From Diadophis punctatus similis (taxonomy: Eukaryota > Chordata > Lepidosauria > Squamata > Dipsadidae): a stretch of 64,000 nucleotides of DNA. The position numbers were made by a program, and so were the translations under genes. Position 1 is the stretch's first letter; each line of letters opens with the position of its first letter. The notes under the pieces were generated by a model. It ran no database searches. It was not told the DNA's origin and saw nothing but the letters and a program-made list of their open reading frames with translations. Shown one piece after another: positions 1-64,000 of this stretch. The DNA is taken from assembly GCA_023053685.1 (NCBI GenBank), contig JALIGW010000010.1:9829919-9893918 (forward strand), read 5' to 3'.

Positions 1-142
1 CCCGCTGCTGCCCGCCGCCACTGCTGTCCGCCACCCCTGCCACACGCCGCCGCCGCTCACCTCGAAGCGAGCTGCCTGACAGGTTTGAAGACCAACTTTC
101 ACATTTGAAGAGCCCTGGTTTAGGGGTTAGGGGTGCAAGGGT

Positions 143-260
143 CTTCAAACTTGGCAAGTTTAAGACTTGTGGACTTCAACTCCCATTCCTGAGCTAGCAT
201 GACTGGAGGAGGAATTCTGGGAGTTGAAGTCCACAAGTCTTAAAGCTGTCAAGTTTGAAG
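143..260. repeat. Foldback repeat, 43-bp arms
   Basis: Arms at 143-185 and 218-260 are reverse complements at about 40 of 43 positions, around a 32-base spacer. This is the architecture of a short non-autonomous foldback DNA element. No target duplication was identified. Confidence 0.7.
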
Positions 261-261
261 T

Positions 262-331
262 TTGTAAAAAGTGTACATGGTTGTAAAAAGTGTACATGGT
301 TGTAAAAAGTATACATGGTTGTAAAAAGTAT
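262..331. repeat. 19-bp minisatellite
   Basis: Three full 19-bp units (262-280, 281-299, 300-318) and one partial unit share the core TTGTAAAAAGTGTACATGG with single substitutions. It abuts the right arm of the foldback at 143-260. Confidence 0.85.
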
Positions 332-419
332 TCTGCTACACTGGTATTTTATTAAATAATATATTACTACACTATTTGGTTCAGAATACTTTTTTCCTTG
401 TTTTCCTCCTCTAAAATCT

Positions 420-467
420 AGGTGCGTCCTATATTCCGGTGCGTCCTATACTCCGAAAAATACGGTA
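420..467. mobile_element. DNA-transposon-like terminal sequence
   Basis: A short tandem motif (GGTGCGTCCTATA, twice) is followed by CTCCGAAAAATACGGTA. A related motif, TTTTTTGGAGTATAAGACAC, occurs at 39592 near another palindromic repeat. I read this as the end of a non-autonomous DNA element. The rest may include the foldback and minisatellite to its left, but the element cannot be delimited here. Confidence 0.4.
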
Positions 468-1147
468 ATGAGAATTTGCTTCCATCCAAATGGAATCTGA
501 ATCTGACTCACTTTTTTTTATTAAAAGCAGAGAATTGATACTAAAGTTTGACCCTTATATATATTTCAGATCATTCACTCAAAATACCTCATTAAGATTG
601 TTTCTTTCTTTTTGAAGTTGCTCTTTTTACTTCCTTTTTTATGTCTTTATGTCAGTCTGATTCTGAACATTTAGGAGTCAAGGTGCTCCATCCTATGGCA
701 CTTTTTTTTGGTTGCTGTCACAAGTTGTTGCCCTTTCAGGAATTTTTACCGAGATGAGTTACTAAATTTTCTAGGAGAGAAAGGGCTCTGGGTATCTAAA
801 AAGAAAATTACAATGTCAGGGTTCCAAGTAATAGATTCATTGCAAAGAATAACTCCGAGGCAGGTAGATTCCTCAAACAATAGCTTTATTGGAAATATCA
901 AATTGGCACATATCTGGTGAAAAACAACTCCAGGAGACCTCTTGGTTTTCACCTAATTAAAAGTAAAAGTTTTTCCCCTCAACCCCAACCCCAAACCCAA
1001 ACAATCAGTCACATGGCCTAAAAAGGGATAGTGGTATTTCACCTTAGAATGGGGGAAATTTCACTATATGAAACTAAATATATGTTTGTAAAGAACTGTA
1101 TACCTGGGCTGTCCTCTTCTTTATCCCTACCTCAGGAACAAAGGACT

Positions 1148-1340
1148 GCTAGCTCAAATGCCTCCACTCGAATTTGTGGTCCACAAGTTCCAGCCTGGTG
1201 ATTGGGTCCTGATAAAAACCTGATATAAAGAGAAACTAACACCAGTTTAGGACAGGTCCTACCAAGTCCTGCTGACCACTGAAACAGCAGTCTGAACTAA
1301 AGACAAAGGGTGGACTCACTACACGTGTATAAAAGGACAA
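1148..1340 (+). pseudogene. Retroviral integrase C-terminal fragment
   Basis: In one frame the translation contains a hydrophobic stretch ending in PGDWVLIKT, then after a stop YQVLLTTETAV. Both resemble the C-terminal DNA-binding region of gammaretrovirus-type integrases, where GDWVLVKT and YTVLLTTPTAL are characteristic. The frame has stops near 1220 and 1240 and is only about 60 codons long. The catalytic core is absent. It lies directly upstream of env remnants, as expected for a provirus. Confidence 0.6.
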
Positions 1341-1885
1341 GTGGAAAGTGGTTCCTGGAGAAGACCCGCTGGAGAAGACCCGCTGAGAATAAAAATTACC
1401 CAAAACTGATGTGGTCATTGTGGTATGAATGGGCTTTGTTTGTAATTTTTGTCGTTGAAGGAGTAGCAACTTTTTGATTGTTCCTGCCTAATTGGTGGCC
1501 TATGTTATTCCATCCTAAGTCCCCAAAAGAAGCTGTGGAACTTTGCACCCTACAGGATGTGTTGGTTCTACAGTTGTAACTGTATCACTGAATGTTGTTG
1601 TTGTTACCATTGTTGTGATTGTGGTCCAGTATGTGCTTGTGAAGAACCTTGTGATATAGTAATAGTGGAAGGCTGGGTAGATTAAATGTGTAAACGTCTG
1701 ACACTAAATAAGGAGAATTGGGATATTGAATCAGATCAGCCTGACTTGAACATAGCAGTCATGGGAGATAGTGATATCATAATCCCTGAAGACATGGAAT
1801 GGATTGATTTAATGCAATGGTTAAATATTTGGGAATATTTTTTCATGGGTAGGAATAATAGGACGAGAATATAATGCAATGATAT

Positions 1886-2383
1886 GTGTGCTTGTATTCT
1901 ATACAAGCAAGGGTGTTTTCTCCACTTAATGTAACTTTTCAGGTAGATATTTGTTCCATAATACCATGCTCAGATAATGAGAAGCAATATTCTAATTACC
2001 ACAAATATATTAGTGCGCTGCAACAACGGGGATGGGCTTGTGAAGGAGGGGAGCAGTGCCCTGGGTGGACAAATACCCAGGATAGACCCAGTAATTGGGC
2101 ACTGCAAACATCTATAGTAGGTCATATATGTTTTGCTAGGGAAGGATCTAGCCAGTATATTAGTGTTGGCATATTCCTTTGTAATAACAGATTAGAAGAA
2201 AATAAGGCCAGTACCACCTGGTGGTCTGGAATTAATCTGACACTTCCTAGTAACCCATTTGAAAATATCCCTAGACTGAGTGGGTTATGGATGGTTGTGG
2301 GTACTGAGATTCTTAACTGGCATGCTCCAGATGGCTTATATTGGATATGTGGAAAGTTTGTCTATGTGCAAATGCCTAGCTGA
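1886..2383 (+). pseudogene. Retroviral envelope surface-subunit remnant
   Basis: An open stretch of 165 codons resembles the C-terminal half of an envelope surface subunit: scattered cysteines and tryptophans, an Asn-linked glycosylation motif (NLT), and the phrase DGLYWICG near the end, a common retroviral Env motif. Similar codons continue past the stop at 2381. A 62-codon frame at 1686-1871 may be an upstream piece. There is no intact signal peptide or full-length reading frame. It sits between the integrase tail and the transmembrane-subunit remnants, so its identity rests on both motif and position. Confidence 0.55.
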
Positions 2384-2617
2384 TGGTATGGAGCATGTGC
2401 ATTAGGAACTGGGAAACCTAGGGTTTTTTTCTGCTGTCCATATGACAATGTGAAAGACTGAGTGTACCTGTTTATGAGGATGCAGGCCACAGAAAGATGA
2501 TGACTGGCCTCTAGAAAGAATAATTCAGGTATACAGACCAACCACCTGGGCAGAATATGGAATGTATGGTTATAGAACTCCCATTTATATTCTCAATAGA
2601 ATTATAAGGTTACAGGC

Positions 2618-2990
2618 CAGGGGTGTCAAACTCAAGGCCCGTGGGGTGGATGCAGCCTGCAAAGTGGTTGGATCCGGCCCGCGGGGCCATCCTGGTCTAC
2701 CCAATGCGAAAAGGAAAGATCAGGCCAGCATAGCTTCGGCCCAGTCTACCCAGTGCGAAGAGGAAAGATCAGGCCAACGTAGCTTCGGCCCGGTCTACCC
2801 AGTACGAAGAGAAAGATCAGGCCAGTGTAGCTTCAGCCTGGTCTACCCAATGCGAAGAGGTAACATGCCAGCAGTTTGAGGAGTTGTGTCAAGTTGGCCA
2901 CATCCACCCAGTCGGCCACATCCTCCCGGCCCCCCGAGGTCAACCACAGCCCTGGTGCTGCCCTCAATGAAATTGAGTTTGACACCCCTG
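2618..2990. mobile_element. hAT MITE in env, carrying a minisatellite
   Basis: The element begins CAGGGGTGTCAAACTC and ends GAGTTTGACACCCCTG, a perfect 16-bp terminal inverted repeat. It is flanked by 8-bp target copies TTACAGGC (2610-2617) and TTATAGGC (2991-2998), one base different. Eight-base duplications with CAG...CTG ends are typical of hAT transposons. There is no transposase, so it is non-autonomous. At 373 bp it is the longest of four copies of this family in the window because of an internal tandem array. Its insertion splits the envelope remnant. Confidence 0.9.
2695..2861. repeat. 49-bp minisatellite inside the hAT MITE
   Basis: Units start at 2695, 2744, 2793 and 2841, each beginning GTCTACCCA and containing AAAGATCAGGCCA. 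Two are 49 bp, one is 48 bp and the last is partial. The shorter family members at 4953, 6493 and 7680 lack the array. Confidence 0.85.
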
Positions 2991-2999
2991 TTATAGGCA

Positions 3000-3162
3000 A
3001 TGTTTGAAATAATAACTAATGAAACCACTATTGCTTTAAATTTAATAGCTAAACAGAATACTCAGTTTCAAACAGCAATATATCAGAATACACTCACTTT
3101 ACACTATTTGTTAGCAAAAGAAGGAGATGTGTGTAGAAACTTTAATCTCACAAATTGTTGTT
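3000..3162 (+). pseudogene. Env transmembrane-subunit remnant, N part
   Basis: The frame encodes a polar, leucine-rich helical stretch of the kind found in the ectodomain of retroviral transmembrane subunits, ending in a cysteine followed seven residues later by a CC pair (about 3130-3162). A C(6-7)CC motif at this place is characteristic of gammaretrovirus-type and related envelopes. The frame then runs into a SINE. With its partner at 3411-3677 it is a broken relic. Confidence 0.55.
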
Positions 3163-3409
3163 TGCAAATAGCAATAGCAATAGCACTTAGAGTTATATAC
3201 CACTTCATAGTGCTTTTACAGCCCTCTCTAAGCTGTTTACAGAGTCAGCATATTTCCTCCAACAATCTGGGTCCTCATTTTACCCACCTCGGAAGGATGG
3301 AAGGCTGAGTCAACCTTGAGCGGGTGAGATTTGAACTGCCAAACTGCAGCTAGCAGTCAGCTGAAGTAGCCTGCAATACTGCACTCTAACCACTGCGCCA
3401 CCTCGGCTC
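3163..3409 (-). mobile_element. tRNA-derived SINE, squamate type
   Basis: On the minus strand the element starts GAGCCGAGGTGGCGCAGTGG, a tRNA-like head with a pol III A box near 3391-3400 and a B box (GGTTCAAATCTCACC-like) at 3322-3336. Its 3' end is a GCTATT simple repeat at 3163-3180. About 247 bp is close to full length for such a SINE. It is inserted in the env transmembrane remnant. A clear target duplication was not found. A fragment of the same family lies at 19945-20041. Confidence 0.8.
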
Positions 3410-3410
3410 T

Positions 3411-3677
3411 ATAGATTATCAAGGAAAAGCTATAGAGGAGATTACTGCCAAAATGAGGAAAGTTGCACATGTCCCAGTGCAGACTTGGACTGGGGCAGTT
3501 GACTTCAACTGGTTTGGCAGTATTTTCTCTGTCTGGAAAAGGATTGGGTTTCTAGTGTTGTTAACCTTTGGAGGACTCCTTCTCCTCCCCTGTTTCATCC
3601 CTTTGATCCAGTGTGTGGTTAAATCCACCATCACTGGGATGACAGTTATAGATTCATCAGTCTGCCACCTCTCCTGA
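3411..3677 (+). pseudogene. Env transmembrane-subunit remnant, C part
   Basis: This frame continues the envelope after the SINE. It encodes a short polar segment with VPVQTW, an aromatic WFG motif, then about 25 hydrophobic residues (near 3538-3620) that fit a membrane anchor, and a short polar tail ending at 3677. Order and spacing match the membrane-proximal end of retroviral transmembrane subunits. A purine tract and the LTR follow about 100 bases downstream. Decayed and interrupted. Confidence 0.6.
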
Positions 3678-3779
3678 TAAACCAGCAAATATCATGGTCC
3701 TAAAGACCATCCCCACGAAATGTACTCCCCTAGTTCACCATTGACAGGAAGCATCCTGTCCTTAAAGTAAAGGGAGGAA

Positions 3780-4353
3780 TGAAGGGACATAATAATAGAA
3801 TCAGTAGAATTAGTTTAACTTGCTCTTTCACTTCTGTAAGAATTGCTTCGCTTCTGTAAGAATTGCTTCACTTCTGTAAGAATTAGAATTTCCTGTGCCA
3901 TTCGCTTCTGCTATCTTGTTTTTCTGTACTACCCTGTGCCTGGTGCATGTCTCAAGCAAGCAGTGGGGTATGCCATGACCTGGCAGGGTTCAGATATCGG
4001 GCAAATACCTGTGTTGCTAAGCACCCAGCCCCCCCCCCCATTCCTTGCTACACTGGCAAAGGAGAGAATGGACACACTGGGCTATAAGGAAGAAAGGAAT
4101 GGACATGGCATGAGCAAGGCATTGCCCAGGGTTGGGTATCCAACTATTGTCTCTGATTGGTTACCTGCAGGTATAAGATGTTCATCACAATCTCCCTAAG
4201 TGTGGCTTTTTCCTTGCATGCTTGTTGTCTATATGCCGTAGAATAATCCACCCAGCTCTTTCTTTGTACAAATAAAAGCCGTTATTTTTTCAAGCCTCTT
4301 CTTGAGTCTCTCTTTGCCATTTTGGTGACTCAAGTACATTTTGGGACCTTACA
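3780..4353 (+). mobile_element. Retroviral 3' LTR (574 bp)
   Basis: The LTR begins TGAAGGGACAT just after the purine tract AAAGGGAGGAA (3769-3779) and ends ACCTTACA at 4353, so it has TG...CA ends. A reverse CCAAT motif (4155-4160), a TATA-like GTATAAGATG (4171-4180) and a polyadenylation signal AATAAA (4271-4276) are in the expected order. U3 holds a 20-bp tandem repeat. The 5' LTR is not in the window, so target duplication and age cannot be judged. Confidence 0.75.
3831..3884 (+). repeat. 20-bp direct repeats in LTR U3
   Basis: CTTCTGTAAGAATTGCTTC(A/G) occurs at 3831-3850 and 3851-3870, with a partial third copy to 3884. Tandem repeats in U3 of retroviral LTRs often act as enhancers; that role is inferred from position only. 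Confidence 0.7.
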
Positions 4354-4845
4354 TTATCAATGGCTACAAAAATCACAACCCTCTAGCTTTGGAGAATGAT
4401 GCAGATTGTTGTCTCTGTGGGAAATAAAATGAACTTGTAAGGTTTAGTTGAATACAAAAATATTTCTATGTCATTTTCTATGCAGATGTCCATGAAGTAA
4501 CATAATCTGGCCAAGTACCATACATTAATATGTGGATAAAAACATATTTAACAGCATTTTAAGAAAAAGTTCTTTCCCCTCCCCTCAAAAAGGTTTTTTT
4601 TAAAAAAAACTATTAGTTTTCAAAACTATAGCACTAATGAAATGCTATACATACTGACTTTAATCAGTATGAAAAATCTTCTTGCAAAGTTTAAACAGGC
4701 CTCACTAGTTGAAAAGTAAGTGGGGGGGGGGGGAGAAACTGTTGCTCTGCTGCTATTGGATTTGATTAGTCACCTGAGCCAGTCACATTCTCCATTGTTT
4801 TAACATGAATTATCCTTTGTTATTGCAGATGAGTCTGATGAAACA
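4354..4845. other. AT-rich spacer, nothing recognised
   Basis: About 490 bases after the LTR with homopolymer runs (a G run at 4722-4733 and T/A runs near 4598-4612). No repeat family, coding frame or RNA gene was recognised. Confidence 0.5.
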
Positions 4846-4922
4846 GGAATAACAGAGTTTGGAAAGGACCTTTGAGGTCTTCTAGTCCAACCCCCTGCTC
4901 AGGCAGGAATCTAATACAGGCC
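4846..4922 (-). mobile_element. CR1 LINE 3' end fragment
   Basis: The stretch containing GAGGTCTTCTAGTCCAACCC is the reverse complement of the 3' untranslated end of the CR1 copy at 23030-24240 (compare 24190-24240). Only the terminal 75 bases or so are present, as usual for 5'-truncated CR1 copies. Confidence 0.75.
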
Positions 4923-4952
4923 AAAGAATTTAACACAGGCAGAGCCACAAAC

Positions 4953-5082
4953 CAGGGGTGTCAAACTCACGGCCCACGAGCCAGATGCCTCACACGCTGG
5001 CCACGCCTATCCCTGGTTTAGCGAAGGGGGGAAGTCGCAATATATCACGTGACAACATGACACCGCGAGTTTGACATCCCTG
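4953..5082. mobile_element. hAT MITE (130 bp)
   Basis: Terminal inverted repeats CAGGGGTGTCAAACTC and GAGTTTGACATCCCTG are flanked by CCACAAAC (4945-4952) and CCATAAAC (5083-5090), an 8-bp target duplication with one change. Same family as 2618-2990, without the minisatellite. Confidence 0.88.
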
Positions 5083-5090
5083 CCATAAAC

Positions 5091-5527
5091 AAACAAATAA
5101 AAAAACCACATGAGAGTCTTCAAAGATCACACAGTGTCTTGTCTCCTTCTTCTCCCATTTCTGCTTTGAAAACCTCCTTGTTTTTCTTTTCCTATCACCA
5201 TTCTATAGCTTAATTTTTAACCCAATTTTGAGGTTTTCAATTCTCAGTGTTTCTGATCACTAGTAAGGATAGATGGTTATAACAAGAGAGTCAGGAGAGT
5301 GTTTTATAACTTTCCTGCCTTTGGCAAACTTCCTGGCAGTCTCAGTAATGACTATACTTATTCTTAATTGCCTTCAATATACTTACAGAAGAGTTCCATT
5401 CAGGTGAATTATTTCCTGGATTCTCTCTAATTAATCTGAAAGCTGCTGCTTTAGGATCTGGGATGATTAATAGTTGCAAGACAGCTAAATGCCTTGTGAA
5501 AGGGAAATCTCTCCAAAACATATGTAC
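5091..5527. other. Unassigned spacer
   Basis: No recognisable repeat, coding frame longer than chance, or RNA gene. Possibly unique or very old sequence. Confidence 0.4.
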
Positions 5528-5535
5528 ATACAACC

Positions 5536-6027
5536 CAGAGGTGGGTTCCTAATTTTTTTACTACCACTCTGTGGGTGTGGCTTATTTTGTGGGTGTGGCT
5601 TGCCACCCATGAGAAGGCGTGGCTTCTCGGACTGCTGAAGGGAGGGGAACTGAGATAGGTCCTACCGCCCATTCCCCCTCCCCTCAGCAGTTCGAGAAGG
5701 CTCGAACATGCGAAAATGCCTGGGATCATCACCGCGCGTTTGTGGCTTCTCAGATTGCTGAAGGGAGGGGAATGGAGATAGCTCCTGCCACCTGTTCTTT
5801 CAGCATCTCACGCGCTCCCTGCTTGGACTCACTGTGGGGTAGGAAGGCAGCGCATGCGCAGTGTCGGAAGCTCGGCTTCTGGGCATGCGCAAAAGAAAAT
5901 TAAAAATTTTTTTTAAAAAAATGGCGGTGCCCAGGCACCAGCAACCGACCGCACCGGTACTGTGACATCACCAGCGGGCCGCTACCGGTGCTATAGAGTG
6001 GACCGCACCGGTAGGAACCCACCACTG
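5536..6027. mobile_element. hAT-type MITE, CAGAGGTGGGTT family
   Basis: The element runs from CAGAGGTGGGTTCCTA to TAGGAACCCACCACTG, a near-perfect inverted repeat, with perfect 8-bp target copies ATACAACC at 5528-5535 and 6028-6035. It is 492 bp, GC-rich and has no transposase. Internally a segment beginning TGGCTTCTC(G/A)GA occurs twice (about 5608 and 5742). A second copy at 10536-11719 shares the whole length apart from a nested LTR. Confidence 0.9.
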
Positions 6028-6035
6028 ATACAACC

Positions 6036-6484
6036 CCATTCTTGTCATGCAAGCACAAGTAATTCCAATGCAAGCAATTTTCAGTTGAGCATGTTATCAG
6101 CTTCTTGAATAGTCAGTTCTAGCTGAACTTCAAAACTATGTGAAGCTAATTAATCTTTTGAATGAGTAGCTTTGTAACATATGTTGTACAGTGTTTTCAA
6201 CACATGCACTGTAAATATAGGCATTAGGCTCAAATTGCCCATGTGACAGTCATGAGGAAGAGATTCAGGAACATTCTTCATGTGATAGAGCACTCTCATT
6301 CAATCCTGGGTGGATAAATATACTGTATACTTTAGCACTGAAATTCTGTTTTTGTTATACTTTGGACCACAGATATTGCATGTAGGACAGGTAACTGTGC
6401 CAAATAACAGACAAAATAATTACAAACAAGATAAATAATTTGGTATTGTATAGAGAATACAGAATCTGCTGTAGCATTGGAAAG
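6036..6484. other. Unassigned AT-rich spacer
   Basis: Between two hAT MITEs. I recognise no repeat family, gene or RNA here. Confidence 0.4.
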
Positions 6485-6492
6485 ACCTAGAT

Positions 6493-6594
6493 CAGGGCTG
6501 TCAAATTCGCGGCCCACGCCCGGTTTAGTGAAGGGGGGGAAAGTCCCGATATGTCACGTGACACCGCCATGACGATGTGAATTTGACACCCCTG
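6493..6594. mobile_element. hAT MITE (102 bp)
   Basis: Shortest copy of the CAGGGGTGTCAAACTC family in the window (CAGGGCTGTCAAATTC ... GAATTTGACACCCCTG), flanked by perfect 8-bp copies ACCTAGAT at 6485-6492 and 6595-6602. Confidence 0.9.
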
Positions 6595-6719
6595 ACCTAG
6601 ATCTTACTGTTATCAGTTTACTAAAAGTTCATAAAAAGTATGATGTTATGAATGACAAAATGTTGATCCATCATCAGTTTTTCAAGCAAGCTGGAAAAAT
6701 GACATGTTTGCCAGTTATT

Positions 6720-7605
6720 TTTTTTATTCAAAAAGTTTTATTAGTACAAAGTACAAACATTTTTCTCTTTTCTCCCCCCCTTCCCCCCAGACCCCTCCCC
6801 ACCCCCTTACCCTCCCCCCTCTCAGCCACCCACCCACCCACCCCGACTTCCCAGAAAAAGCACAGGGTATAGTATTCTACAGTATAAACATAAAATTAAA
6901 ATATACTAACAGATTATTAATTTCAAAATTTCTCTAGTTCTTTAACTCCTTGTTACTCAAAACCTTTTAAACATAATCTAAAAATTAGGCATATATCAAT
7001 AATAAACTAACATTCCAATATATCAAATTATTAATTTCACAATTATTCTAGATCTTTAATTCCGTATAACTCAAAACCTTTTAAAAGTAGTCAAAAAAAA
7101 TTTTTCTTTTCTTCTAACATGTATCATCTCTAGTCCATTCCACTATATATCTTTCATTTAAATAATCTTTAAAATATAATAATAAAAAGAGAATTTTTTT
7201 TTTTGCCATCTCGACCAGATGCACAACCATCAGCGTCAATTCCTCGATAATAGATGAATCTTCCTTCTTCCAACACTATGCCTCCAATAATCTGGCATTT
7301 AAAATCAACTTAATTACTATTACAATACAGTCCGTAGTTGTTCCCAACAAGAAAAACTGTGTTATAAACTTGATCTTTTCTATAGAATATTTTGAATAAT
7401 CCACCATATTTTTATCCAAAAAGCCTTAATTTTCTTTTCTTTTTTTAACATAACCATCGTATACAAAAATACATAACATCTTCACATCACCAACATTTAA
7501 ATTATAGATTTAGTCTTTTTCCCATATTTCCATCCTTATAATTTCTCCACTATTTTAATCCCATTTTCATACAATCCTTAAACTCAGCTTCTAAATTTAA
7601 TTCCG
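6720..7605 (-). mobile_element. 5'-truncated LINE 3' end with 15-bp TSD
   Basis: A T-rich left end (reverse of an A tail) and the perfect 15-bp direct repeats TGTTTGCCAGTTATT at 6705-6719 and 7606-7620 mark a target-primed LINE-type insertion on the minus strand. The 886-bp body is AT-rich with a C-rich tract at 6775-6845 and no open coding frame, consistent with a 3' untranslated region. Composition resembles the LINE-like insertions at 24885-26963 and 28026-31539, but I cannot align them reliably by eye. Confidence 0.75.
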
Positions 7606-7679
7606 TGTTTGCCAGTTATTGAATTGCACTGGTCCCTCAGAGCCCCATTAAAACTTTCTTAAAGGTAATCCCTTTAAGG

Positions 7680-7813
7680 CACGGGTGTCAAACTCGATTG
7701 CATCACATGATCTATCGTGACATATCATGACATTTTTTGCCTTTGTGCAGCCAGGGTGGAAGTGGCATGTGCATGATGCATCCGGCCCGTGGGTCGCCAG
7801 TTTGACACAACTG
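7680..7813. mobile_element. hAT MITE (134 bp)
   Basis: Ends CACGGGTGTCAAACTC and CAGTTTGACACAACTG are degenerate versions of the family inverted repeat. Perfect 8-bp target copies CTTTAAGG flank it at 7672-7679 and 7814-7821. Confidence 0.87.
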
Positions 7814-7821
7814 CTTTAAGG

Positions 7822-8326
7822 ACTCAACATCCCAGCCTCTATTTGTCTCTCAATACTATAGATACTGCTCAGTGGCTCCAACATCTTCCAAAACTGGTTG
7901 GAATCAAAACTAAAAAAGAATGATGATGGCTAAATCACATAATGAAATATTAATTTCTCTAACACTGAAAAGAAAATGCCTAGCACAGATAACTGGTAGC
8001 TATAGTCTAAACTGATGCCTGGAAAAACAAACAAGCAAAAATAACCCCACTGCCTTGTGACCACAATTCTCTTATCAATTGTGCTACAAAGAAGTGGGGC
8101 CAGTCACTGATTTCTAAAGACATCAACAATACAATGCAAACAGGGATTCAGTAAGCAAAAATGTGTAAATCTTATTCCTTTAATACAACTTCTTATGCAG
8201 AGTGGAATACACTTATCAAAAAAAACCCAATGTGCCATTTTCAATGTGACTCTAAATCATTGATACAAATGGAAAACATGTAATTATTTGATATGTGCAC
8301 ACTTAAAAAATATTTTGAAAGATGTT
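7822..8326. other. Unassigned spacer
   Basis: AT-rich, with no recognised repeat or gene. Confidence 0.4.
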
Positions 8327-9000
8327 GAATAAAATAGAGTTGGAAGGGACCTTGGAGGTCTTCTAGTCCAGCCCCCTGCTCTGGCAGGAGACGCTATACC
8401 ATTTCAGACAAGTGGCTGTCCAGTCTCTTCTTTTTTAATAAATATTTTATTAAACATTTTCCAACCTTTACATCACAATTCCACTTTTTACAGTGTTCTG
8501 ATATCAGTATCACTCATATTTACATAATTTCCACTTTTATATATTACGAGTCTATATATTATATAACTATTTATATACATACGTAATATCTTTTACCTTT
8601 AATTCCACTGGTTAATTGTTCTCATTTAGTTTCTTCTTAATTCCAGGTTGCTTCTCTCCTTGATTAGTTTCCAATGATTGTTTCTTGTCCTGCCCTCTGC
8701 TGCTTTGGAGAATAAATTGACCCCTCTTCTTTGTGGCAGCTCCTCAAATATTGGAATATTGCTATCATGTCACCCCTAATTCTTCTTTTCTCTAGACTAT
8801 AAACCCAAATCCTGCAACCATTCTTCATATGTTTTAGTCTCCAGGTCTTTGATCACCTTAGTAGCTCTTGTCTGAACTTTTTTCCAAAGCTCAACATCTT
8901 TTTTGTAGTGTGGTGACCAAAATTGGTTGCAGTATTCCAGGTGTGGTCTTACTAGGGCTTTATAAAGCACTACTAATGTTCTTTGGACCTTGTATATGCA
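8327..9000 (-). pseudogene. CR1 LINE, RT C-terminus and 3' UTR, broken
   Basis: The minus strand carries CR1 3' UTR (8327-8432 and about 8604-8800) and then the last codons of the CR1 reverse transcriptase ORF (8797-8970, with phrases such as ALVRPHLEYC and LETKTYEEW), matching the copy at 23485-24183. A foreign AT-rich segment at about 8433-8603 interrupts it. The 5' part is missing, as in most CR1 copies. The right edge is cut by a GC-rich repeat near 9001. Confidence 0.8.
8433..8603 (-). mobile_element. Short LINE 3' tail nested in CR1
   Basis: An AT-rich insert starting TTTTTTAATAAATATTTTAT, the reverse of a polyadenylated LINE end, separates two segments that are contiguous in typical CR1 3' UTRs. 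Boundaries are approximate and no clean target duplication was found. Confidence 0.45.
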
Positions 9001-9346
9001 TATCGGTTTGGACCAGTTCGGACCGGTTCGCCCAAACTGGTAGAAACCCGCTGGTGACATCATGATGACATCATGGAACCGGTTCGGTCGGTGCCGGTCC
9101 GTGGACACTGCCATCTTTTTTAAAATTTAATTTCATTTAATTTTTTGAATTTTTCCCGGTTTTTTTCTTCTGAGCATGCGCAGAAGCAGAGTTTCCGGCA
9201 CTGCTCATGCGTCGCCATCTTGTTTTCAGGGGGGTTTTGGGGAATTTTTTTTCCCGGCACTGCGCATGCAAACGCGGACACACGAGGCGCGGCCACGCGG
9301 CATGGGAGGAAGCAAACCAGCAGCGAGGTAAGTTAGAACCCATATA
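9001..9346. mobile_element. GC-rich non-autonomous DNA element (probable)
   Basis: A GC-rich block (GGACCGGTTCG, TGACATCATGATGACATCAT, several GCATGCGCA motifs) is bounded by TATGCATA on the left and TATACATA on the right, a possible 8-bp target duplication with one mismatch. Its last bases (GTTAGAACCCA) resemble the end of the MITE family at 5536-6027. Inverted ends are poor, so classification is tentative. Confidence 0.4.
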
Positions 9347-9613
9347 CATAGGCATGTATTGTTGTGCTATTAATTAAGGCAGCAAGCTCCTTTTTTAGAC
9401 TTCAGGTTTATTTATTTATTTATTTATTTAAATAGATTTGTATGCCGCCCAACTCCCAGGGGACTCTGGGCGGCTAACAACATGTCAAATCCATTATTGA
9501 AATATCACATAGCAATTAAAATCACATAGCAGTTAAAAATTATAAAAGTTAAAAAAACAACCAACATTCATGACCAGGGGGAAGACCCAAATATAATCTG
9601 ATTGGTCTCACTT

Positions 9614-10535
9614 TCACCCCGCCTGCTGGAAGAGCCAAGTTTTTATTGCTTTACAGAAGGCCAGCAGGGTGGGGATAGTCCTAATCTCTGGAGGGAGTTG
9701 GTTCCAAAGGGAGGGAGCTCCCACAGAGAAGGCTCTCCCCCTCGGCCCTGCCAACTGGCATTGCTTGGTCGATGGGACCTGGAGGAGACCAACTCTGTGG
9801 GACCTAACCGGTCGTGGGGAGGTATGCGGCAGGATGCGGTCCCGAAGGTAGCCTGGCCCTGAGCCATGTAGGGCTTTAAAGGTCAAAACCAACACCTTAA
9901 ATTGGGTCCGGAGACTAATGGGCAGCCAATGCAGCTGGCGGAGGATAGGTGTTACGTGGGTGTATCTAGTCACACCCACCACAGCTCGCGCAGCTGCATT
10001 TTGCACCAATTGCAGTCTCTGGATACTCTTCAAGGGTAGCCCCATGTAGAGCGCATTGCAGTAATCCAGCCAGGAAGTGATAAGGGCATGAGTGACTGTG
10101 AGTAGAGCCTCCCTCTCCAAGTAGGGTCGCAATTGGTGCACCAGGCAAACCTGTGCAAAGGTCCCCCTAGCCACAGCTGAAAGATGTTGCTCCAATTTTA
10201 GCTGTGGATCTAGGAGGACACCCAAGTTACGAACCCATTCTGAGGGAGTTAATTTCTCCCCCCCAAGAACCAAGGAGGGACAGTTGACAAAATCCTGGGG
10301 AGGCAATATCCATAGCCTCTCGGTCTTGTCAGGGTTGAGTTTTAGCCGGTTCATCCCCATCCAGACTCTAACATCATCCAGGCAGCGGCCCATTACGTCC
10401 ACAGCTTCCCTGAATTGAGACGGGGTGGAGATGTACAACTGGGTATCATCAGCATACTGCTGATACCTCACCCCGTGTCGTCGGATGATCTCACCCAGCG
10501 GCTTCATGTAGATGTTAAACAGGATGGGTGAGAGG
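9614..10535 (-). pseudogene. L2-A reverse transcriptase, C-terminal part
   Basis: This frame carries the RT palm active site YADDTQLYIS near its N end, then the thumb and C-terminal region typical of L2-type LINEs (SLDYCNALYMGLP-like, VQNAAARAVVG, LHWLPI). It ends at the stop near 9614 next to the 3' UTR. The reading frame is open throughout; the upstream RT half lies beyond the hAT insertion at 10536-11719. It would form one polypeptide with 11728-13460 in an intact element. Confidence 0.85.
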
Positions 10536-11719
10536 CAGGGGCGGGTTTCTAATTTTTTTACTACCACTCTGTGGGCGTGGCTTATTTTGTGGGTGTGGCT
10601 TGCTAGCCATGTGACCGGGTCGCGTGGCTTCTCGGACTGCTGAAGGGAGGGGAACTGAGATAGGTCCTGCCGCCCATTCCCCCTCCCCTCAGCAGCTCAA
10701 GAACCCTCAAACGTGCGAAAATGCCTAGGATCATCACCGCATGTTTGTGGCTTCTCGGACTGCTGAAGGGAGGGGAATGGAGATAGCTCCTGCCGCCCAT
10801 TCTTTCAGCATCTCACGCACTCCCTCAGCCATCCTTCCCTGCTTGGACTCACTGTGGGATAGGAAGGCAGCACATGCTCAGTGCCGGAAGCTCGGCTTCT
10901 GGGCATGCGCAGAAGAAAATTTTTTTAAAAATGTAAAACAAATTTTTTTAAAATGGCAGTGCCCAAGCACCGACAACTGACCGCACCGGTACTGTTGTGA
11001 CCCAGCACCGCAACCCCCCAGAAACACACACACACAGTCGTTGGGAGGCAAACAAAAAGGTTCCTTTTACTAATAAAGTTTCTTAGTAAAACTCAGAGGG
11101 TTTAGAAGTCCAAAACAACACAAATGGAAAGTCTTCAGGAATAAGGTTCTTTGGGTTACGTGAGGGTTAAATAGCACACAGACAAAAGTTCAAAGCAAGA
11201 CTCATTAATTCTTATCTGAACAACTTGGCTGGCTTCCCGGAATAAAGCTGGCAGAAGCTGGTGATAAGATTCCCAAACAGACGTAGAAACGAAACTCTGG
11301 ATATGCTGCGGTCAGTGAATTGTTGTTCTCAGCAATGAGCACTAATTACCATGGCCTAATATAGCCACTGAAGAGCGTGGCCCAATTAGCCCTCACTGCT
11401 TCCTCCTATTGGACCGACGCTTACTCAGCCAGTCCTGTCTTCTGGCTGCTCTGCGTGCTCTGGCATTCAGCATGAGTTCTGCTGCGCAGGTGCAGAAGGT
11501 CCTGGGAGATCGTCCTGCTCTGGCACCGAGTCCTCATCACCAGCCGTCTCTGGTGCCAGGCACATAGGCTGGTACTGCTGCACCATGAGCGGCTCCGCAT
11601 CCTCCGGATCCTCCAGACTCGGCGCCGGACGCGGCCAAGGCACAACAGGTACTGTGACGTCACCAGCGGGCCGCTACCGGTGCTATAGAGTGGACCGCAC
11701 TGGTAGGAACCCACCACTG
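10536..11719. mobile_element. hAT-type MITE inside L2-A, holding a solo LTR
   Basis: Second copy of the CAGAGGTGGGTT family: begins CAGGGGCGGGTTTCTA and ends TAGGAACCCACCACTG. The 8-bp target GTGAGAGG is perfectly duplicated at 10528-10535 and 11720-11727, and removing one copy restores L2 sequence. The MITE is about 524 bp without the nested LTR at 10993-11647. It is older than that LTR and younger than L2-A. Confidence 0.92.
10993..11647 (-). mobile_element. Solo LTR (655 bp) inside the MITE
   Basis: The insert begins TGTTGTGACCC and ends GGCACAACA, so it has TG...CA ends and a 7-bp terminal inverted repeat TGTTGTG/CACAACA. The 5-bp target GGTAC is repeated at 10988-10992 and 11648-11652; removing one copy restores the MITE sequence seen at 5950-5970. 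Size, ends and 5-bp duplication fit a solo LTR of a Ty3/gypsy- or ERV-type element. Minus orientation is preferred from a TATATTAGG motif upstream of a TTTATTAGTAAA stretch on that strand, but this is uncertain. No internal region remains. Confidence 0.85.
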
Positions 11720-11727
11720 GTGAGAGG

Positions 11728-13460
11728 ACCGAGCCCTGCGGCACCCCACAGAGTAGGGGCCTAGGGCTCGACCTCTGCCCTCCTGCGTCCTATCAGAGAG
11801 GTAGGAGGAGAACCACTGTAAAACAGTGCCGCCCACTCCCACCTTGCCGAGACGACGCAGAAGGATACCATGATCAATGGTATCGAAAGCCGCTGAGAGG
11901 TCAAGTAGCACCAGGATGGAGGAATGACTACCATCCTGGGCCCGCCAGAGATCATCCATCAGGGTGACCAAAGCCGTTTCTGTACTGTAGCCATGCCTGA
12001 AACCCGATTGAAAGGGATCCAGAAAATCAGTGTCATCCAACAGCCATAGGAGCTGGAGTGCCACCACTTTCGCTACAACCTTCCCCGCAAAGGGAAGGTT
12101 GGAGACTGGATGGAAGTTCTTTAAATCCGCCGGGTCCAGGGAAGGCTTCTTGAGGAGGGGCCTCACCACCGCAACTTTTAAGGTCTGCGGGACGGACCCC
12201 TCACTCAAAGAAGCATTGATCAACACCTGGAGCCAGCCACGTGAGACCTCCCTGGAGGCCGAAACCAACCAGGAGGGACACGGGTCCAATAAACAAGTGG
12301 CAGAGCTCATCGCTCCTATGGCCTTGTCTACATCATCAGGAGTCACCGGTTCAAACTCATCCCATATAACAGGACTAAGGCCTGTCCCTGTCATCTCGGC
12401 CTGTACTGCCCAATCGGAGTCCAGGTCTGTCCGAATCTGAATGACTTTGTCTGCCAGAAACTGAGAAAATTCCTCAGCTCTGCCTTGCAAGGGATCTTCG
12501 CCTCCCTCCTTAGCAAGAAGGGAGCGAGTCACCCTAAACAGGGCAGCTGGGCGGGAGTTGGCAGACGCAATAAGGGCGGAAAAATGCGAACATTTTGCCA
12601 CCCGTATCGCCACTAAGTAAGTCTTAATGAAAGTTCTTAAAAGTGTCCGGTCAGACTCAGCTTTACTAGCTCTCCATCGTCGCTCTAGGCGTCTCTTTTG
12701 GCGTTTCATCTCCCGGAGTTCCTCGGTAAACCAAGGAGCCCTCCTGGATCCGCTGCCACAGAGAGGCCGCAAAGGCGCAATCCGATCTAAAGCCCCCATT
12801 GCCACCCGGTTCCAGGCAGCCACTAGAGCCTCAGATGAATTGTGTACCAGGGATTCCGGTATTTCCCCAAGTTCCCTCTGGAATCCCTCGGGTTCCATTA
12901 GGCACCTAGGGCGGAACCACTTAATCGGTCCCGCCTCCTTGCGGTGGAGGAGTGGTGCCATGAAATCCAACCTCAGAAGGAAATGATCTGACCACGACAA
13001 GGGTGCTGTGACTAAACCCCTCAGCCTCAGATCATCTCTCCACTGCCCCAAAAGAAACACAAGGTCAAGCGTGTGACCTCCCTCATGAGTCGGACCCTGA
13101 ACTACTTGGGTCAGGTCCATGGTTGTCATAGAAGCCATGAACTCCTGGACTGCCTCCGAGGTTTCTCCAGGCGATGGCAAATTGAAGTCCCCCAGCACCA
13201 TCAACCTGGGGAACTCAATTGCCAGCCCCGCTACCACCTCGAGCAGAAAAGGCAGAGCCTTTGCAACGCAGCTAGGAGGCAAGTATGTTAGCAAAAGGCC
13301 CACCTGAACCCCTAAGTCCAACTTCAGAAGGAGCGTCTCACACCCAACAATCTCCGGGGCAGGGCTCCTTCAAGGACATAGATTCTGGCGAGCTATAATA
13401 GCCACTCCTCCACCCCTTCCCTGGGGTCGCAGCTGATGCTGAACTGAGGACCCGTCCGGG
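11728..13460 (-). pseudogene. L2-A endonuclease and RT N-terminal part
   Basis: The long minus frame (11660-13321, 553 codons) holds an APE-type endonuclease (VLGDFNLPSP near its residue 40; SWSDHFLLRLD near 110), a linker, then the RT fingers and palm (NFHPVSNLPF, FQSGFRHGYSTETAL, LLDLSAAFDTIDHG). After SDRTQ a 14-base deletion relative to copy C shifts the frame just before the hAT junction. Upstream codons to 13460 encode GRGGGVAII, part of the endonuclease N-terminus. It is truncated at 13490 and frameshifted. Confidence 0.85.
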
Positions 13461-13490
13461 CACATCTCGGAAAGGGGAACCCCCCCTCCT

Positions 13491-15336
13491 GATCAATCAG
13501 TTAGATCAGTTTCCTCCAATAACCGAAGGAGCTGAAAAGCTACCACCTTCTCCACAACTTTACCTATAAAAGGCAAGTTGGAGACCGGACGAAAGTTCTT
13601 CAAATCTGCTGGATCCAGGGAAGGGTTCTTGAGGAGGGGTCTCACCACCGCAACTTTTAACGGTTGCGGTACGGATCCCTCCCTCAGAGAAGCGTTGACG
13701 ATTGCCTGGATCCAGCCGCGTGCCACCTCTCTGCTGGCCGAAACCAACTAGGAGGGGCATGGGTCCAATAAACAGGTGGCAGAGCTCATCGCCCCCACAG
13801 CCTTGTCCACGTCATCAGGAGAAACAGGCTCAAACTCCTCCCACAATGCTGGACCAAGACTTGCCCCTGTCAACTCAATGGACTCTGCCCAGCTAGAGTC
13901 CAGGTTCAACCGAATCCGAGCGACTTTATCTGTCCGAAACTGCGAGTATTCCTCAGCTCTACCTTGCAAGTGTTCCTTGCTCCCCCCTTTTACAAGGAGG
14001 GCGTGAGTCACCCTAAACAAGGTGGCTGGATGAGAATCTGTGGACGCAATAAGAGCGGAAAAATGAGATCGTTTTGCCGCCCCTATCGCCACTAAATAAG
14101 ACTTAATAAAAGTTCTTAGAAGTGTTTGATTGGATTCGGTTTTACTGGCTCTCCAGCGTCGTAAACCAGGGAGCTTTCCGGGATCCACTGCCACGGAGAG
14201 GTCGCAAAGGTGCAATCCGATCTAATGCCCCTGCTGCCGCGGTGTTCCAGGCAGCCACCAGGGCCTCAGACGAATTGTGTACCAGGGTTTCAGATATTTC
14301 CCCAAGTTCCCTCTGGAATCCTTCCAGCTCCATTAGGTGCCTGGGGCGGAACCACCTAGTCGGTCCCACCTCCCTGTGGAGGAGGAGTGGGGCTGTGAAA
14401 TCCAACCTCAATAGGAAATGGTCTGACCATGACAACGGGGTGATGGCTATATCCACTACATTCAGATCATCTCTCCACTGCCCCGAAAGAAACACTAGGT
14501 CAAGCATGTGACCCCCCTCATGAGTCAGACCCTGGATTACTTGGGTCAGGTCCATGGTTGTCATGGAATCCATGAACTCCTGAGCTGCACCAGAGGTTTC
14601 GCCTGCTGAGGGCAGGTTAAAGTCCCCCAGCACCATAAGCCTCCACTGCCAGACTAGCTATTGCCTCAAGCAGCTCAGGCAGGGCCTTAGTAACATAGCT
14701 GGGAGGCAGGTACGCCAACAAAAGGCCCACCTGAACCCCTAAGTCCAACTTCAGAAGGAGCGTCTCATACCCGACAATCTCCGGGGCAGGGATCCTATGA
14801 GGATGCAGATTTCTGCGTGTTATAATAGCCACTCCTCCTCCCCTTCCCTGGGGTCGAGAATGGTGCTGCACTGAGAACCCGTCTGGGCATATCTCGGAGA
14901 GGGCTACTCCCCCCTCTTGGCCCAGCCAGGTCACAGTTATGCATACTGCCCCCTCCTCGGTGATTAGGCAATTGACCTGGAATTCAGCAGCAACATTCTG
15001 AGCCCAGGGCCCTGAAAACCCTGGTTGCCAGGTTCTCAGGTTGAGCAAGATGGAACCACATCAGAGGGGCCGGAACAAGGGATCGCTTGTAAACAGTGAG
15101 GTCTTATTCCCCGAGAGCGGCCCGCCCCTCTGCTCCCGCCATATCTACCTCTCCCTATCAAGAACAGAATATTCCGGCTCTCTACCCCCCAGAGATACCC
15201 CTCCCCACCCCACTGGTCCACCTCCCTTCCTGCAGGCCATCCATACCATTCATACTGAGCCGGGTAGAAGAGCTGGGACCCCCTCCGCTTCTCTTTGCAC
15301 ACTCAGCGAAGTGGGGCCAAGCCTTGGTCCCCGACT
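13491..15336 (-). mobile_element. L2-type LINE copy B, 3'-truncated
   Basis: A second L2 copy in the same orientation starts abruptly in the RT palm region at about 13491-13500 and runs through endonuclease to the 5' UTR, ending near 15336. The 5' UTR (15050-15336) matches that of copy C at 59723-60010 (shared motifs GAGTGTG, GGAGAGGTAG and CCTTGTTC). The 3' half of RT and the 3' UTR are missing, and no matching continuation lies left of copy A. So it is either fused to copy A by template switching or lost its end by deletion. Confidence 0.8.
13493..15048 (-). pseudogene. L2-B endonuclease-RT polypeptide, broken
   Basis: Minus-strand frames 14617-15048 (endonuclease N-terminus: CITVTWLGQEGG, GRGGGVAII), 14142-14636 (GDFNLPSAGE, SWSDHFLLRLD), 13748-14215 (linker) and 13493-13747 (NFRPVSNLPF) are consecutive segments of one L2 protein separated by small indels. 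A segment near 14155-14165, where copies A and C encode RRAPWFTEELREMKRQKRR, is deleted. RT ends before the active site. Non-functional. Confidence 0.8.
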
Positions 15337-16727
15337 CACTCATACTATCTCATCATATTTCATTCTACTCATTCATTAACCCAATCGTAACAATCTCTTT
15401 CATACTAACACCCACCACTTCCGGGGTCCAGTTAAAAAGTTAATCATATCCAATCCCTTTCATACCAACAGACACAACTTCCGGGGTATAATTAATAGTT
15501 AACAATCAATACACATTCACAATCACACATACCCATTTTCCCCAGGATGGAATATCACAGTAAAAAAGCTAATAAGTTAATATAAAAACTGGCTGATGTC
15601 AAATATAAAAGTCTAGGAGCAGTGGTTCTTTCTTTACTGACTAGCAACTGATGGTTAAGTCTTATAAAGTTAATATCTTCGACTCCCTTGAATGACCCAG
15701 TATCAGGGGTAGTGTAAAATCTTTGTTCCCTTGGGGCTCTGTATAGCTGCACCAATCCAGTTTCTGCTATGATGTCAAAGTCAGAGTTATATTAGCAGCT
15801 AAAAGTTCGAGGAATTCCTCACATGATGATAAGCTCGGGGAAGGTGGTTACAAGGGGGCCAGCAAAATATCTCTGTACACGATAAAAAAAACGATGCACC
15901 CAAGGCCCCCTCTCCCAAGAAACCATCCAGGGTGTATTTAAATAACAGCTTCTCCAAAGGCAAATCTGGCATGAAGGGAGGGCCAGCCCCTCCCTGTCTC
16001 TATTCAATACCTCCTCTTCCTCTGTTATAATCGGTCCGGGTGTAGAACAAATGGACATCCAGGCTGCTCTCAGGATCGATGAAATATACAGCTTGGAGTA
16101 GAGAAAGGCCGAAATCCAAGAAGCAATCCCAGGCGGCAGGCTCAATCCCGCCGCTTTGATCGATCCAAGCCTCAAGATGTACAATGGCCTCTCTGGGTAT
16201 CGTAAAAACAAAGAGGATGGCAGCCGCCCCAGACGCGCCGCTCCCCAGTTCGCTCCAGACGTGCAGCCCACGGGAAAGCGGTCCAAACCAGGTGGTGGAA
16301 GATGGAATAGTCCAAAGGCACATGAGTCAGACGCTGCCAAATTATCCCCCCTGGTACCAGGGAGAAGAAGGGTCTGCAGCCAGATAAAAGCCTCCCCTCA
16401 GTCAGTCGAAGTTATAGTCAACGTGATAAACATTGCAAGCCCGACTAGCCAGACTAGCTTCCGTGAGGACTTCAAGTTGTTATTGTCCATCTTGTTTCCC
16501 CATTTAGTTGGAGGGTAAAAGAAAAGAGGTTCCTAGGGCCCCCCACCGGGTACAAATTCGTAAGTCGTGTGGACCATTCGGTTCCTCAATAATTCACTCA
16601 GCCCTATGTACTAGATAACCTCATGGGGGGGGGTCTCCTCTTACTAAAAAACAGGGGAAAAACTTCGGGACTAAACGGAGATCAAACTCACTGCGACCAT
16701 TGTGGCTCCTCCCCGGAAGATCAACGG
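15337..16727 (-). other. GC-rich segment, possibly inverted LINE 5' UTR
   Basis: No protein family is recognisable. Read on the minus strand it begins CTTCCGGGGAGGAGCCACAA at the right edge and runs leftward through mixed GC- and AT-rich sequence, ending in two related motifs with CTTCCGGGGT (15418 and 15478 on plus). It abuts the truncated start of the L1-like ORF2 at 16728. An inverted 5' piece joined to a 3' piece is what twin priming by L1 produces, so I suspect the 5' region of the same LINE. No intact L1 5' UTR of this subfamily is available for comparison, so this is inference. Confidence 0.35.
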
Positions 16728-19700
16728 GTTCAACGATAGCATATATGATTAGAAGAAACAGGAATAAAAAGAAACAATACATGGAGTTACAGGAGAAATT
16801 AGAGAAAGTAGAATCTAAAATGCAAAAAGAACCTCAGAATCAGGAAATTAAGGCTGGAAAAGATATAATTAAACATAAATTAAATTTGATTACACAAGAA
16901 GAAGTAACACAAAAACTTAGATTAAATAGACAAAATTATTTTGAAAACGCCAATAAACCAGGGAGATGGCTAGTATATAAACTTAAAAAAGAAAAGAAAT
17001 TAATATTGGAATTAGAGGATGAAGGAGTGATACAACATCAAAATGAAGCTTAAAAAAACAGCACTAAGATACTTCCAAAAATTGTACAATTGGGAAAATA
17101 TAAGAGAGGAGGATATTGAAATATATTTACAGAAAACTAACCTTCCTATATTATCTGATGTAACAAAAGACACATTAAATGATAAAATAACAACAATATA
17201 ATTAAAAAGGGCAATTCAAAAACAAATAATAATAATAAAACCCCAGGGCCAGATGGAATTCCAGCAGAATTTTACAAAGAAAATCAAAAACTACTGGAAA
17301 ACCTAATGTTAGAGGTATATAATGATGCCATAGAGCAAGGCAAAATACCAGCAACCTGGACAGAATCATTGATAACACTCATACCCAAAGAAGATCTGAA
17401 TATACAAAAGATTAAAAGTTACAGGCCAATCTTGCTGTTAAATGCAGATTACAAAATACTCACAGCCATAATAGCAGAAAGGATGAAAAATAGACATGCT
17501 CAAATTATACATTTGGACTAAAATGGATTCCTTCCTTATAGGCACATCAAAAACAATTTACGAATTATAATGAATATTCTGGAATACTATGAGGCACATC
17601 CAGGCAAGCAGGCGGCTCTGATATTTATCGATGCGCAAAAAGCATTTGATAATTTAAATTGGGATTGTCTTATAAAATAGTTAACATTGATGAATTTCAG
17701 TGAGAAATTTATTGAAATGATTAAAGCAATTTATACAAACCAGGTGGCAAGAATAATAATAAACAGAGAACAAACAAAAGGTTTTAATATAATGAAAGGG
17801 GTGAGACAGGGATGCCCCCTATCCCCATTATTGTTTATACTTTCAATGGAGGCATTAGCAATACAAATTAGAAATAATCAGGCTATAAAAGGTGTTAAAG
17901 TCAAAAAAGAGGAATATAAATTGCAAGCTTTTGCTGATGATGTGGTGTTTATTGTAGAAGAACCACTAGAGGGTAGGCAAATATTATTAAAGGAAATAGG
18001 ACAATTTGGTTGTGTAGCAGGATTAAAAATAAAGAAAGAAAAAACAAAAATGTTGACCAAAAATATTATCAATAAACAAATTAAAAAACTGGGGAAAAAT
18101 TGGGGATTTTAAGAGCAAAAAAAAATTAAATACCTGCAGATATGGCTGACAGCAAAATGTACTACTATAAAGGAAGATAACTATAACAAATTGCTTAAAC
18201 AAATACAAAAGGATTTGGAAAACTGGACTAAATTACAAATATCATTAATTGGCAGAATTTCAATGATCAAAATGAATATACTTCCCAAACTATTATACTT
18301 ATTTCAAACAATACCAGTAAAATGAGATAAAAACTTTTTCAATCAATTGAACAAAATGGTACTTAAATTTATATATGGGCAGGGAACTGCCCATATATAA
18401 AACTAAAATTATTGCAAGATAGTAGGGAGAAAGGAGGATTTGGTCTCCAAGATTGGGAGTTATACCATCAAGCTGCAGCTATGACTTGGGTTAAAGATTG
18501 GATCCAACTGAAAAACAAAACAATATTAGGGATTGAAGGACATGATCTTCAAATTGGATGGCATGCCTTCCTTTGGGAAGGGAAAAGTAAATGCCATACG
18601 TATTTTCAAAGACATTGAAACTATGTATTAAGAAACTCTCTGCTATCCACCTAGGGAAAAAATAAAATAAAGTAAAAATAAAAAGGAACCACTATACGAA
18701 AATCCCAATTTGGTTATCGACCATGGGAGCAATGATCTATCCAAACACAACAGCTTTAAATAAAATGGTGAGTTACGCAGTGCTACTGGATGAAAAAGGT
18801 GAATTAAAATCGGTACAAGATCTAAAGAAACAGGGAATTGTAATTGAGTGGTGGCCATACCTACAAATTAAAACAAGATTTAAGAAAGATAAGGAGAAAT
18901 TCGGCATTTATGAAAAGCAATTGGAATTAGATAAAATATTACAAGGATTGGATACAAAAATGATTACAAAAATATACAAATTCCTTTTAAGATTTAAATT
19001 AGAAGAAGAGACAGTTAAGGAAACAATGATTAGTTGGGCGAGAAATTTTGGATATAATATTGAATTGGAGCAATGGGATAAATTACGGGAAATTAATTAC
19101 AAACTTACAAGGGCAGTTTGCATTTATATATTTATATGCAGAAAATTTATATAAAATGTTTTACCGATGGCATCTGCCACCAGCGAGATTGGCCAAAATG
19201 TTTCCAAACCTGTCCCCGGAATTTTGGAAATGCAATCACAAATCTGGAACATTTTACCACATGTGGTGGACTTGTTCACATGCAAGGAAATTCTGGCAAA
19301 AAGTTAGGGAATGGTTGGAAGAAATGATGGAATATAAAATTCAAATGAAATCAGAACTGTATTTATTGGGAATATTGGATTCAAAAATCGAAAAAGATAA
19401 ACAGTACTTAACTCTTCACATATTAACTGCAGCCAGAATTACCTTTGCACAATACTGGAAGTAAAAAAAGGTTCCCCCGGATGAAATGGTGATTAGTAAG
19501 ATTTTAGAATGTGCTGAAATGGATAGGATGACGATGGAATTAAAAGAAAAAGAGGAATTGGACTATTATAGAATTTGGAATAGATTTTACAATTGGCTAG
19601 AAATTAGGAATCAAAGTAAGAAACAGAAAAAACTAAAACCTGAACGATAAAATATTCATGTATATATGAAACTATAGGTTAAATTACTAATGGCAAAAAA

Positions 19701-19943
19701 CATGTACCAATTTAAATGGTGAAGTAGGAAAGTAGTATATATATATATTGACACGAAATACTGTAAAATGTACAGTATTGTATAGTGTTCTTAATGTTTA
19801 TATTTGTATGTATTCTGTATTTGTTCAATTTGATTTTTGTCTTATTATTTTTTACTTTTATTTATTTTTCTTCGGGTTTATTTGTATTTTGTATTTGTGT
19901 TTTTTAATGTTGGAAAATTAATAAAAACTATTTTTTTAAAAAA
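16728..19943 (+). mobile_element. L1/Tx1-like LINE copy A, 3' part
   Basis: A 5'-truncated L1-like element: ORF2 from the linker after the endonuclease through RT and the C-terminal region, an AT-rich 3' UTR (19650-19930) and an A-rich end TTAATAAAAACTATTTTTTT followed by A's at about 19943. Gene order and protein motifs match copy C (54810-59722). Many stops and frameshifts. It abuts a SINE fragment on the right. Confidence 0.85.
16736..19620 (+). pseudogene. L1-A ORF2 RT and C-terminal region, broken
   Basis: Collinear fragments: linker helix (16736-17050, NKPGRWLV), RT fingers (17306-17521, LITLIPKED and YRPILLLNADYKI), palm (17585-18112, IDAQKAFDN, GVRQGCPLSPLLF, active site FADD near 17928), thumb (18412-18618, GGFGLQDW, LQIGWHAFLW) and the C-terminal region (18723-19464, MFYRWHLPPARLAKMFP and a Cys/His cluster with TFYHMWWTC). 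Stops and shifts separate the fragments, for example at 17042, 17519 and 18110. The GWHAFLW and MWWTC motifs are typical of reptile and amphibian L1/Tx1 elements. Confidence 0.85.
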
Positions 19944-19944
19944 G

Positions 19945-20041
19945 GCTGAGTCAACCTTGAGCCAGTCATAACTGAACTCCTGGCACTGAGCAGTGAGCTA
20001 GCCTGCAATACTGCATTCTAACCACTGCACCACTACAACTC
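19945..20041 (-). mobile_element. SINE fragment
   Basis: AAGGCTGAGTCAACCTTGAG through AACCACTGCACCACTACAAC corresponds to the tRNA-like head of the SINE at 3163-3409, on the minus strand. The 3' part is missing and the sequence is diverged. Confidence 0.7.
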
Positions 20042-20369
20042 CTTGCTTGTGGTGCAGAAGATTTGTGGACTTTGTTTTTTATTAATATGCATAAATTCAG
20101 TCATCAATTACCTAACATGCAGAATAGAATTTAAAGGAAAGGTTGCTGTTAATGTTGGGCCTTCCCTAACATTCTAACACAGTTTGAAGCTCAAAAAGGA
20201 TCACAGAACATTTTAAAAGGCATTGTTTGATACAAAGTCTATTTCAAAAACATGTATATTTAAAAAATTATGTTTTTAAATTTAAATTTATTTTCCTACC
20301 ATCTTGTATTGGAACAACATGAAATGTTATTTAATAAAACCAATCTTGTACAATGTTAAAATAGATGAA

Positions 20370-20690
20370 TGCGGTTGCATCCTTCTGTATCTTGAGTGTA
20401 TCTCCCAAACTCTTGGCTATTTCCCATAGCTTAATGTTGTCTGCAAATTTGATGACTTCTCTTTCTATCTCCTCATCTAAATAATTTATGAAGTTGTTGA
20501 AGAGTACTGGGCCCAAGACAGATCTTGGGGTACTTCATTGCATGCTTTCCTCCATGAAGATGTAGTTTCATTGAGGACTACACACTGAGTGTGGTTGTCT
20601 GCCACTCACGAATCCATCTGCTTGTGATGCTGTTTATCCCATATTTTTCTATCTTACCAAGAAGTAGTCTGTGGTCTTAATGCTATCTTA
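20370..20690 (-). pseudogene. Old CR1 LINE RT fragment
   Basis: The minus-strand frame 20331-20516 contains MGPVLFNNFINYLDEEIERE and VIKFADN, which align with [16 protein letters not shown] and LIKFADDTK of the CR1 copy at 23300-23400. The active-site second Asp is changed (FADN). Matching but frameshifted sequence extends to about 20690. Highly diverged, so older than the 23-kb copy. Confidence 0.75.
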
Positions 20691-21891
20691 TGCAATAAAT
20701 GAGAGCTATAAAAACTTATGATCAACTCCAGAAATATAACTTGCCTGCAGCAGTTAAAGAAACTAACAAAAGGAAATGACAATCATAACAATTGTTGAAT
20801 TGACTCAGCTGAGAGAAGCTAAGAATTCTTATTGTGTACAGTGGATAATTAGGAACCTTGGAGAAAGGTATTTTATGGATTAACAAAAATATCACAGCAT
20901 GAGATGAAAGAAAGCAGAAAAGAAAGATTTGCTAAAAGAAAATATATTTTAATTAATATTGTTTGATCTAGCACCCTGATACCTTGATTTTTCATCTTTT
21001 AGTAATTTTTGCAGTCAACAGAATTGATGTTACTCTTGATTTGTAGTACTTGCATAATCAATACAATACTGAAAATGCTCCTGACTTTGTTTAGTTTCCC
21101 TAAACATAAGTAATCTTTCAGCTCATTTCCCCTCCTCCATTCTCTGTCAAACTGGCATATTTAATATAATTTTCTATTTCATGTGAAAAAGCAAATGTTT
21201 AATCATCAATATTTAAACCAAACTGCTTTATATTATATATTTAATACTTCATATTCAGTATCTGATATCATCAGTAATATAGCATTCAATATTTGATGCT
21301 ATAATCAGTTGCTAAGGAAACCAATAGTTACAGCTCAGAAATGCTATCTTTGTGTATTAATCTATTGAGTGATTTTATTTGTACATTCAGTTTTTCTTTA
21401 ACAAATGAACATCAGGCATGCAGATCCTAGCTCTGAGCTTTGAGCACTTCATAAAAGAAATAATTTAATTCTACAAATTCTAGAACATGCAAGTATAGTA
21501 TATCTGCTTTGCAGAGCAGACATATGCTATGCTTTAGGACAGCAATATATTAGCATGAATATTAGCATGAGTTGTTATACAATTTTTAAATTGTTTACCT
21601 TTATGGTTTCTTAAAGATAGCAAACACCTTTTAGCAATGGATACAATAATATTACATAAATGAAAAACACATTTTATGATGAATATAAAGAGAAAGGAGA
21701 TTTTTATTGATAAAAAAATCAATAATAAAATTATTTTTAATAGTTAGAATATACTGTAGCTATCTTATTGCAAATCAGTATAAAATTATAACTCAAATTT
21801 GCCTAAAATAAAATGCCAGAAATGTAATGTTGATTGACATCCCTACTTTATGCTACATAAAATTCATAAAATTCATAAAATCATATATCAA
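20691..21891. other. Unassigned AT-rich spacer
   Basis: About 1.2 kb of AT-rich sequence. I see no repeat family, open frame above background or RNA gene. Candidate unique or ancient sequence. Confidence 0.4.
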
Positions 21892-22252
21892 AAAGTCCTT
21901 CCTGTCAATGATTACTTCAGCTTCAGCTGCAACAATACATGAGCACATAATAGATTCAAACTTAATGTAAACTGCTCCAAACTCGACTGCAGAAAATATG
22001 ACTTCAGCGACAGAGTGATCAATGCCTGGAATGCACTACCTGACTCTGTGGTTTCTTCCCCAAACCCCCAAAACTTTAACCTTAGACTGTCTACAGTAGA
22101 CCTCTCCCCATTTCTAAGAGGTCTATAAGGGGCGTGCATAAGCGCACCACTGTGCCTACCATCCCTGACCTACTGTCCTATTGTCCTCTTTTATTGGAAC
22201 CTTTTACTTATGTTATGTTTATACAAACAACTACTATCCTGTACATGTTTGA
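21892..22252 (+). mobile_element. LINE 3' end, family X, copy 1
   Basis: About 360 bases closely related to 42178-42520: both contain GACTCTGTGGTTTCTTCCCC or a near version, encoding a WNALPDSVV-like phrase common at the C-terminus of Jockey/CR1-group RT proteins. A short UTR and a simple A-rich tail follow. I do not recognise the family with certainty. The tail has grown into the (AAAT)n array at 22253-22340. Confidence 0.7.
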
Positions 22253-22256
22253 CAAA

Positions 22257-22339
<83 letters not shown>

Positions 22340-22340
22340 A
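22253..22340. repeat. (AAAT)n microsatellite
   Basis: About 22 near-perfect AAAT units directly continue the 3' tail of the LINE end at 21892-22252. Confidence 0.95.
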
Positions 22341-23029
22341 GATAAATTCACAAAATTTTCTGTTGGTGTTTTTTTTAAAGAACAACATTGGGATTTTTCA
22401 CTATAGCTTTTAGTAGGACAAAAACAGTTGTTAGATATTGGTAACATCTAGCAGATCAGTACAGTTTTTGTATGTGAAGGTATGTGGGATGAACAACATC
22501 ATAAAACTAATGATCTACTATGATTAATGGGGCATTTTATCTCATTTTATCTTATCTAGAGATGCTCCAGATGCATCAGGTGAAAAGCCATTAATATATA
22601 CATAACACCCAAGTCTATTTCCATTTTTCATCTAAACAGATGAAGTGAAGTGGTTTAGCACTGAAGTGGTAAGCATCAGGATGATAATGAATTAATTGGC
22701 AGTATGCTATTCACTGGAGATGCTTTTTATTAGCTCAGATGGTGCATTGCTTGCTTTTGTTGCTTTGTAGGCTCAGATTATTTCATGCTTTTGAAACTTC
22801 TCAAATGGAGGATCTGGAACACTGATAATGAATCTGAGCATTATAACATGTTGTACCAATACTTCTCCAATGACACATTTAAGTTACTTTCCATCCTACA
22901 TCCAAAATGCTGAATTGATCTTAAAAACCTTTCATAATTTGGAATAAGATGATTAATTTTAAAGGCCAGACTAGTTGAATGGGAATGCTGTATAAAACAA
23001 TACAAAGGGGAAGGGTGAATTTATTCACT
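22341..23029. other. Unassigned spacer
   Basis: AT-rich sequence between two LINE ends. Nothing recognised. The left limit of the CR1 copy that follows is not sharp; weak CR1-like codons may begin near 22979. Confidence 0.4.
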
Positions 23030-24240
23030 TGCTTTAAAAAAATACTCCAGTACTTTCCTTTTTCTAAAATAACAAAATTAGTGATAAAATTAGTGGACCA
23101 GGGGAATGCTGTTGATATAGTTTACTTGGACTTCAGTAAGGCATTTGATAAAGTAGTCCATAACCTACTACTAGATAAAGTAGAAAAATGTGGGTTAGAC
23201 AGCAACACCACCAGATGGATTCAAAACTGGCTGACCAACTGCACTCAACGAGTAGTGCTCAATGGAACTGCATCTACATGGAGGGAAGTATGCCGTGGAG
23301 TACCCCAAGGCTCTGTTTTAGGCCCAGTACTCTTCAACATCTTCATCAATGACTTGGACGAGGGGATAGATGGGGAACTCATCAAATTTGCAGATGACAC
23401 CAAACAATAGCCAACTCTCCAGAAGATAGGTTCAAGATTCAGAAGGATCTTGACAGACTTGAACATTGGGCGCTATCAAACAAAATGAAATTCAATGGTG
23501 AAAAAAGTAAGGTTCTACATTTAGGCAAGAAAAACAAAATGCACAGGTACAGCATATGTGGTACCTTGCTCAACAGTAGTAACTGTGAGAGGGATCTTGG
23601 AGTCCTAGTGGACAACCGTTTAAATATGAGCCAGCAGTGTGCAGCAGCCGTCAAAAAAGCCAACACAGTTCTAGGCTGCATTAACAGAGGGATAGAATCA
23701 AGATCACGTGAAGTAATAATACCACTTTACAATGCCTTGGTAAGGCCACACTTGGAATACTGCATTCAGTTTTGGTCGCCACGATGTAGAAAGGATATTG
23801 AGACTCTGGAAAGAGTGCAGAGAAGAGCAACAAAGATGATTAGGGGACTGGAGACTAAAACATATGAAGAACGGTTGCAGCAACTGGGTATGTCTAGCTT
23901 AATGAAAAGAAGGACTAGGGGAGATATGATAGCAGTGTTCCAATATCTCAGGGGTTGCCACAAAGAAGAGGGAGTCAAACTATTCTTCAAAGCACCTGAG
24001 GGTAGAACAAGAAGCAATGGGTGGAAACTAAACAAGGAGAGAAGCAACTTAGAACTAAGGAGAAATTTCCTGACAGTTAGAATAATTAATCAGTGGAACA
24101 GCTTGCCTCCAGAAGTTGTGAATGCTCCAACACTGGACGTTTTTAAGAAGATGTTGGATAACCATTTGTCTGAAGTAGTGTAGGGTTTCCTGCCTAAGCA
24201 GGGGGTTGGACTAGAAGACCTCCAAGGTCCCTTTCAACTC
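23030..24240 (+). mobile_element. CR1 LINE, 5'-truncated
   Basis: The element covers the RT domain from the palm onward plus a short 3' UTR (24184-24240, GTTTCCTGCCTAAGCAGGGG) ending in a TTG repeat. No endonuclease or ORF1 is present. It is the best preserved CR1 in the window and the reference for the fragments at 4846, 8327 and 20370. Confidence 0.9.
23073..24183 (+). pseudogene. CR1 reverse transcriptase, one frameshift
   Basis: Frame 22979-23410 encodes the palm: [45 protein letters not shown] (active site ADD near 23390). A frameshift near 23408 follows. Frame 23485-24183 (232 codons) carries the thumb and C-terminal region (LGVLVDNRLNMS, ALVRPHLEYC, RRATKMIRGLE, NSLPPEVVNA) to the natural stop at 24181. 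Protein motifs are textbook CR1. The N-terminal endonuclease is missing through 5' truncation. Confidence 0.9.
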
Positions 24241-24870
<630 letters not shown>

Positions 24871-24884
24871 TTTTGCTCTTCTTT

Positions 24885-26963
24885 CTTTTTTTTAAATAAG
24901 TTTTTTATTTTTAAAACAAAACATATGCATCTTTTATGGAGAAAGTGTTGTCCGGATCCTTTCTCTTACATCATTTCTTATACATAGTCAGTAATACATC
25001 TCATATCCAATCTCAGCCATATTATTCTTTTTCTACAATTCTTTATCCTTATTAATTTTTTTCTTACACATGCTTTTTCCCACAAATGACTATATGCCCA
25101 TTTACTATAATTTCCATTTCTCCAAACACCTTTTTAAGTTTCCCCTCTAGTTCTTTAACCATCCACATTTACATCTTAAATTAGTTTTATAATCAAACAC
25201 CAATATTAATTTCAGTTCCAATTTCATTTACTGAAGTATTCCATCATCTACAGCATAATTCATCTTATTTCAATTTTGCATATAAGAAGAATCATTTTTC
25301 CACAATTTTTAGTAGTAGTACAATTCATTTTCTTCTCAAACATACTCAAAATCACTATACCATTATACAACCTTAATTTCTTATCTCATTTAATAACCCA
25401 TTATTTACTCTATTCCATTTCTCAATAATAGCTTACTTCACTTTACAGTCAATGTTAATCCCATTTCCTATTTCCTATTTTATCTTTAAAAGTATTTTGC
25501 TGTTTATAACATAAATCATCTTCTATCTATTTTCAATTTGACATACATAAAAAACAACCATTTTTCCAGTAGTTAACAATTAAAAATTTATAGTACTAAT
25601 ACAATTCTATTAAATCCTACTACATCTACCCCTACAAAACCTATCTTTCTTCCTCCCTTCTTATCTTCCCCTTTTTAACCATTGTCTCTTGGTCTCGCTA
25701 ACATTCCATTTTGTATTAATTTTCTGGTCGTCTTTTTATCCCTTTCTTTTAACTTCTTTTTTCCCTTCTTTTTAGTTTTATATACATTGTATCTTTTCTT
25801 CTGAATCTTTCTAATCACCTTTCGATAAATTGTTTGTGTGACCCTCTCCAGAATTTTTCTTCTTCTCTTCTTGTTGTTTCCTTCTTCACTTTTTAACTGT
25901 TTCTTTTTTGGGAAGCATTTCCCCTTTTTCCTCTCTACTCCTTTCGTAACACTGTAAATCTCAGTGAAATTGTCTAGCCGATTTTCATTTCTATCTTCTT
26001 TTTGCTCATTATTCACTTCCTGATTCTCATTTGTATTCTCTTTTACAAACTCCTCTTCTATCTCCTGTTCTATGTGCTTCATTGGTTTTTCTGGCTCTAT
26101 AATATCTTTTAATATTACTTGTGCATTTTTTAACATCCCAAACAGTTTTTATATATATTCCACACTCCATTTTCAATTTATCAAATTTTCTTTATATTCA
26201 GTTTTAATTTCCAGTCCCAATTTTAATCCAAACCAATTCCAGAGTCTTATATCTTCCATAGCAAAAAAACCAAAAACCAAATCCAAACAATAAAATGGAA
26301 CGAGGCACTCCTTTAAAATTCTCACAATAGTCAACTTATCTTTTCAAGGTCAGCCTTTGTCTGTATTCTGTTTCTTGTATCTTCCTCTGGATGTTGTACT
26401 CACTTTCCTCCAGTAGATGTCTCTCTCAGATCTCCTTACTGTCTATTCATTTTCTTTTCAAAATACCAAAAAGTTTTAAATCCAATCAAAAGGGGGGAAC
26501 AAAAAAGTTATTTTTCTTCTTCAAATCTTTTCTCTTTTATTCTTTTAGAGTTTCTCCAATTCCATTTCTAATCGACAATAATTTTTCTTGGGCTTTCACT
26601 GTGTAGCTCCCATTTTTATTTTCTTTCCTGTGTTCCAAATCTCCAGCATTCACTAATTTAAACTTTTAAAAAAATTTAGAATCCAGATTTTAATTTTCTT
26701 TTGCTCATAAACTGGCCAATCTCTCTCCGGCACCAACACTTCCTCCAAACACCACTTCTGCTCAATATCTTAGTCTGGTTGCCCCAACTCCAGAGTGGTC
26801 ATTGAAAGATGGCTGCCACCCCCACCACCAGTCTGAAGAGCTTGTTTCTGACCTGCTGGGGAGCTTGCCTTGCTCCCCGCGATCTCCCAAAATGCCTCTT
26901 CTTCTTCACCGTCCCTTCAGGACGGCTCCAGTCCGAAGACACCCCCCGACAGCAGTTTTGCTG
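24885..26963 (-). mobile_element. RT-less LINE-like insertion A (2.1 kb)
   Basis: Perfect 14-bp direct repeats TTTTGCTCTTCTTT (24871-24884 and 26964-26977) and a T-rich left end identify a target-primed insertion on the minus strand. Read 5' to 3' it has a GC-rich leader (26963 to about 26700), a Lys/Glu-rich coding-like region (26136-25675) and a long AT-rich 3' region. No reverse transcriptase or endonuclease motif is present in any frame. It resembles an ORF1-only derivative of an L1-type LINE, mobilised in trans. Overall plan matches insertion B at 28026-31539. Confidence 0.7.
25675..26136 (-). pseudogene. Charged ORF in RT-less insertion A
   Basis: A 153-codon minus frame is rich in Glu and Asn in its first half and Lys and Arg in its second, without recognisable domains. 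Such composition is like the N- and C-flanks of L1 ORF1 proteins, but no coiled coil or RRM can be defended. AT-rich DNA favours Lys/Asn codons, so a chance frame is possible. It sits centrally in the insertion bounded by 14-bp duplications. Confidence 0.35.
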
Positions 26964-26977
26964 TTTTGCTCTTCTTT

Positions 26978-28006
26978 TGCAGTCCTTCAAGACTGGGAAG
27001 TTTGGCTATAATCAAAGATCATACTGCAACAGCACTGTGGGAGTCCCTTTCAAAAAAAAGAGCAACTATAGTAAAATCTTCATTTTTTTTCCTAATATGC
27101 CTGTTGACACACATATATTTAGAAACAATCAGATGACCTTCTTGATTATTAATTGTGCAAGGTTGGAAGAATGGGCAGTCATAGAGGTTAAATGAACTCT
27201 GTTTGCCAAATTAAACAGATTAGCTTGCAGCAGATATAGTGTAAGATCATCAATCCACACATGAGATGATTAAAACACCATATTGATTGTATGTTTCTGA
27301 CCAAATTAAAAAACAAGGCAATAGATATCAGAATGCTGGACTAATTTAACCATATGAACACAGCACATTTTTTAAAAAGATACATAAACCATCACAATTA
27401 TTTTAAAGGGTAATTTATATTTGCAAATAAAATCTTCTGACTTATCTTAATGGAGCATAGGAGCTAGCAACTGAGATCTGTTTACATACATTGAAATGTG
27501 CTATATTTAATAATTATATGTAAGTAATGAAGTTACTGTATGCTTTGGAAGAGGTTGAGGGCAGAGGCATGTTTCTCAATTTGTTTGGAAGAATAGAGAC
27601 TTTGCCTAGAGACATAACAAAATGCTTAGCCCAAAAACAGTCCTTAAATCTTGAAGATGAATGTCCGACTGTAGAGTTAAATAGACTACAAACTTTGGCT
27701 ATTATAATATGCTTGATCAATGGGAAAATATGTGTACACAATGTCTGAAAATTATTTTGAATTATAATTTGAAAGGACTTTTTAAATAAAAATAGTATAT
27801 TGATTGTATTGATAAAATTATCAAAGATATATAAACAATTTTCAAATAAATGTTGGAAATGTAATCAATCTGAAGGTAACTTTTATTATTTCTGGTTGAT
27901 GTGATATTTGAATAATTTGCTACCTCACTAATACTCTAGGAAATTTTCTGATTTTCTCTTACTTATCTCTAATTTTTTTCTAATTTCTTTGAATTAACTG
28001 AATTTT
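26978..28006. other. Unassigned spacer
   Basis: About 1 kb between two LINE-like insertions. A 73-codon frame (27527-27748) is the longest and has no family resemblance. This may be original, non-repetitive locus sequence. Confidence 0.4.
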
Positions 28007-28468
28007 GAATTATAATAATGGGAGAAAGAAGGCATGGCCAGCGCCGCGGCACTACGAGGCTTTCCCCGTTCCCTGTGGGAAAGCCCCGAACTTGCGTCAT
28101 CCGGGGACCCGGTCTGGTCAGGACTGGGTTGAAACCACCCAGGAGGGGTGGTGAAGAAGAGGAGCACCAGCTGGTGGACTGGGGGTTGTGGCAAACCTCC
28201 CAGGGAGCCAGCTAAGTCTCCTCAACTGGCGGCGTATGGAGGATGACCTTTTAAAGTATCATCCCTAGCTGGGGCAGTTACATCTGCAAAGATTGAAACT
28301 TTGAGCTTGGAGTCATCTGGGAAAGAAAAGTAAAACGAAGTGCTGGAGAAGTTGAAGAAGGTGGAGGCTGGTGAGTCACATTGCCAAAAGAAATGTTAAA
28401 AGCAATATTTTAATATTTTAAATGGGAATAAAAGGACTGGAAATTAAGGAGCGGCTGATAATAGATGT

Positions 28469-28941
28469 GTTAGGTCTCTGACCATAACTAATATTGGATA
28501 GAACAATATATGTCTAGCTTTTAACAGCTATAAGTCTGTTTAGCTTAGGTGTTGCAGACTGCCACAAGAGGGAGCTAGAGTTCACAGCTTATTTCTATGG
28601 GAGTCCCTCTCTGTTTGTCTTTGGTCTCTACTACTTAGTGTGTTCTCTGCTACTCATTAGAGCAAGGCCTAGAGTATGTATGCTCTGCATTTCTCTCTGT
28701 GTTGTAGTTATGTATTATAGCTGAAATGTATTTGTACTGGATAATACTTGGATTGTCATTATGACTATTAAGTGTATGACTTTGGACTGTTTACAGGAAA
28801 ATGCTATTTCTTAAAGTAAATTTTAATTCAAGTTAGTGTATCTGTGTGTGGCTGAGTACTTATTCACAACTGATCTCAATCTAAACGTTTCTGTATGCAC
28901 AACCTTGGTAACACAAGGAATACTCTGCTAATACATTAACA
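28469..28941 (+). mobile_element. Copia solo LTR (473 bp)
   Basis: TGTTAGGTCTCTGACC ... CTAATACATTAACA is the same LTR family as the copia element at 43797-54804, in the opposite orientation. The 5-bp target AGATG is repeated at 28464-28468 and 28942-28946. No internal region remains, so it is a product of LTR-LTR recombination. It is more diverged from the two full-element LTRs than they are from each other. Confidence 0.93.
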
Positions 28942-29548
28942 AGATGGACACAATACTGCAACAAAATTAACTGGATTTATAACTAAAGCCCAACTTTTAA
29001 AGATTTGCATTTTTGCCTTAAACATTTAATAAAGGTGAAAAAATACTTGGAAAATAAATTTGGAGGAAATAATTTATAAATTGGACTGGATTAAAAATGG
29101 AAAAATTAAAACAGGAAATGTAGAGATCAGAATTTGACTGGAGAATGCCATCTGATGGTTGGAAAATTACTGTTATGGTAGAATACCTTCATGGATGTTT
29201 GGACAGCTGTCCTGACCTTGAATGAAGAAAAAAAAACCTCTTTTGAAAGCTGAGAGAAAGTTGAGAGAAGCTAAAATAAACTACAATTTGTTATTGATTA
29301 AAAGAAAATGTTTGGACAGATGTTAACAACAAAGAACAGAAGGATTTGGTTTTCTTGAATTACTATAGTAAAAACTTGCAAATATAAAAGGCTGTGGAAC
29401 ACAATGTTAGCAGCTGAATGCTGAGAACTGAGAGCTGGTGGCATCTTTGAATGAACTTTGATTAAAGACTGAGCTTTGACTAAAGACTTAACCTTCCTAA
29501 ACTTGGGATTTAAGAGCTGAGAACTGAGACTGTAAGGAAATGGAGAGA

Positions 29549-30323
<775 letters not shown>

Positions 30324-31558
30324 GATTCAAGAAATTAAAAGGAAATGGATGATGGCATTGAAATATCATGGAGATGTTTCTTTTCTTTTCTTTTTACTCA
30401 GTATTATTATTTCATTAAGAGTTAGAAATTTTTTTCTCTGTTCTTTTTATATAGATTAATATTGATTAATGAATTAAAAGATTTGACATTCTAGACAAAA
30501 CAATGTTAATTAATATGAGAAGTATGAATGATAAACATGAATATTAGAGCTTAAAAGATATATTATGATTGTGTATTTTTTTATATATGAAATTTGGTTA
30601 AATGAAAATTTTAAAAGGGAAAAATGTATTATTTTAGGAGTTGAATATTTAATTGAATAATTTAGAAAGAATTTTGATGATTAGTATGCGAAAAAGTTAT
30701 ATTATGATTGTGTATTATTATTACTATTATTATTGTTATTTTTACATATGAGTTCTGTTTAAATGTTAAATTTCAAAATTCTTTACTTCAAGAGTTAAAC
30801 ATTTAATAGAATGCAAATAACCTAGGAAGAACTATGATGATTAATATAAGAAATTGGAATGTATAATTGGGCATTTAGTTTTTTGTGATAGAATAAGGAC
30901 AAAAAAAACCATAAACGATAAATAAAGAGATAAAAAAGTGGAGGAAGCAATATGGCCGAAAATTAAGAAGTAGGAGAAATAGTAACTATCTTGGAAATTA
31001 AATTAATAGCAGAAAATTTGGAAGGTGAACTTAAAAATTAATTGGTGAATATCCCAGATGACAAAATTAAACTTTCCTTTTTTTTCTTTTTTTCTTTTTT
31101 TTTTGAAGGTGAGATGAAATTAGCAGCATATACCTAGAATAAAGTATTATACATATAAAAAATGATATAACAATAATAATAATAAAAAAATTCTTAGAAG
31201 AGATATGATGAGTCCAAATTAGAGATTTAAGAGGATTTAGCACAAAAGAGTACTCAGGGGAAGGCAAAGAGAGTGTAAGAGGAAGTAGAAGGGGAGGAAG
31301 AAAAGGAGTAGAAAGAGTAGAGGAGGAGAGAAGGAGTAAGAAAGTAGGAGGAGATGATGGAGATAGAGGGGAGTGCAATGGGAAATAAAAGTTGAACAGA
31401 CTGATGATCGATGATGTAAGCGTTTATATAAGATATTGACTTTTGAATGATGGATTATAAATGTAAAATTGTTTATTTTATTGTAACATTTTAAGGTATA
31501 TGTCTACTGAATTGTAAAAGTGGTGGAAGAAAAAAATTGGAATTATAATAATGGGAGA

Positions 31559-32076
31559 CAAGGTAAAACTACTTAATACATCTTTTGTAATTGCCTTTTT
31601 CAGAAGACAGAGAGCTTCTTTTCTAAGAAGGTTTGATAAAGTTATGTTAAAAATCCACTTGGTTACTTTAAATGAATTTAGGTCTACAGTCTACAAGACT
31701 AAATTATATAAAAAAACTAATTACATGACCTTGAAATTTTTACTTTTCCAGACTTTTTCAATATACAGATTTTTGCTCTTCATTTCAACAATATTGATAT
31801 ACAAAGAGAAATAGTATAACAAACATCATGCACCATTTACATTTTGTAGCTCATTGTGTGATTTAAATAGACATAAATGCAAATGTGGAAAATTTATCAC
31901 TATCTCATGTATCTAAAATTAGAATCAGATAACTGGAGCAGGTGCAAATAATTGGAACTGTATTAAAGAGGAACTGGGAAGAATCGGTCTAATTTAAATA
32001 TTAGACATTTAGTCTGATTTTATTTTCATTGTTGAAGTATGTACTATTATGCCTAGAGCAAAAGAGCTATATGAGC
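31559..32076. other. Unassigned AT-rich spacer
   Basis: No recognised repeat or gene. An 87-codon frame (31551-31814) overlaps the insertion-B duplication and has no family resemblance. Confidence 0.4.
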
Positions 32077-32081
32077 CCCTC

Positions 32082-32510
32082 TGTAAAGATTGTCTTCAGC
32101 CACAAAATAAGGTACGAACTTCTGAGTCCAGTCAAAGGTTTTCAAAAGGATTTCCTTTATTTGCATCTGTATACAACCATTTCAAATCAAAGCAAGGTCT
32201 AACATGCCCTCAGGCAAGACAAGTCTTTTAAGCTTAACACCCCACCCCCGTTCCACATAATGAATACACAAATGTTTGACAAATGGATCTGCTTCTCAAA
32301 TCCATTCTTCCTTTCAATTACCCCCCCATAAAACATTCTCTTGAGACGAAGAAGCTCCCATGTGTCTGGGATCCGGATACCCCCCATAAACCCTTATCTT
32401 AAGATGAAAAAGCTCTCAGATGCCTGGGATCCGGATATGTATAACCTTTTGATCAAACAGAGCCAGACTCCCCCCTTTTCCTTCTGAATGACAGAGTTTG
32501 AACTCTGACA
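32082..32510 (-). mobile_element. Gypsy 3' LTR (429 bp)
   Basis: Read on the minus strand it begins TGTCAGAGTTC at 32510 and ends AATCTTTACA at 32082, after a polypurine tract (TTTTGAGAGGCAGGA, about 32511-32525). An AATAAA polyadenylation signal (complement at about 32153-32158) lies toward its 3' end. A direct repeat with TGGGATCCGGATA occurs at about 32367 and 32427 on plus. Boundaries depend on TG...CA and the purine tract, because no second LTR exists for comparison. Confidence 0.7.
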
Positions 32511-32573
32511 TCCTGCCTCTCAAAAGAAAAGAAGGTCCACCTGTAAGACATAAGCAGAGTCAATTATGATATG

Positions 32574-32938
32574 TTAGCAAGGTTTGCTAGGGTATTTGGA
32601 GTGGAATTTTCTCAATAAGGTGGGGGCTTTCACATGTTGTTTAGCGACCCACTCGTTCTGTGATGAAGGCAAATGTTTCCAGGCTACCAGATACTGGGTC
32701 TTCCCTCTGTGGATTCTGGAGTCAAGAATTTCCTTGATTTCAAAATGTTGTTCCCCTTCTATCATGATTGGGGCAGGTGGTGTATCTGCCACCAGTCTAA
32801 GTGGTGAGGTTACCTCTCTCTTGAGTAGACTAATGTGAAATACTGGGTGGACTTGTCTAAGTGTTTTTGGAAGAATCAATTCAACTACTACTGGGTTAAT
32901 GATCCTGCTAATAGTGAAAGGCCCAATAAAGTTAGGTC
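32574..32938 (-). pseudogene. Gypsy integrase tail with chromodomain
   Basis: The frame starts ILPKTLRQVHPVFHISLLKRE, the conserved post-integrase motif, and then holds a chromodomain (FEIKEILDSRIHRGKTQYLV, WKHLPSSQNEWV) before the stop at 32574. Chromodomains of this type bind methylated histone tails and guide integration. It is separated from the integrase frame by a shift near 32938. Confidence 0.88.
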
Positions 32939-34651
32939 CTAATTTTTTGATGGTTGTAACGATCTCAAGAATTTTGTAGATAAGTATACTCTATCCCCCA
33001 CCTGGAAAGGTTTAACCTCTACTCTTTTCTTGTCAGCTTGAATTTTGAAAGCCTCTCTAGCCTCCTGTAAAGCCAACCTGACTACTGGCCATGTGTTTTG
33101 CAACTTTTCTATCCACTCCTTAAGTGAGGGGATAGTTGGTTTTTCTGTGGGTAGTTCCAGTATTGGGCTGAAATCTTGCCCCGTGGCTACTCTAAAAGGT
33201 GTAAAACCTGTACTTGAATGCACAGAGTTATTAAATGCAACCTCTGCAAATGGTAAAAGTTCAGTCCAATTGTCCTGTTGAAAATTAATAAAACATCTTA
33301 GGTACTGTTCAAGAACGCCGTTCAGAACCTCGCAATTGCCATTAGTCTGAGGATGATGCGAAGAGCTCAACCCTTGGGCGGTGCCAAGTAGGTCCAAAAA
33401 CGCCTTCCAAAAATTGGAGGTAAATTGGACTCCCCTATCCGAGATTATCCTTTTAGGAGCTCCATGAAGACGATAAATGTGTATTAGAAACAGTCTAGCC
33501 AAGCCTTTGGCTGTTGGAATCTTTTGGCAAGGAATAAAATGTGCTTGTTTTGAAAACAAGTCTGTCACAACCCAAATGACTGTGTTTCCCCCACTATCCG
33601 GTAGTTCCACAATAAAATCCATAGCAATTTCTTCCCATGGGGCTGACGGCTCAGCTACTTTTTGTAGAAGTCCTGGAGTTTTCCCCTGGCGTCTTTTTGC
33701 TGCAGCACAGATGGGGCAACTTGCTACATAGCTTTCTATGTCCTTTTTCAACAAAGGCCACCAAAATTGTCTCTTTATTAAGTGTAAAGTTTTTACAAAG
33801 CCAAAATGTCCAGCCAACCTAGAGTCGTGGCACCTTCCCATTAAACGTAATCTTTGGCTAGCGGGTACATAAAGTTTGTCACCTATCCATGCTAATTCAT
33901 CTTTCATCACGCAGCTGGATTTGTGGTTCAAAACCCATTCATCGTTGACTAATGCTTGTTTAAATGCGTGAGTGATGTCTGCGTCCCTCAATGCGTCTTT
34001 TCCTCCTTCGGACCTGGTGATTACTTTGGCTGCCAGTTGATTTGTTTGTACTATAGGTTTAAATACCTCTGATTTCACACAGTTATATTGTGGCTTTCTG
34101 GACAGTGCATCTGCCAGAAAGTTTTTCCCCCCAGGGATAAATTTAAGAGTAAACTCGAACCGTTTGAAGTATTGCGCCCAACGAACCTGTTTAGGAGACA
34201 GTTTCCTTGGTGTCTTTAAGGCTTCTAAGTTTTTGTGGTCAGTCCAGACCTCAAAAGGGATCTTACTTCCTTCTAAGAATTGTCTCCAAGTTAAAAGTGC
34301 CCATCGCACCGCATAAGCCTCTTTTTCCCAGATCGCCCACCTTTGTTCAGTTTCACTTAGTTTCCTGGATGTATATGCACATGGCTGTAGCTGTCCTTGC
34401 TCATTGCTATGGAGTAGGATTGCCCCTATTGCCACATCGCTAGAATCAGCTTGTATTATGAAAGGTTTTTCTGGGTCTGGGTGCTTCAAAATTGGTTCTG
34501 TTGAGAACAGCCGTTTTAGCTTCTCAAACGCTGCCTGGCATTCCATTGTCCAATTCACGGGCTGTCTCGGTTTAGGATCTCCCTCCCCCTTTGTTCTTAG
34601 CAGTTTTGTGATGGTAACATCCCAGGGGGGGTGTTGAATGCCGTTTTCCAT
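32939..34651 (-). pseudogene. Gypsy RNase H and integrase
   Basis: 570 open codons start downstream of an RT deletion. RNase H: FIIQADSSDVAIGAILLH, a Glu in EKEAYAVRWAL, and VWTDHKNLEAL. Integrase zinc finger: His, His, then CPICAAAK. Core: AMDFIVELP (first Asp), IISDRGVQFTSNFW (second Asp), NGNCEVLN (Glu). All three acidic residues are present. The first codons derive from the end of the RT connection (TKLLRTKGEGDP). The frame is shifted relative to the RT piece at 34597-35406. Confidence 0.9.
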
Positions 34652-35480
34652 TCATCCCCCTCCTTAATTCTGATTCGGTAGTAAGCCTCCCTGATGTCTA
34701 GTTTGGAGAAGATTTTCCCTTTTTTGAGGTGGGCCAGCATGTCTTTCATCAGGGGGAGGGGATACATGTTTTCAACACTTATCGAGTTTAGGTTTCTGAA
34801 GTCAACACATAAGCGTTTTGTGCCATCTTTCTTCTCTCTAAATAGCACCGGGGCTGCTATCTTTGGTCTGGCTGGTTCAATGAAACCCCTTGCTAGGTTT
34901 TTCTCAATGAAAGCCCTCAGTTCCTCTAACTCCCCCGGTGACATGCTATACATTTTTGGTTTAGGTAGTTTAGCCCCGGGTAAGATTTCTATTGCACAGT
35001 CGGATGCGCGATGCGGGGGAAGTTCATCTGACGCTGCCTCGCTAAAGACTTCTGCCAGGTCTTTGTATTCCTTAGGTATGCTGTCTGTTTCCACGCTATG
35101 ACCAGGCATGGCTGTTTCCCTGCGCTCAGCCCCTTCAGTTTCTATCTGTGGATCCTCCGCAGTAGTTACGTGCATTTGGAATTTTATGGTGCCTTGCTCC
35201 CAATTTATTTTTGGATTCCACTTTTTTAGCCATGCGAGTCCCAAGACTAGTGGCCATTCCATGCCAGGTGCTACTATAAATGTAAGTTTCTCTTCGTGGT
35301 TATCAATGCCTATTTTCAGGGGTTCCGTGGCAAAAGCAGCCGGCTCCCCCCCTGCTATAGACCCATCCAATTGGCAAAATGCAATGGGATTTCTCAGCTT
35401 TCTCACTGTGATTTCCAGCTCCCTGATTAGGGTTGGGCTGATTAAGCAACGAGTGCATCCTGAGTCTACTAAAGCAGAGA
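34597..35480 (-). pseudogene. Gypsy protease and RT fingers, catalytic core deleted
   Basis: Upstream codons (about 35440-35480) encode ALVDSGCTRCLIS, the retropepsin active site. The long frame continues through RT fingers (KDGTKRLCVDFRNLN) and the first palm motif (FSKLDIREAYYRIRI). Immediately after EWKTAFNTPPG the sequence jumps to the RT/RNase H connection in another frame. About 150 residues normally found here, including the YxDD motif and thumb, are missing. This copy cannot encode a working polymerase. Confidence 0.88.
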
Positions 35481-36682
35481 TATTTTTCCCCCCTCTTGGT
35501 TAGGGATAAATAGTCTGAGTGGGAGGGTGAGCAGTTCAATTGGTTTGCTTACCAGTGCTTCATCCTCCGGATCGCTCTCGAACGCGGCTGGATCTTCCCT
35601 TTGAAATGCCGGGGTGTTGTTTTCAGCAGGAGGAGGGGGTGGTGGTCCCGTCATCTCGCTGCTCCTCAGGGCTGTTTCCCTCCCCCACTGGATGGGTCTC
35701 GTTGGTCTCTCCCCCGTTTGGCATTCGGGTTTCTGGGTGGGTGTTTGGGGCCAGCATTCGGGTGCTCGGTGTCCCTCCTTCCCGCATTTGTAACAGATTG
35801 GAGGTTTAGGGGAGAAGCCCTGTTGCCTTCTGAAGGGTTCTTTTCTCCATTGGGGTGGGGATTTCTTCCATGCTCTCCCCGTACGGTACTCATTCCTAGC
35901 CATATCAATCTCCGCTTCTTCAGCGGTGAGGTACCACTCATGCAGGTGATTTGGTGCACCCCTAGCCACGCAGGCATTATACAGATCGTCACTCAGCCCA
36001 TCCTTAAAACAGCTTACCAGGATGTCTTCTGGCCAGTTTAGCCGACATGCGAGGTCCCGGAATTCTTCAGTGTACTCCGCCACTGGTCGTCGTCCCTGTT
36101 TCACCACCTTAATACGGTCATGTGCTTTGCGGTCTGCCAGCGGGTCCTCGAATCGTCGTTGTAGGGCCGTCATGAATTGGTTGAAATTGCGCAGTTCGGG
36201 TGCGTCGTCGTTATGTAGGGTTACCATCCATCTGGCCGCGGCTCCTTCCAGGGCTAAGGTAACTGCTCGCACCCGAGATCCCTGGGTTTGGAACTCACGT
36301 CCATATTCTTGCATATAGGTGAGCACATGTGCTACGAAAAATCCCAATTGTTGTGGGTCCCCATCAAATTTCACCCCCAGGGGGGGAGTTTTCCTTTCTA
36401 GTTGTGGAGTTTGGAGTTGGTTAGGAAGTGGTGCCACTGCGTGTGCTGCCCTGGGGGGGTTTGTTGGGTTTCCTGCCGCGTCCTCCATCTGCACGCCTGC
36501 TCCCCAGAGGTTGTTGCCCCCCCAGTTTCCTCAGCGGTTGCTGTGCTCCCAGCGCTCGTTATCCGTCGTTCTGGGGTCCCTCGGATGTTGAGATTTTCTA
36601 ATGTTTCCATCACCAGCTGGGACAGGTATCTCTTCAACCGCCCCTCCCTTAGAGGCTCTTCGGTGGGTTCTTCCTGATCCAT
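35469..36682 (-). pseudogene. Gypsy gag
   Basis: Two overlapping minus frames: 36398-36682 (N-terminus, MDQEEPTEEPLREGRLKRYL) and 35469-36494 (341 codons) with a retrotransposon-gag domain (FVAHVLTYMQEYGREFQ, AARWMVTLHNDDAPELRNFN, FEDPLADRKAHDRI) and one CCHC zinc knuckle (CYKCGKEGHRAPEC, about residues 235-248). A small frameshift near 36400-36490 joins the two. Sushi-type Gag has the same layout and is the source of the mammalian RTL/PEG10 genes, but here it lies in a plain transposon. Confidence 0.85.
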
Positions 36683-36850
36683 GGCTGCTTCTAGCTCTAA
36701 TTCCCAACGGGGCTTCCGATCCCCCCGGTTAAGGGTGACACCTCTGGTTCTGCCATCCCAGCTGTCTTTTTTTCCAATGCCGATAGACCAGCGGGGCTTT
36801 CCAGAGGCCTCGAAATCTCCCTCAGCCTCTTTGCTGGGGAGTGCGGGATT

Positions 36851-37622
36851 ATAGATTCATATTCCTCAGGAATATGGGGAGGGATTTAAAAAGATTGCAA
36901 AACATTTGAAGATCAATCATTTACAAGGTCATTTACAAGTGGAGAAAATTTAAAAGAACTGCCATCTTGCCCAGGTGAGGCCATCCCAGCAAGTTCAGTC
37001 TGAGAATAAAATGCAAGATGCTGAGAGAAATCTCTAACCACAGAATTTCATTATGTAATCTACATTATCTATAGTTAATTCTTGCCATTAATGTCAAAGA
37101 ATCTGTCATTAAAAAGAAGTTGTATAAATTAATTCTACATGGGAGGTGTGCCAAGAAAAAAAACTTTTGCTATTGAAAAACAACATCATGGTAAGAATAA
37201 AGTTTGTTGTTGAACACCTAAGCAAAGACCTGGACTTCTCAAACAATGTTTTCCATTCTGATATTGATCTCTATGTTTGAATTAACAAGAAGCTGCTCAG
37301 ACAAGCAAGCGCTTCCTATTTTCTCTTGTAGGTTATAACAAAATTCTTGCTATAACCCCAATTAGGTAAATAGTTCCCCTTTTTTTGTAGCAGATGCCAG
37401 TGCCTACTGTACATTTAATCCTCATTAAAATAAACTTTTTTTTACTGATGCCTAAATTAAGCTATAAAAATTGTGCACAAAATCAGACTTATTGTAAGTT
37501 GAATTCTAGAGAATGTTCTTGCTATTTGGATTCACCATGGCAGATGGATGAAGGGTCTTTGATGCTGTAAGTAATTAATGTGTAAACCTTGGGAGACAGG
37601 GAAGATGAGCCACACCCTAGAC
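36851..37622. other. Unassigned AT-rich spacer
   Basis: No recognised repeat or gene between the truncated gypsy 5' side and the next DNA element. No second copy of the gypsy LTR is seen here. Confidence 0.45.
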
Positions 37623-37990
37623 CAGGGGTGGCCAAACCGTGGCACATGCACCAAACGTGGCTCATTGGATGATTGCAAGTGGCACATTGCAATCATCCAA
37701 CGGACAGAAAAGGTGACGCAGTTTTAGAAAGCGAAAGTGATTCCGACCTTCTTATTGTCCGATCCCCTTCTTCCTGCCTAATTCTGGAGAGCGTGCGCAG
37801 TTCGAAGTCAAACTCCGGTAGTGACAAAACGAAGTGAGCAACGTGCCCTAGGGCAGAGGAGGAAGTAGTCAGTCACAAGTGCCGGCCCCACTGCTCATGT
37901 GCCGCTCGATCCACCGCGTCTGGAGTGGGATCCATTTACACCAGCCAACCATTGCAGCAGAGCAAGCTTCAGAGAAGGTTGCAAATACAC
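37623..37990. mobile_element. hAT-like repeat end, CAGGGGTGGCCAAACC
   Basis: Starts CAGGGGTGGCCAAACCGTGG, a hAT-like terminus distinct from the other two families, followed by a GC-rich body. The matching right end (CCACCCCTG) was not found, so it is truncated or decayed and the right limit is a guess. Confidence 0.4.
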
Positions 37991-38011
37991 CACCATAGTT
38001 GCCCTTTAATG

Positions 38012-38155
38012 CAGGGGTGAAATGCTGCCAGTTCGGAAGGGCCGGTCAGTCGTTGCAGAGCCGATGGAGCTGGCGGCGGTCGCGGCGCGGGGCTTCTCCC
38101 GCCCGCTTCCCCCACCTGCCTGGATGCCGCCATTTGAGTTCTTCTACGCTCTGTG
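38012..38155. mobile_element. Truncated hAT-like repeat, CAGGGGTGAAATGC
   Basis: Begins CAGGGGTGAAATGCTGCCAG, then GC-rich sequence including GATGCCGCCATTTGAGTTCT, shared in part with the hAT element at 61217-61505. It is cut at about 38155 by an L1 3' fragment. Confidence 0.45.
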
Positions 38156-39235
38156 CAAGATAAGGGACTGAGTTAACTTAAACAACAATCACATCTTAAC
38201 ATTAGAAAGCCATGATCTACTCTTAGGCTGGCATTCCTTTTTATGGAACAAAGATAAGATCAAAATACTTTCGGAGACATACGGTCAGGGATGCACTAAT
38301 TACAATTTGGCTCGAAATAAAAAGAAAACATTATATCAAGATTCCAAAATGGCTGTCCACAATGGAAGCAATTATATACCCAAATACAATTGACAGAAAT
38401 AAAATGATAAAATATAAGGACATATTAGATGGAACCGTAGAGAAGAGTTAAACAGACAAAATATATTTATCGATTGGTGGATATATGCATGGATACAATC
38501 TCGATATAAGGCAGACATGGAGGAAAATGGAATTGAATTGGAACCAACAATTCTAGATAAACTTCTGATAGGCCCAGAAAATAAAATCATTTCCAAATTT
38601 TATAATTACCTACAACAATTTGAAAGAACTTAAGATGTGGTCAAAGGTCCCATGATTTCATGGGCACAAAATATAGGGCATAACATCCACTTGGCAGATT
38701 GGGAACAGGTATGGAATAGAAATCTCAAACTATCTAAATCAACATCATATAAAGAAAATTATTATAAAATGTGTGATAATGGCATTTAGCCCCAAGTAGA
38801 TTAGCCAAAATTTATCCAAATTTGTGCCCAATTTGTTGGCAATGTAAAAAAACACAAGGTACCTTCTTTCACATGTGGTGGTTGTGTCCCGAAACGAAAT
38901 TTTTTTGGAACAAAATACATAAATGGATGCAGGAAATAACCAAAGCAACAATAGAATTTACACCAGAGCTTCTCATCTTGGGAATATTCCAAAAAGATCA
39001 CAATCAAAATATCAAATACTTAATATTATATATTACTACCACAGCCAGGATAGTGTTTGCATAGTTTTGGAAAAACTCAGAAGTTCCTGCAGAAAGCATA
39101 ATAATTTAAAAAACTTACAAATGTGCCGAAATTGACAGACTTACAATAGAATTACAGGGCCAAAAAGAGTCGGACTATTATAATATTTGGGAAAAATGGT
39201 ATCAATGGATTGAACTTAGAAAAAAAGAAAAGTGA
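38156..39235 (+). pseudogene. L1-B ORF2 C-terminal region, broken
   Basis: Scattered frames encode HDLLLGWHSFLWNKDK (38210-38255), IGPENKIISKFYNYLQQFE (38570-38625), MISWAQNIGHNIHLADWEQV (38653-38710) and a Cys/His cluster CPICWQCKKTQGTFFHMWW (38824-38880), collinear with the ORF2 C-terminus of copies A and C. Multiple stops and shifts. Confidence 0.8.
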
Positions 39236-39435
39236 TAGCTAAAAGAATATTGCAATATGTAAATATGTAAATATAAATGTTTATGTAAGTATGACAAATG
39301 AAATAAGATCAAAGGTAATGTATTAACACTTTAACAACAGTTGAATTCTGTAACAATGTAGAATTGCTTAAAGAATTTTTGTAATTGTTATTTTATAGAA
39401 AAGTTTTGAAAATTAATAAAATTTATTTTAAAAAA
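38156..39435 (+). mobile_element. L1/Tx1-like LINE copy B, 3' end
   Basis: Severely 5'-truncated: the last third of ORF2, a short 3' UTR and a TTAATAAAATTTATTTTAAA tail ending in an A-rich run near 39435. The sequence aligns with 58400-59620 of copy C. A short CAAGAT repeat on both sides could be a target duplication but is too short to trust. Confidence 0.8.
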
Positions 39436-39591
39436 GAAAGAAAAAAAACCAAGATTGAAATCACATCACAATGCTGTGGAGTGATTTGAAACGCATTGGA
39501 CATGCAACGAACTCTTCAAATGTCATACAGTTGAAAACATTCTGCATGTAAGAATAGGAAATATATATATATATCTTACAGTATACCATGT

Positions 39592-39665
39592 TTTTTGGAG
39601 TATAAGACACACTTTTTCCCTCCTAAAAGAGGCTGAAAATTTGGGTGTGTCTTATACTCCAAATG
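39592..39665. mobile_element. Palindromic DNA-element end (GGAGTATAAGAC)
   Basis: TTTTTTGGAGTATAAGACAC and its partner GTGTGTCTTATACTCC form an inverted repeat around CTCCTAAAAGAGG-type sequence. Related to the motif at 420-467. Probably one end of a non-autonomous DNA transposon whose other end I could not fix. Confidence 0.45.
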
Positions 39666-40825
39666 TAGCCCCGCTCACTCGCCGTCCCCTACCCTTCGGC
39701 CTCCGCGCGTCCTCTTCCTGGCTGCAGAGATTGCCACTGACACTGACACTCAGTCGCTCATTCATCCCTCCCTCTCTCTCTTCCTCTTGCTGGCCAAGAT
39801 CAGCAGGCCAGATTCGGTGAGCTGAACGCACTGCCACCAACCAGGAGGAGAAGAACGGGAGAAATGCGCTCTCTCACAGCGCCTCCTCTCCCTCTTTTCC
39901 TCCTGGGCGGCGGCAGTGTGTCCAGCTGACCGAATCTGGCCTGCTGATCTCGGCCGGCAGCAGCAGCAGCAGCAGCTCTGACCCGATCCTGGCCAGCAAT
40001 GCTGCAGGCAAGAACCAGCCATGCCGATCCTGCTTCATGGCTGTGCAGACAGAGCCCGCACCAGCCACTGCTCAGAGCTCCAGCACCGGTCCCCCTCCCC
40101 CCCAGTCCCAGGTCGACAGGGCTAGGGCTGGAAAGAGTGTGCCAGAAACATCCCCAGGCACCCAGAGAGACTGTCAGCCTCCACACTGCTTGCTTGCTTC
40201 AGCTGCCATAGAAACAGGGGGAGGAGGGAGGTCAGGTATTTGGGAGTAGGGGGGAAGCTGTGCTGGAGATGTCTCTTCTTGTGTCTGATTAGGGGCCTAG
40301 GGAGGAAAGTTCTCGTCACGTACGGCCAGGCTGGTTGGACATGTTTACAGCCTACTCAAGGTCAATGGTTTTGGCAGACCAGATATGGAAGCCCAACCTG
40401 GGCATGTGCCCACATGACATCTTGGGGCATTGGGATTGAATGATTTGCTGGGGGGGGTTCTGAGGGGAGGGTTTTGGGATCATTTCTATATGCCATTTAT
40501 GCGCCTTTTGCCTCAGATCTTGCTTTCATGTTGTCTCTATCAGTTCTTGTCTAGTAAAAGTACTCTTCTCTATCAACATGGAGTTGGGGTCTTTCTTTCC
40601 TGGACTTTGAATGGAAGCACACCTGACAGAGACAGAACCTCCGGCCCTCGCTGGATCAGCTGATCAACGGGCTGCGGGCCGAGGTTAAGGGGCCAAGCAG
40701 CTGTGAGGTGATCGTGCTCACCACCTCCTGCACCTCAAAAAAAATAAGATCTCTCCGAAAATAAGGCCAAGCACTTATTTAGGGGTCAAAAGAAAATAAG
40801 ACGGGTCTTATTTTTGGGGAAACAC
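39666..40825. mobile_element. GC-rich repeat with long hairpin and DNA-element end
   Basis: Contains imperfect inverted arms at 39796-39848 and 39897-39949 (GATCAGCAGGCCAGATTCGG against CCGAATCTGGCCTGCTGATC), a short CAG run near 39957-39975, and at 40740-40825 an A-rich end with AAAATAAGGCCAAGCACTTA and AATAAGACGGGTCTTATTTT, itself a palindrome. The frames across it have no recognisable domain. I read it as one or two DNA-transposon-derived repeats rather than a gene. Confidence 0.4.
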
Positions 40826-40868
40826 GTGTATGTGTGTGTGTGTGTGTGTACACACACACACACACACA
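40826..40868. repeat. (TG)n(CA)n palindromic microsatellite
   Basis: A TG run to 40849 turns directly into a CA run (40850-40868), making a self-complementary tract next to the end of the preceding DNA element. Confidence 0.9.
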
Positions 40869-42177
40869 TATCACATAGTATTACTAAAGAATGAAGCATT
40901 TAAAATTCAGAATAATCAGAATACTTCCACTAGAATCAGTACATTCTGCATTTGTACACTCTTAGTACATATTTGATGATTATTTCAATCTATCTTCAGC
41001 TGCTTTTCAACACACTATAGTAAGATAAAATAATTTATATTTTTCTTTCCCTCCAATAACAAATTGGTCTATAAAATAAATACTAAGACATTCACTGTAC
41101 TGTCAATGATTGCACCAATATTCATAGCAGTGAGAAGTAACCTTTGTGAGATGCTGTGTCCACAAGACAATATATGTATTCACATTCTGTCTGCAATGCA
41201 ATGCCAATCATAAGGATTTGTTTAGATTAACTGAAGCTATCCAATCTGATTATTTGAAAAATTTTCTATCTTTGTATACATCATGAAAATGTTTTCTTAT
41301 AATTATAATCAAACAAAACGAGTTTTTCACACAACATCTATGACTTTTTGAATCAATCCACATAGTTCACATGCCACTCAGTATGTGAAGTCACCTACTG
41401 CCTTAGATATGTACAAAATTAATCAGGTCAGTATGATTCAAGTAGTACAGTAGGAAGTCTGTTTTCCTGCCACAGTAGGAGAATATACATCTGAATAGTG
41501 TTTAAGCAGTTTATTTACAATGTTTTCCTCTTCAAGTATTGGCAAGAATATTTTGCTATCGTAAAAGGAGGCAGGAGGAAAAAGTCACAATTCGGTGAAT
41601 TATCTTGTCTTTTAGCTACATTTTTAAGTGAAAAATAAAATAATGTGATCATTCCTTTATACATTTCTGTATTGCCTTCATTTGGAGCTTTTTCAGAGTT
41701 GTAAGAGCTATCTCTCAAAAATTATAATATATATTGCATATGTATGTATAGAATGTATCTTTCTATTCATATAACACCTTCAGAATTGTTGTAAGGAATA
41801 TCCTTCTGGGTTCAGTTCCAAGTGGGGAAAAAGACACTGGATTCATGGAAGTTGCTTGGAAAGAAGGTTTTAATGGTGGGCAGGAGCACATGGCACGAGC
41901 TCCTGAACAGAAAAGGTGGATCACATGCTTCCAGATGTGGGTGAGAAAAGGAAGGAAAAGATGCTGAGTCTCCTGGTTTTATGACCTCTGTTCGGCCCCA
42001 CCTCCTAGTTTCCTGTTCCTGGGTATGCAATGCACTCCGATTGGTGGTCAGACTCCCAAGGGGCCATGCAGTGGCAACTCTATAGGCTTTTGTCTGTCCC
42101 TGGCTTGGCTGTAATGAAAGGGCTTTGGGCAATTCCTTATATGGCTCTGTCTGAAGGAGATAAATCTTTATTATGTA
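40869..42177. other. Unassigned, partly repeat-like
   Basis: 40869-41800 is AT-rich and unrecognised. 41805-42140 is more GC-rich with no stop-poor frame of known family; it could be an LTR or another repeat interrupted by the LINE end that follows, but no ends or duplication were found. Confidence 0.35.
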
Positions 42178-42535
42178 GAAGATACAATACACGAGCAAAA
42201 CACGAGCACACAACAGATACAAACTCAAAGTGAACCACTCCAAACTTGACTGTAGAAAATATGACTTTAGCAACAGAGTGGTAAATGCCTGGAACTCACT
42301 ACCTGACTCTGTGGTTTCGTCACCAAACCCCCAAAACTTTACCCTCAGACTGTCCACTGTTGACCTCACCCAATTCCTAAGAGGTCAGTAAGGGGTGTGC
42401 ATAAGTGCACCAGCGTGCCTACCATGCCTGTCCTAATGTTCCCTCTTATCAGCACCCATCTTATGTATATAAACAATGTTATATCTATGTATATTACTAA
42501 CACGTACTTGACAAATAAAATAAATAAAATAAAAA
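42178..42535 (+). mobile_element. LINE 3' end, family X, copy 2
   Basis: Closely related to 21892-22252 over about 330 bases (shared GACTCTGTGGTTTC, CCCCCAAAACTTTA and AGGGGTGTGCATAAG motifs). It ends in an AAATAAAATAAAATAAAAAT tail instead of the long AAAT array of copy 1. Confidence 0.75.
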
Positions 42536-42859
42536 TAAGACTGCTCCAGGCTATTAGCAAAGGGGGGGGGCGTGAGTGAGCTGGGCTATTCCTTGCTGGC
42601 ATATTGAGAAAGGTGGGGGCTACTAAGAGTGAGTCTGTTTCCTTTCTAACAGAATGTTTCTCAATTTCTCTAGGGATATTCTATATAATATTCTGCCTTT
42701 TTAATATTTCCTAGGATATTTCATTTTTTCTAGGAGAGGGGTGGGTGCTAACTTCCTACAGAAAAAAATATGGATCATGGGTTTGATGGCATGAGTACCT
42801 GAAAATTTTGTCTGGTTTAAATCAATATGATCTACACTACACACTGTATAAACCTGTAT

Positions 42860-42873
42860 AACAATAATCAGTG
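42860..42873. repeat. Left target duplication of the L1 nest
   Basis: AACAATAATCAGTG, repeated perfectly at 63775-63788. Joining the outer flanks around one copy gives a continuous plausible target (CTGTAT-repeat-ACTTTATATC). Confidence 0.85.
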
Positions 42874-43796
42874 TGGAGGACGTGGAATAGTACCTTTCTG
42901 CTATCGGAGGATTACCTGCTGAGAGACAGTGGACCAGAGAAATTGGAGATTCAACACCAGATGAGAGACCAGAAACGGAGCGGAGAAACAACACATGGTG
43001 GATGACTTAGCAATTTTGAACGGAACGATCTCTACTATTGAGGCCAAGGGAAAACATCTGATTGCAGAATCCAAGAAAATCAAGACCTCTAAAATACTTA
43101 CAGGATTGCCGAGATCCACTTAATACCAACTGAAACTAGTACCGCTTAAAAAGAACTATATTATATAACTTTTTTCTATTTTTCACCTTTGAACACTTAT
43201 TTCATTTTTATCACCTATTTTACTTTACACCAAATATTCTACTATAATTAAATTTTCTACCCTCTCCTCTTCCTATTTATAGATTGTAAAAAAGAAAAAA
43301 TCTTATTTAGTGTCTATAAATGTAATATTTTTAATAATATACACTGATTTTGAAATAGTATTTTTAAGGAACGATTTAAAACAAATAGAGATATATATTG
43401 ATTGAATTGTAAAGTCTATAGAGGATACTTTGAACAATAATAGAAATATATAAACTGTAATCATAACTATAATTAGATTGGTTAAAATTATATAAAGGAA
43501 ACTACTGATATATTGTGATATTCTACTGTATAACTCTTTAACATATCTAAAATATTTAATTAGTTATTAATATAAGTACTATAGTAACATAGATCATTTA
43601 TAGATATATTTATATAGAATTTTTGGATAATTGGTACATTTAAGAACATAGAGAACTATATCAGTAATCGATAGAATATACAGGATTGATAGAGAATTAA
43701 ATAATACAACAGGGTAAACGGTTGTTATATGGTAATCTGGGAGAGGATCTACAAAATTTTAGAATAACAAAAATCAATCTTAAAAGAATTGACAAG
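42874..43796 (+). mobile_element. L1-C 5' UTR
   Basis: About 920 bases, starting TGGAGGACGTGGAATAG after the left duplication, first mixed then AT-rich, with no long frame. It ends in GAATTGACAAG and resumes at 54810 with TAATACAACAAATATGCCC, where ORF1 starts, so it lies immediately upstream of ORF1 in the uninterrupted element. Confidence 0.75.
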
Positions 43797-44013
43797 TGTT
43801 AATGTATTAGCAGAGTATTCCTTGTGTTACCAAGGTTGTGCATACAGAAACGTTTAGATTGAGTTCAGTTGTGAATAAATACTCAGCCACACACAGATAC
43901 ACTAACTTGAGTTAAAGTCTACTTTAAGAAATAGCATTTTCCTATAAACAGTCCAAAGTCATACACTTAATAGTCATAATAACAATCCAAGTATTATCAA
44001 GTACAAATACATT
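43797..44013 (-). mobile_element. Copia 3' LTR, distal piece
   Basis: Starts TGTTAATGTATTAG on plus, equal to 54342-54558 of the other LTR apart from a few substitutions, and stops at AAATACATT where the DIRS element begins. Confidence 0.93.
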
Positions 44014-44022
44014 CTCCATAGT

Positions 44023-44134
44023 GGGTGGAGCTAGCCTCCAAGGAATGGGTTAAATCTGCCCTCTAGCCAATAGGACCGAGTCTTAAAAAAGGTATAAATA
44101 GTGCCAACCTAGATTGGCACCCCCTCTTTTAATC
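44023..44134 (+). repeat. DIRS left inverted terminal repeat
   Basis: Exact reverse complement of 49946-50057 over 112 bases by eye. Includes TATAAATA at 44093-44100, so it may provide the promoter; the mirror copy of the TATA box lies at 49980-49987. Confidence 0.95.
44093..44100 (+). promoter_or_regulatory. TATA box in DIRS left ITR
   Basis: GGTATAAATAG lies about 820 bases before the ORF1 ATG. A promoter in the terminal repeat would allow a transcript covering all DIRS genes. Function is inferred. Confidence 0.5.
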
Positions 44135-44915
44135 TCGGTCCATTAGCCAAAGGGCATTGTGCTTCTCCACCTTGGAGGCCAGTTCCACAGCTATTGGATT
44201 CTGATTGTCTTAACTACAGTGAGTCTGCTTATCCATCTGTCTGTAAGTCTCCCCAGGTGACAGCTGTCATTACCATCTGTGTCTCTCCCTGGGTTGAGCC
44301 GGCTCAGGCGGCTGCCTGAGCTGTTTTTTCTCTCCCCAACGTTCCGGTGGGGGTGGCTACCTCCCTGGGAACCCTCACGTTGGGCATCTCCTGTCTACTA
44401 ATCGACTGCGGGGGGAAGCCAGAAAATTAACATCCGTACGCCGCAGAAGCCCTGCGCTTGGGCGGCCATCGGCTTACCCCCCCCCTCGGCTGGAGTGTTC
44501 CTCCCACAGCCGGTAAACGTCCTTCTGTGCGTTTTTCGGCCGCCCCGGCAGAACCCTAGATCTGCAAGGCCGACGTCGCCAGGCCGCTCCCCCAGGGGAA
44601 TCCCTGTCAGGCCTTCTTCGGCTGGAGGCCAGATCGGGCGCTCCTAAAGTGGCGCGAAAGGCCGTTTCCGAGCAGATAAGGCGACGTCACCGGCGGCCAT
44701 CTTGGAAGACGAATCCCTGCTCGCTGATTGGACTGCGCCCTTAGTGAGGTCAGCCGGCTGCCGGAGGATCCCTGCGCCGCCCGCTCATCAGCTGGGGAGC
44801 GCGCGCACGCGCAGTGCGTTCCTCTCCCCCCGCCGAGCTCAAAGCGCCGAAGAAAGCGGCTGGCAGAGATAGCCGCAGCAGATAAATAAACTTTTTTACT
44901 GTGTGGTGTTTACTG

Positions 44916-46702
44916 ATGGCGGAAGGTACCGGCAAGCAGGGGAAGGCAAAAGCGAAGTCAGCCAGACCCATTCCACCTGAGCCATCCACCGAAGCTCCCC
45001 AAATGCCGCATACCACCAACGACAGCAGGGATCGCTCCCCCATCCACACCCCTCCCCCTGCCAAGCCAAAGAAGTCTTCCAAGGCTTCTTCCAGGGGAGA
45101 TGGGCATAAGGGGGCTTCCAACAAGCATGCAGGGGATACTGAGGCGTCCCACCATGGCACCCCCCGTCCCCATGCCACTCCAGGGCACCACCCCAAGGGA
45201 CCCCTGTCAGGGGATCTCAGCCATGGGAAAAAAACCAGTCACTCACCTGACAACGTTTCCCTCGATGGCCCCAATGTCCTTTTACGTGAGGGCGACGTGT
45301 GGGGTGCCTCCCAGGTTCAGGAGCTGGACACTCGACGCAGGCCCTCTTCCAGCGCCCATGATGACCCATTGGAGGACCCTGCCATGCAACAACGAATGAA
45401 CGATGCCATACAACGTGGCATCGAGGCCGCGGTCAGGGCAATGGCGCGCCCCTCTCAGCCCATCCCACCACCGCGCAGGGCCGACTCACCTCCTCCTGTC
45501 CCGGCACCAGTCTCCTCCGACGAGATGGAGGATGACGAGTACTCCATCCACAGTTCCCCCATTCCAGCTGGGGACCTAGACAGGGAGGAAGGGGAACTTG
45601 ATGAACTGCCTGCAGCCGGGGAACAGCTCCATCCTCAGCTGTCAGATGATGAGGACTTGGCCCCAGAGCCGTCTACTTCCACCGCCCTTTTCCACCCTAG
45701 CCTTTTCCGCTCTTTACTACACAAGGCTAAGGCAACGGCCAACATTCCGTCGTTGGCAACCGATCCCCAGACTGCATCGGAACAGGGCGACCCCATATTT
45801 GGAGAGGCGTCCACGTCCCCATGGAGGTGATCCCTACGCCCAATTTATTCATCGAGGCAGTGACGAAACAATGGCAATCCCCTGCCACAGGTCCTTCTCC
45901 CACAAACCTCGACAAACGTTACTTTAACGTCTCTTCTCGACTGGCCCAGCACCTGCCAGTTCCAGACGTCGATCCACCTGTGTTGGCTCTCTATTCCAAC
46001 GCTCCCGTTCCAGGGGACCCGGACGACCTCCTACGCCCGGAGGAACGCCGTGTGGAATCTATCCTCCAACGCAATCACCAGGCGGCCGCATGGACGGTCA
46101 GAGCATCAACAACCGCGTCCTTCTTTTGCCGGACCTCCCTCAAATGGTTACATGGCCTTCAAGACCATATCCCTCAGGCTGACACAAGGGCGCACCAGGA
46201 TATAAACAAATTAATTGCTGCTGCCCAGTTCGCCTCCGACTCCACCTTGCAGGCAGGACGCTTCGCGGCCAGGGCAATGGGCACAGCGGTTGTGGCCAGG
46301 AGGATGCACTGGCTCCGCAGCTGACCAGCTGACCTGTGGCACAAATGGAAGCTAGCCGCAGCTCCGATTTCGGGTCAGTCGCTGTTCGGCCCGGCCCTCG
46401 ACCGCATTACCACCGAGAATAAGGACAAGAGGAAAGTTCTTCCCTCCTACACGAAGAAGTCCTACAACAAGGCCACCCCTTATCGTCGGGGGTCCAGAGC
46501 CTCTGACACTCCTTACAGTAGATACCAGAACCAATACCAATCTGGTCAGGGTCAATACGGGTCTTCCCAGCCTCAGTACGGGACCTCCCAGAATTCCTAT
46601 GGGTCACGGCAACGCTCGTCCGTTGACCGGCCTTTCCGGGGTGGGCAAACCAAACGGCCCTTTAGAGGAGCCGGTGGTCGCCCTTACCGCCGGTACAAGT
46701 AG
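44916..46702 (+). pseudogene. DIRS ORF1 (Gag-like), one frameshift and one stop
   Basis: The ATG at 44916 opens a Pro/Ser/Lys-rich N-terminal region (to about 45830). A frameshift near 45820-45830 passes to a second frame (45821-46321) with a conserved-looking segment (FNVSSRLAQHLPVPDVDPPVLALY, AAWTVRASTTASFF). A TGA at 46322, where a Trp codon would fit (LRS-stop-PADLWHKWKL), is followed by an in-frame tail rich in Arg, Tyr, Gln and Gly ending at 46702, probably RNA-binding. Layout matches DIRS Gag proteins. The end overlaps the RT frame. Confidence 0.75.
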
Positions 46703-48602
46703 ATGTGACCCAATCCCTCCCATTGGGGGTCGACTGGCATTCTTTGCCAGTCGGTGGGAGGAAATCACCAATGACGCATGGGTTTTACAAACCCTGTCGA
46801 CAGGACTGTACCTGGAGTTTATCTCCACCCCTCCGAGGTTTTTCTTACGCTGCCCCTTGTCTTCCAACATTTCCAAACGCGTCCTCGTAGATCAGGCAAT
46901 CCAGCACCTGTTGGACATTAGAGCCATCCAACGGGTGCCCGAGGACCAGCAGGGGCAAGGATTTTACTCCATCTTATTTGTGGTTCCAAAATCCTCGGGG
47001 GGATGGAGAGCAATTCTCGATCTGAAACGCCTTAACAGATACGTGAGGTACAGAAAATTCAAGATGCACACCCTGCAATCAATTCTGGCGGGCATTAGGC
47101 GCGGCGACTTTCTCGCCTCAATTGACTTGACGGAGGCCTACCTCCATATTCCAATTCACGCATCCCACCGCCAATACCTCAGATTTTGCTATGCAGTGGT
47201 GCATTACGAATACCAGGCGTTGCCCTTCGGCCTGTCGTCAGCGCCAAGGGTATTCACCAAGGTTCTGGCCGCCTTGGCAGCCCACCTCAGGGCTACACCC
47301 GTGCGTGTTCAGTGTTACCTGGATGACATACTTATCCAGTCTTCTTCCCTGTCTCAAGCTCAGCAGGACATCCAGGTAACCCTCAACACACTTGAACACC
47401 ACGGGTTCCTCGTTAATTTGGGTAAGAGCCAGTTGTCCCCCTCCACCAGGGTCACCCACCTGGGGGCCATTATTGACTCCCTGGAGTGCAGGGTCTACTT
47501 GTCCCAGGAACGGAGAGACAGCATATTGGAGATCGTCCAGCTAGTTCTGGCCCAACCAAGGGTTCCCCTAAACCAGCTGTCTTCCCTCCTGGGAAAAATG
47601 ATTTCCGCGATACATATCGTTCCGTGGGCTCATCTGCACTCCAGGGACCTTCAATGGTTTCTTCTCCCTTTCCAGCGGGCAAATCGCAGCAACTCCCCTG
47701 TAAGGGTCCGGTTGCCGGTGTCAGCAAGGAGGTCGCTCCAGTGGTGGTCGTCGCCCGCCCTCAGCAAGGGCTCCTGTTTCCTGGAACCGCAAAGGATGAC
47801 CCTGACGACCGATGCCAGCACCACGGGCTGGGGGGCCCACACCGACTCTCTAGTCACCCAGGGGACATGGTCCAGGAAGGAACAGGTTCTGCCAATAAAC
47901 CTGTTAGAGCTCAGAGCAGTTCGGTTGGCTCTGGCCCATTTTCAACCGCATTTGACCGGCCGTCACATCCTCGTCCTCACAGACAACGTGACGACAAAAG
48001 CGCATATAAATCGTCAGAGGGGCACCATCTCCAAAGCCCTTATGAATGAGGCAATGGTTCTGGGGCTGTGGGCGGAGCGGTACCTGCCTTCAATCACGGC
48101 GGAACACATTTCCGGTGTCACCAACACCACAGCAGACTGGCTCAGCCAGAATGCTATCAACCCGGCAGAGTGGTCCTTACACCCGGACATTTTTCAGGAG
48201 ATCACCACCCGCTTCGGACCACCGACCGTGGACCTGTTCGCGACACCGGCGAACGCCAAACTCCCCAGGTTCGTGACCAGGTTCCGGACCCCGGGCGCGG
48301 AGGACACGGACGCTCTACGCTGCCGGTGGCCGCAGGAACTCTTATATGCCTTCCCACCTCTCCCGTTGATCCCCAAAGTCATACGGAGGGTAATATTGCT
48401 GAAGGCGGAGATCATCCTCCTCGCCCCACATTGGCCCAGGAGGACTTGGTTCGCGGACCTTATATCCCTGTCCGCGTCACCTCCCTGGCGGATCCCGCCG
48501 ACAGAGTGGTCGCTTGCCCAGGGGTCAGTGCATCATCCAGAGCCGCACTGGCTACAACTGACCGCCTGGTGCTTGAGCGGATCACTCTGCAACACCGCCT
48601 AG
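46599..48602 (+). CDS. DIRS reverse transcriptase-RNase H polyprotein
   Basis: An open frame of 667 codons. RT: GGWRAILDLKRLN (about 134-146), SIDLTEAYLHIPI (174-186, first Asp), LPFGLSSAP (208-216), active site YLDD (240-243). RNase H: TTDAS (Asp 404), LLELRA (Glu 437), LTDN (Asp 461) and TADWLS (Asp near 513); all four acidic residues are present. The region after about 530 (FGPPTVDLFATPANAK) is the DIRS-specific extension where a Dam-type methyltransferase domain is usually placed; I cannot confirm its catalytic motif. The first ATG overlaps ORF1, so the true start may be lower. The frame is undamaged. Confidence 0.93.
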   Translation: MGHGNARPLTGLSGVGKPNGPLEEPVVALTAGTSRCDPIPPIGGRLAFFASRWEEITNDAWVLQTLSTGLYLEFISTPPRFFLRCPLSSNISKRVLVDQAIQHLLDIRAIQRVPEDQQGQGFYSILFVVPKSSGGWRAILDLKRLNRYVRYRKFKMHTLQSILAGIRRGDFLASIDLTEAYLHIPIHASHRQYLRFCYAVVHYEYQALPFGLSSAPRVFTKVLAALAAHLRATPVRVQCYLDDILIQSSSLSQAQQDIQVTLNTLEHHGFLVNLGKSQLSPSTRVTHLGAIIDSLECRVYLSQERRDSILEIVQLVLAQPRVPLNQLSSLLGKMISAIHIVPWAHLHSRDLQWFLLPFQRANRSNSPVRVRLPVSARRSLQWWSSPALSKGSCFLEPQRMTLTTDASTTGWGAHTDSLVTQGTWSRKEQVLPINLLELRAVRLALAHFQPHLTGRHILVLTDNVTTKAHINRQRGTISKALMNEAMVLGLWAERYLPSITAEHISGVTNTTADWLSQNAINPAEWSLHPDIFQEITTRFGPPTVDLFATPANAKLPRFVTRFRTPGAEDTDALRCRWPQELLYAFPPLPLIPKVIRRVILLKAEIILLAPHWPRRTWFADLISLSASPPWRIPPTEWSLAQGSVHHPEPHWLQLTAWCLSGSLCNTA

Positions 48603-48625
48603 TTCCGGACAATATCTCTTCAATC

Positions 48626-49642
48626 ATGTTGGCATCTAGGCGACCGTCGACGGAGCGGATCTACTCCACCACCTGGCGCGCCTTTTGTGGATGGTGTGCG
48701 CAGGTGGGATATTCGCCAGTCGACCTATCCATCATCAACGTCATCCAATTCTTGCGGCAGGGGCTCGCCAAGGGCCTCGCTCCCAACACTTTGCGCAGAC
48801 AGGTTGCGGCGCTTTCGACTGTGTTGTCCTGCCCGCACCTGGACTCGCTCTCCGCTCACCCGCTAATGAGACAATTCCTGAAGGGGGTCACTAATCTTTG
48901 TCCCCCAGTGGTGCACCGTTTCCCCACATGGGACTTGTCCAAAGTTCTCTCCGCCCTAACTGTAGCCCCCTTCGAGCCCTTGGACACTATTCCTTTAGCG
49001 CATCTGTCCTTTAAAGTTGCCTTCCTTGTGGCCGTCACCTCCGCGCGGTGGATATCTGAACTCGCAGCCCTGTCTGTGCGCGAGGACCTGTGCGTCTTTC
49101 ATAGCGACAGGGTGGTTCTTCGCCTGGACCCGGCATTTGTGCCCAAGGTGAATACTCATTTTCATAGAGCGCAGGAAGTCATCTTGCCCACATTTTTTCA
49201 AAATCCGATCTCCGACTCTGAACGTGCTTGGCACATGCTAGATGTCAGGCGCGCTCTGGACATCTATCTCAAACGTACAGCCTCTCTTCGGCGCACAGAG
49301 ACTCTCTTTGTGACATTTCGCCCTTCTAACCAGGGTCGTAAGGCGTCCTCCGCAACGATCGGACGATGGATCCGTGCAGCCATTTCCTTGGCCTACAAAC
49401 ATATGTCCTTACCCCAACCGTCGGGCCTCACAGCCCATTCCACCCGCAGCGCTGCGACGTCCGCGGCATGGAATGCTAGGGCTTCCATCACCGAGGTGTG
49501 TAGGGCGGCCACTTGGTCCTCCCTGACTCCCTTCGTCCGACATTACAAGTTTGACGCCTATGCCTCGGAGGAGACCGATTTCGGCAGGCGGGTGTTGGGG
49601 GCAGGGTTGCCATTGGGCGATCTTCCCAGCCAGGACGAATGA
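48626..49642 (+). CDS. DIRS tyrosine recombinase (YR)
   Basis: From the ATG at 48626 this is 338 codons; the frame is open from 48068 but upstream codons shadow the RT frame. N-terminal core-binding region: RPSTERIYSTTWRAFCGWC. Catalytic domain: Arg in TSARWISELAAL (about 141), HSTR (His 271, Arg 274) and Tyr in FVRHYKFDAYAS (about 307). The Arg-His-Arg-Tyr set is complete. The enzyme would integrate a circular intermediate without making target duplications, which fits the junctions. It ends 30 bases before the internal complementary region. Confidence 0.92.
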   Translation: MLASRRPSTERIYSTTWRAFCGWCAQVGYSPVDLSIINVIQFLRQGLAKGLAPNTLRRQVAALSTVLSCPHLDSLSAHPLMRQFLKGVTNLCPPVVHRFPTWDLSKVLSALTVAPFEPLDTIPLAHLSFKVAFLVAVTSARWISELAALSVREDLCVFHSDRVVLRLDPAFVPKVNTHFHRAQEVILPTFFQNPISDSERAWHMLDVRRALDIYLKRTASLRRTETLFVTFRPSNQGRKASSATIGRWIRAAISLAYKHMSLPQPSGLTAHSTRSAATSAAWNARASITEVCRAATWSSLTPFVRHYKFDAYASEETDFGRRVLGAGLPLGDLPSQDE

Positions 49643-49671
49643 CCCGCCCAGGGACGCCAGCTTTGGTATGT

Positions 49672-49768
49672 CCCATTCCTTGGAGGCTAGCTCCACCCAC
49701 TATGGAGAAGGGACGTTGGTACTCACCTGTGAGACGTCCTTTCTCGTAGGGTGGAGCTAGCCTCCAAG
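49672..49768 (+). repeat. DIRS internal complementary region
   Basis: 49672-49707 is the exact reverse complement of the left terminus 44014-44049, and 49708-49768 is the exact reverse complement of the right terminus 50038-50098. Read through, it is the complement of the joined ends (CCCTT/CTCC). This is the template used in the DIRS1 replication model to complete and circularise the cDNA. It also fixes both element ends independently of the target site. Confidence 0.95.
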
Positions 49769-49945
49769 TCCCTCCCACGTCTGGGGCTGGCTGGAAGTTA
49801 CGGGTCCCTGATTGTACATAATTATTCATTGTCTGGTTTGTGATCCTTCACATATACATAGTTCTAATTCTCTGGTAATTCTATGTATATAGTTAATAAA
49901 TTCTTGTTGTTTTAGAGAAGCACATTGAGTCTGACTTTATCCCTC

Positions 49946-50057
49946 GATTAAAAGAGGGGGTGCCAATCTAGGTTGGCACTATTTATACCTTTTTTAAGAC
50001 TCGGTCCTATTGGCTAGAGGGCAGATTTAACCCATTCCTTGGAGGCTAGCTCCACCC
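49946..50057 (-). repeat. DIRS right inverted terminal repeat
   Basis: Reverse complement of 44023-44134. A further 41 bases (50058-50098) form a right-end extension without a counterpart at the left end except in the internal region. Confidence 0.95.
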
Positions 50058-50098
50058 TACGAGAAAGGACGTCTCACAGGTGAGTACCAACGTCCCTT

Positions 50099-50344
50099 TT
50101 AGCTATAATACATAACTACAACACAGAGAGAAATGCAGAGCATACATACACAATGTCTTGCTCTAGTGAGTAACAGAGAACACAGAGTAGCAGAGACCAA
50201 AGATAAACAGAGAGGGACTCCCAGAGAAATAAGCTGTGAACTCTAGCTCCCTCTTGTGGCAGTCTGCAACACCTCAGCTAAACAGACATAGCTCTGTTAA
50301 TAGCTAGACATATATTGTCTACCCAATCAGAGAGAGACCTAACA
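50099..50344 (-). mobile_element. Copia 3' LTR, proximal piece
   Basis: Resumes the LTR with TTAGCTATAATACATAAC and ends AGAGACCTAACA. Followed on the internal side by TTCTCCCCTTTGGGT, which on the minus strand is the polypurine tract AAAGGGGAGAA. Confidence 0.93.
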
Positions 50345-50377
50345 TTCTCCCCTTTGGGTAGGTCAATATATAATACC

Positions 50378-52051
50378 TTACATCTTTAAACCATAGTTTT
50401 CACAACACACTTTGTGTTTAATTGCACCTTGCGCTTTAGTGAAATGATCTGCAATATTCTGTTCAGTCATGCAGTATTCCAACTTAACCATTTTATTTTG
50501 AACACATTGTCTAACATTCAGATATCTCAAATCAGTATGTTTTGACCTTGTTTTCACAGCTAAACTATTAGCCATACTAATGGCAGATTGATTGTCTTCA
50601 TACACAATAAATGGCTCCTGTACAGTAATTCCTATATCCTTTAACAATTGTTTATAATACACCAATTCTGTACACATTAATGATAAACTCGAGAATTCTG
50701 CTTCCATAGTGGATAAACTAATATGTTGTTGCCTAATAGATTTGCACCCTATTAAAGCATTACCCAACATTACCACTATACCTGATGTCAATTTGCGAGT
50801 CATTGCATCAGTAGCAAAACTTGCATCAGCATATGCAGTTAACATTAATTCATTTCTCGGTTCTAAATATAAAGAATAATGTATTGTGTGCTTTAGGTAT
50901 CTAAGTATTCGTTTAGCTGCTTGCCAATGCCTTTCATTTGGTTCAGCATTATATCTAGCCAGTTGATTTACGCTGTAAGATATATCTGGTCTAGACCAAT
51001 TACTCAAATATGAGAGACTACCAATTAGAGACTGGTATATCTCCTTATCAAACACAGGACATTTACTATCACTATTTGTAAATCCCTGATCCATTGGTGT
51101 CTTAGCAGTTTTACAATTCTCCAGGTTATATCTTTTTAACAATTGGCTAATCTTCTTAGCTTGTGAAATTTTGAATCCTCTATTTATCTTCATTATATCA
51201 AGACCCAAATAATGTTTAATTTCTCCTATATTTCTAATCTTGAACTTTCTTTGTAATTCAGAAACAATATCATTTGCTTCTTGTTCAGTCTTTGTTATAA
51301 TCGCTATATCATCTGTAAATAATAGCAACAGAAAAATCAAACCATCTTTCTCTCTCCTAAATAAACAAGGATCAGCTATACCAGCTTTAAAATCCATGGA
51401 AACTAATTGTTTTACAATGCATTTATTCCATTCATAACCTGATTGCTTTAAGCCATAAAGACTTTTCTTTAATTTCCAATAATCATTTTTTCCATCATCT
51501 TTTAAACCTAATGGCTTTCTCATATAAATGGTATGTTGTAAAGGTGCATGTAGATATGCAGTTTCGACATCTACATGATTAATTATGCATTTATTTTTAG
51601 CTGCCCAAACTAATGCTCCTCTCAATGTATTTGCTCTCAGACTAGGTGCAAATACCTCATCATAATCCTTATCTGATTGAGCAAATCCCTGAGCAACTAA
51701 TCTTGCTTTATGGGTAACAGTGCCATCCACACCAGTCTTTAATTTATACACCCATCTGCAACCTATTGCACGCTCACCTGGTGGTAACTTGACATCTTCA
51801 TATACCTCAAGATCCTTTAAAGATTTTAATTCCTTATTCATAGCTTCCTGCCAAGCTACCTGTTCCTTTGTTGGATACAGCTTAAGTTCATTATAATTAG
51901 ATGGTTCCACATTAATCTGGCATACAATACTTGCCTGATATCTATCAGGTGGACGTCTCTCCCTAGTCGACCTCCTAGGCAATTTAGTACAAGTTGTTGG
52001 AATTTCCTCTTCCTTTTCCTCCCCTATCGAAGTATCTTCTATATCATCCAT
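50378..52051 (-). CDS. Copia reverse transcriptase-RNase H
   Basis: 557 open codons. Copia RT family motifs in order: GCRWVYKLK (about 97-105), KARLVAQGF (115-123), HVDVETAYLHAPL (159-171, first Asp), KKSLYGLKQS (195-204), FTDDIAI (245-251), YLGLDI, then RNase H with YADASFA, STMEAEF and YEDNQSAI. The catalytic box is FTDD rather than the usual YVDD; both Asp are kept. It ends just before the polypurine tract. Upstream it is out of frame with the Gag-integrase ORF, with stops between about 52055 and 52327, so the polyprotein is broken. Confidence 0.92.
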   Translation of the reverse strand: MDDIEDTSIGEEKEEEIPTTCTKLPRRSTRERRPPDRYQASIVCQINVEPSNYNELKLYPTKEQVAWQEAMNKELKSLKDLEVYEDVKLPPGERAIGCRWVYKLKTGVDGTVTHKARLVAQGFAQSDKDYDEVFAPSLRANTLRGALVWAAKNKCIINHVDVETAYLHAPLQHTIYMRKPLGLKDDGKNDYWKLKKSLYGLKQSGYEWNKCIVKQLVSMDFKAGIADPCLFRREKDGLIFLLLLFTDDIAIITKTEQEANDIVSELQRKFKIRNIGEIKHYLGLDIMKINRGFKISQAKKISQLLKRYNLENCKTAKTPMDQGFTNSDSKCPVFDKEIYQSLIGSLSYLSNWSRPDISYSVNQLARYNAEPNERHWQAAKRILRYLKHTIHYSLYLEPRNELMLTAYADASFATDAMTRKLTSGIVVMLGNALIGCKSIRQQHISLSTMEAEFSSLSLMCTELVYYKQLLKDIGITVQEPFIVYEDNQSAISMANSLAVKTRSKHTDLRYLNVRQCVQNKMVKLEYCMTEQNIADHFTKAQGAIKHKVCCENYGLKM

Positions 52052-52329
52052 AGATGGTTCTCCATAGATGATTCCTCTATTGAGGATTCTTTCACTATCC
52101 TATCATCAGTACTATTCTTATCAGAATCATCAGGAAACAATGGATCCTCAACAACAATACTATCTTGTTCCTTGTATTCCTGTTCCAGTTTACTCCATCC
52201 AACATGCTCAAGGAATTTAGCACTTGCACTACAATATACTCTAATAGTACCTGGCTCCCAGAATCTAAATGATCTATGATTAGATTCATACCCTAAAAAA
52301 CATAATTTCCGTGCTCTATGTTGTTCCTT

Positions 52330-54249
52330 TCACCTTACTTGTGTGGGAATATGCACCCATGCTGGTGCACCAAATGTATGCAAATAACTAAGATTTGGTT
52401 TCCTACCATACCAACGAGTAAATGGCAATTCACCAGTTGTTGCATTCACTACATTGTTCAAAACATGGTTAGCACACATTATAGCTTCACCCCAGAGCCT
52501 CTCTGGTAAACCAGAATCTGAAATCATGGTTCTAGACATAGCCTGTAATGTCTGACCTCTACGTACAATATGCACATTATGTTGTGGCCGATAAGGAGCA
52601 GAACGCTTATGTTCAATACCAGCTCTCTTTAGCATATCTTCAAATCTCTTATTGGTAAACTCAGTACCGTTATCTGTTACTAAACTAACCAGTTTCTTAT
52701 TCAGTTTTTGTTCAACAAACCTTAACCAGTTTACAAAATGCTGATATGTTTCTGTTTTCGTTTTCATCAGATAACAGAAACCATATCTAGAAAAATGATC
52801 AACTATGCTCAATATATAACAGGCTCCACCTAAACTGGGTTTCTTAGGGCCAATGAGATCAGCAAATACAACCTCTAATAGTTCCTTGATTTTAAATCCA
52901 TTTAACCTGTTAGCAGGAATTACCTTGCTCTTTTCCTGATTGCAAGCATTACAATTTAAATATCTTGCGCAAGGTTTTAATTTTATACCATTAGATAACT
53001 CAACAGTTTTCTTTAAAATTTTGAAATTCAAATGTCCCATACGTCTATGGAGCAAATGAATACATTCGTCATGAGGCTTTCTATTTTCATAAACTGAATT
53101 GGCCTTATTTAATGGACTATCATGGATAATGCATAAGCCATCATGCAATCTTGCAGTAACTCTTTTACCTTGCTTTTCAATTAAACATTTATCTCCCTGA
53201 AAAGTTACCACAAACCCTGCTTTTACTAATTCTCTCACAGATAGTAAGTTATATATAAGGTTAGGTACATATAACATTGGTAAACTTTCATTAATACATG
53301 AACAATATGCATTACCTTCTCCAGATACTCTCAATTTCCAGCCATTTGCTAATGATACATGCTGGTTACTTTTAATCATATTGACAAATCTCTCTTTACT
53401 TTTAGTTATAAACTGAGATGCCCCACTGTCTATTATCCAGATATCATGGCTTACAGTTTTATTTGTACTTGATATAGCTACACTAACATCATTATAAGCT
53501 TTCTGCATATTACTAGCATTCTGCTTTTTACCCGTTTTACAGAATCTGGCTATATGACTCTTAGCCCCACAAGAATAACATTTCCTAACAATATAGGCAG
53601 TTGAAGACAGTTTTTCTTCCTGTGGTTGTTTCTCTCTCAGTTGTTTTCTATCTTGCCTTCTTCTAGACTCTTCTAACAGTCTTCCTATTATGCCAGTCAA
53701 TGTCAGTTCATCTCTGGTCAAAACTTCCAGTGAAGACACATAATCATCATAAGAGTCATCCAAAGAAGAAAGAATAATATAAACTTGATGCAACTCTGAG
53801 AAAATCAGTTCTTTTTCATGTAGCTCTTGTAATGTTCTCTTCATAAACTCCAAATGAGCTAACATGTCACCACCTTTTAACAAACGTGCTCTGAACAGTT
53901 TACGTGTAAGGCGTATGTGCGCACCAACACTATCTCGAACATAAAGTCTCTTTAAGGTACTCCAACACTTGGCAGCAGAATCTTCACCATGAATATGGAC
54001 CAGTTGCCGATCACTCAGTGTCAGTCCAATAATACTAAGAGCCTTTTCATTATCCCGGTTAAAGTCAGCTATTTTCTTCTTATCTTCATCATTTGTTGGA
54101 TCCCAAGCTGTTATATCAGGTGGATTATTAACCACAGTCCATAATCCTTCTTTACGCAAAAGTAAGCTGCACTTCATAGACCAGGAAACATAGTTAGTTC
54201 CATCTAACCTGGTTATCAGGGATAAGCTAGTTGACTGTTCTTGTGCCAT
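52330..54249 (-). CDS. Copia Gag-protease-integrase (truncated polyprotein)
   Basis: I prefer the ATG at 54249 (MAQEQSTSL) over the upstream ATG at 54318, which lies almost in the primer site. Domains: Gag with LDGTNYVSWSMK near the start; one CCHC knuckle CYSCGAKSHIARFC (about residue 225); protease WIIDSGASQF (about 275); integrase zinc region (HRRMGHL, CNACNQEK) and core with FADLIGP (Asp) and TDNGTEF (Asp). Where HNG.AER with the catalytic Glu is expected, the sequence reads HNVHIVRRGQ, so the Glu is missing. A stop at 52327 ends the frame before RT. Confidence 0.9.
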   Translation of the reverse strand: MAQEQSTSLSLITRLDGTNYVSWSMKCSLLLRKEGLWTVVNNPPDITAWDPTNDEDKKKIADFNRDNEKALSIIGLTLSDRQLVHIHGEDSAAKCWSTLKRLYVRDSVGAHIRLTRKLFRARLLKGGDMLAHLEFMKRTLQELHEKELIFSELHQVYIILSSLDDSYDDYVSSLEVLTRDELTLTGIIGRLLEESRRRQDRKQLREKQPQEEKLSSTAYIVRKCYSCGAKSHIARFCKTGKKQNASNMQKAYNDVSVAISSTNKTVSHDIWIIDSGASQFITKSKERFVNMIKSNQHVSLANGWKLRVSGEGNAYCSCINESLPMLYVPNLIYNLLSVRELVKAGFVVTFQGDKCLIEKQGKRVTARLHDGLCIIHDSPLNKANSVYENRKPHDECIHLLHRRMGHLNFKILKKTVELSNGIKLKPCARYLNCNACNQEKSKVIPANRLNGFKIKELLEVVFADLIGPKKPSLGGACYILSIVDHFSRYGFCYLMKTKTETYQHFVNWLRFVEQKLNKKLVSLVTDNGTEFTNKRFEDMLKRAGIEHKRSAPYRPQHNVHIVRRGQTLQAMSRTMISDSGLPERLWGEAIMCANHVLNNVVNATTGELPFTRWYGRKPNLSYLHTFGAPAWVHIPTQVR

Positions 54250-54325
54250 TGTTAATTTAACAGTAAACCACAAGTTAGCTGTCTGAGTATGAAACTGAAT
54301 ATTCACACTAACTCTCAATATCTAT

Positions 54326-54339
54326 CTGGGCCCATAACC
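54326..54339 (-). promoter_or_regulatory. Primer binding site for initiator tRNA-Met (internal)
   Basis: On the minus strand GGTTATGGGCCCAG, two bases inside the 5' LTR, is complementary to the anticodon stem-loop of initiator tRNA-Met (CTGGGCCCATAACC). Drosophila copia primes from a cleaved half of this tRNA at an internal position. The match supports the same unusual priming here. Confidence 0.8.
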
Positions 54340-54341
54340 AG

Positions 54342-54804
54342 TGTTAATGTATTAGCAGAGTATTCCTTGTGTTACCAAGGTTGTGCATACAGAAACGTTT
54401 AGATTGAGATCAGTTGTGAATAAGTACTCAGCCACACACAGATACACTAACTTGAGTTAAAGTTTACTTTAAGAAATAGCATTTTCCTATAAACAGTCCA
54501 AAGTCATACACTTAATAGTCATAATAACAATCCAGGTATTATCAAGTACAAATACATTTTAGCTATAATACATAACTACAACACAGAGAGAAATGCAGAG
54601 CATACATACACAATGTCTTGCTCTAGTGAGTAGCAGAGAACACAGAGTAGCAGAGACCAAAGACAAACAGAGAGGGACTCCCAGAGAAATAAGCTGTGAA
54701 CTCTAGCTCCCTCTTGTGGCATGCTGCAACACCTCAGCTAAACAGACATAGCTCTGTTAATAGCTAGACATATATTGTCTACCCAATCAGAGAGAGACCT
54801 AACA
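54342..54804 (-). mobile_element. Copia 5' LTR
   Basis: 463 bp, TGTTAGGTCTCT ... TACATTAACA on the minus strand, uninterrupted. Differs from the split 3' LTR at about 8 positions by eye (for example GTGAGTAGCAGAG against GTGAGTAACAGAG). Confidence 0.95.
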
Positions 54805-54822
54805 ACAAGTAATACAACAAAT

Positions 54823-55846
54823 ATGCCCATGAAGGCGGGAAACAGACCAGCTGGAGCTGCAAGTGCAGCATTACCAGTCACTCAAAGGCAGATAGATGAC
54901 ATGTTACCAGTAGAAAAAGGGGGCACATCCCTTATGCAGAATATGAACAGCGCACTAAACGTGGTTCAGGAAACAATGCTTAAACTACAGGAATTGATTA
55001 CGCAAAATCATACCGAACTAAAATCAGATATTTCAAGATTAGACAATAGAATGGAGATGATACAGGAGGCGATACAAAAAAACGAACAACGTATTAGTGG
55101 TGTGGAAAAAAACAACGGAACAAAATGAAAATAAAATTGAGAAGGTCGTCCAGAGAGTGACAGAAATAAATGGAGAGCTGGAGACCTCACTGATCCATCT
55201 CGATATGGACAGATCATCTTACTTTTAAGAATACAAAATATTCCAGAGAATAAGGAGGAAGATTTGGGAGATGTGATGGCAGGGGTGGTAGCAGAAATTC
55301 TACAGCAAAACAAAACAGATACCAGAAATGAAATAGATGAAGTGTACAGGATACAAACCAATTATGCTAGACGTCACCGCCTGCCGAAAGAAATACATAT
55401 AAGGTTTGCCAGAAAGAAAAGAAGAGATAACGTTTACTTAGCCACGAGAGGGGGGACATTAACATACAAAGGGAAATAAACATCTTGAAACAAGTCCCAA
55501 GAAAGGTTAGGGAACGTAGAAGGGACTATAAGCCACTGGCAACATTGTTAAATAAAAAGAATATTATATTTAGATGGCTCATTCCGGAGGGGATGATAAT
55601 AACCTTAGAAGGACGAAAAGTAAAGGTGGATACCATAGAAAGAGCACAGGAGGTATATGAACAACTTGCTGGTATGGAGAAAGAGATGGAAAGTGAAGGA
55701 AAAGTGGATGGGGCAAGTGAAGAAGAAGAACAGGAGATTGAAGAAGAGGTACAGAGGGAGGGAATTGAAGAGACTGAAGATTTAAATAAAAAAGTAGAGA
55801 GAATTAAAACAAGGACACAAACAGCAGCAGAAGCAAAAAGTAAATA
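54823..55846 (+). pseudogene. L1-C ORF1
   Basis: The ATG at 54823 begins a protein with a coiled-coil-like region (SLMQNMNSALNVVQETMLKL, ISRLDNRMEMIQEAIQ), a central part with LRIQNIPE-like codons and VYRIQTNYARR, and a C-terminal part (NIIFRWLIPEGMIITLEGRK) followed by an acidic Glu-rich and Lys-rich tail. This coiled coil, RRM and C-terminal order is that of L1 ORF1 proteins. Stops at about 55126, 55227 and 55477 break it. The copia insertion lies about 20 bases upstream of the ATG. Confidence 0.85.
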
Positions 55847-55892
55847 GTTAGAAAAACACTTTATAAACAAAACCGGAAACGTTAAAGGAAAT

Positions 55893-58800
55893 GAAACTTA
55901 TATCATTAAACATTAAATAATGCACAAAAAAGAAGGAAAATATTTTCAAAATTAGTTAAACAAAAAGCAGAAGTAATATGTTTACAAGAAGTCCATATCA
56001 AACAAATACATAAAAAATATCTGGAATATTCAAAACTAGGGAAATTATACGCATCATTAGGGGGGGAGGTGTAGTAATATATGTACAAAAAGAGATTGAG
56101 TCTAAAAAAATAAAAGTAGATTCCAAAGGAAGATATATAATGGTTGAAATTGAAATAGGGGGAGAAAAAATATTATTAGTGAACATATACGCACCCAATC
56201 AAAAACAAAAAAACTTCTATCAAAAGATACATGAGAAATTAACGACAACTAAATATAAAAATATATGTTTAATAGGGGATTTTAACAGTATAATAGATCC
56301 AAAAAGAGAGTACATAACAGGGAAAAACCAAAAAATTAACAAAAATACACTACCAACTACATTTAAAGACATGATAGAGGAGTTAAATTTGACAGACACA
56401 TGGCGATTATTACACCCTAAAGACAAACAATATACATTTCATTCAATACCACACCAATCCTTTTCAAGAATAGACATGGTCTGGACAAATAAAGAAATGT
56501 GCAAGAACATAGCATCGGTGGAGATAGCCCCAAACATATGGGCAGACCATAGCCTCTTAATAGTAATATGGAAAGGAAAAAAGAAAGGAATAAGGAGATG
56601 GACTCTGAACACAAAAATACTCCAAGAAGATGAATACATACAAACAATCACCAAAGAAATAAAATTATTTATGAGAGAGAATAAGAAACAGCCTACAACC
56701 ATACAAAACTTATGGGATACATTAAAAGTATATATAAGGGGAATTACAATTGCCTATATGGCAAAGAAAAATAGAGAAAAATGGCAGGAATACAATGAAA
56801 AAATAAAGGATATTCAACAGTTAGAAAAAAGACTACAAAAAGAGCCAAAGGAAGAGAACACACATAAATTATTAATGGAAACGAGGCATAAATTGAACTT
56901 AATTGAACAACAGGAATATTTGAAGGACATTAGGCTTACAAAACAAACATTCTTTGAAACAGCAAATAAACCCTGTAGATGGCTAGCCACAGAATATTAT
57001 AGAGACTTATACAGACAGGACCCAGTGGAATTAAATAAAATAACAAAATATTTAAAGGAAATTAGTATACTGCAAATAGAGGAAATTGATAAAGAAATGT
57101 TAAACAGGGATATTACAACGCAAGAAATCCAAAATTCAAATTCAAAACAACAATAAAACACCAGGACCGGATGGATTTCCAGGGGAATATTACAAAAAAA
57201 TGAGTACAGTACTGGAGGATATTTTATTAGAGCTATATAATGAAGCATTAACAGGAGCTAGGATACCAAATACGTGGAGGGAAACATATATCACCACGAT
57301 CATGAAAGAAGGTACCGAGAAAAATCATATACAAAACTACAGGCCAATTTCGTTGTTGAACAGATTATAAAATTTTCATGACAACTATGGCAGAAAGAAC
57401 CAAAAAAATACTAAATAAAATTATTTATTCAGATCAAAATGGATTTTTACCAATGCGGCAGATAAAAAACAATACAAGAATCGTTTTAGATATATTGGAA
57501 TATTATGAAGCGCATCCAGAAAAGCAGGTCGCCCTAGCTTTCCTGGATGCGCAAAAAGCGTTCGACAACGTAAATTGGCAGTATATGATAGGTTTGATCA
57601 AAGAGTTGAAATTTGGCGACAAATTTGAAAAAATTATAGAAACAATCTACACCTCCTAGTCAGCCAAGATTATGATAAATGGAGACATGACACAATTCCA
57701 GATCTTTAAAGGAGTACATCAGGGATGTCCGATGTCACCTCTGCTCTTTATCTTAACATTGGAAACACTACTAAATAAAATTTGAAATAATAAGGATATT
57801 AAGGGAACAAAGATTAGAAACCAGGAGTATAAATTACAGGCATTTGCCGATGATCTCGTATTTTTTATAGAAGAACCAATTGAAAGAGGACAAAAACTGA
57901 TTAAAGAGATAGAGGAATACGGAGAATCGGCAGGATTGAAAATCAATAAACAAAAAACTAAACTATTAACAAAAAATATGACAATAAAACAAAAAGATGA
58001 ATTGGAAGGGAAATTAGGCTTACAAACAACCAAAACAATTAAACATCTAGGGATAATACTAACAAATAGATGTTCATCCATTAAAAAAGACAATTATGAC
58101 AAATTAGTAAACCAAACAAGATTAGAATTAGAAAAATGGAAAAAATTACAGTTATCATTATTAGGGCGTATAGCTGCGATTAAAATGAGTATACTGCCAA
58201 AATTTTTATACCTATTTCAAATGGTTCCGATTGAATTAGAGACTAAATTTTTTATTAATTTGAATAAAATTATATCTAAATTTATATGGCAAAACAAAAA
58301 GCCAAGAATCAAATTAACGAATCTACAGGATGATAAGAGCAGAGGTGGCCTAGGACTCCCTGACTGGAAACTTTACTACAAAGCAGCATCCTTGGCGTGG
58401 ATAAAGGAATGGATAAATTTAACCAACAAAAGAATACTAACGCTAGAGGGCCACGACCTACAAATGGGATGGCATGCTTACATATGGAGAGATGGAAATA
58501 AACCACAACTTAACTTCAACCAACACCTAATTAGAAAATCTTTGCTAAAAACATGGTACGAAACTAAAAAGAAGAACTACATGAAAATCCCCAAATGGCT
58601 TTCAATTATGGAAGCAATGACCTACCCGAACTTAATTGATATAACCAAAGCAGCAAAATATAGCGACATATTTGATCTGACAGGGAAATTAAAAAGTAGA
58701 GAACAACTGGTGGAACAAAATATAAATATTGATTGGTTGACTTGCAATTAAAAACTCGACACAAAAAAGATACTGAGGGTATAGATATGGAAGTGCAAAA

Positions 58801-59563
58801 ACTGGATAAAATTTTGATTGGCCCGGATGAAAAAATAATATCGAAACTATATATTTATTTATTTATTTATTTATTTATTTATTTTGTTATTCTTATATGC
58901 CGCCCAACTCCCGAGGGACTCGGGATATATAAATATCTACTGGAATTTGATAAAATGGAGGAAATTGTTAAAGAACCCATGATAGCATGGGCAAAAAACG
59001 TAGGCCACAACATACACTTGGCTGACTGGGAGAGAACATGGATTATAAACTGCAAAATAACTAAGTCAACAGCATACAAAGAGAATTATTATAAAATGTT
59101 TTATAGATGGCATTTAGCTCCATCAAGATTGGCCAAAATATACCCAAAAATGAATTCGGCTTGCTGAAAATGTAAAAAAGACGTAGGTACCTTCTTTCAT
59201 GCGTGGTGGTTGTGTCCCGAAGCAAAGGGCTATTGGAAAAAGGTGCATGCTTGGTTACAAGAAATTACAGAGAGAACAATGGAATTCACCCCAGAATTTT
59301 TCCTGCTGGGGATAATGGAAAAACAACATCCAAAAAACATACAATATTTAATACTACATATTACAACAGCGGCAAGAATAACATATGCACAATATTGGAA
59401 AGACAATCAAACCCCACCAGAAAACATACTAATGGACAAAATATATAGATGTGCTGAAATGGACATGCTGACTATTCAACTCAAAGGACAATGCAACTCA
59501 GAATACTACAAAACATGGACTAGATGGTACAACTGGACTAAAAAAAGAGGCAAGACTGTGTGA
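55893..59563 (+). pseudogene. L1-C ORF2 (endonuclease and reverse transcriptase)
   Basis: Endonuclease codons run from about 55893 (MKLISLNIK) with stops, then an open frame 56140-57156: ICLIGDFNSIIDP, SRIDMVWT and ADHSLLIV are APE-type motifs. RT: YRPISLL (about 57340), LAFLDAQKAFDNV (57533-57570), GCPMSPLLFILTLE (57726-57768), active site FADDLVFFIEE (57843-57875). An open thumb/C-terminal frame spans 57936-58751 (GLGLPDWKLYYKAA, LQMGWHAYIW). After the 72-bp L2 insert at 58854 the C-terminal zinc-like region follows (MFYRWHLAPSRLAKIYP). Several stops and shifts make it non-functional. Confidence 0.9.
58854..58925 (-). mobile_element. 72-bp L2 3' tail inside L1-C ORF2
   Basis: A TTTA run followed by TATGCCGCCCAACTCCCGAG is the reverse complement of the extreme 3' end of the L2 elements (compare 9407-9470 and 60540-60605). 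The short target TATATA is repeated on both sides (58848-58853 and 58926-58931), and removing the insert restores the L1 codons. It is a very short 5'-truncated insertion. Confidence 0.85.
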
Positions 59564-59722
59564 CAACGTGAGAAGAAAACGAAGACAGAAGAGATTGTAA
59601 ATTTATGATTTAATGTGCATAATCGAGAAATAACAATGTTGTTAAAACGGGTGTAGATCTGTATTAAAATATTTAGATGTTTAATGAAGAAAAATAATAA
59701 TAAAAAATAAAAAAAATTAAAT
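59564..59722 (+). mobile_element. L1-C 3' UTR and A-rich tail
   Basis: Short AT-rich 3' UTR ending in AATAATAATAAAAAATAAAA and further A-rich bases. L2 copy C starts at 59723 within the tail; AAATTAAAT occurs before it (59714-59722) and again in its right end (63752-63765). Confidence 0.75.
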
Positions 59723-60539
59723 CAGGGACAGGGATTTGCCCCCCCCCTTTTCTGAGTGTGGAAACAGAAGTGGAGGGGGCCTTGATTCTGACCCCTAGCT
59801 CAGTATGAATGGCATGTATGGCCTGCAGGGAGAGAGGAGGACCAGCGGTGATGGGGAGGGGATCTCTGGGTGGGGGGAGGATCGGAGCATTACGGTCATA
59901 ACAGGGAGAGGTAGGTATGGCGGGAGCAGAGGGGTAGGCCGATCTCGGGGAACAAGAACTCACTGTTTGCAAGCGATTCCTTGTTCTGGCCCCTCTGGTT
60001 TGGTTCCATCTAGCTCAGCCCAAGTACCTGGTAACCAGGGATGTCAGGGCCCTGGGCTCAAGCTGCTGCTGTTGAATGCCAGGTCGATCATGAACAAGGC
60101 CCCCCTTGTACGGGATTTAATCCTGGAAGAGGGGGTTGACCTGGCATGCATTACTGAGACCTGGCTGGGCCAGGAGGGGGAGTCCACCTCTCCGAGATGT
60201 GCCCGTCCGGGTTCTCAGTTCAGCATCAGCCGCGACCCCAGGGAAGGGGTGGAGGAATGGCTATTATAGCTCGCCAGAATCTATGTCCTCGAAGGAGCCC
60301 TGCCCCGGAGTTTGTTGGGTGTGAGACGCTCCTTCTGAAGTTGGACTTAGGGGTTCAGGTGGGACTTTTGCTAACGTACTTGCAGGCATGTTCTGCTCGA
60401 GGCAGTAGCGGGGCTGGCGATTGAGTTCCCCAGGTTGATGGTGCTGGGGGACTTCAACCTGCCATCGCCCGGTGAAACCTCGGAGGCAGTCCAGGAGTTC
60501 ATGGCTTCCATGACAACCATGGACCTGACCCAAGTAGTT

Positions 60540-61008
60540 ATTTATTTATTATTTATTTATTATGGTGTTCTTATATGCCGCCCAACTCCCGAAGGACTCA
60601 GGGCGGCGTACAACAGAGAAAATACAAGACACCAATTCATAAATATTACATTTAAAAAACAGATATAAAAATTAAAAACACAATATTTAAAATCGTCCAA
60701 TAATCATTCAACAACCGTACATACTTGGGGTGAGCTCGAGTGGATTAAGCTGTACTCCCAGCCTGCAGGAAAAGCCATGTCTTGACAGCTTTTCAGAAGG
60801 CCAGCAGAGTGGGGATAGTTCAGGTCTCTGGGGGAAGTTGGTTCCAGAGCGCGGGGCCTGCCACAGAGAAGGCTCTCCCCCTAGGGCCCGCCAGGCGGCA
60901 TTGCTTGGCCGACGGGACCTGGAGGAGGCCAACTCTGTGGGCCCTAACCGGTCAGAGGGAAGTGTGAGGCAGAATGCGGTCCCGGAGATAACCTGGTCCT
61001 AAGCCATG
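60540..61008 (-). mobile_element. L2 3' fragment inserted in L2-C
   Basis: The reverse-oriented last 470 bases of an L2 element (TTTA tail, TATGCCGCCCAACTCCCGAA, 3' UTR and the final RT codons on minus). A 4-bp AGTT flanks it (60536-60539 and 61009-61012), and its removal restores the sequence CAAGTAGTTCAGGG seen in copy A at 13098-13112. Confidence 0.85.
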
Positions 61009-61216
61009 AGTTCAGGGTCCGACTCATGAGGGAGGTCACACGCTTGACCTTGTGTTTCTTTTGGGACAGTGGAGAGATGATCTGAGGCTGAGGGGTTTAG
61101 TCACAGCACCCTTGTCGTGGTCAGATCATTTCCTTCTGAGGTTGGATTTCGTGGCACCACTCCTCCAATGCAAGGAGGCGGGACCGACTAAGTGGTTCCG
61201 CCCCAGGCGCCTAATG

Positions 61217-61505
61217 CAGTGGTTCCCAACCTGGGGGTCAGGACCCCTTTGGGGGTCGAACGACCATTTCCCAGGGGTCGCCCCAGCATCCTCAGCTCCC
61301 CCCCCCACTGCCACAAGCCTGGCCATATCACGCCCCACAACCCGTGCCTCCACCGCACCCCACCCCGCTGCCGCCATTTGGGTTCTTTCACCGTCTGCAC
61401 ATGCGCAGCGGGTAAAAGAACCCAAATGGCGGTGGCGGGGTGGGTCACGGTGGGATCGCAGGGGCGGGTCACGGGTCACGGCATTAGGAAGGTTGGGAAC
61501 CACTG
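61217..61505. mobile_element. hAT MITE (CAGTGGTTCCCAACCT family)
   Basis: Perfect 16-bp inverted ends CAGTGGTTCCCAACCT and AGGTTGGGAACCACTG, flanked by the perfect 8-bp target GCCTAATG (61209-61216 and 61506-61513). Insert plus one target copy is 297 bases, 99 codons, and contains no stop in the L2 frame, so the frame reads straight through it. Confidence 0.93.
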
Positions 61506-63774
61506 GCCTAATGGAATCTGAAGGATTTCAGAGGGAACTTGGGGAAATACCTGAATTCCTGGTACACAATTCATCTGAGGCTCTAGTGGCTGCCTGGAAT
61601 CGGGCGGCAATGGGGGCTTTAGATTGGATTGCGCCTTTGCGGCCTCTCCTTGGCAGCGGATCCAGGAGGGCCCCTTGGTTTACCAAGGAACTCCGGGAGA
61701 TGAAATGCCAAAAGAGACGCCTAGAGTGACGATGGAGAGCTAGTAAAGCTGAGTCTGACCAGACACTTTTAAGAACTTTCATTAAGTCTCACTTAGTGGT
61801 GATACAGGCAGCAAAATGTTCGCATTTTTCCGCCCTTATTGCGTCCGCCAACTCCCACCCAGCCGCCCTGTTTAGGGTGACTCGCTCCCTTCTTGCCAAG
61901 GAGGGAGGCGAAGATCCCTTGCAGGGCAGAGCTGAGGAATTTTCTCAGTTTCTGGCGGATAAAGTCATTCAGATTCGGACAGACCTGGACTCCATTTGGA
62001 CAGGGCAAGCCGAGACGACAGGGGCGAGTCTTAGTCCTGTTATATGGGATGAGTTTGAGCCCATCACTCCTGATGATGTGGACAAGGCCATAGGAGCGAT
62101 GAGCGCCTCCACTTGTTTATTGGACCCGTGCCCCTCCTGGCTGGTCTCAGCCAGCAGGGAGGTGACACATGGCTGGCTCCAGGCTGTTGTGATCGCATCT
62201 TTGAGAGAGGGGTCCATCCCGCAGCCCTTAAAAGCTGCGGTGGTGAGGCCCCTCCTCAAGAAGCCTTCCCTGGACGCAGCGGATTTAAAGAACTTCCGTC
62301 CAGTCTCCAACTTACCATTCGTGGGTAAAGTTGTCGAGAACGTGGTGTCGCTCCAACTCCTGCGGTTATTGGAGGACACTGATTATCTGGATCCCTTTCA
62401 ATCGGGTTTCAGGCGCGGCTACAGTACAGAGACTGCTTTGGTCGCTCTGATGGATGATCTCTGGTGAGCCCGGGATGGAGGTCATTCCTCCATCCTGGTG
62501 TTACTTGACCTCTCAGCGGCTTTCGATACCATTGACCATGGTATCCTTCTGCGTCGTCTTGGGGAGGTCGGAGTGGGAGGCACCGTTTTACGGTGGTTCT
62601 CCTCCTACCTCTCTGACAGGACGCAGTCAGTGTTGACAGGAGGGCAGAGGTCGGCCCCTAGGCCCCTGACTTGCGGGGTACTGCAGGGCTTGGTCCTCTC
62701 ACCCATCCTGTTTAACATTTACATGAAACCGCTGGGTGAGATCATCCGACGACATGGGGTGAGGTATCAGCAGTATGCTGATGATACCCAGTTGTACATC
62801 TCCACCCCGTGTCAGTTCAGTGAAGCAGTCGATGTAATGTGCCGCTGCCTGGACGATGTGAGGGTCTGGATGGGAGCGAATAGACTCAAACTCAACCCTG
62901 ACAAGACTGAGTGCCTATGGATATTGCCCCCCAGGGATTATGTCGACTGCCCCTCCTTGGTTCTTGGGGAAGAAAAATTGACTCCCTCGGAACGGGTTCG
63001 CAATTTGGGTGTTCTCCTAGACCCACAACTAAAATTGGAGCAACATCTGTCAGCTGTGGCTAGGGGGACCTTTGCACAGGTCCGTCTCATGCACCAATTG
63101 CGATCCTACTTGGAGAGGGAGGCTTTGCTCACAGTCACTCATGCCCTTGTCACCTCACGGCTAGACTACTGTAATGCACTCTACATGGGGCTACCCTCAA
63201 AGAGCATCCGGAGACTGCAATTGGTACAGAATGCAGCTGCGCGAGCTGTGGTGGGTGTACTGAGATACATCCACGTAACACCCATTCTCCGCCAGCTGCA
63301 TTGGTTGCCTATTAGTCTCCAGTCGCAATTTAAGGTGTTGGTTTTGACCTTTAAAGCCCTACATGGCTCAGGGCCAGGTTACCTTCGGGACCGCATCCTA
63401 CCACATACCTCCCTATGACCAGTGAGGTCCCACAGAGTGGGCCTCCTACGGGTCCCATCGGCCAAACAATGTCGGTTGGTGGGACCATGGGGGAGGGCCT
63501 TCTCTGTGGGAGCTCGGTCCCTCTGGAACCAACTCCCACCAGAGATCCGGACTATCCCCACCCTACTGGCCTTCCGTAAAGCCGTAAAAACATGGCTCTT
63601 CCGGCAGGCGGGTTGAAGAGAGGATTCCCCCTTGTATGAATGGTTTTTAAATGTAATGTAATGTTTTAAAATTTTTATTGTATTGTTCTTATCTCTGTTG
63701 TATGCCGCCCTGAGTCCTACGCTATTGGGCGGCCTATAAGAACTTTTAATTAAATTAAATTAAATTTAAAAAAA

Positions 63775-63788
63775 AACAATAATCAGTG
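63775..63788. repeat. Right target duplication of the L1 nest
   Basis: AACAATAATCAGTG, identical to 42860-42873. It immediately follows the A-rich run that I take as the remaining tail of L1-C. Confidence 0.85.
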
Positions 63789-64000
63789 ACTTTATATCTA
63801 AATACTAATTTTGTTAGGCTGAGACCTTTTAGAAAAGGCACAAAAATATTTGCTGAGTCATTCCCTACTGTGAAACAAGCCATTGTCATTCTAGGTAAGT
63901 GGCTTTTCACATAAAGAAACTCATTAGTGTATTAATATTAGAATGCTTATCTCACCTTCATGATTCATTATTTATGAAGGTCTACAGGGAAAGATTGTAG
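63789..64000. other. Flanking AT-rich sequence
   Basis: No repeat or gene recognised. Together with sequence left of 42860 it should represent the pre-insertion locus. Confidence 0.5.

What the first reader, a model, noticed from the sequence alone, without database searches (positions are those of the whole stretch)
44014..50098. Complete DIRS-type element with exact ITR and internal-complementary-region geometry
The internal region at 49672-49768 equals the complement of the two joined ends, the ITRs are 112 bp and identical by eye, and RT, RNase H and tyrosine recombinase keep all catalytic residues. Only two lesions in ORF1 separate this copy from an intact element. It could be a recently active DIRS lineage.
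Basis: partly seen in the sequence, partly recalled or inferred. Interest (0 to 1): 0.85.

Follow-up and report, generated by a model that had tools for sequence, protein, structure and literature searches.

The report
Young snake DIRS inside a Copia
This is a complete, fairly young DIRS-type jumping gene that landed inside another jumping gene (a Copia element), probably in a snake genome; its ends are perfect, but its genes carry more damage than first thought, including a changed key residue in the enzyme that inserts it.

Summary
The structural observation is exact: 112-nt inverted repeats with no mismatch, and an internal region that is the exact reverse complement of the joined ends. It is a DIRS1-like element of 6085 bp: gag/LAP2alpha, RT-RNase H with a sub-threshold Dam-like match, then tyrosine recombinase (YR). 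It lies inside the 3' LTR of a Copia element. The intact partner LTR gives the empty site: one TT is shared and there is no target duplication, as expected for YR insertion of a circle. Copia's LTRs differ at 8 of 463 sites, a ceiling on the DIRS insertion's age.

One RNase H position departs from 117 of 117 relatives. The two ORF1 lesions are real. So this copy has at least four apparent defects and is probably not self-sufficient.

Nearest relatives are snake DIRS, where recent expansion and expression are published (PMC8872380). Other copies in the host genome could not be checked: the genome search was unanswered in 7 of 7 tries.

The parts
44014..50098 (+). DIRS1-like element, 6085 bp; ends ambiguous by the 2-nt TT
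44023..44134 (+). left ITR, 112 nt, 100% complementary to the right ITR; TATAAATA at 44093
44916..46702 (+). ORF1 (gag-like, LAP2alpha family in its second part), broken by a frame change within 45731-45830 and a stop at 46322-46324
46356..48602 (+). open frame with RT and RNase H; sub-threshold Dam-like match at about 48171-48395; RNase H residue 555 departs from 117 of 117 relatives
48050..49642 (+). tyrosine recombinase frame; relatives align with the part used here, 48530-49639; Trp at the first catalytic Arg position (codon at 49049)
49672..49709 (+). left ICR, exact reverse complement of 44012-44049
49708..49768 (+). right ICR, exact reverse complement of 50038-50098
49946..50057 (+). 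right ITR
50058..50098 (+). divergent end of the right ITR plus right extension, matched only by the right ICR
43797..54804 (-). Copia element that hosts the insertion; 5-bp target duplication ACAAG at 43792-43796 and 54805-54809
43797..44013 (-). one half of the interrupted Copia 3' LTR
50099..50344 (-). other half of the interrupted Copia 3' LTR
54342..54804 (-). uninterrupted Copia 5' LTR; holds the empty site ACATTTTAGC

Best explanation
A DIRS1-like retrotransposon copy, probably in a snake genome. RNA of a parent copy was reverse transcribed, the missing terminal sequence was rebuilt on the ICR, and a circle formed whose junction is CCC-TT-CTCC. A tyrosine recombinase, from the parent or another copy, exchanged the circle with a chromosomal ACA-TT-TTAGC inside the 3' LTR of a Copia already in place, leaving no target duplication. 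After insertion, mostly, the copy decayed: a frame change and a stop in ORF1, loss of the first catalytic Arg position of the YR, and an RNase H change. It is now a young copy that could move only with proteins from other copies. Shown here: anatomy, empty site, lack of target duplication, order of insertion, lesions. Inferred: the RNA and circle route (published DIRS-1 model), loss of YR activity, timing of the lesions.
For: ITR, ICR and shuffle control; the 20-nt motif in both ITRs and both ICRs and nowhere else in the window; gene families and Cre-like fold of the YR; junctions against the uninterrupted LTR and a third LTR copy; Copia target duplication; 8 of 463 LTR differences and none in ITRs or ICRs; ORF1 breaks; YR and RNase H departures and alignment to XerD and Cre; relatives are snake DIRS.
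Against: The RNA and circle steps are not seen here. The YR residue mapping rests on HHalign with low probabilities (2.9% and 29.1%), though both agree. 15 of 119 relatives' rows also lack Arg there, two with Trp; I take them as decayed copies, which is not shown. Copia's own interior has a lower CpG ratio (0.27) than the rest of the window (0.42), so the element's 0.71 may be composition rather than youth.
Confidence: 0.8

Rival explanations
1. The main lesions were already in the RNA that gave rise to this copy: a defective copy moved in trans by the proteins of an active one.
For: Several defects sit in a copy with flawless repeats; trans movement of non-autonomous copies is known for retroelements in general (PMC5633606, passages).
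Against: An insertion under the Copia ceiling (0.875% change per lineage) leaves room for tens of changes in 6 kb, enough for these lesions after insertion (my estimate).
Confidence: 0.14
2. An old copy whose ITRs stayed identical by gene conversion.
For: ITR identity alone cannot exclude conversion between the repeats.
Against: The insertion must be younger than the Copia LTRs (8 of 463 differences), and the ICR, a third repeat, also matches with no change.
Confidence: 0.03
3. Assembly artefact or misjoin.
For: Young repeats are prone to misassembly; reads were not available here.
Against: Both junctions fall at the ends predicted by the ICR, and the flanks rejoin without loss or gain into a full LTR with its own ACAAG duplication.
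Confidence: 0.02

Closest known systems
DIRS1-like elements of Anolis and Xenopus (AcDIRS1, AcDIRS2, XtDIRS2, XtDIRS3; PMC3266345, abstract and sections 3 and 10 read)
   Same: ITRs, two overlapping ICRs, right extension, gag then RT-RH-MT then YR, no target duplication; sizes alike (5571-6196 bp; conserved ITR 102-140; ICR 39-43 and 58-65)
   Different: Conserved ITR 112 nt, ICR 38 and 61 nt, overlap 2 nt rather than 3; not compared by DNA with these elements
Snake DIRS proteins in databases (Pantherophis, Ahaetulla, Notechis, Crotalus and others)
   Same: YR up to 64% identical; the window lies in an 18-row clade whose 13 named rows besides it are all snakes
   Different: No listed protein of the first 120 is above 66% identity to the window's YR, so it is a distinct family
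DIRS-1 of Dictyostelium (PMC5633606, passages)
   Same: Founding member: inverted terminal repeats, ICR, overlapping RT-RH-MT and YR frames
   Different: Not compared by sequence here
Ngaro and PAT elements (PMC3266345 section 3)
   Same: Retrotransposons with a tyrosine recombinase
   Different: PAT elements have split direct repeats (Ngaro likewise, PMC9210276 passages); the only 100% direct repeats here are ICR parts

Membership tests
DIRS1-like retrotransposon | Inverted terminal repeats | tested here: met
   112 nt, 0 mismatches
DIRS1-like retrotransposon | ICRs complementary to both ends, overlapping at the circular junction | tested here: met
   38 and 61 nt exact, overlap 2 nt; 3 bp is usual, two of 28 tabulated elements have 2
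DIRS1-like retrotransposon | gag ORF, RT-RNase H, and tyrosine recombinase ORF | tested here: met
DIRS1-like retrotransposon | Methyltransferase domain after RNase H | tested here: inconclusive
   Pfam Dam 18.3 bits, cut-off 28.1; four listed relatives (P0191, P0205, P0206, P0227) carry the precomputed Dam domain
DIRS1-like retrotransposon | Insertion without target duplication at a short match to the circle junction | tested here: met
   empty site in the partner LTR; one TT shared
Ngaro / PAT (split direct repeats) | Split direct repeats at the ends | tested here: not met
   direct repeats of 20 nt or more in 43500-50600: two exact families, both ICR parts, and two weak ones
Self-sufficient (autonomous) DIRS copy | Open ORF1 and complete YR catalytic set | tested here: not met
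   ORF1 broken twice; Trp at the first catalytic Arg position
Recently active DIRS lineage | Near-identical, intact or polymorphic copies, or transcripts | not tested
   The genome search unanswered; no RNA data

The most novel reading that the evidence does not exclude
The circle needs only a TT dinucleotide in common with its target: junction C-TT-C met target A-TT-T, with mismatches on both sides, less than the identical 3-bp sequence of the usual model. If general, the unequal end trinucleotides of other DIRS elements (10 of 28 in the published table, for example AcasDIRS1 GTT/CTT) include target-derived bases, and DIRS insertion makes almost no sequence demand.
Probability: 0.45. Interest if true: 0.4.

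Novelty: new member of a known kind. Interest (0 to 1): 0.27.

Why it matters
It is a clear natural record of DIRS insertion: the empty site is preserved about 4.5 kb away in the partner LTR, so the crossover can be placed within two bases, and the host Copia gives an age ceiling that does not depend on the ITRs. It corrects the idea of an almost intact copy, and it adds a young family in snakes, where DIRS expansion is already reported.

Tried and rejected
ITR/ICR match by chance: rejected (200 shuffles, longest 18 nt). Further copies in the window: the 20-nt motif occurs only at the four expected places with up to 3 mismatches, and tblastn of the 240 proteins and 9 hits the window outside the element only in the Gypsy RT region (4 rows). 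Relatives or the motif in viral contigs, and the motif in prokaryote genomes: none; those collections are not of animals, so this says little. Rfam on the window at gathering score: no match. Pfam on the window's own YR frame: none, while 13 of the 22 members of alignment A1 match Phage_integrase at E up to 0.1. In print: DIRS with 'empty site' (1 paper, title and abstract start seen, on target-primed elements), with 'nested insertion' (4 papers, listing only), with 'circular junction' (1 paper, PMC3266345), elapid DIRS (2 papers), squamate DIRS (13 papers, listing; PMC8872380 opened); the library is open-access only, so I claim no priority. Age in years is not asserted: with assumed (recalled) rates of 0.7-2.4e-9 per site per year the Copia insertion would be 3.6-12.5 My old.

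Full report
What is there. The window holds a DIRS1-like retrotransposon at 44014-50098 (6085 bp). Its ITRs, 44023-44134 and 49946-50057, are 112 nt and 100% complementary. The region 49672-49768, read on the other strand, is the right end (50038-50098) followed by the left end (44012-44049), with the TT at the join counted once; 38 and 61 nt match with no mismatch, and the next base on each side already differs. In 200 dinucleotide shuffles the longest inverted repeat was 18 nt. A 20-nt motif occurs four times in the window, in both ITRs and both ICRs, and nowhere else with up to 3 mismatches; a short sequence shared by both ITRs and both ICRs is described for DIRS1-like elements (PMC3266345, section 10).

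The catalytic claim. RT and RNase H keep the residues I recall as catalytic, near-invariant in relatives. The YR does not. In the RR[IV]SEL motif of relatives, the second Arg, position 174 of window:48530-49639, is Trp here. Of 123 aligned rows from 120 relatives, 4 have a gap there; of the other 119, 104 have Arg, 4 Cys, 4 His, 4 Gln, 2 Trp and 1 Lys. HHalign of the family with E. coli XerD and, separately, with P1 Cre puts this column on XerD R148 and Cre R173 (numbering), the first catalytic Arg (recalled). The HHalign probabilities are low (2.9% and 29.1%), each template being one sequence; the two agree, and the fold match is strong. The HSTR, W and Y positions are kept. A scan for positions where the window departs from a residue shared by at least 85% of relatives gave five in the YR (72, 174, 223, 224, 357) and two in RT/RNase H: 555 (shared by 117 of 117) and 598 (110 of 114). 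So the copy has at least four apparent defects; 'only two lesions' and 'all catalytic residues' are not right.

Where it landed. The two flanks are the halves of one LTR of a Copia element on the minus strand (43797-54804; copia gag, integrase and RT families). Copia has a 5-bp target duplication, ACAAG, at its outer ends. Its other LTR (54342-54804) is uninterrupted and reads ACATTTTAGC at the site; a third LTR copy reads ACATTTCAGC. The left junction reads ACATT|CTCC and the right CCCTT|TTAGC. The circle junction, from the ICR, is CCC-TT-CTCC and the target ACA-TT-TTAGC: one TT is shared, both neighbouring bases differ, and nothing is lost or duplicated. A conservative exchange by a tyrosine recombinase would leave just this. 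The usual account speaks of an identical 3-bp sequence (PMC3266345, section 3). Its Table 3 also has two 2-nt junctions (BfDIRS2, AmDIRS1) and unequal start and end trinucleotides in 10 of 28 elements, one of them (AcasDIRS1 GTT/CTT, junction AAG) of the same form as here (ATT/CTT, junction AAG); the added point is that the source of the odd base can be read directly.

Age. The Copia LTRs differ at 8 of 463 sites (K2P 1.75%, 0.875% per lineage), a ceiling on the DIRS insertion. Within DIRS the repeats show no change; if identical at insertion, this gives a 95% upper bound of 0.82% per lineage, or 1.5% on the ICR alone, which by the model is the surer clock because the ends are templated on it. 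CpG observed/expected is 0.71 in the element, 0.42 in the rest of the window and 0.27 in the Copia interior; composition differs between elements, so this is weak support. The insertion is fairly recent; activity today is not shown.

Host and kin. The top named YR and RT relatives are snakes (YR up to 64% over most of the query). In a 31-row tree the window lies in an 18-row clade (support 95/85) with 4 unnamed rows and 13 named ones, all snakes; one further snake row (Erythrolamprus) and two lizards lie just outside it, and no smaller supported group places the window. The best Copia RT match is from a coral snake, Micrurus (81% over 63% of the query). The host is therefore probably a snake; no call names it. 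In hydrophiine snakes DIRS and Copia are reported as expanding and DIRS subfamilies as expressed (PMC8872380, section 3.4).

How it works, and what is inferred. In the DIRS-1 model a transcript lacking terminal sequence is copied, the ICR supplies the ends, a circle forms and the YR inserts it; the paper calls it not fully proven (PMC5633606, passages). Each ITR here has TATAAATA (44093 on +, 49980 on -) near its inner edge, which suggests that transcripts start close to the inner end; an AATAAA lies at 49895, before the right ITR. If RNAs both started and ended there, the inner ITR could not be rebuilt from the ICR, so some RNA should read through the right ITR. This is a prediction from motifs only.

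Verdict. A real, complete, fairly young DIRS1-like element with a resolved insertion site; a new member of a known kind, less intact than described. Whether its lineage is active could not be tested: the host genome search was unanswered in 7 of 7 tries.

Noticed in passing
28468-28941: Solo LTR of the same Copia family in the other orientation, flanked by a 5-bp duplication AGATG.
   Followed up: partly
50378-54321 (-): Copia interior: gag and integrase frame 52330-54321, RT frame 50378-52099, apparently broken between them; RT 81% identical to a Micrurus protein over 63%.
   Followed up: partly
32574-36530 (-): Gypsy-type element: aspartyl protease and RT at 34597-35499, chromodomain at 32574-32990, gag-like and integrase-like frames by eye.
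   Followed up: no
9613-15316 and 59742-63617: Two related LINE-type regions in opposite orientation, 79-94% alike in the longer pieces, the second with an RT domain.
   Followed up: no
16619-19464 and 55431-59563: Two further LINE-type regions with RT domains, about 70-74% alike in parts.
   Followed up: no
29983-30319: Long TA / TG / TATATA microsatellite.
   Followed up: no
44093, 49980 (-), 49895: TATAAATA in each ITR facing inwards, and AATAAA before the right ITR: possible promoter and polyadenylation signals, by motif only.
   Followed up: partly
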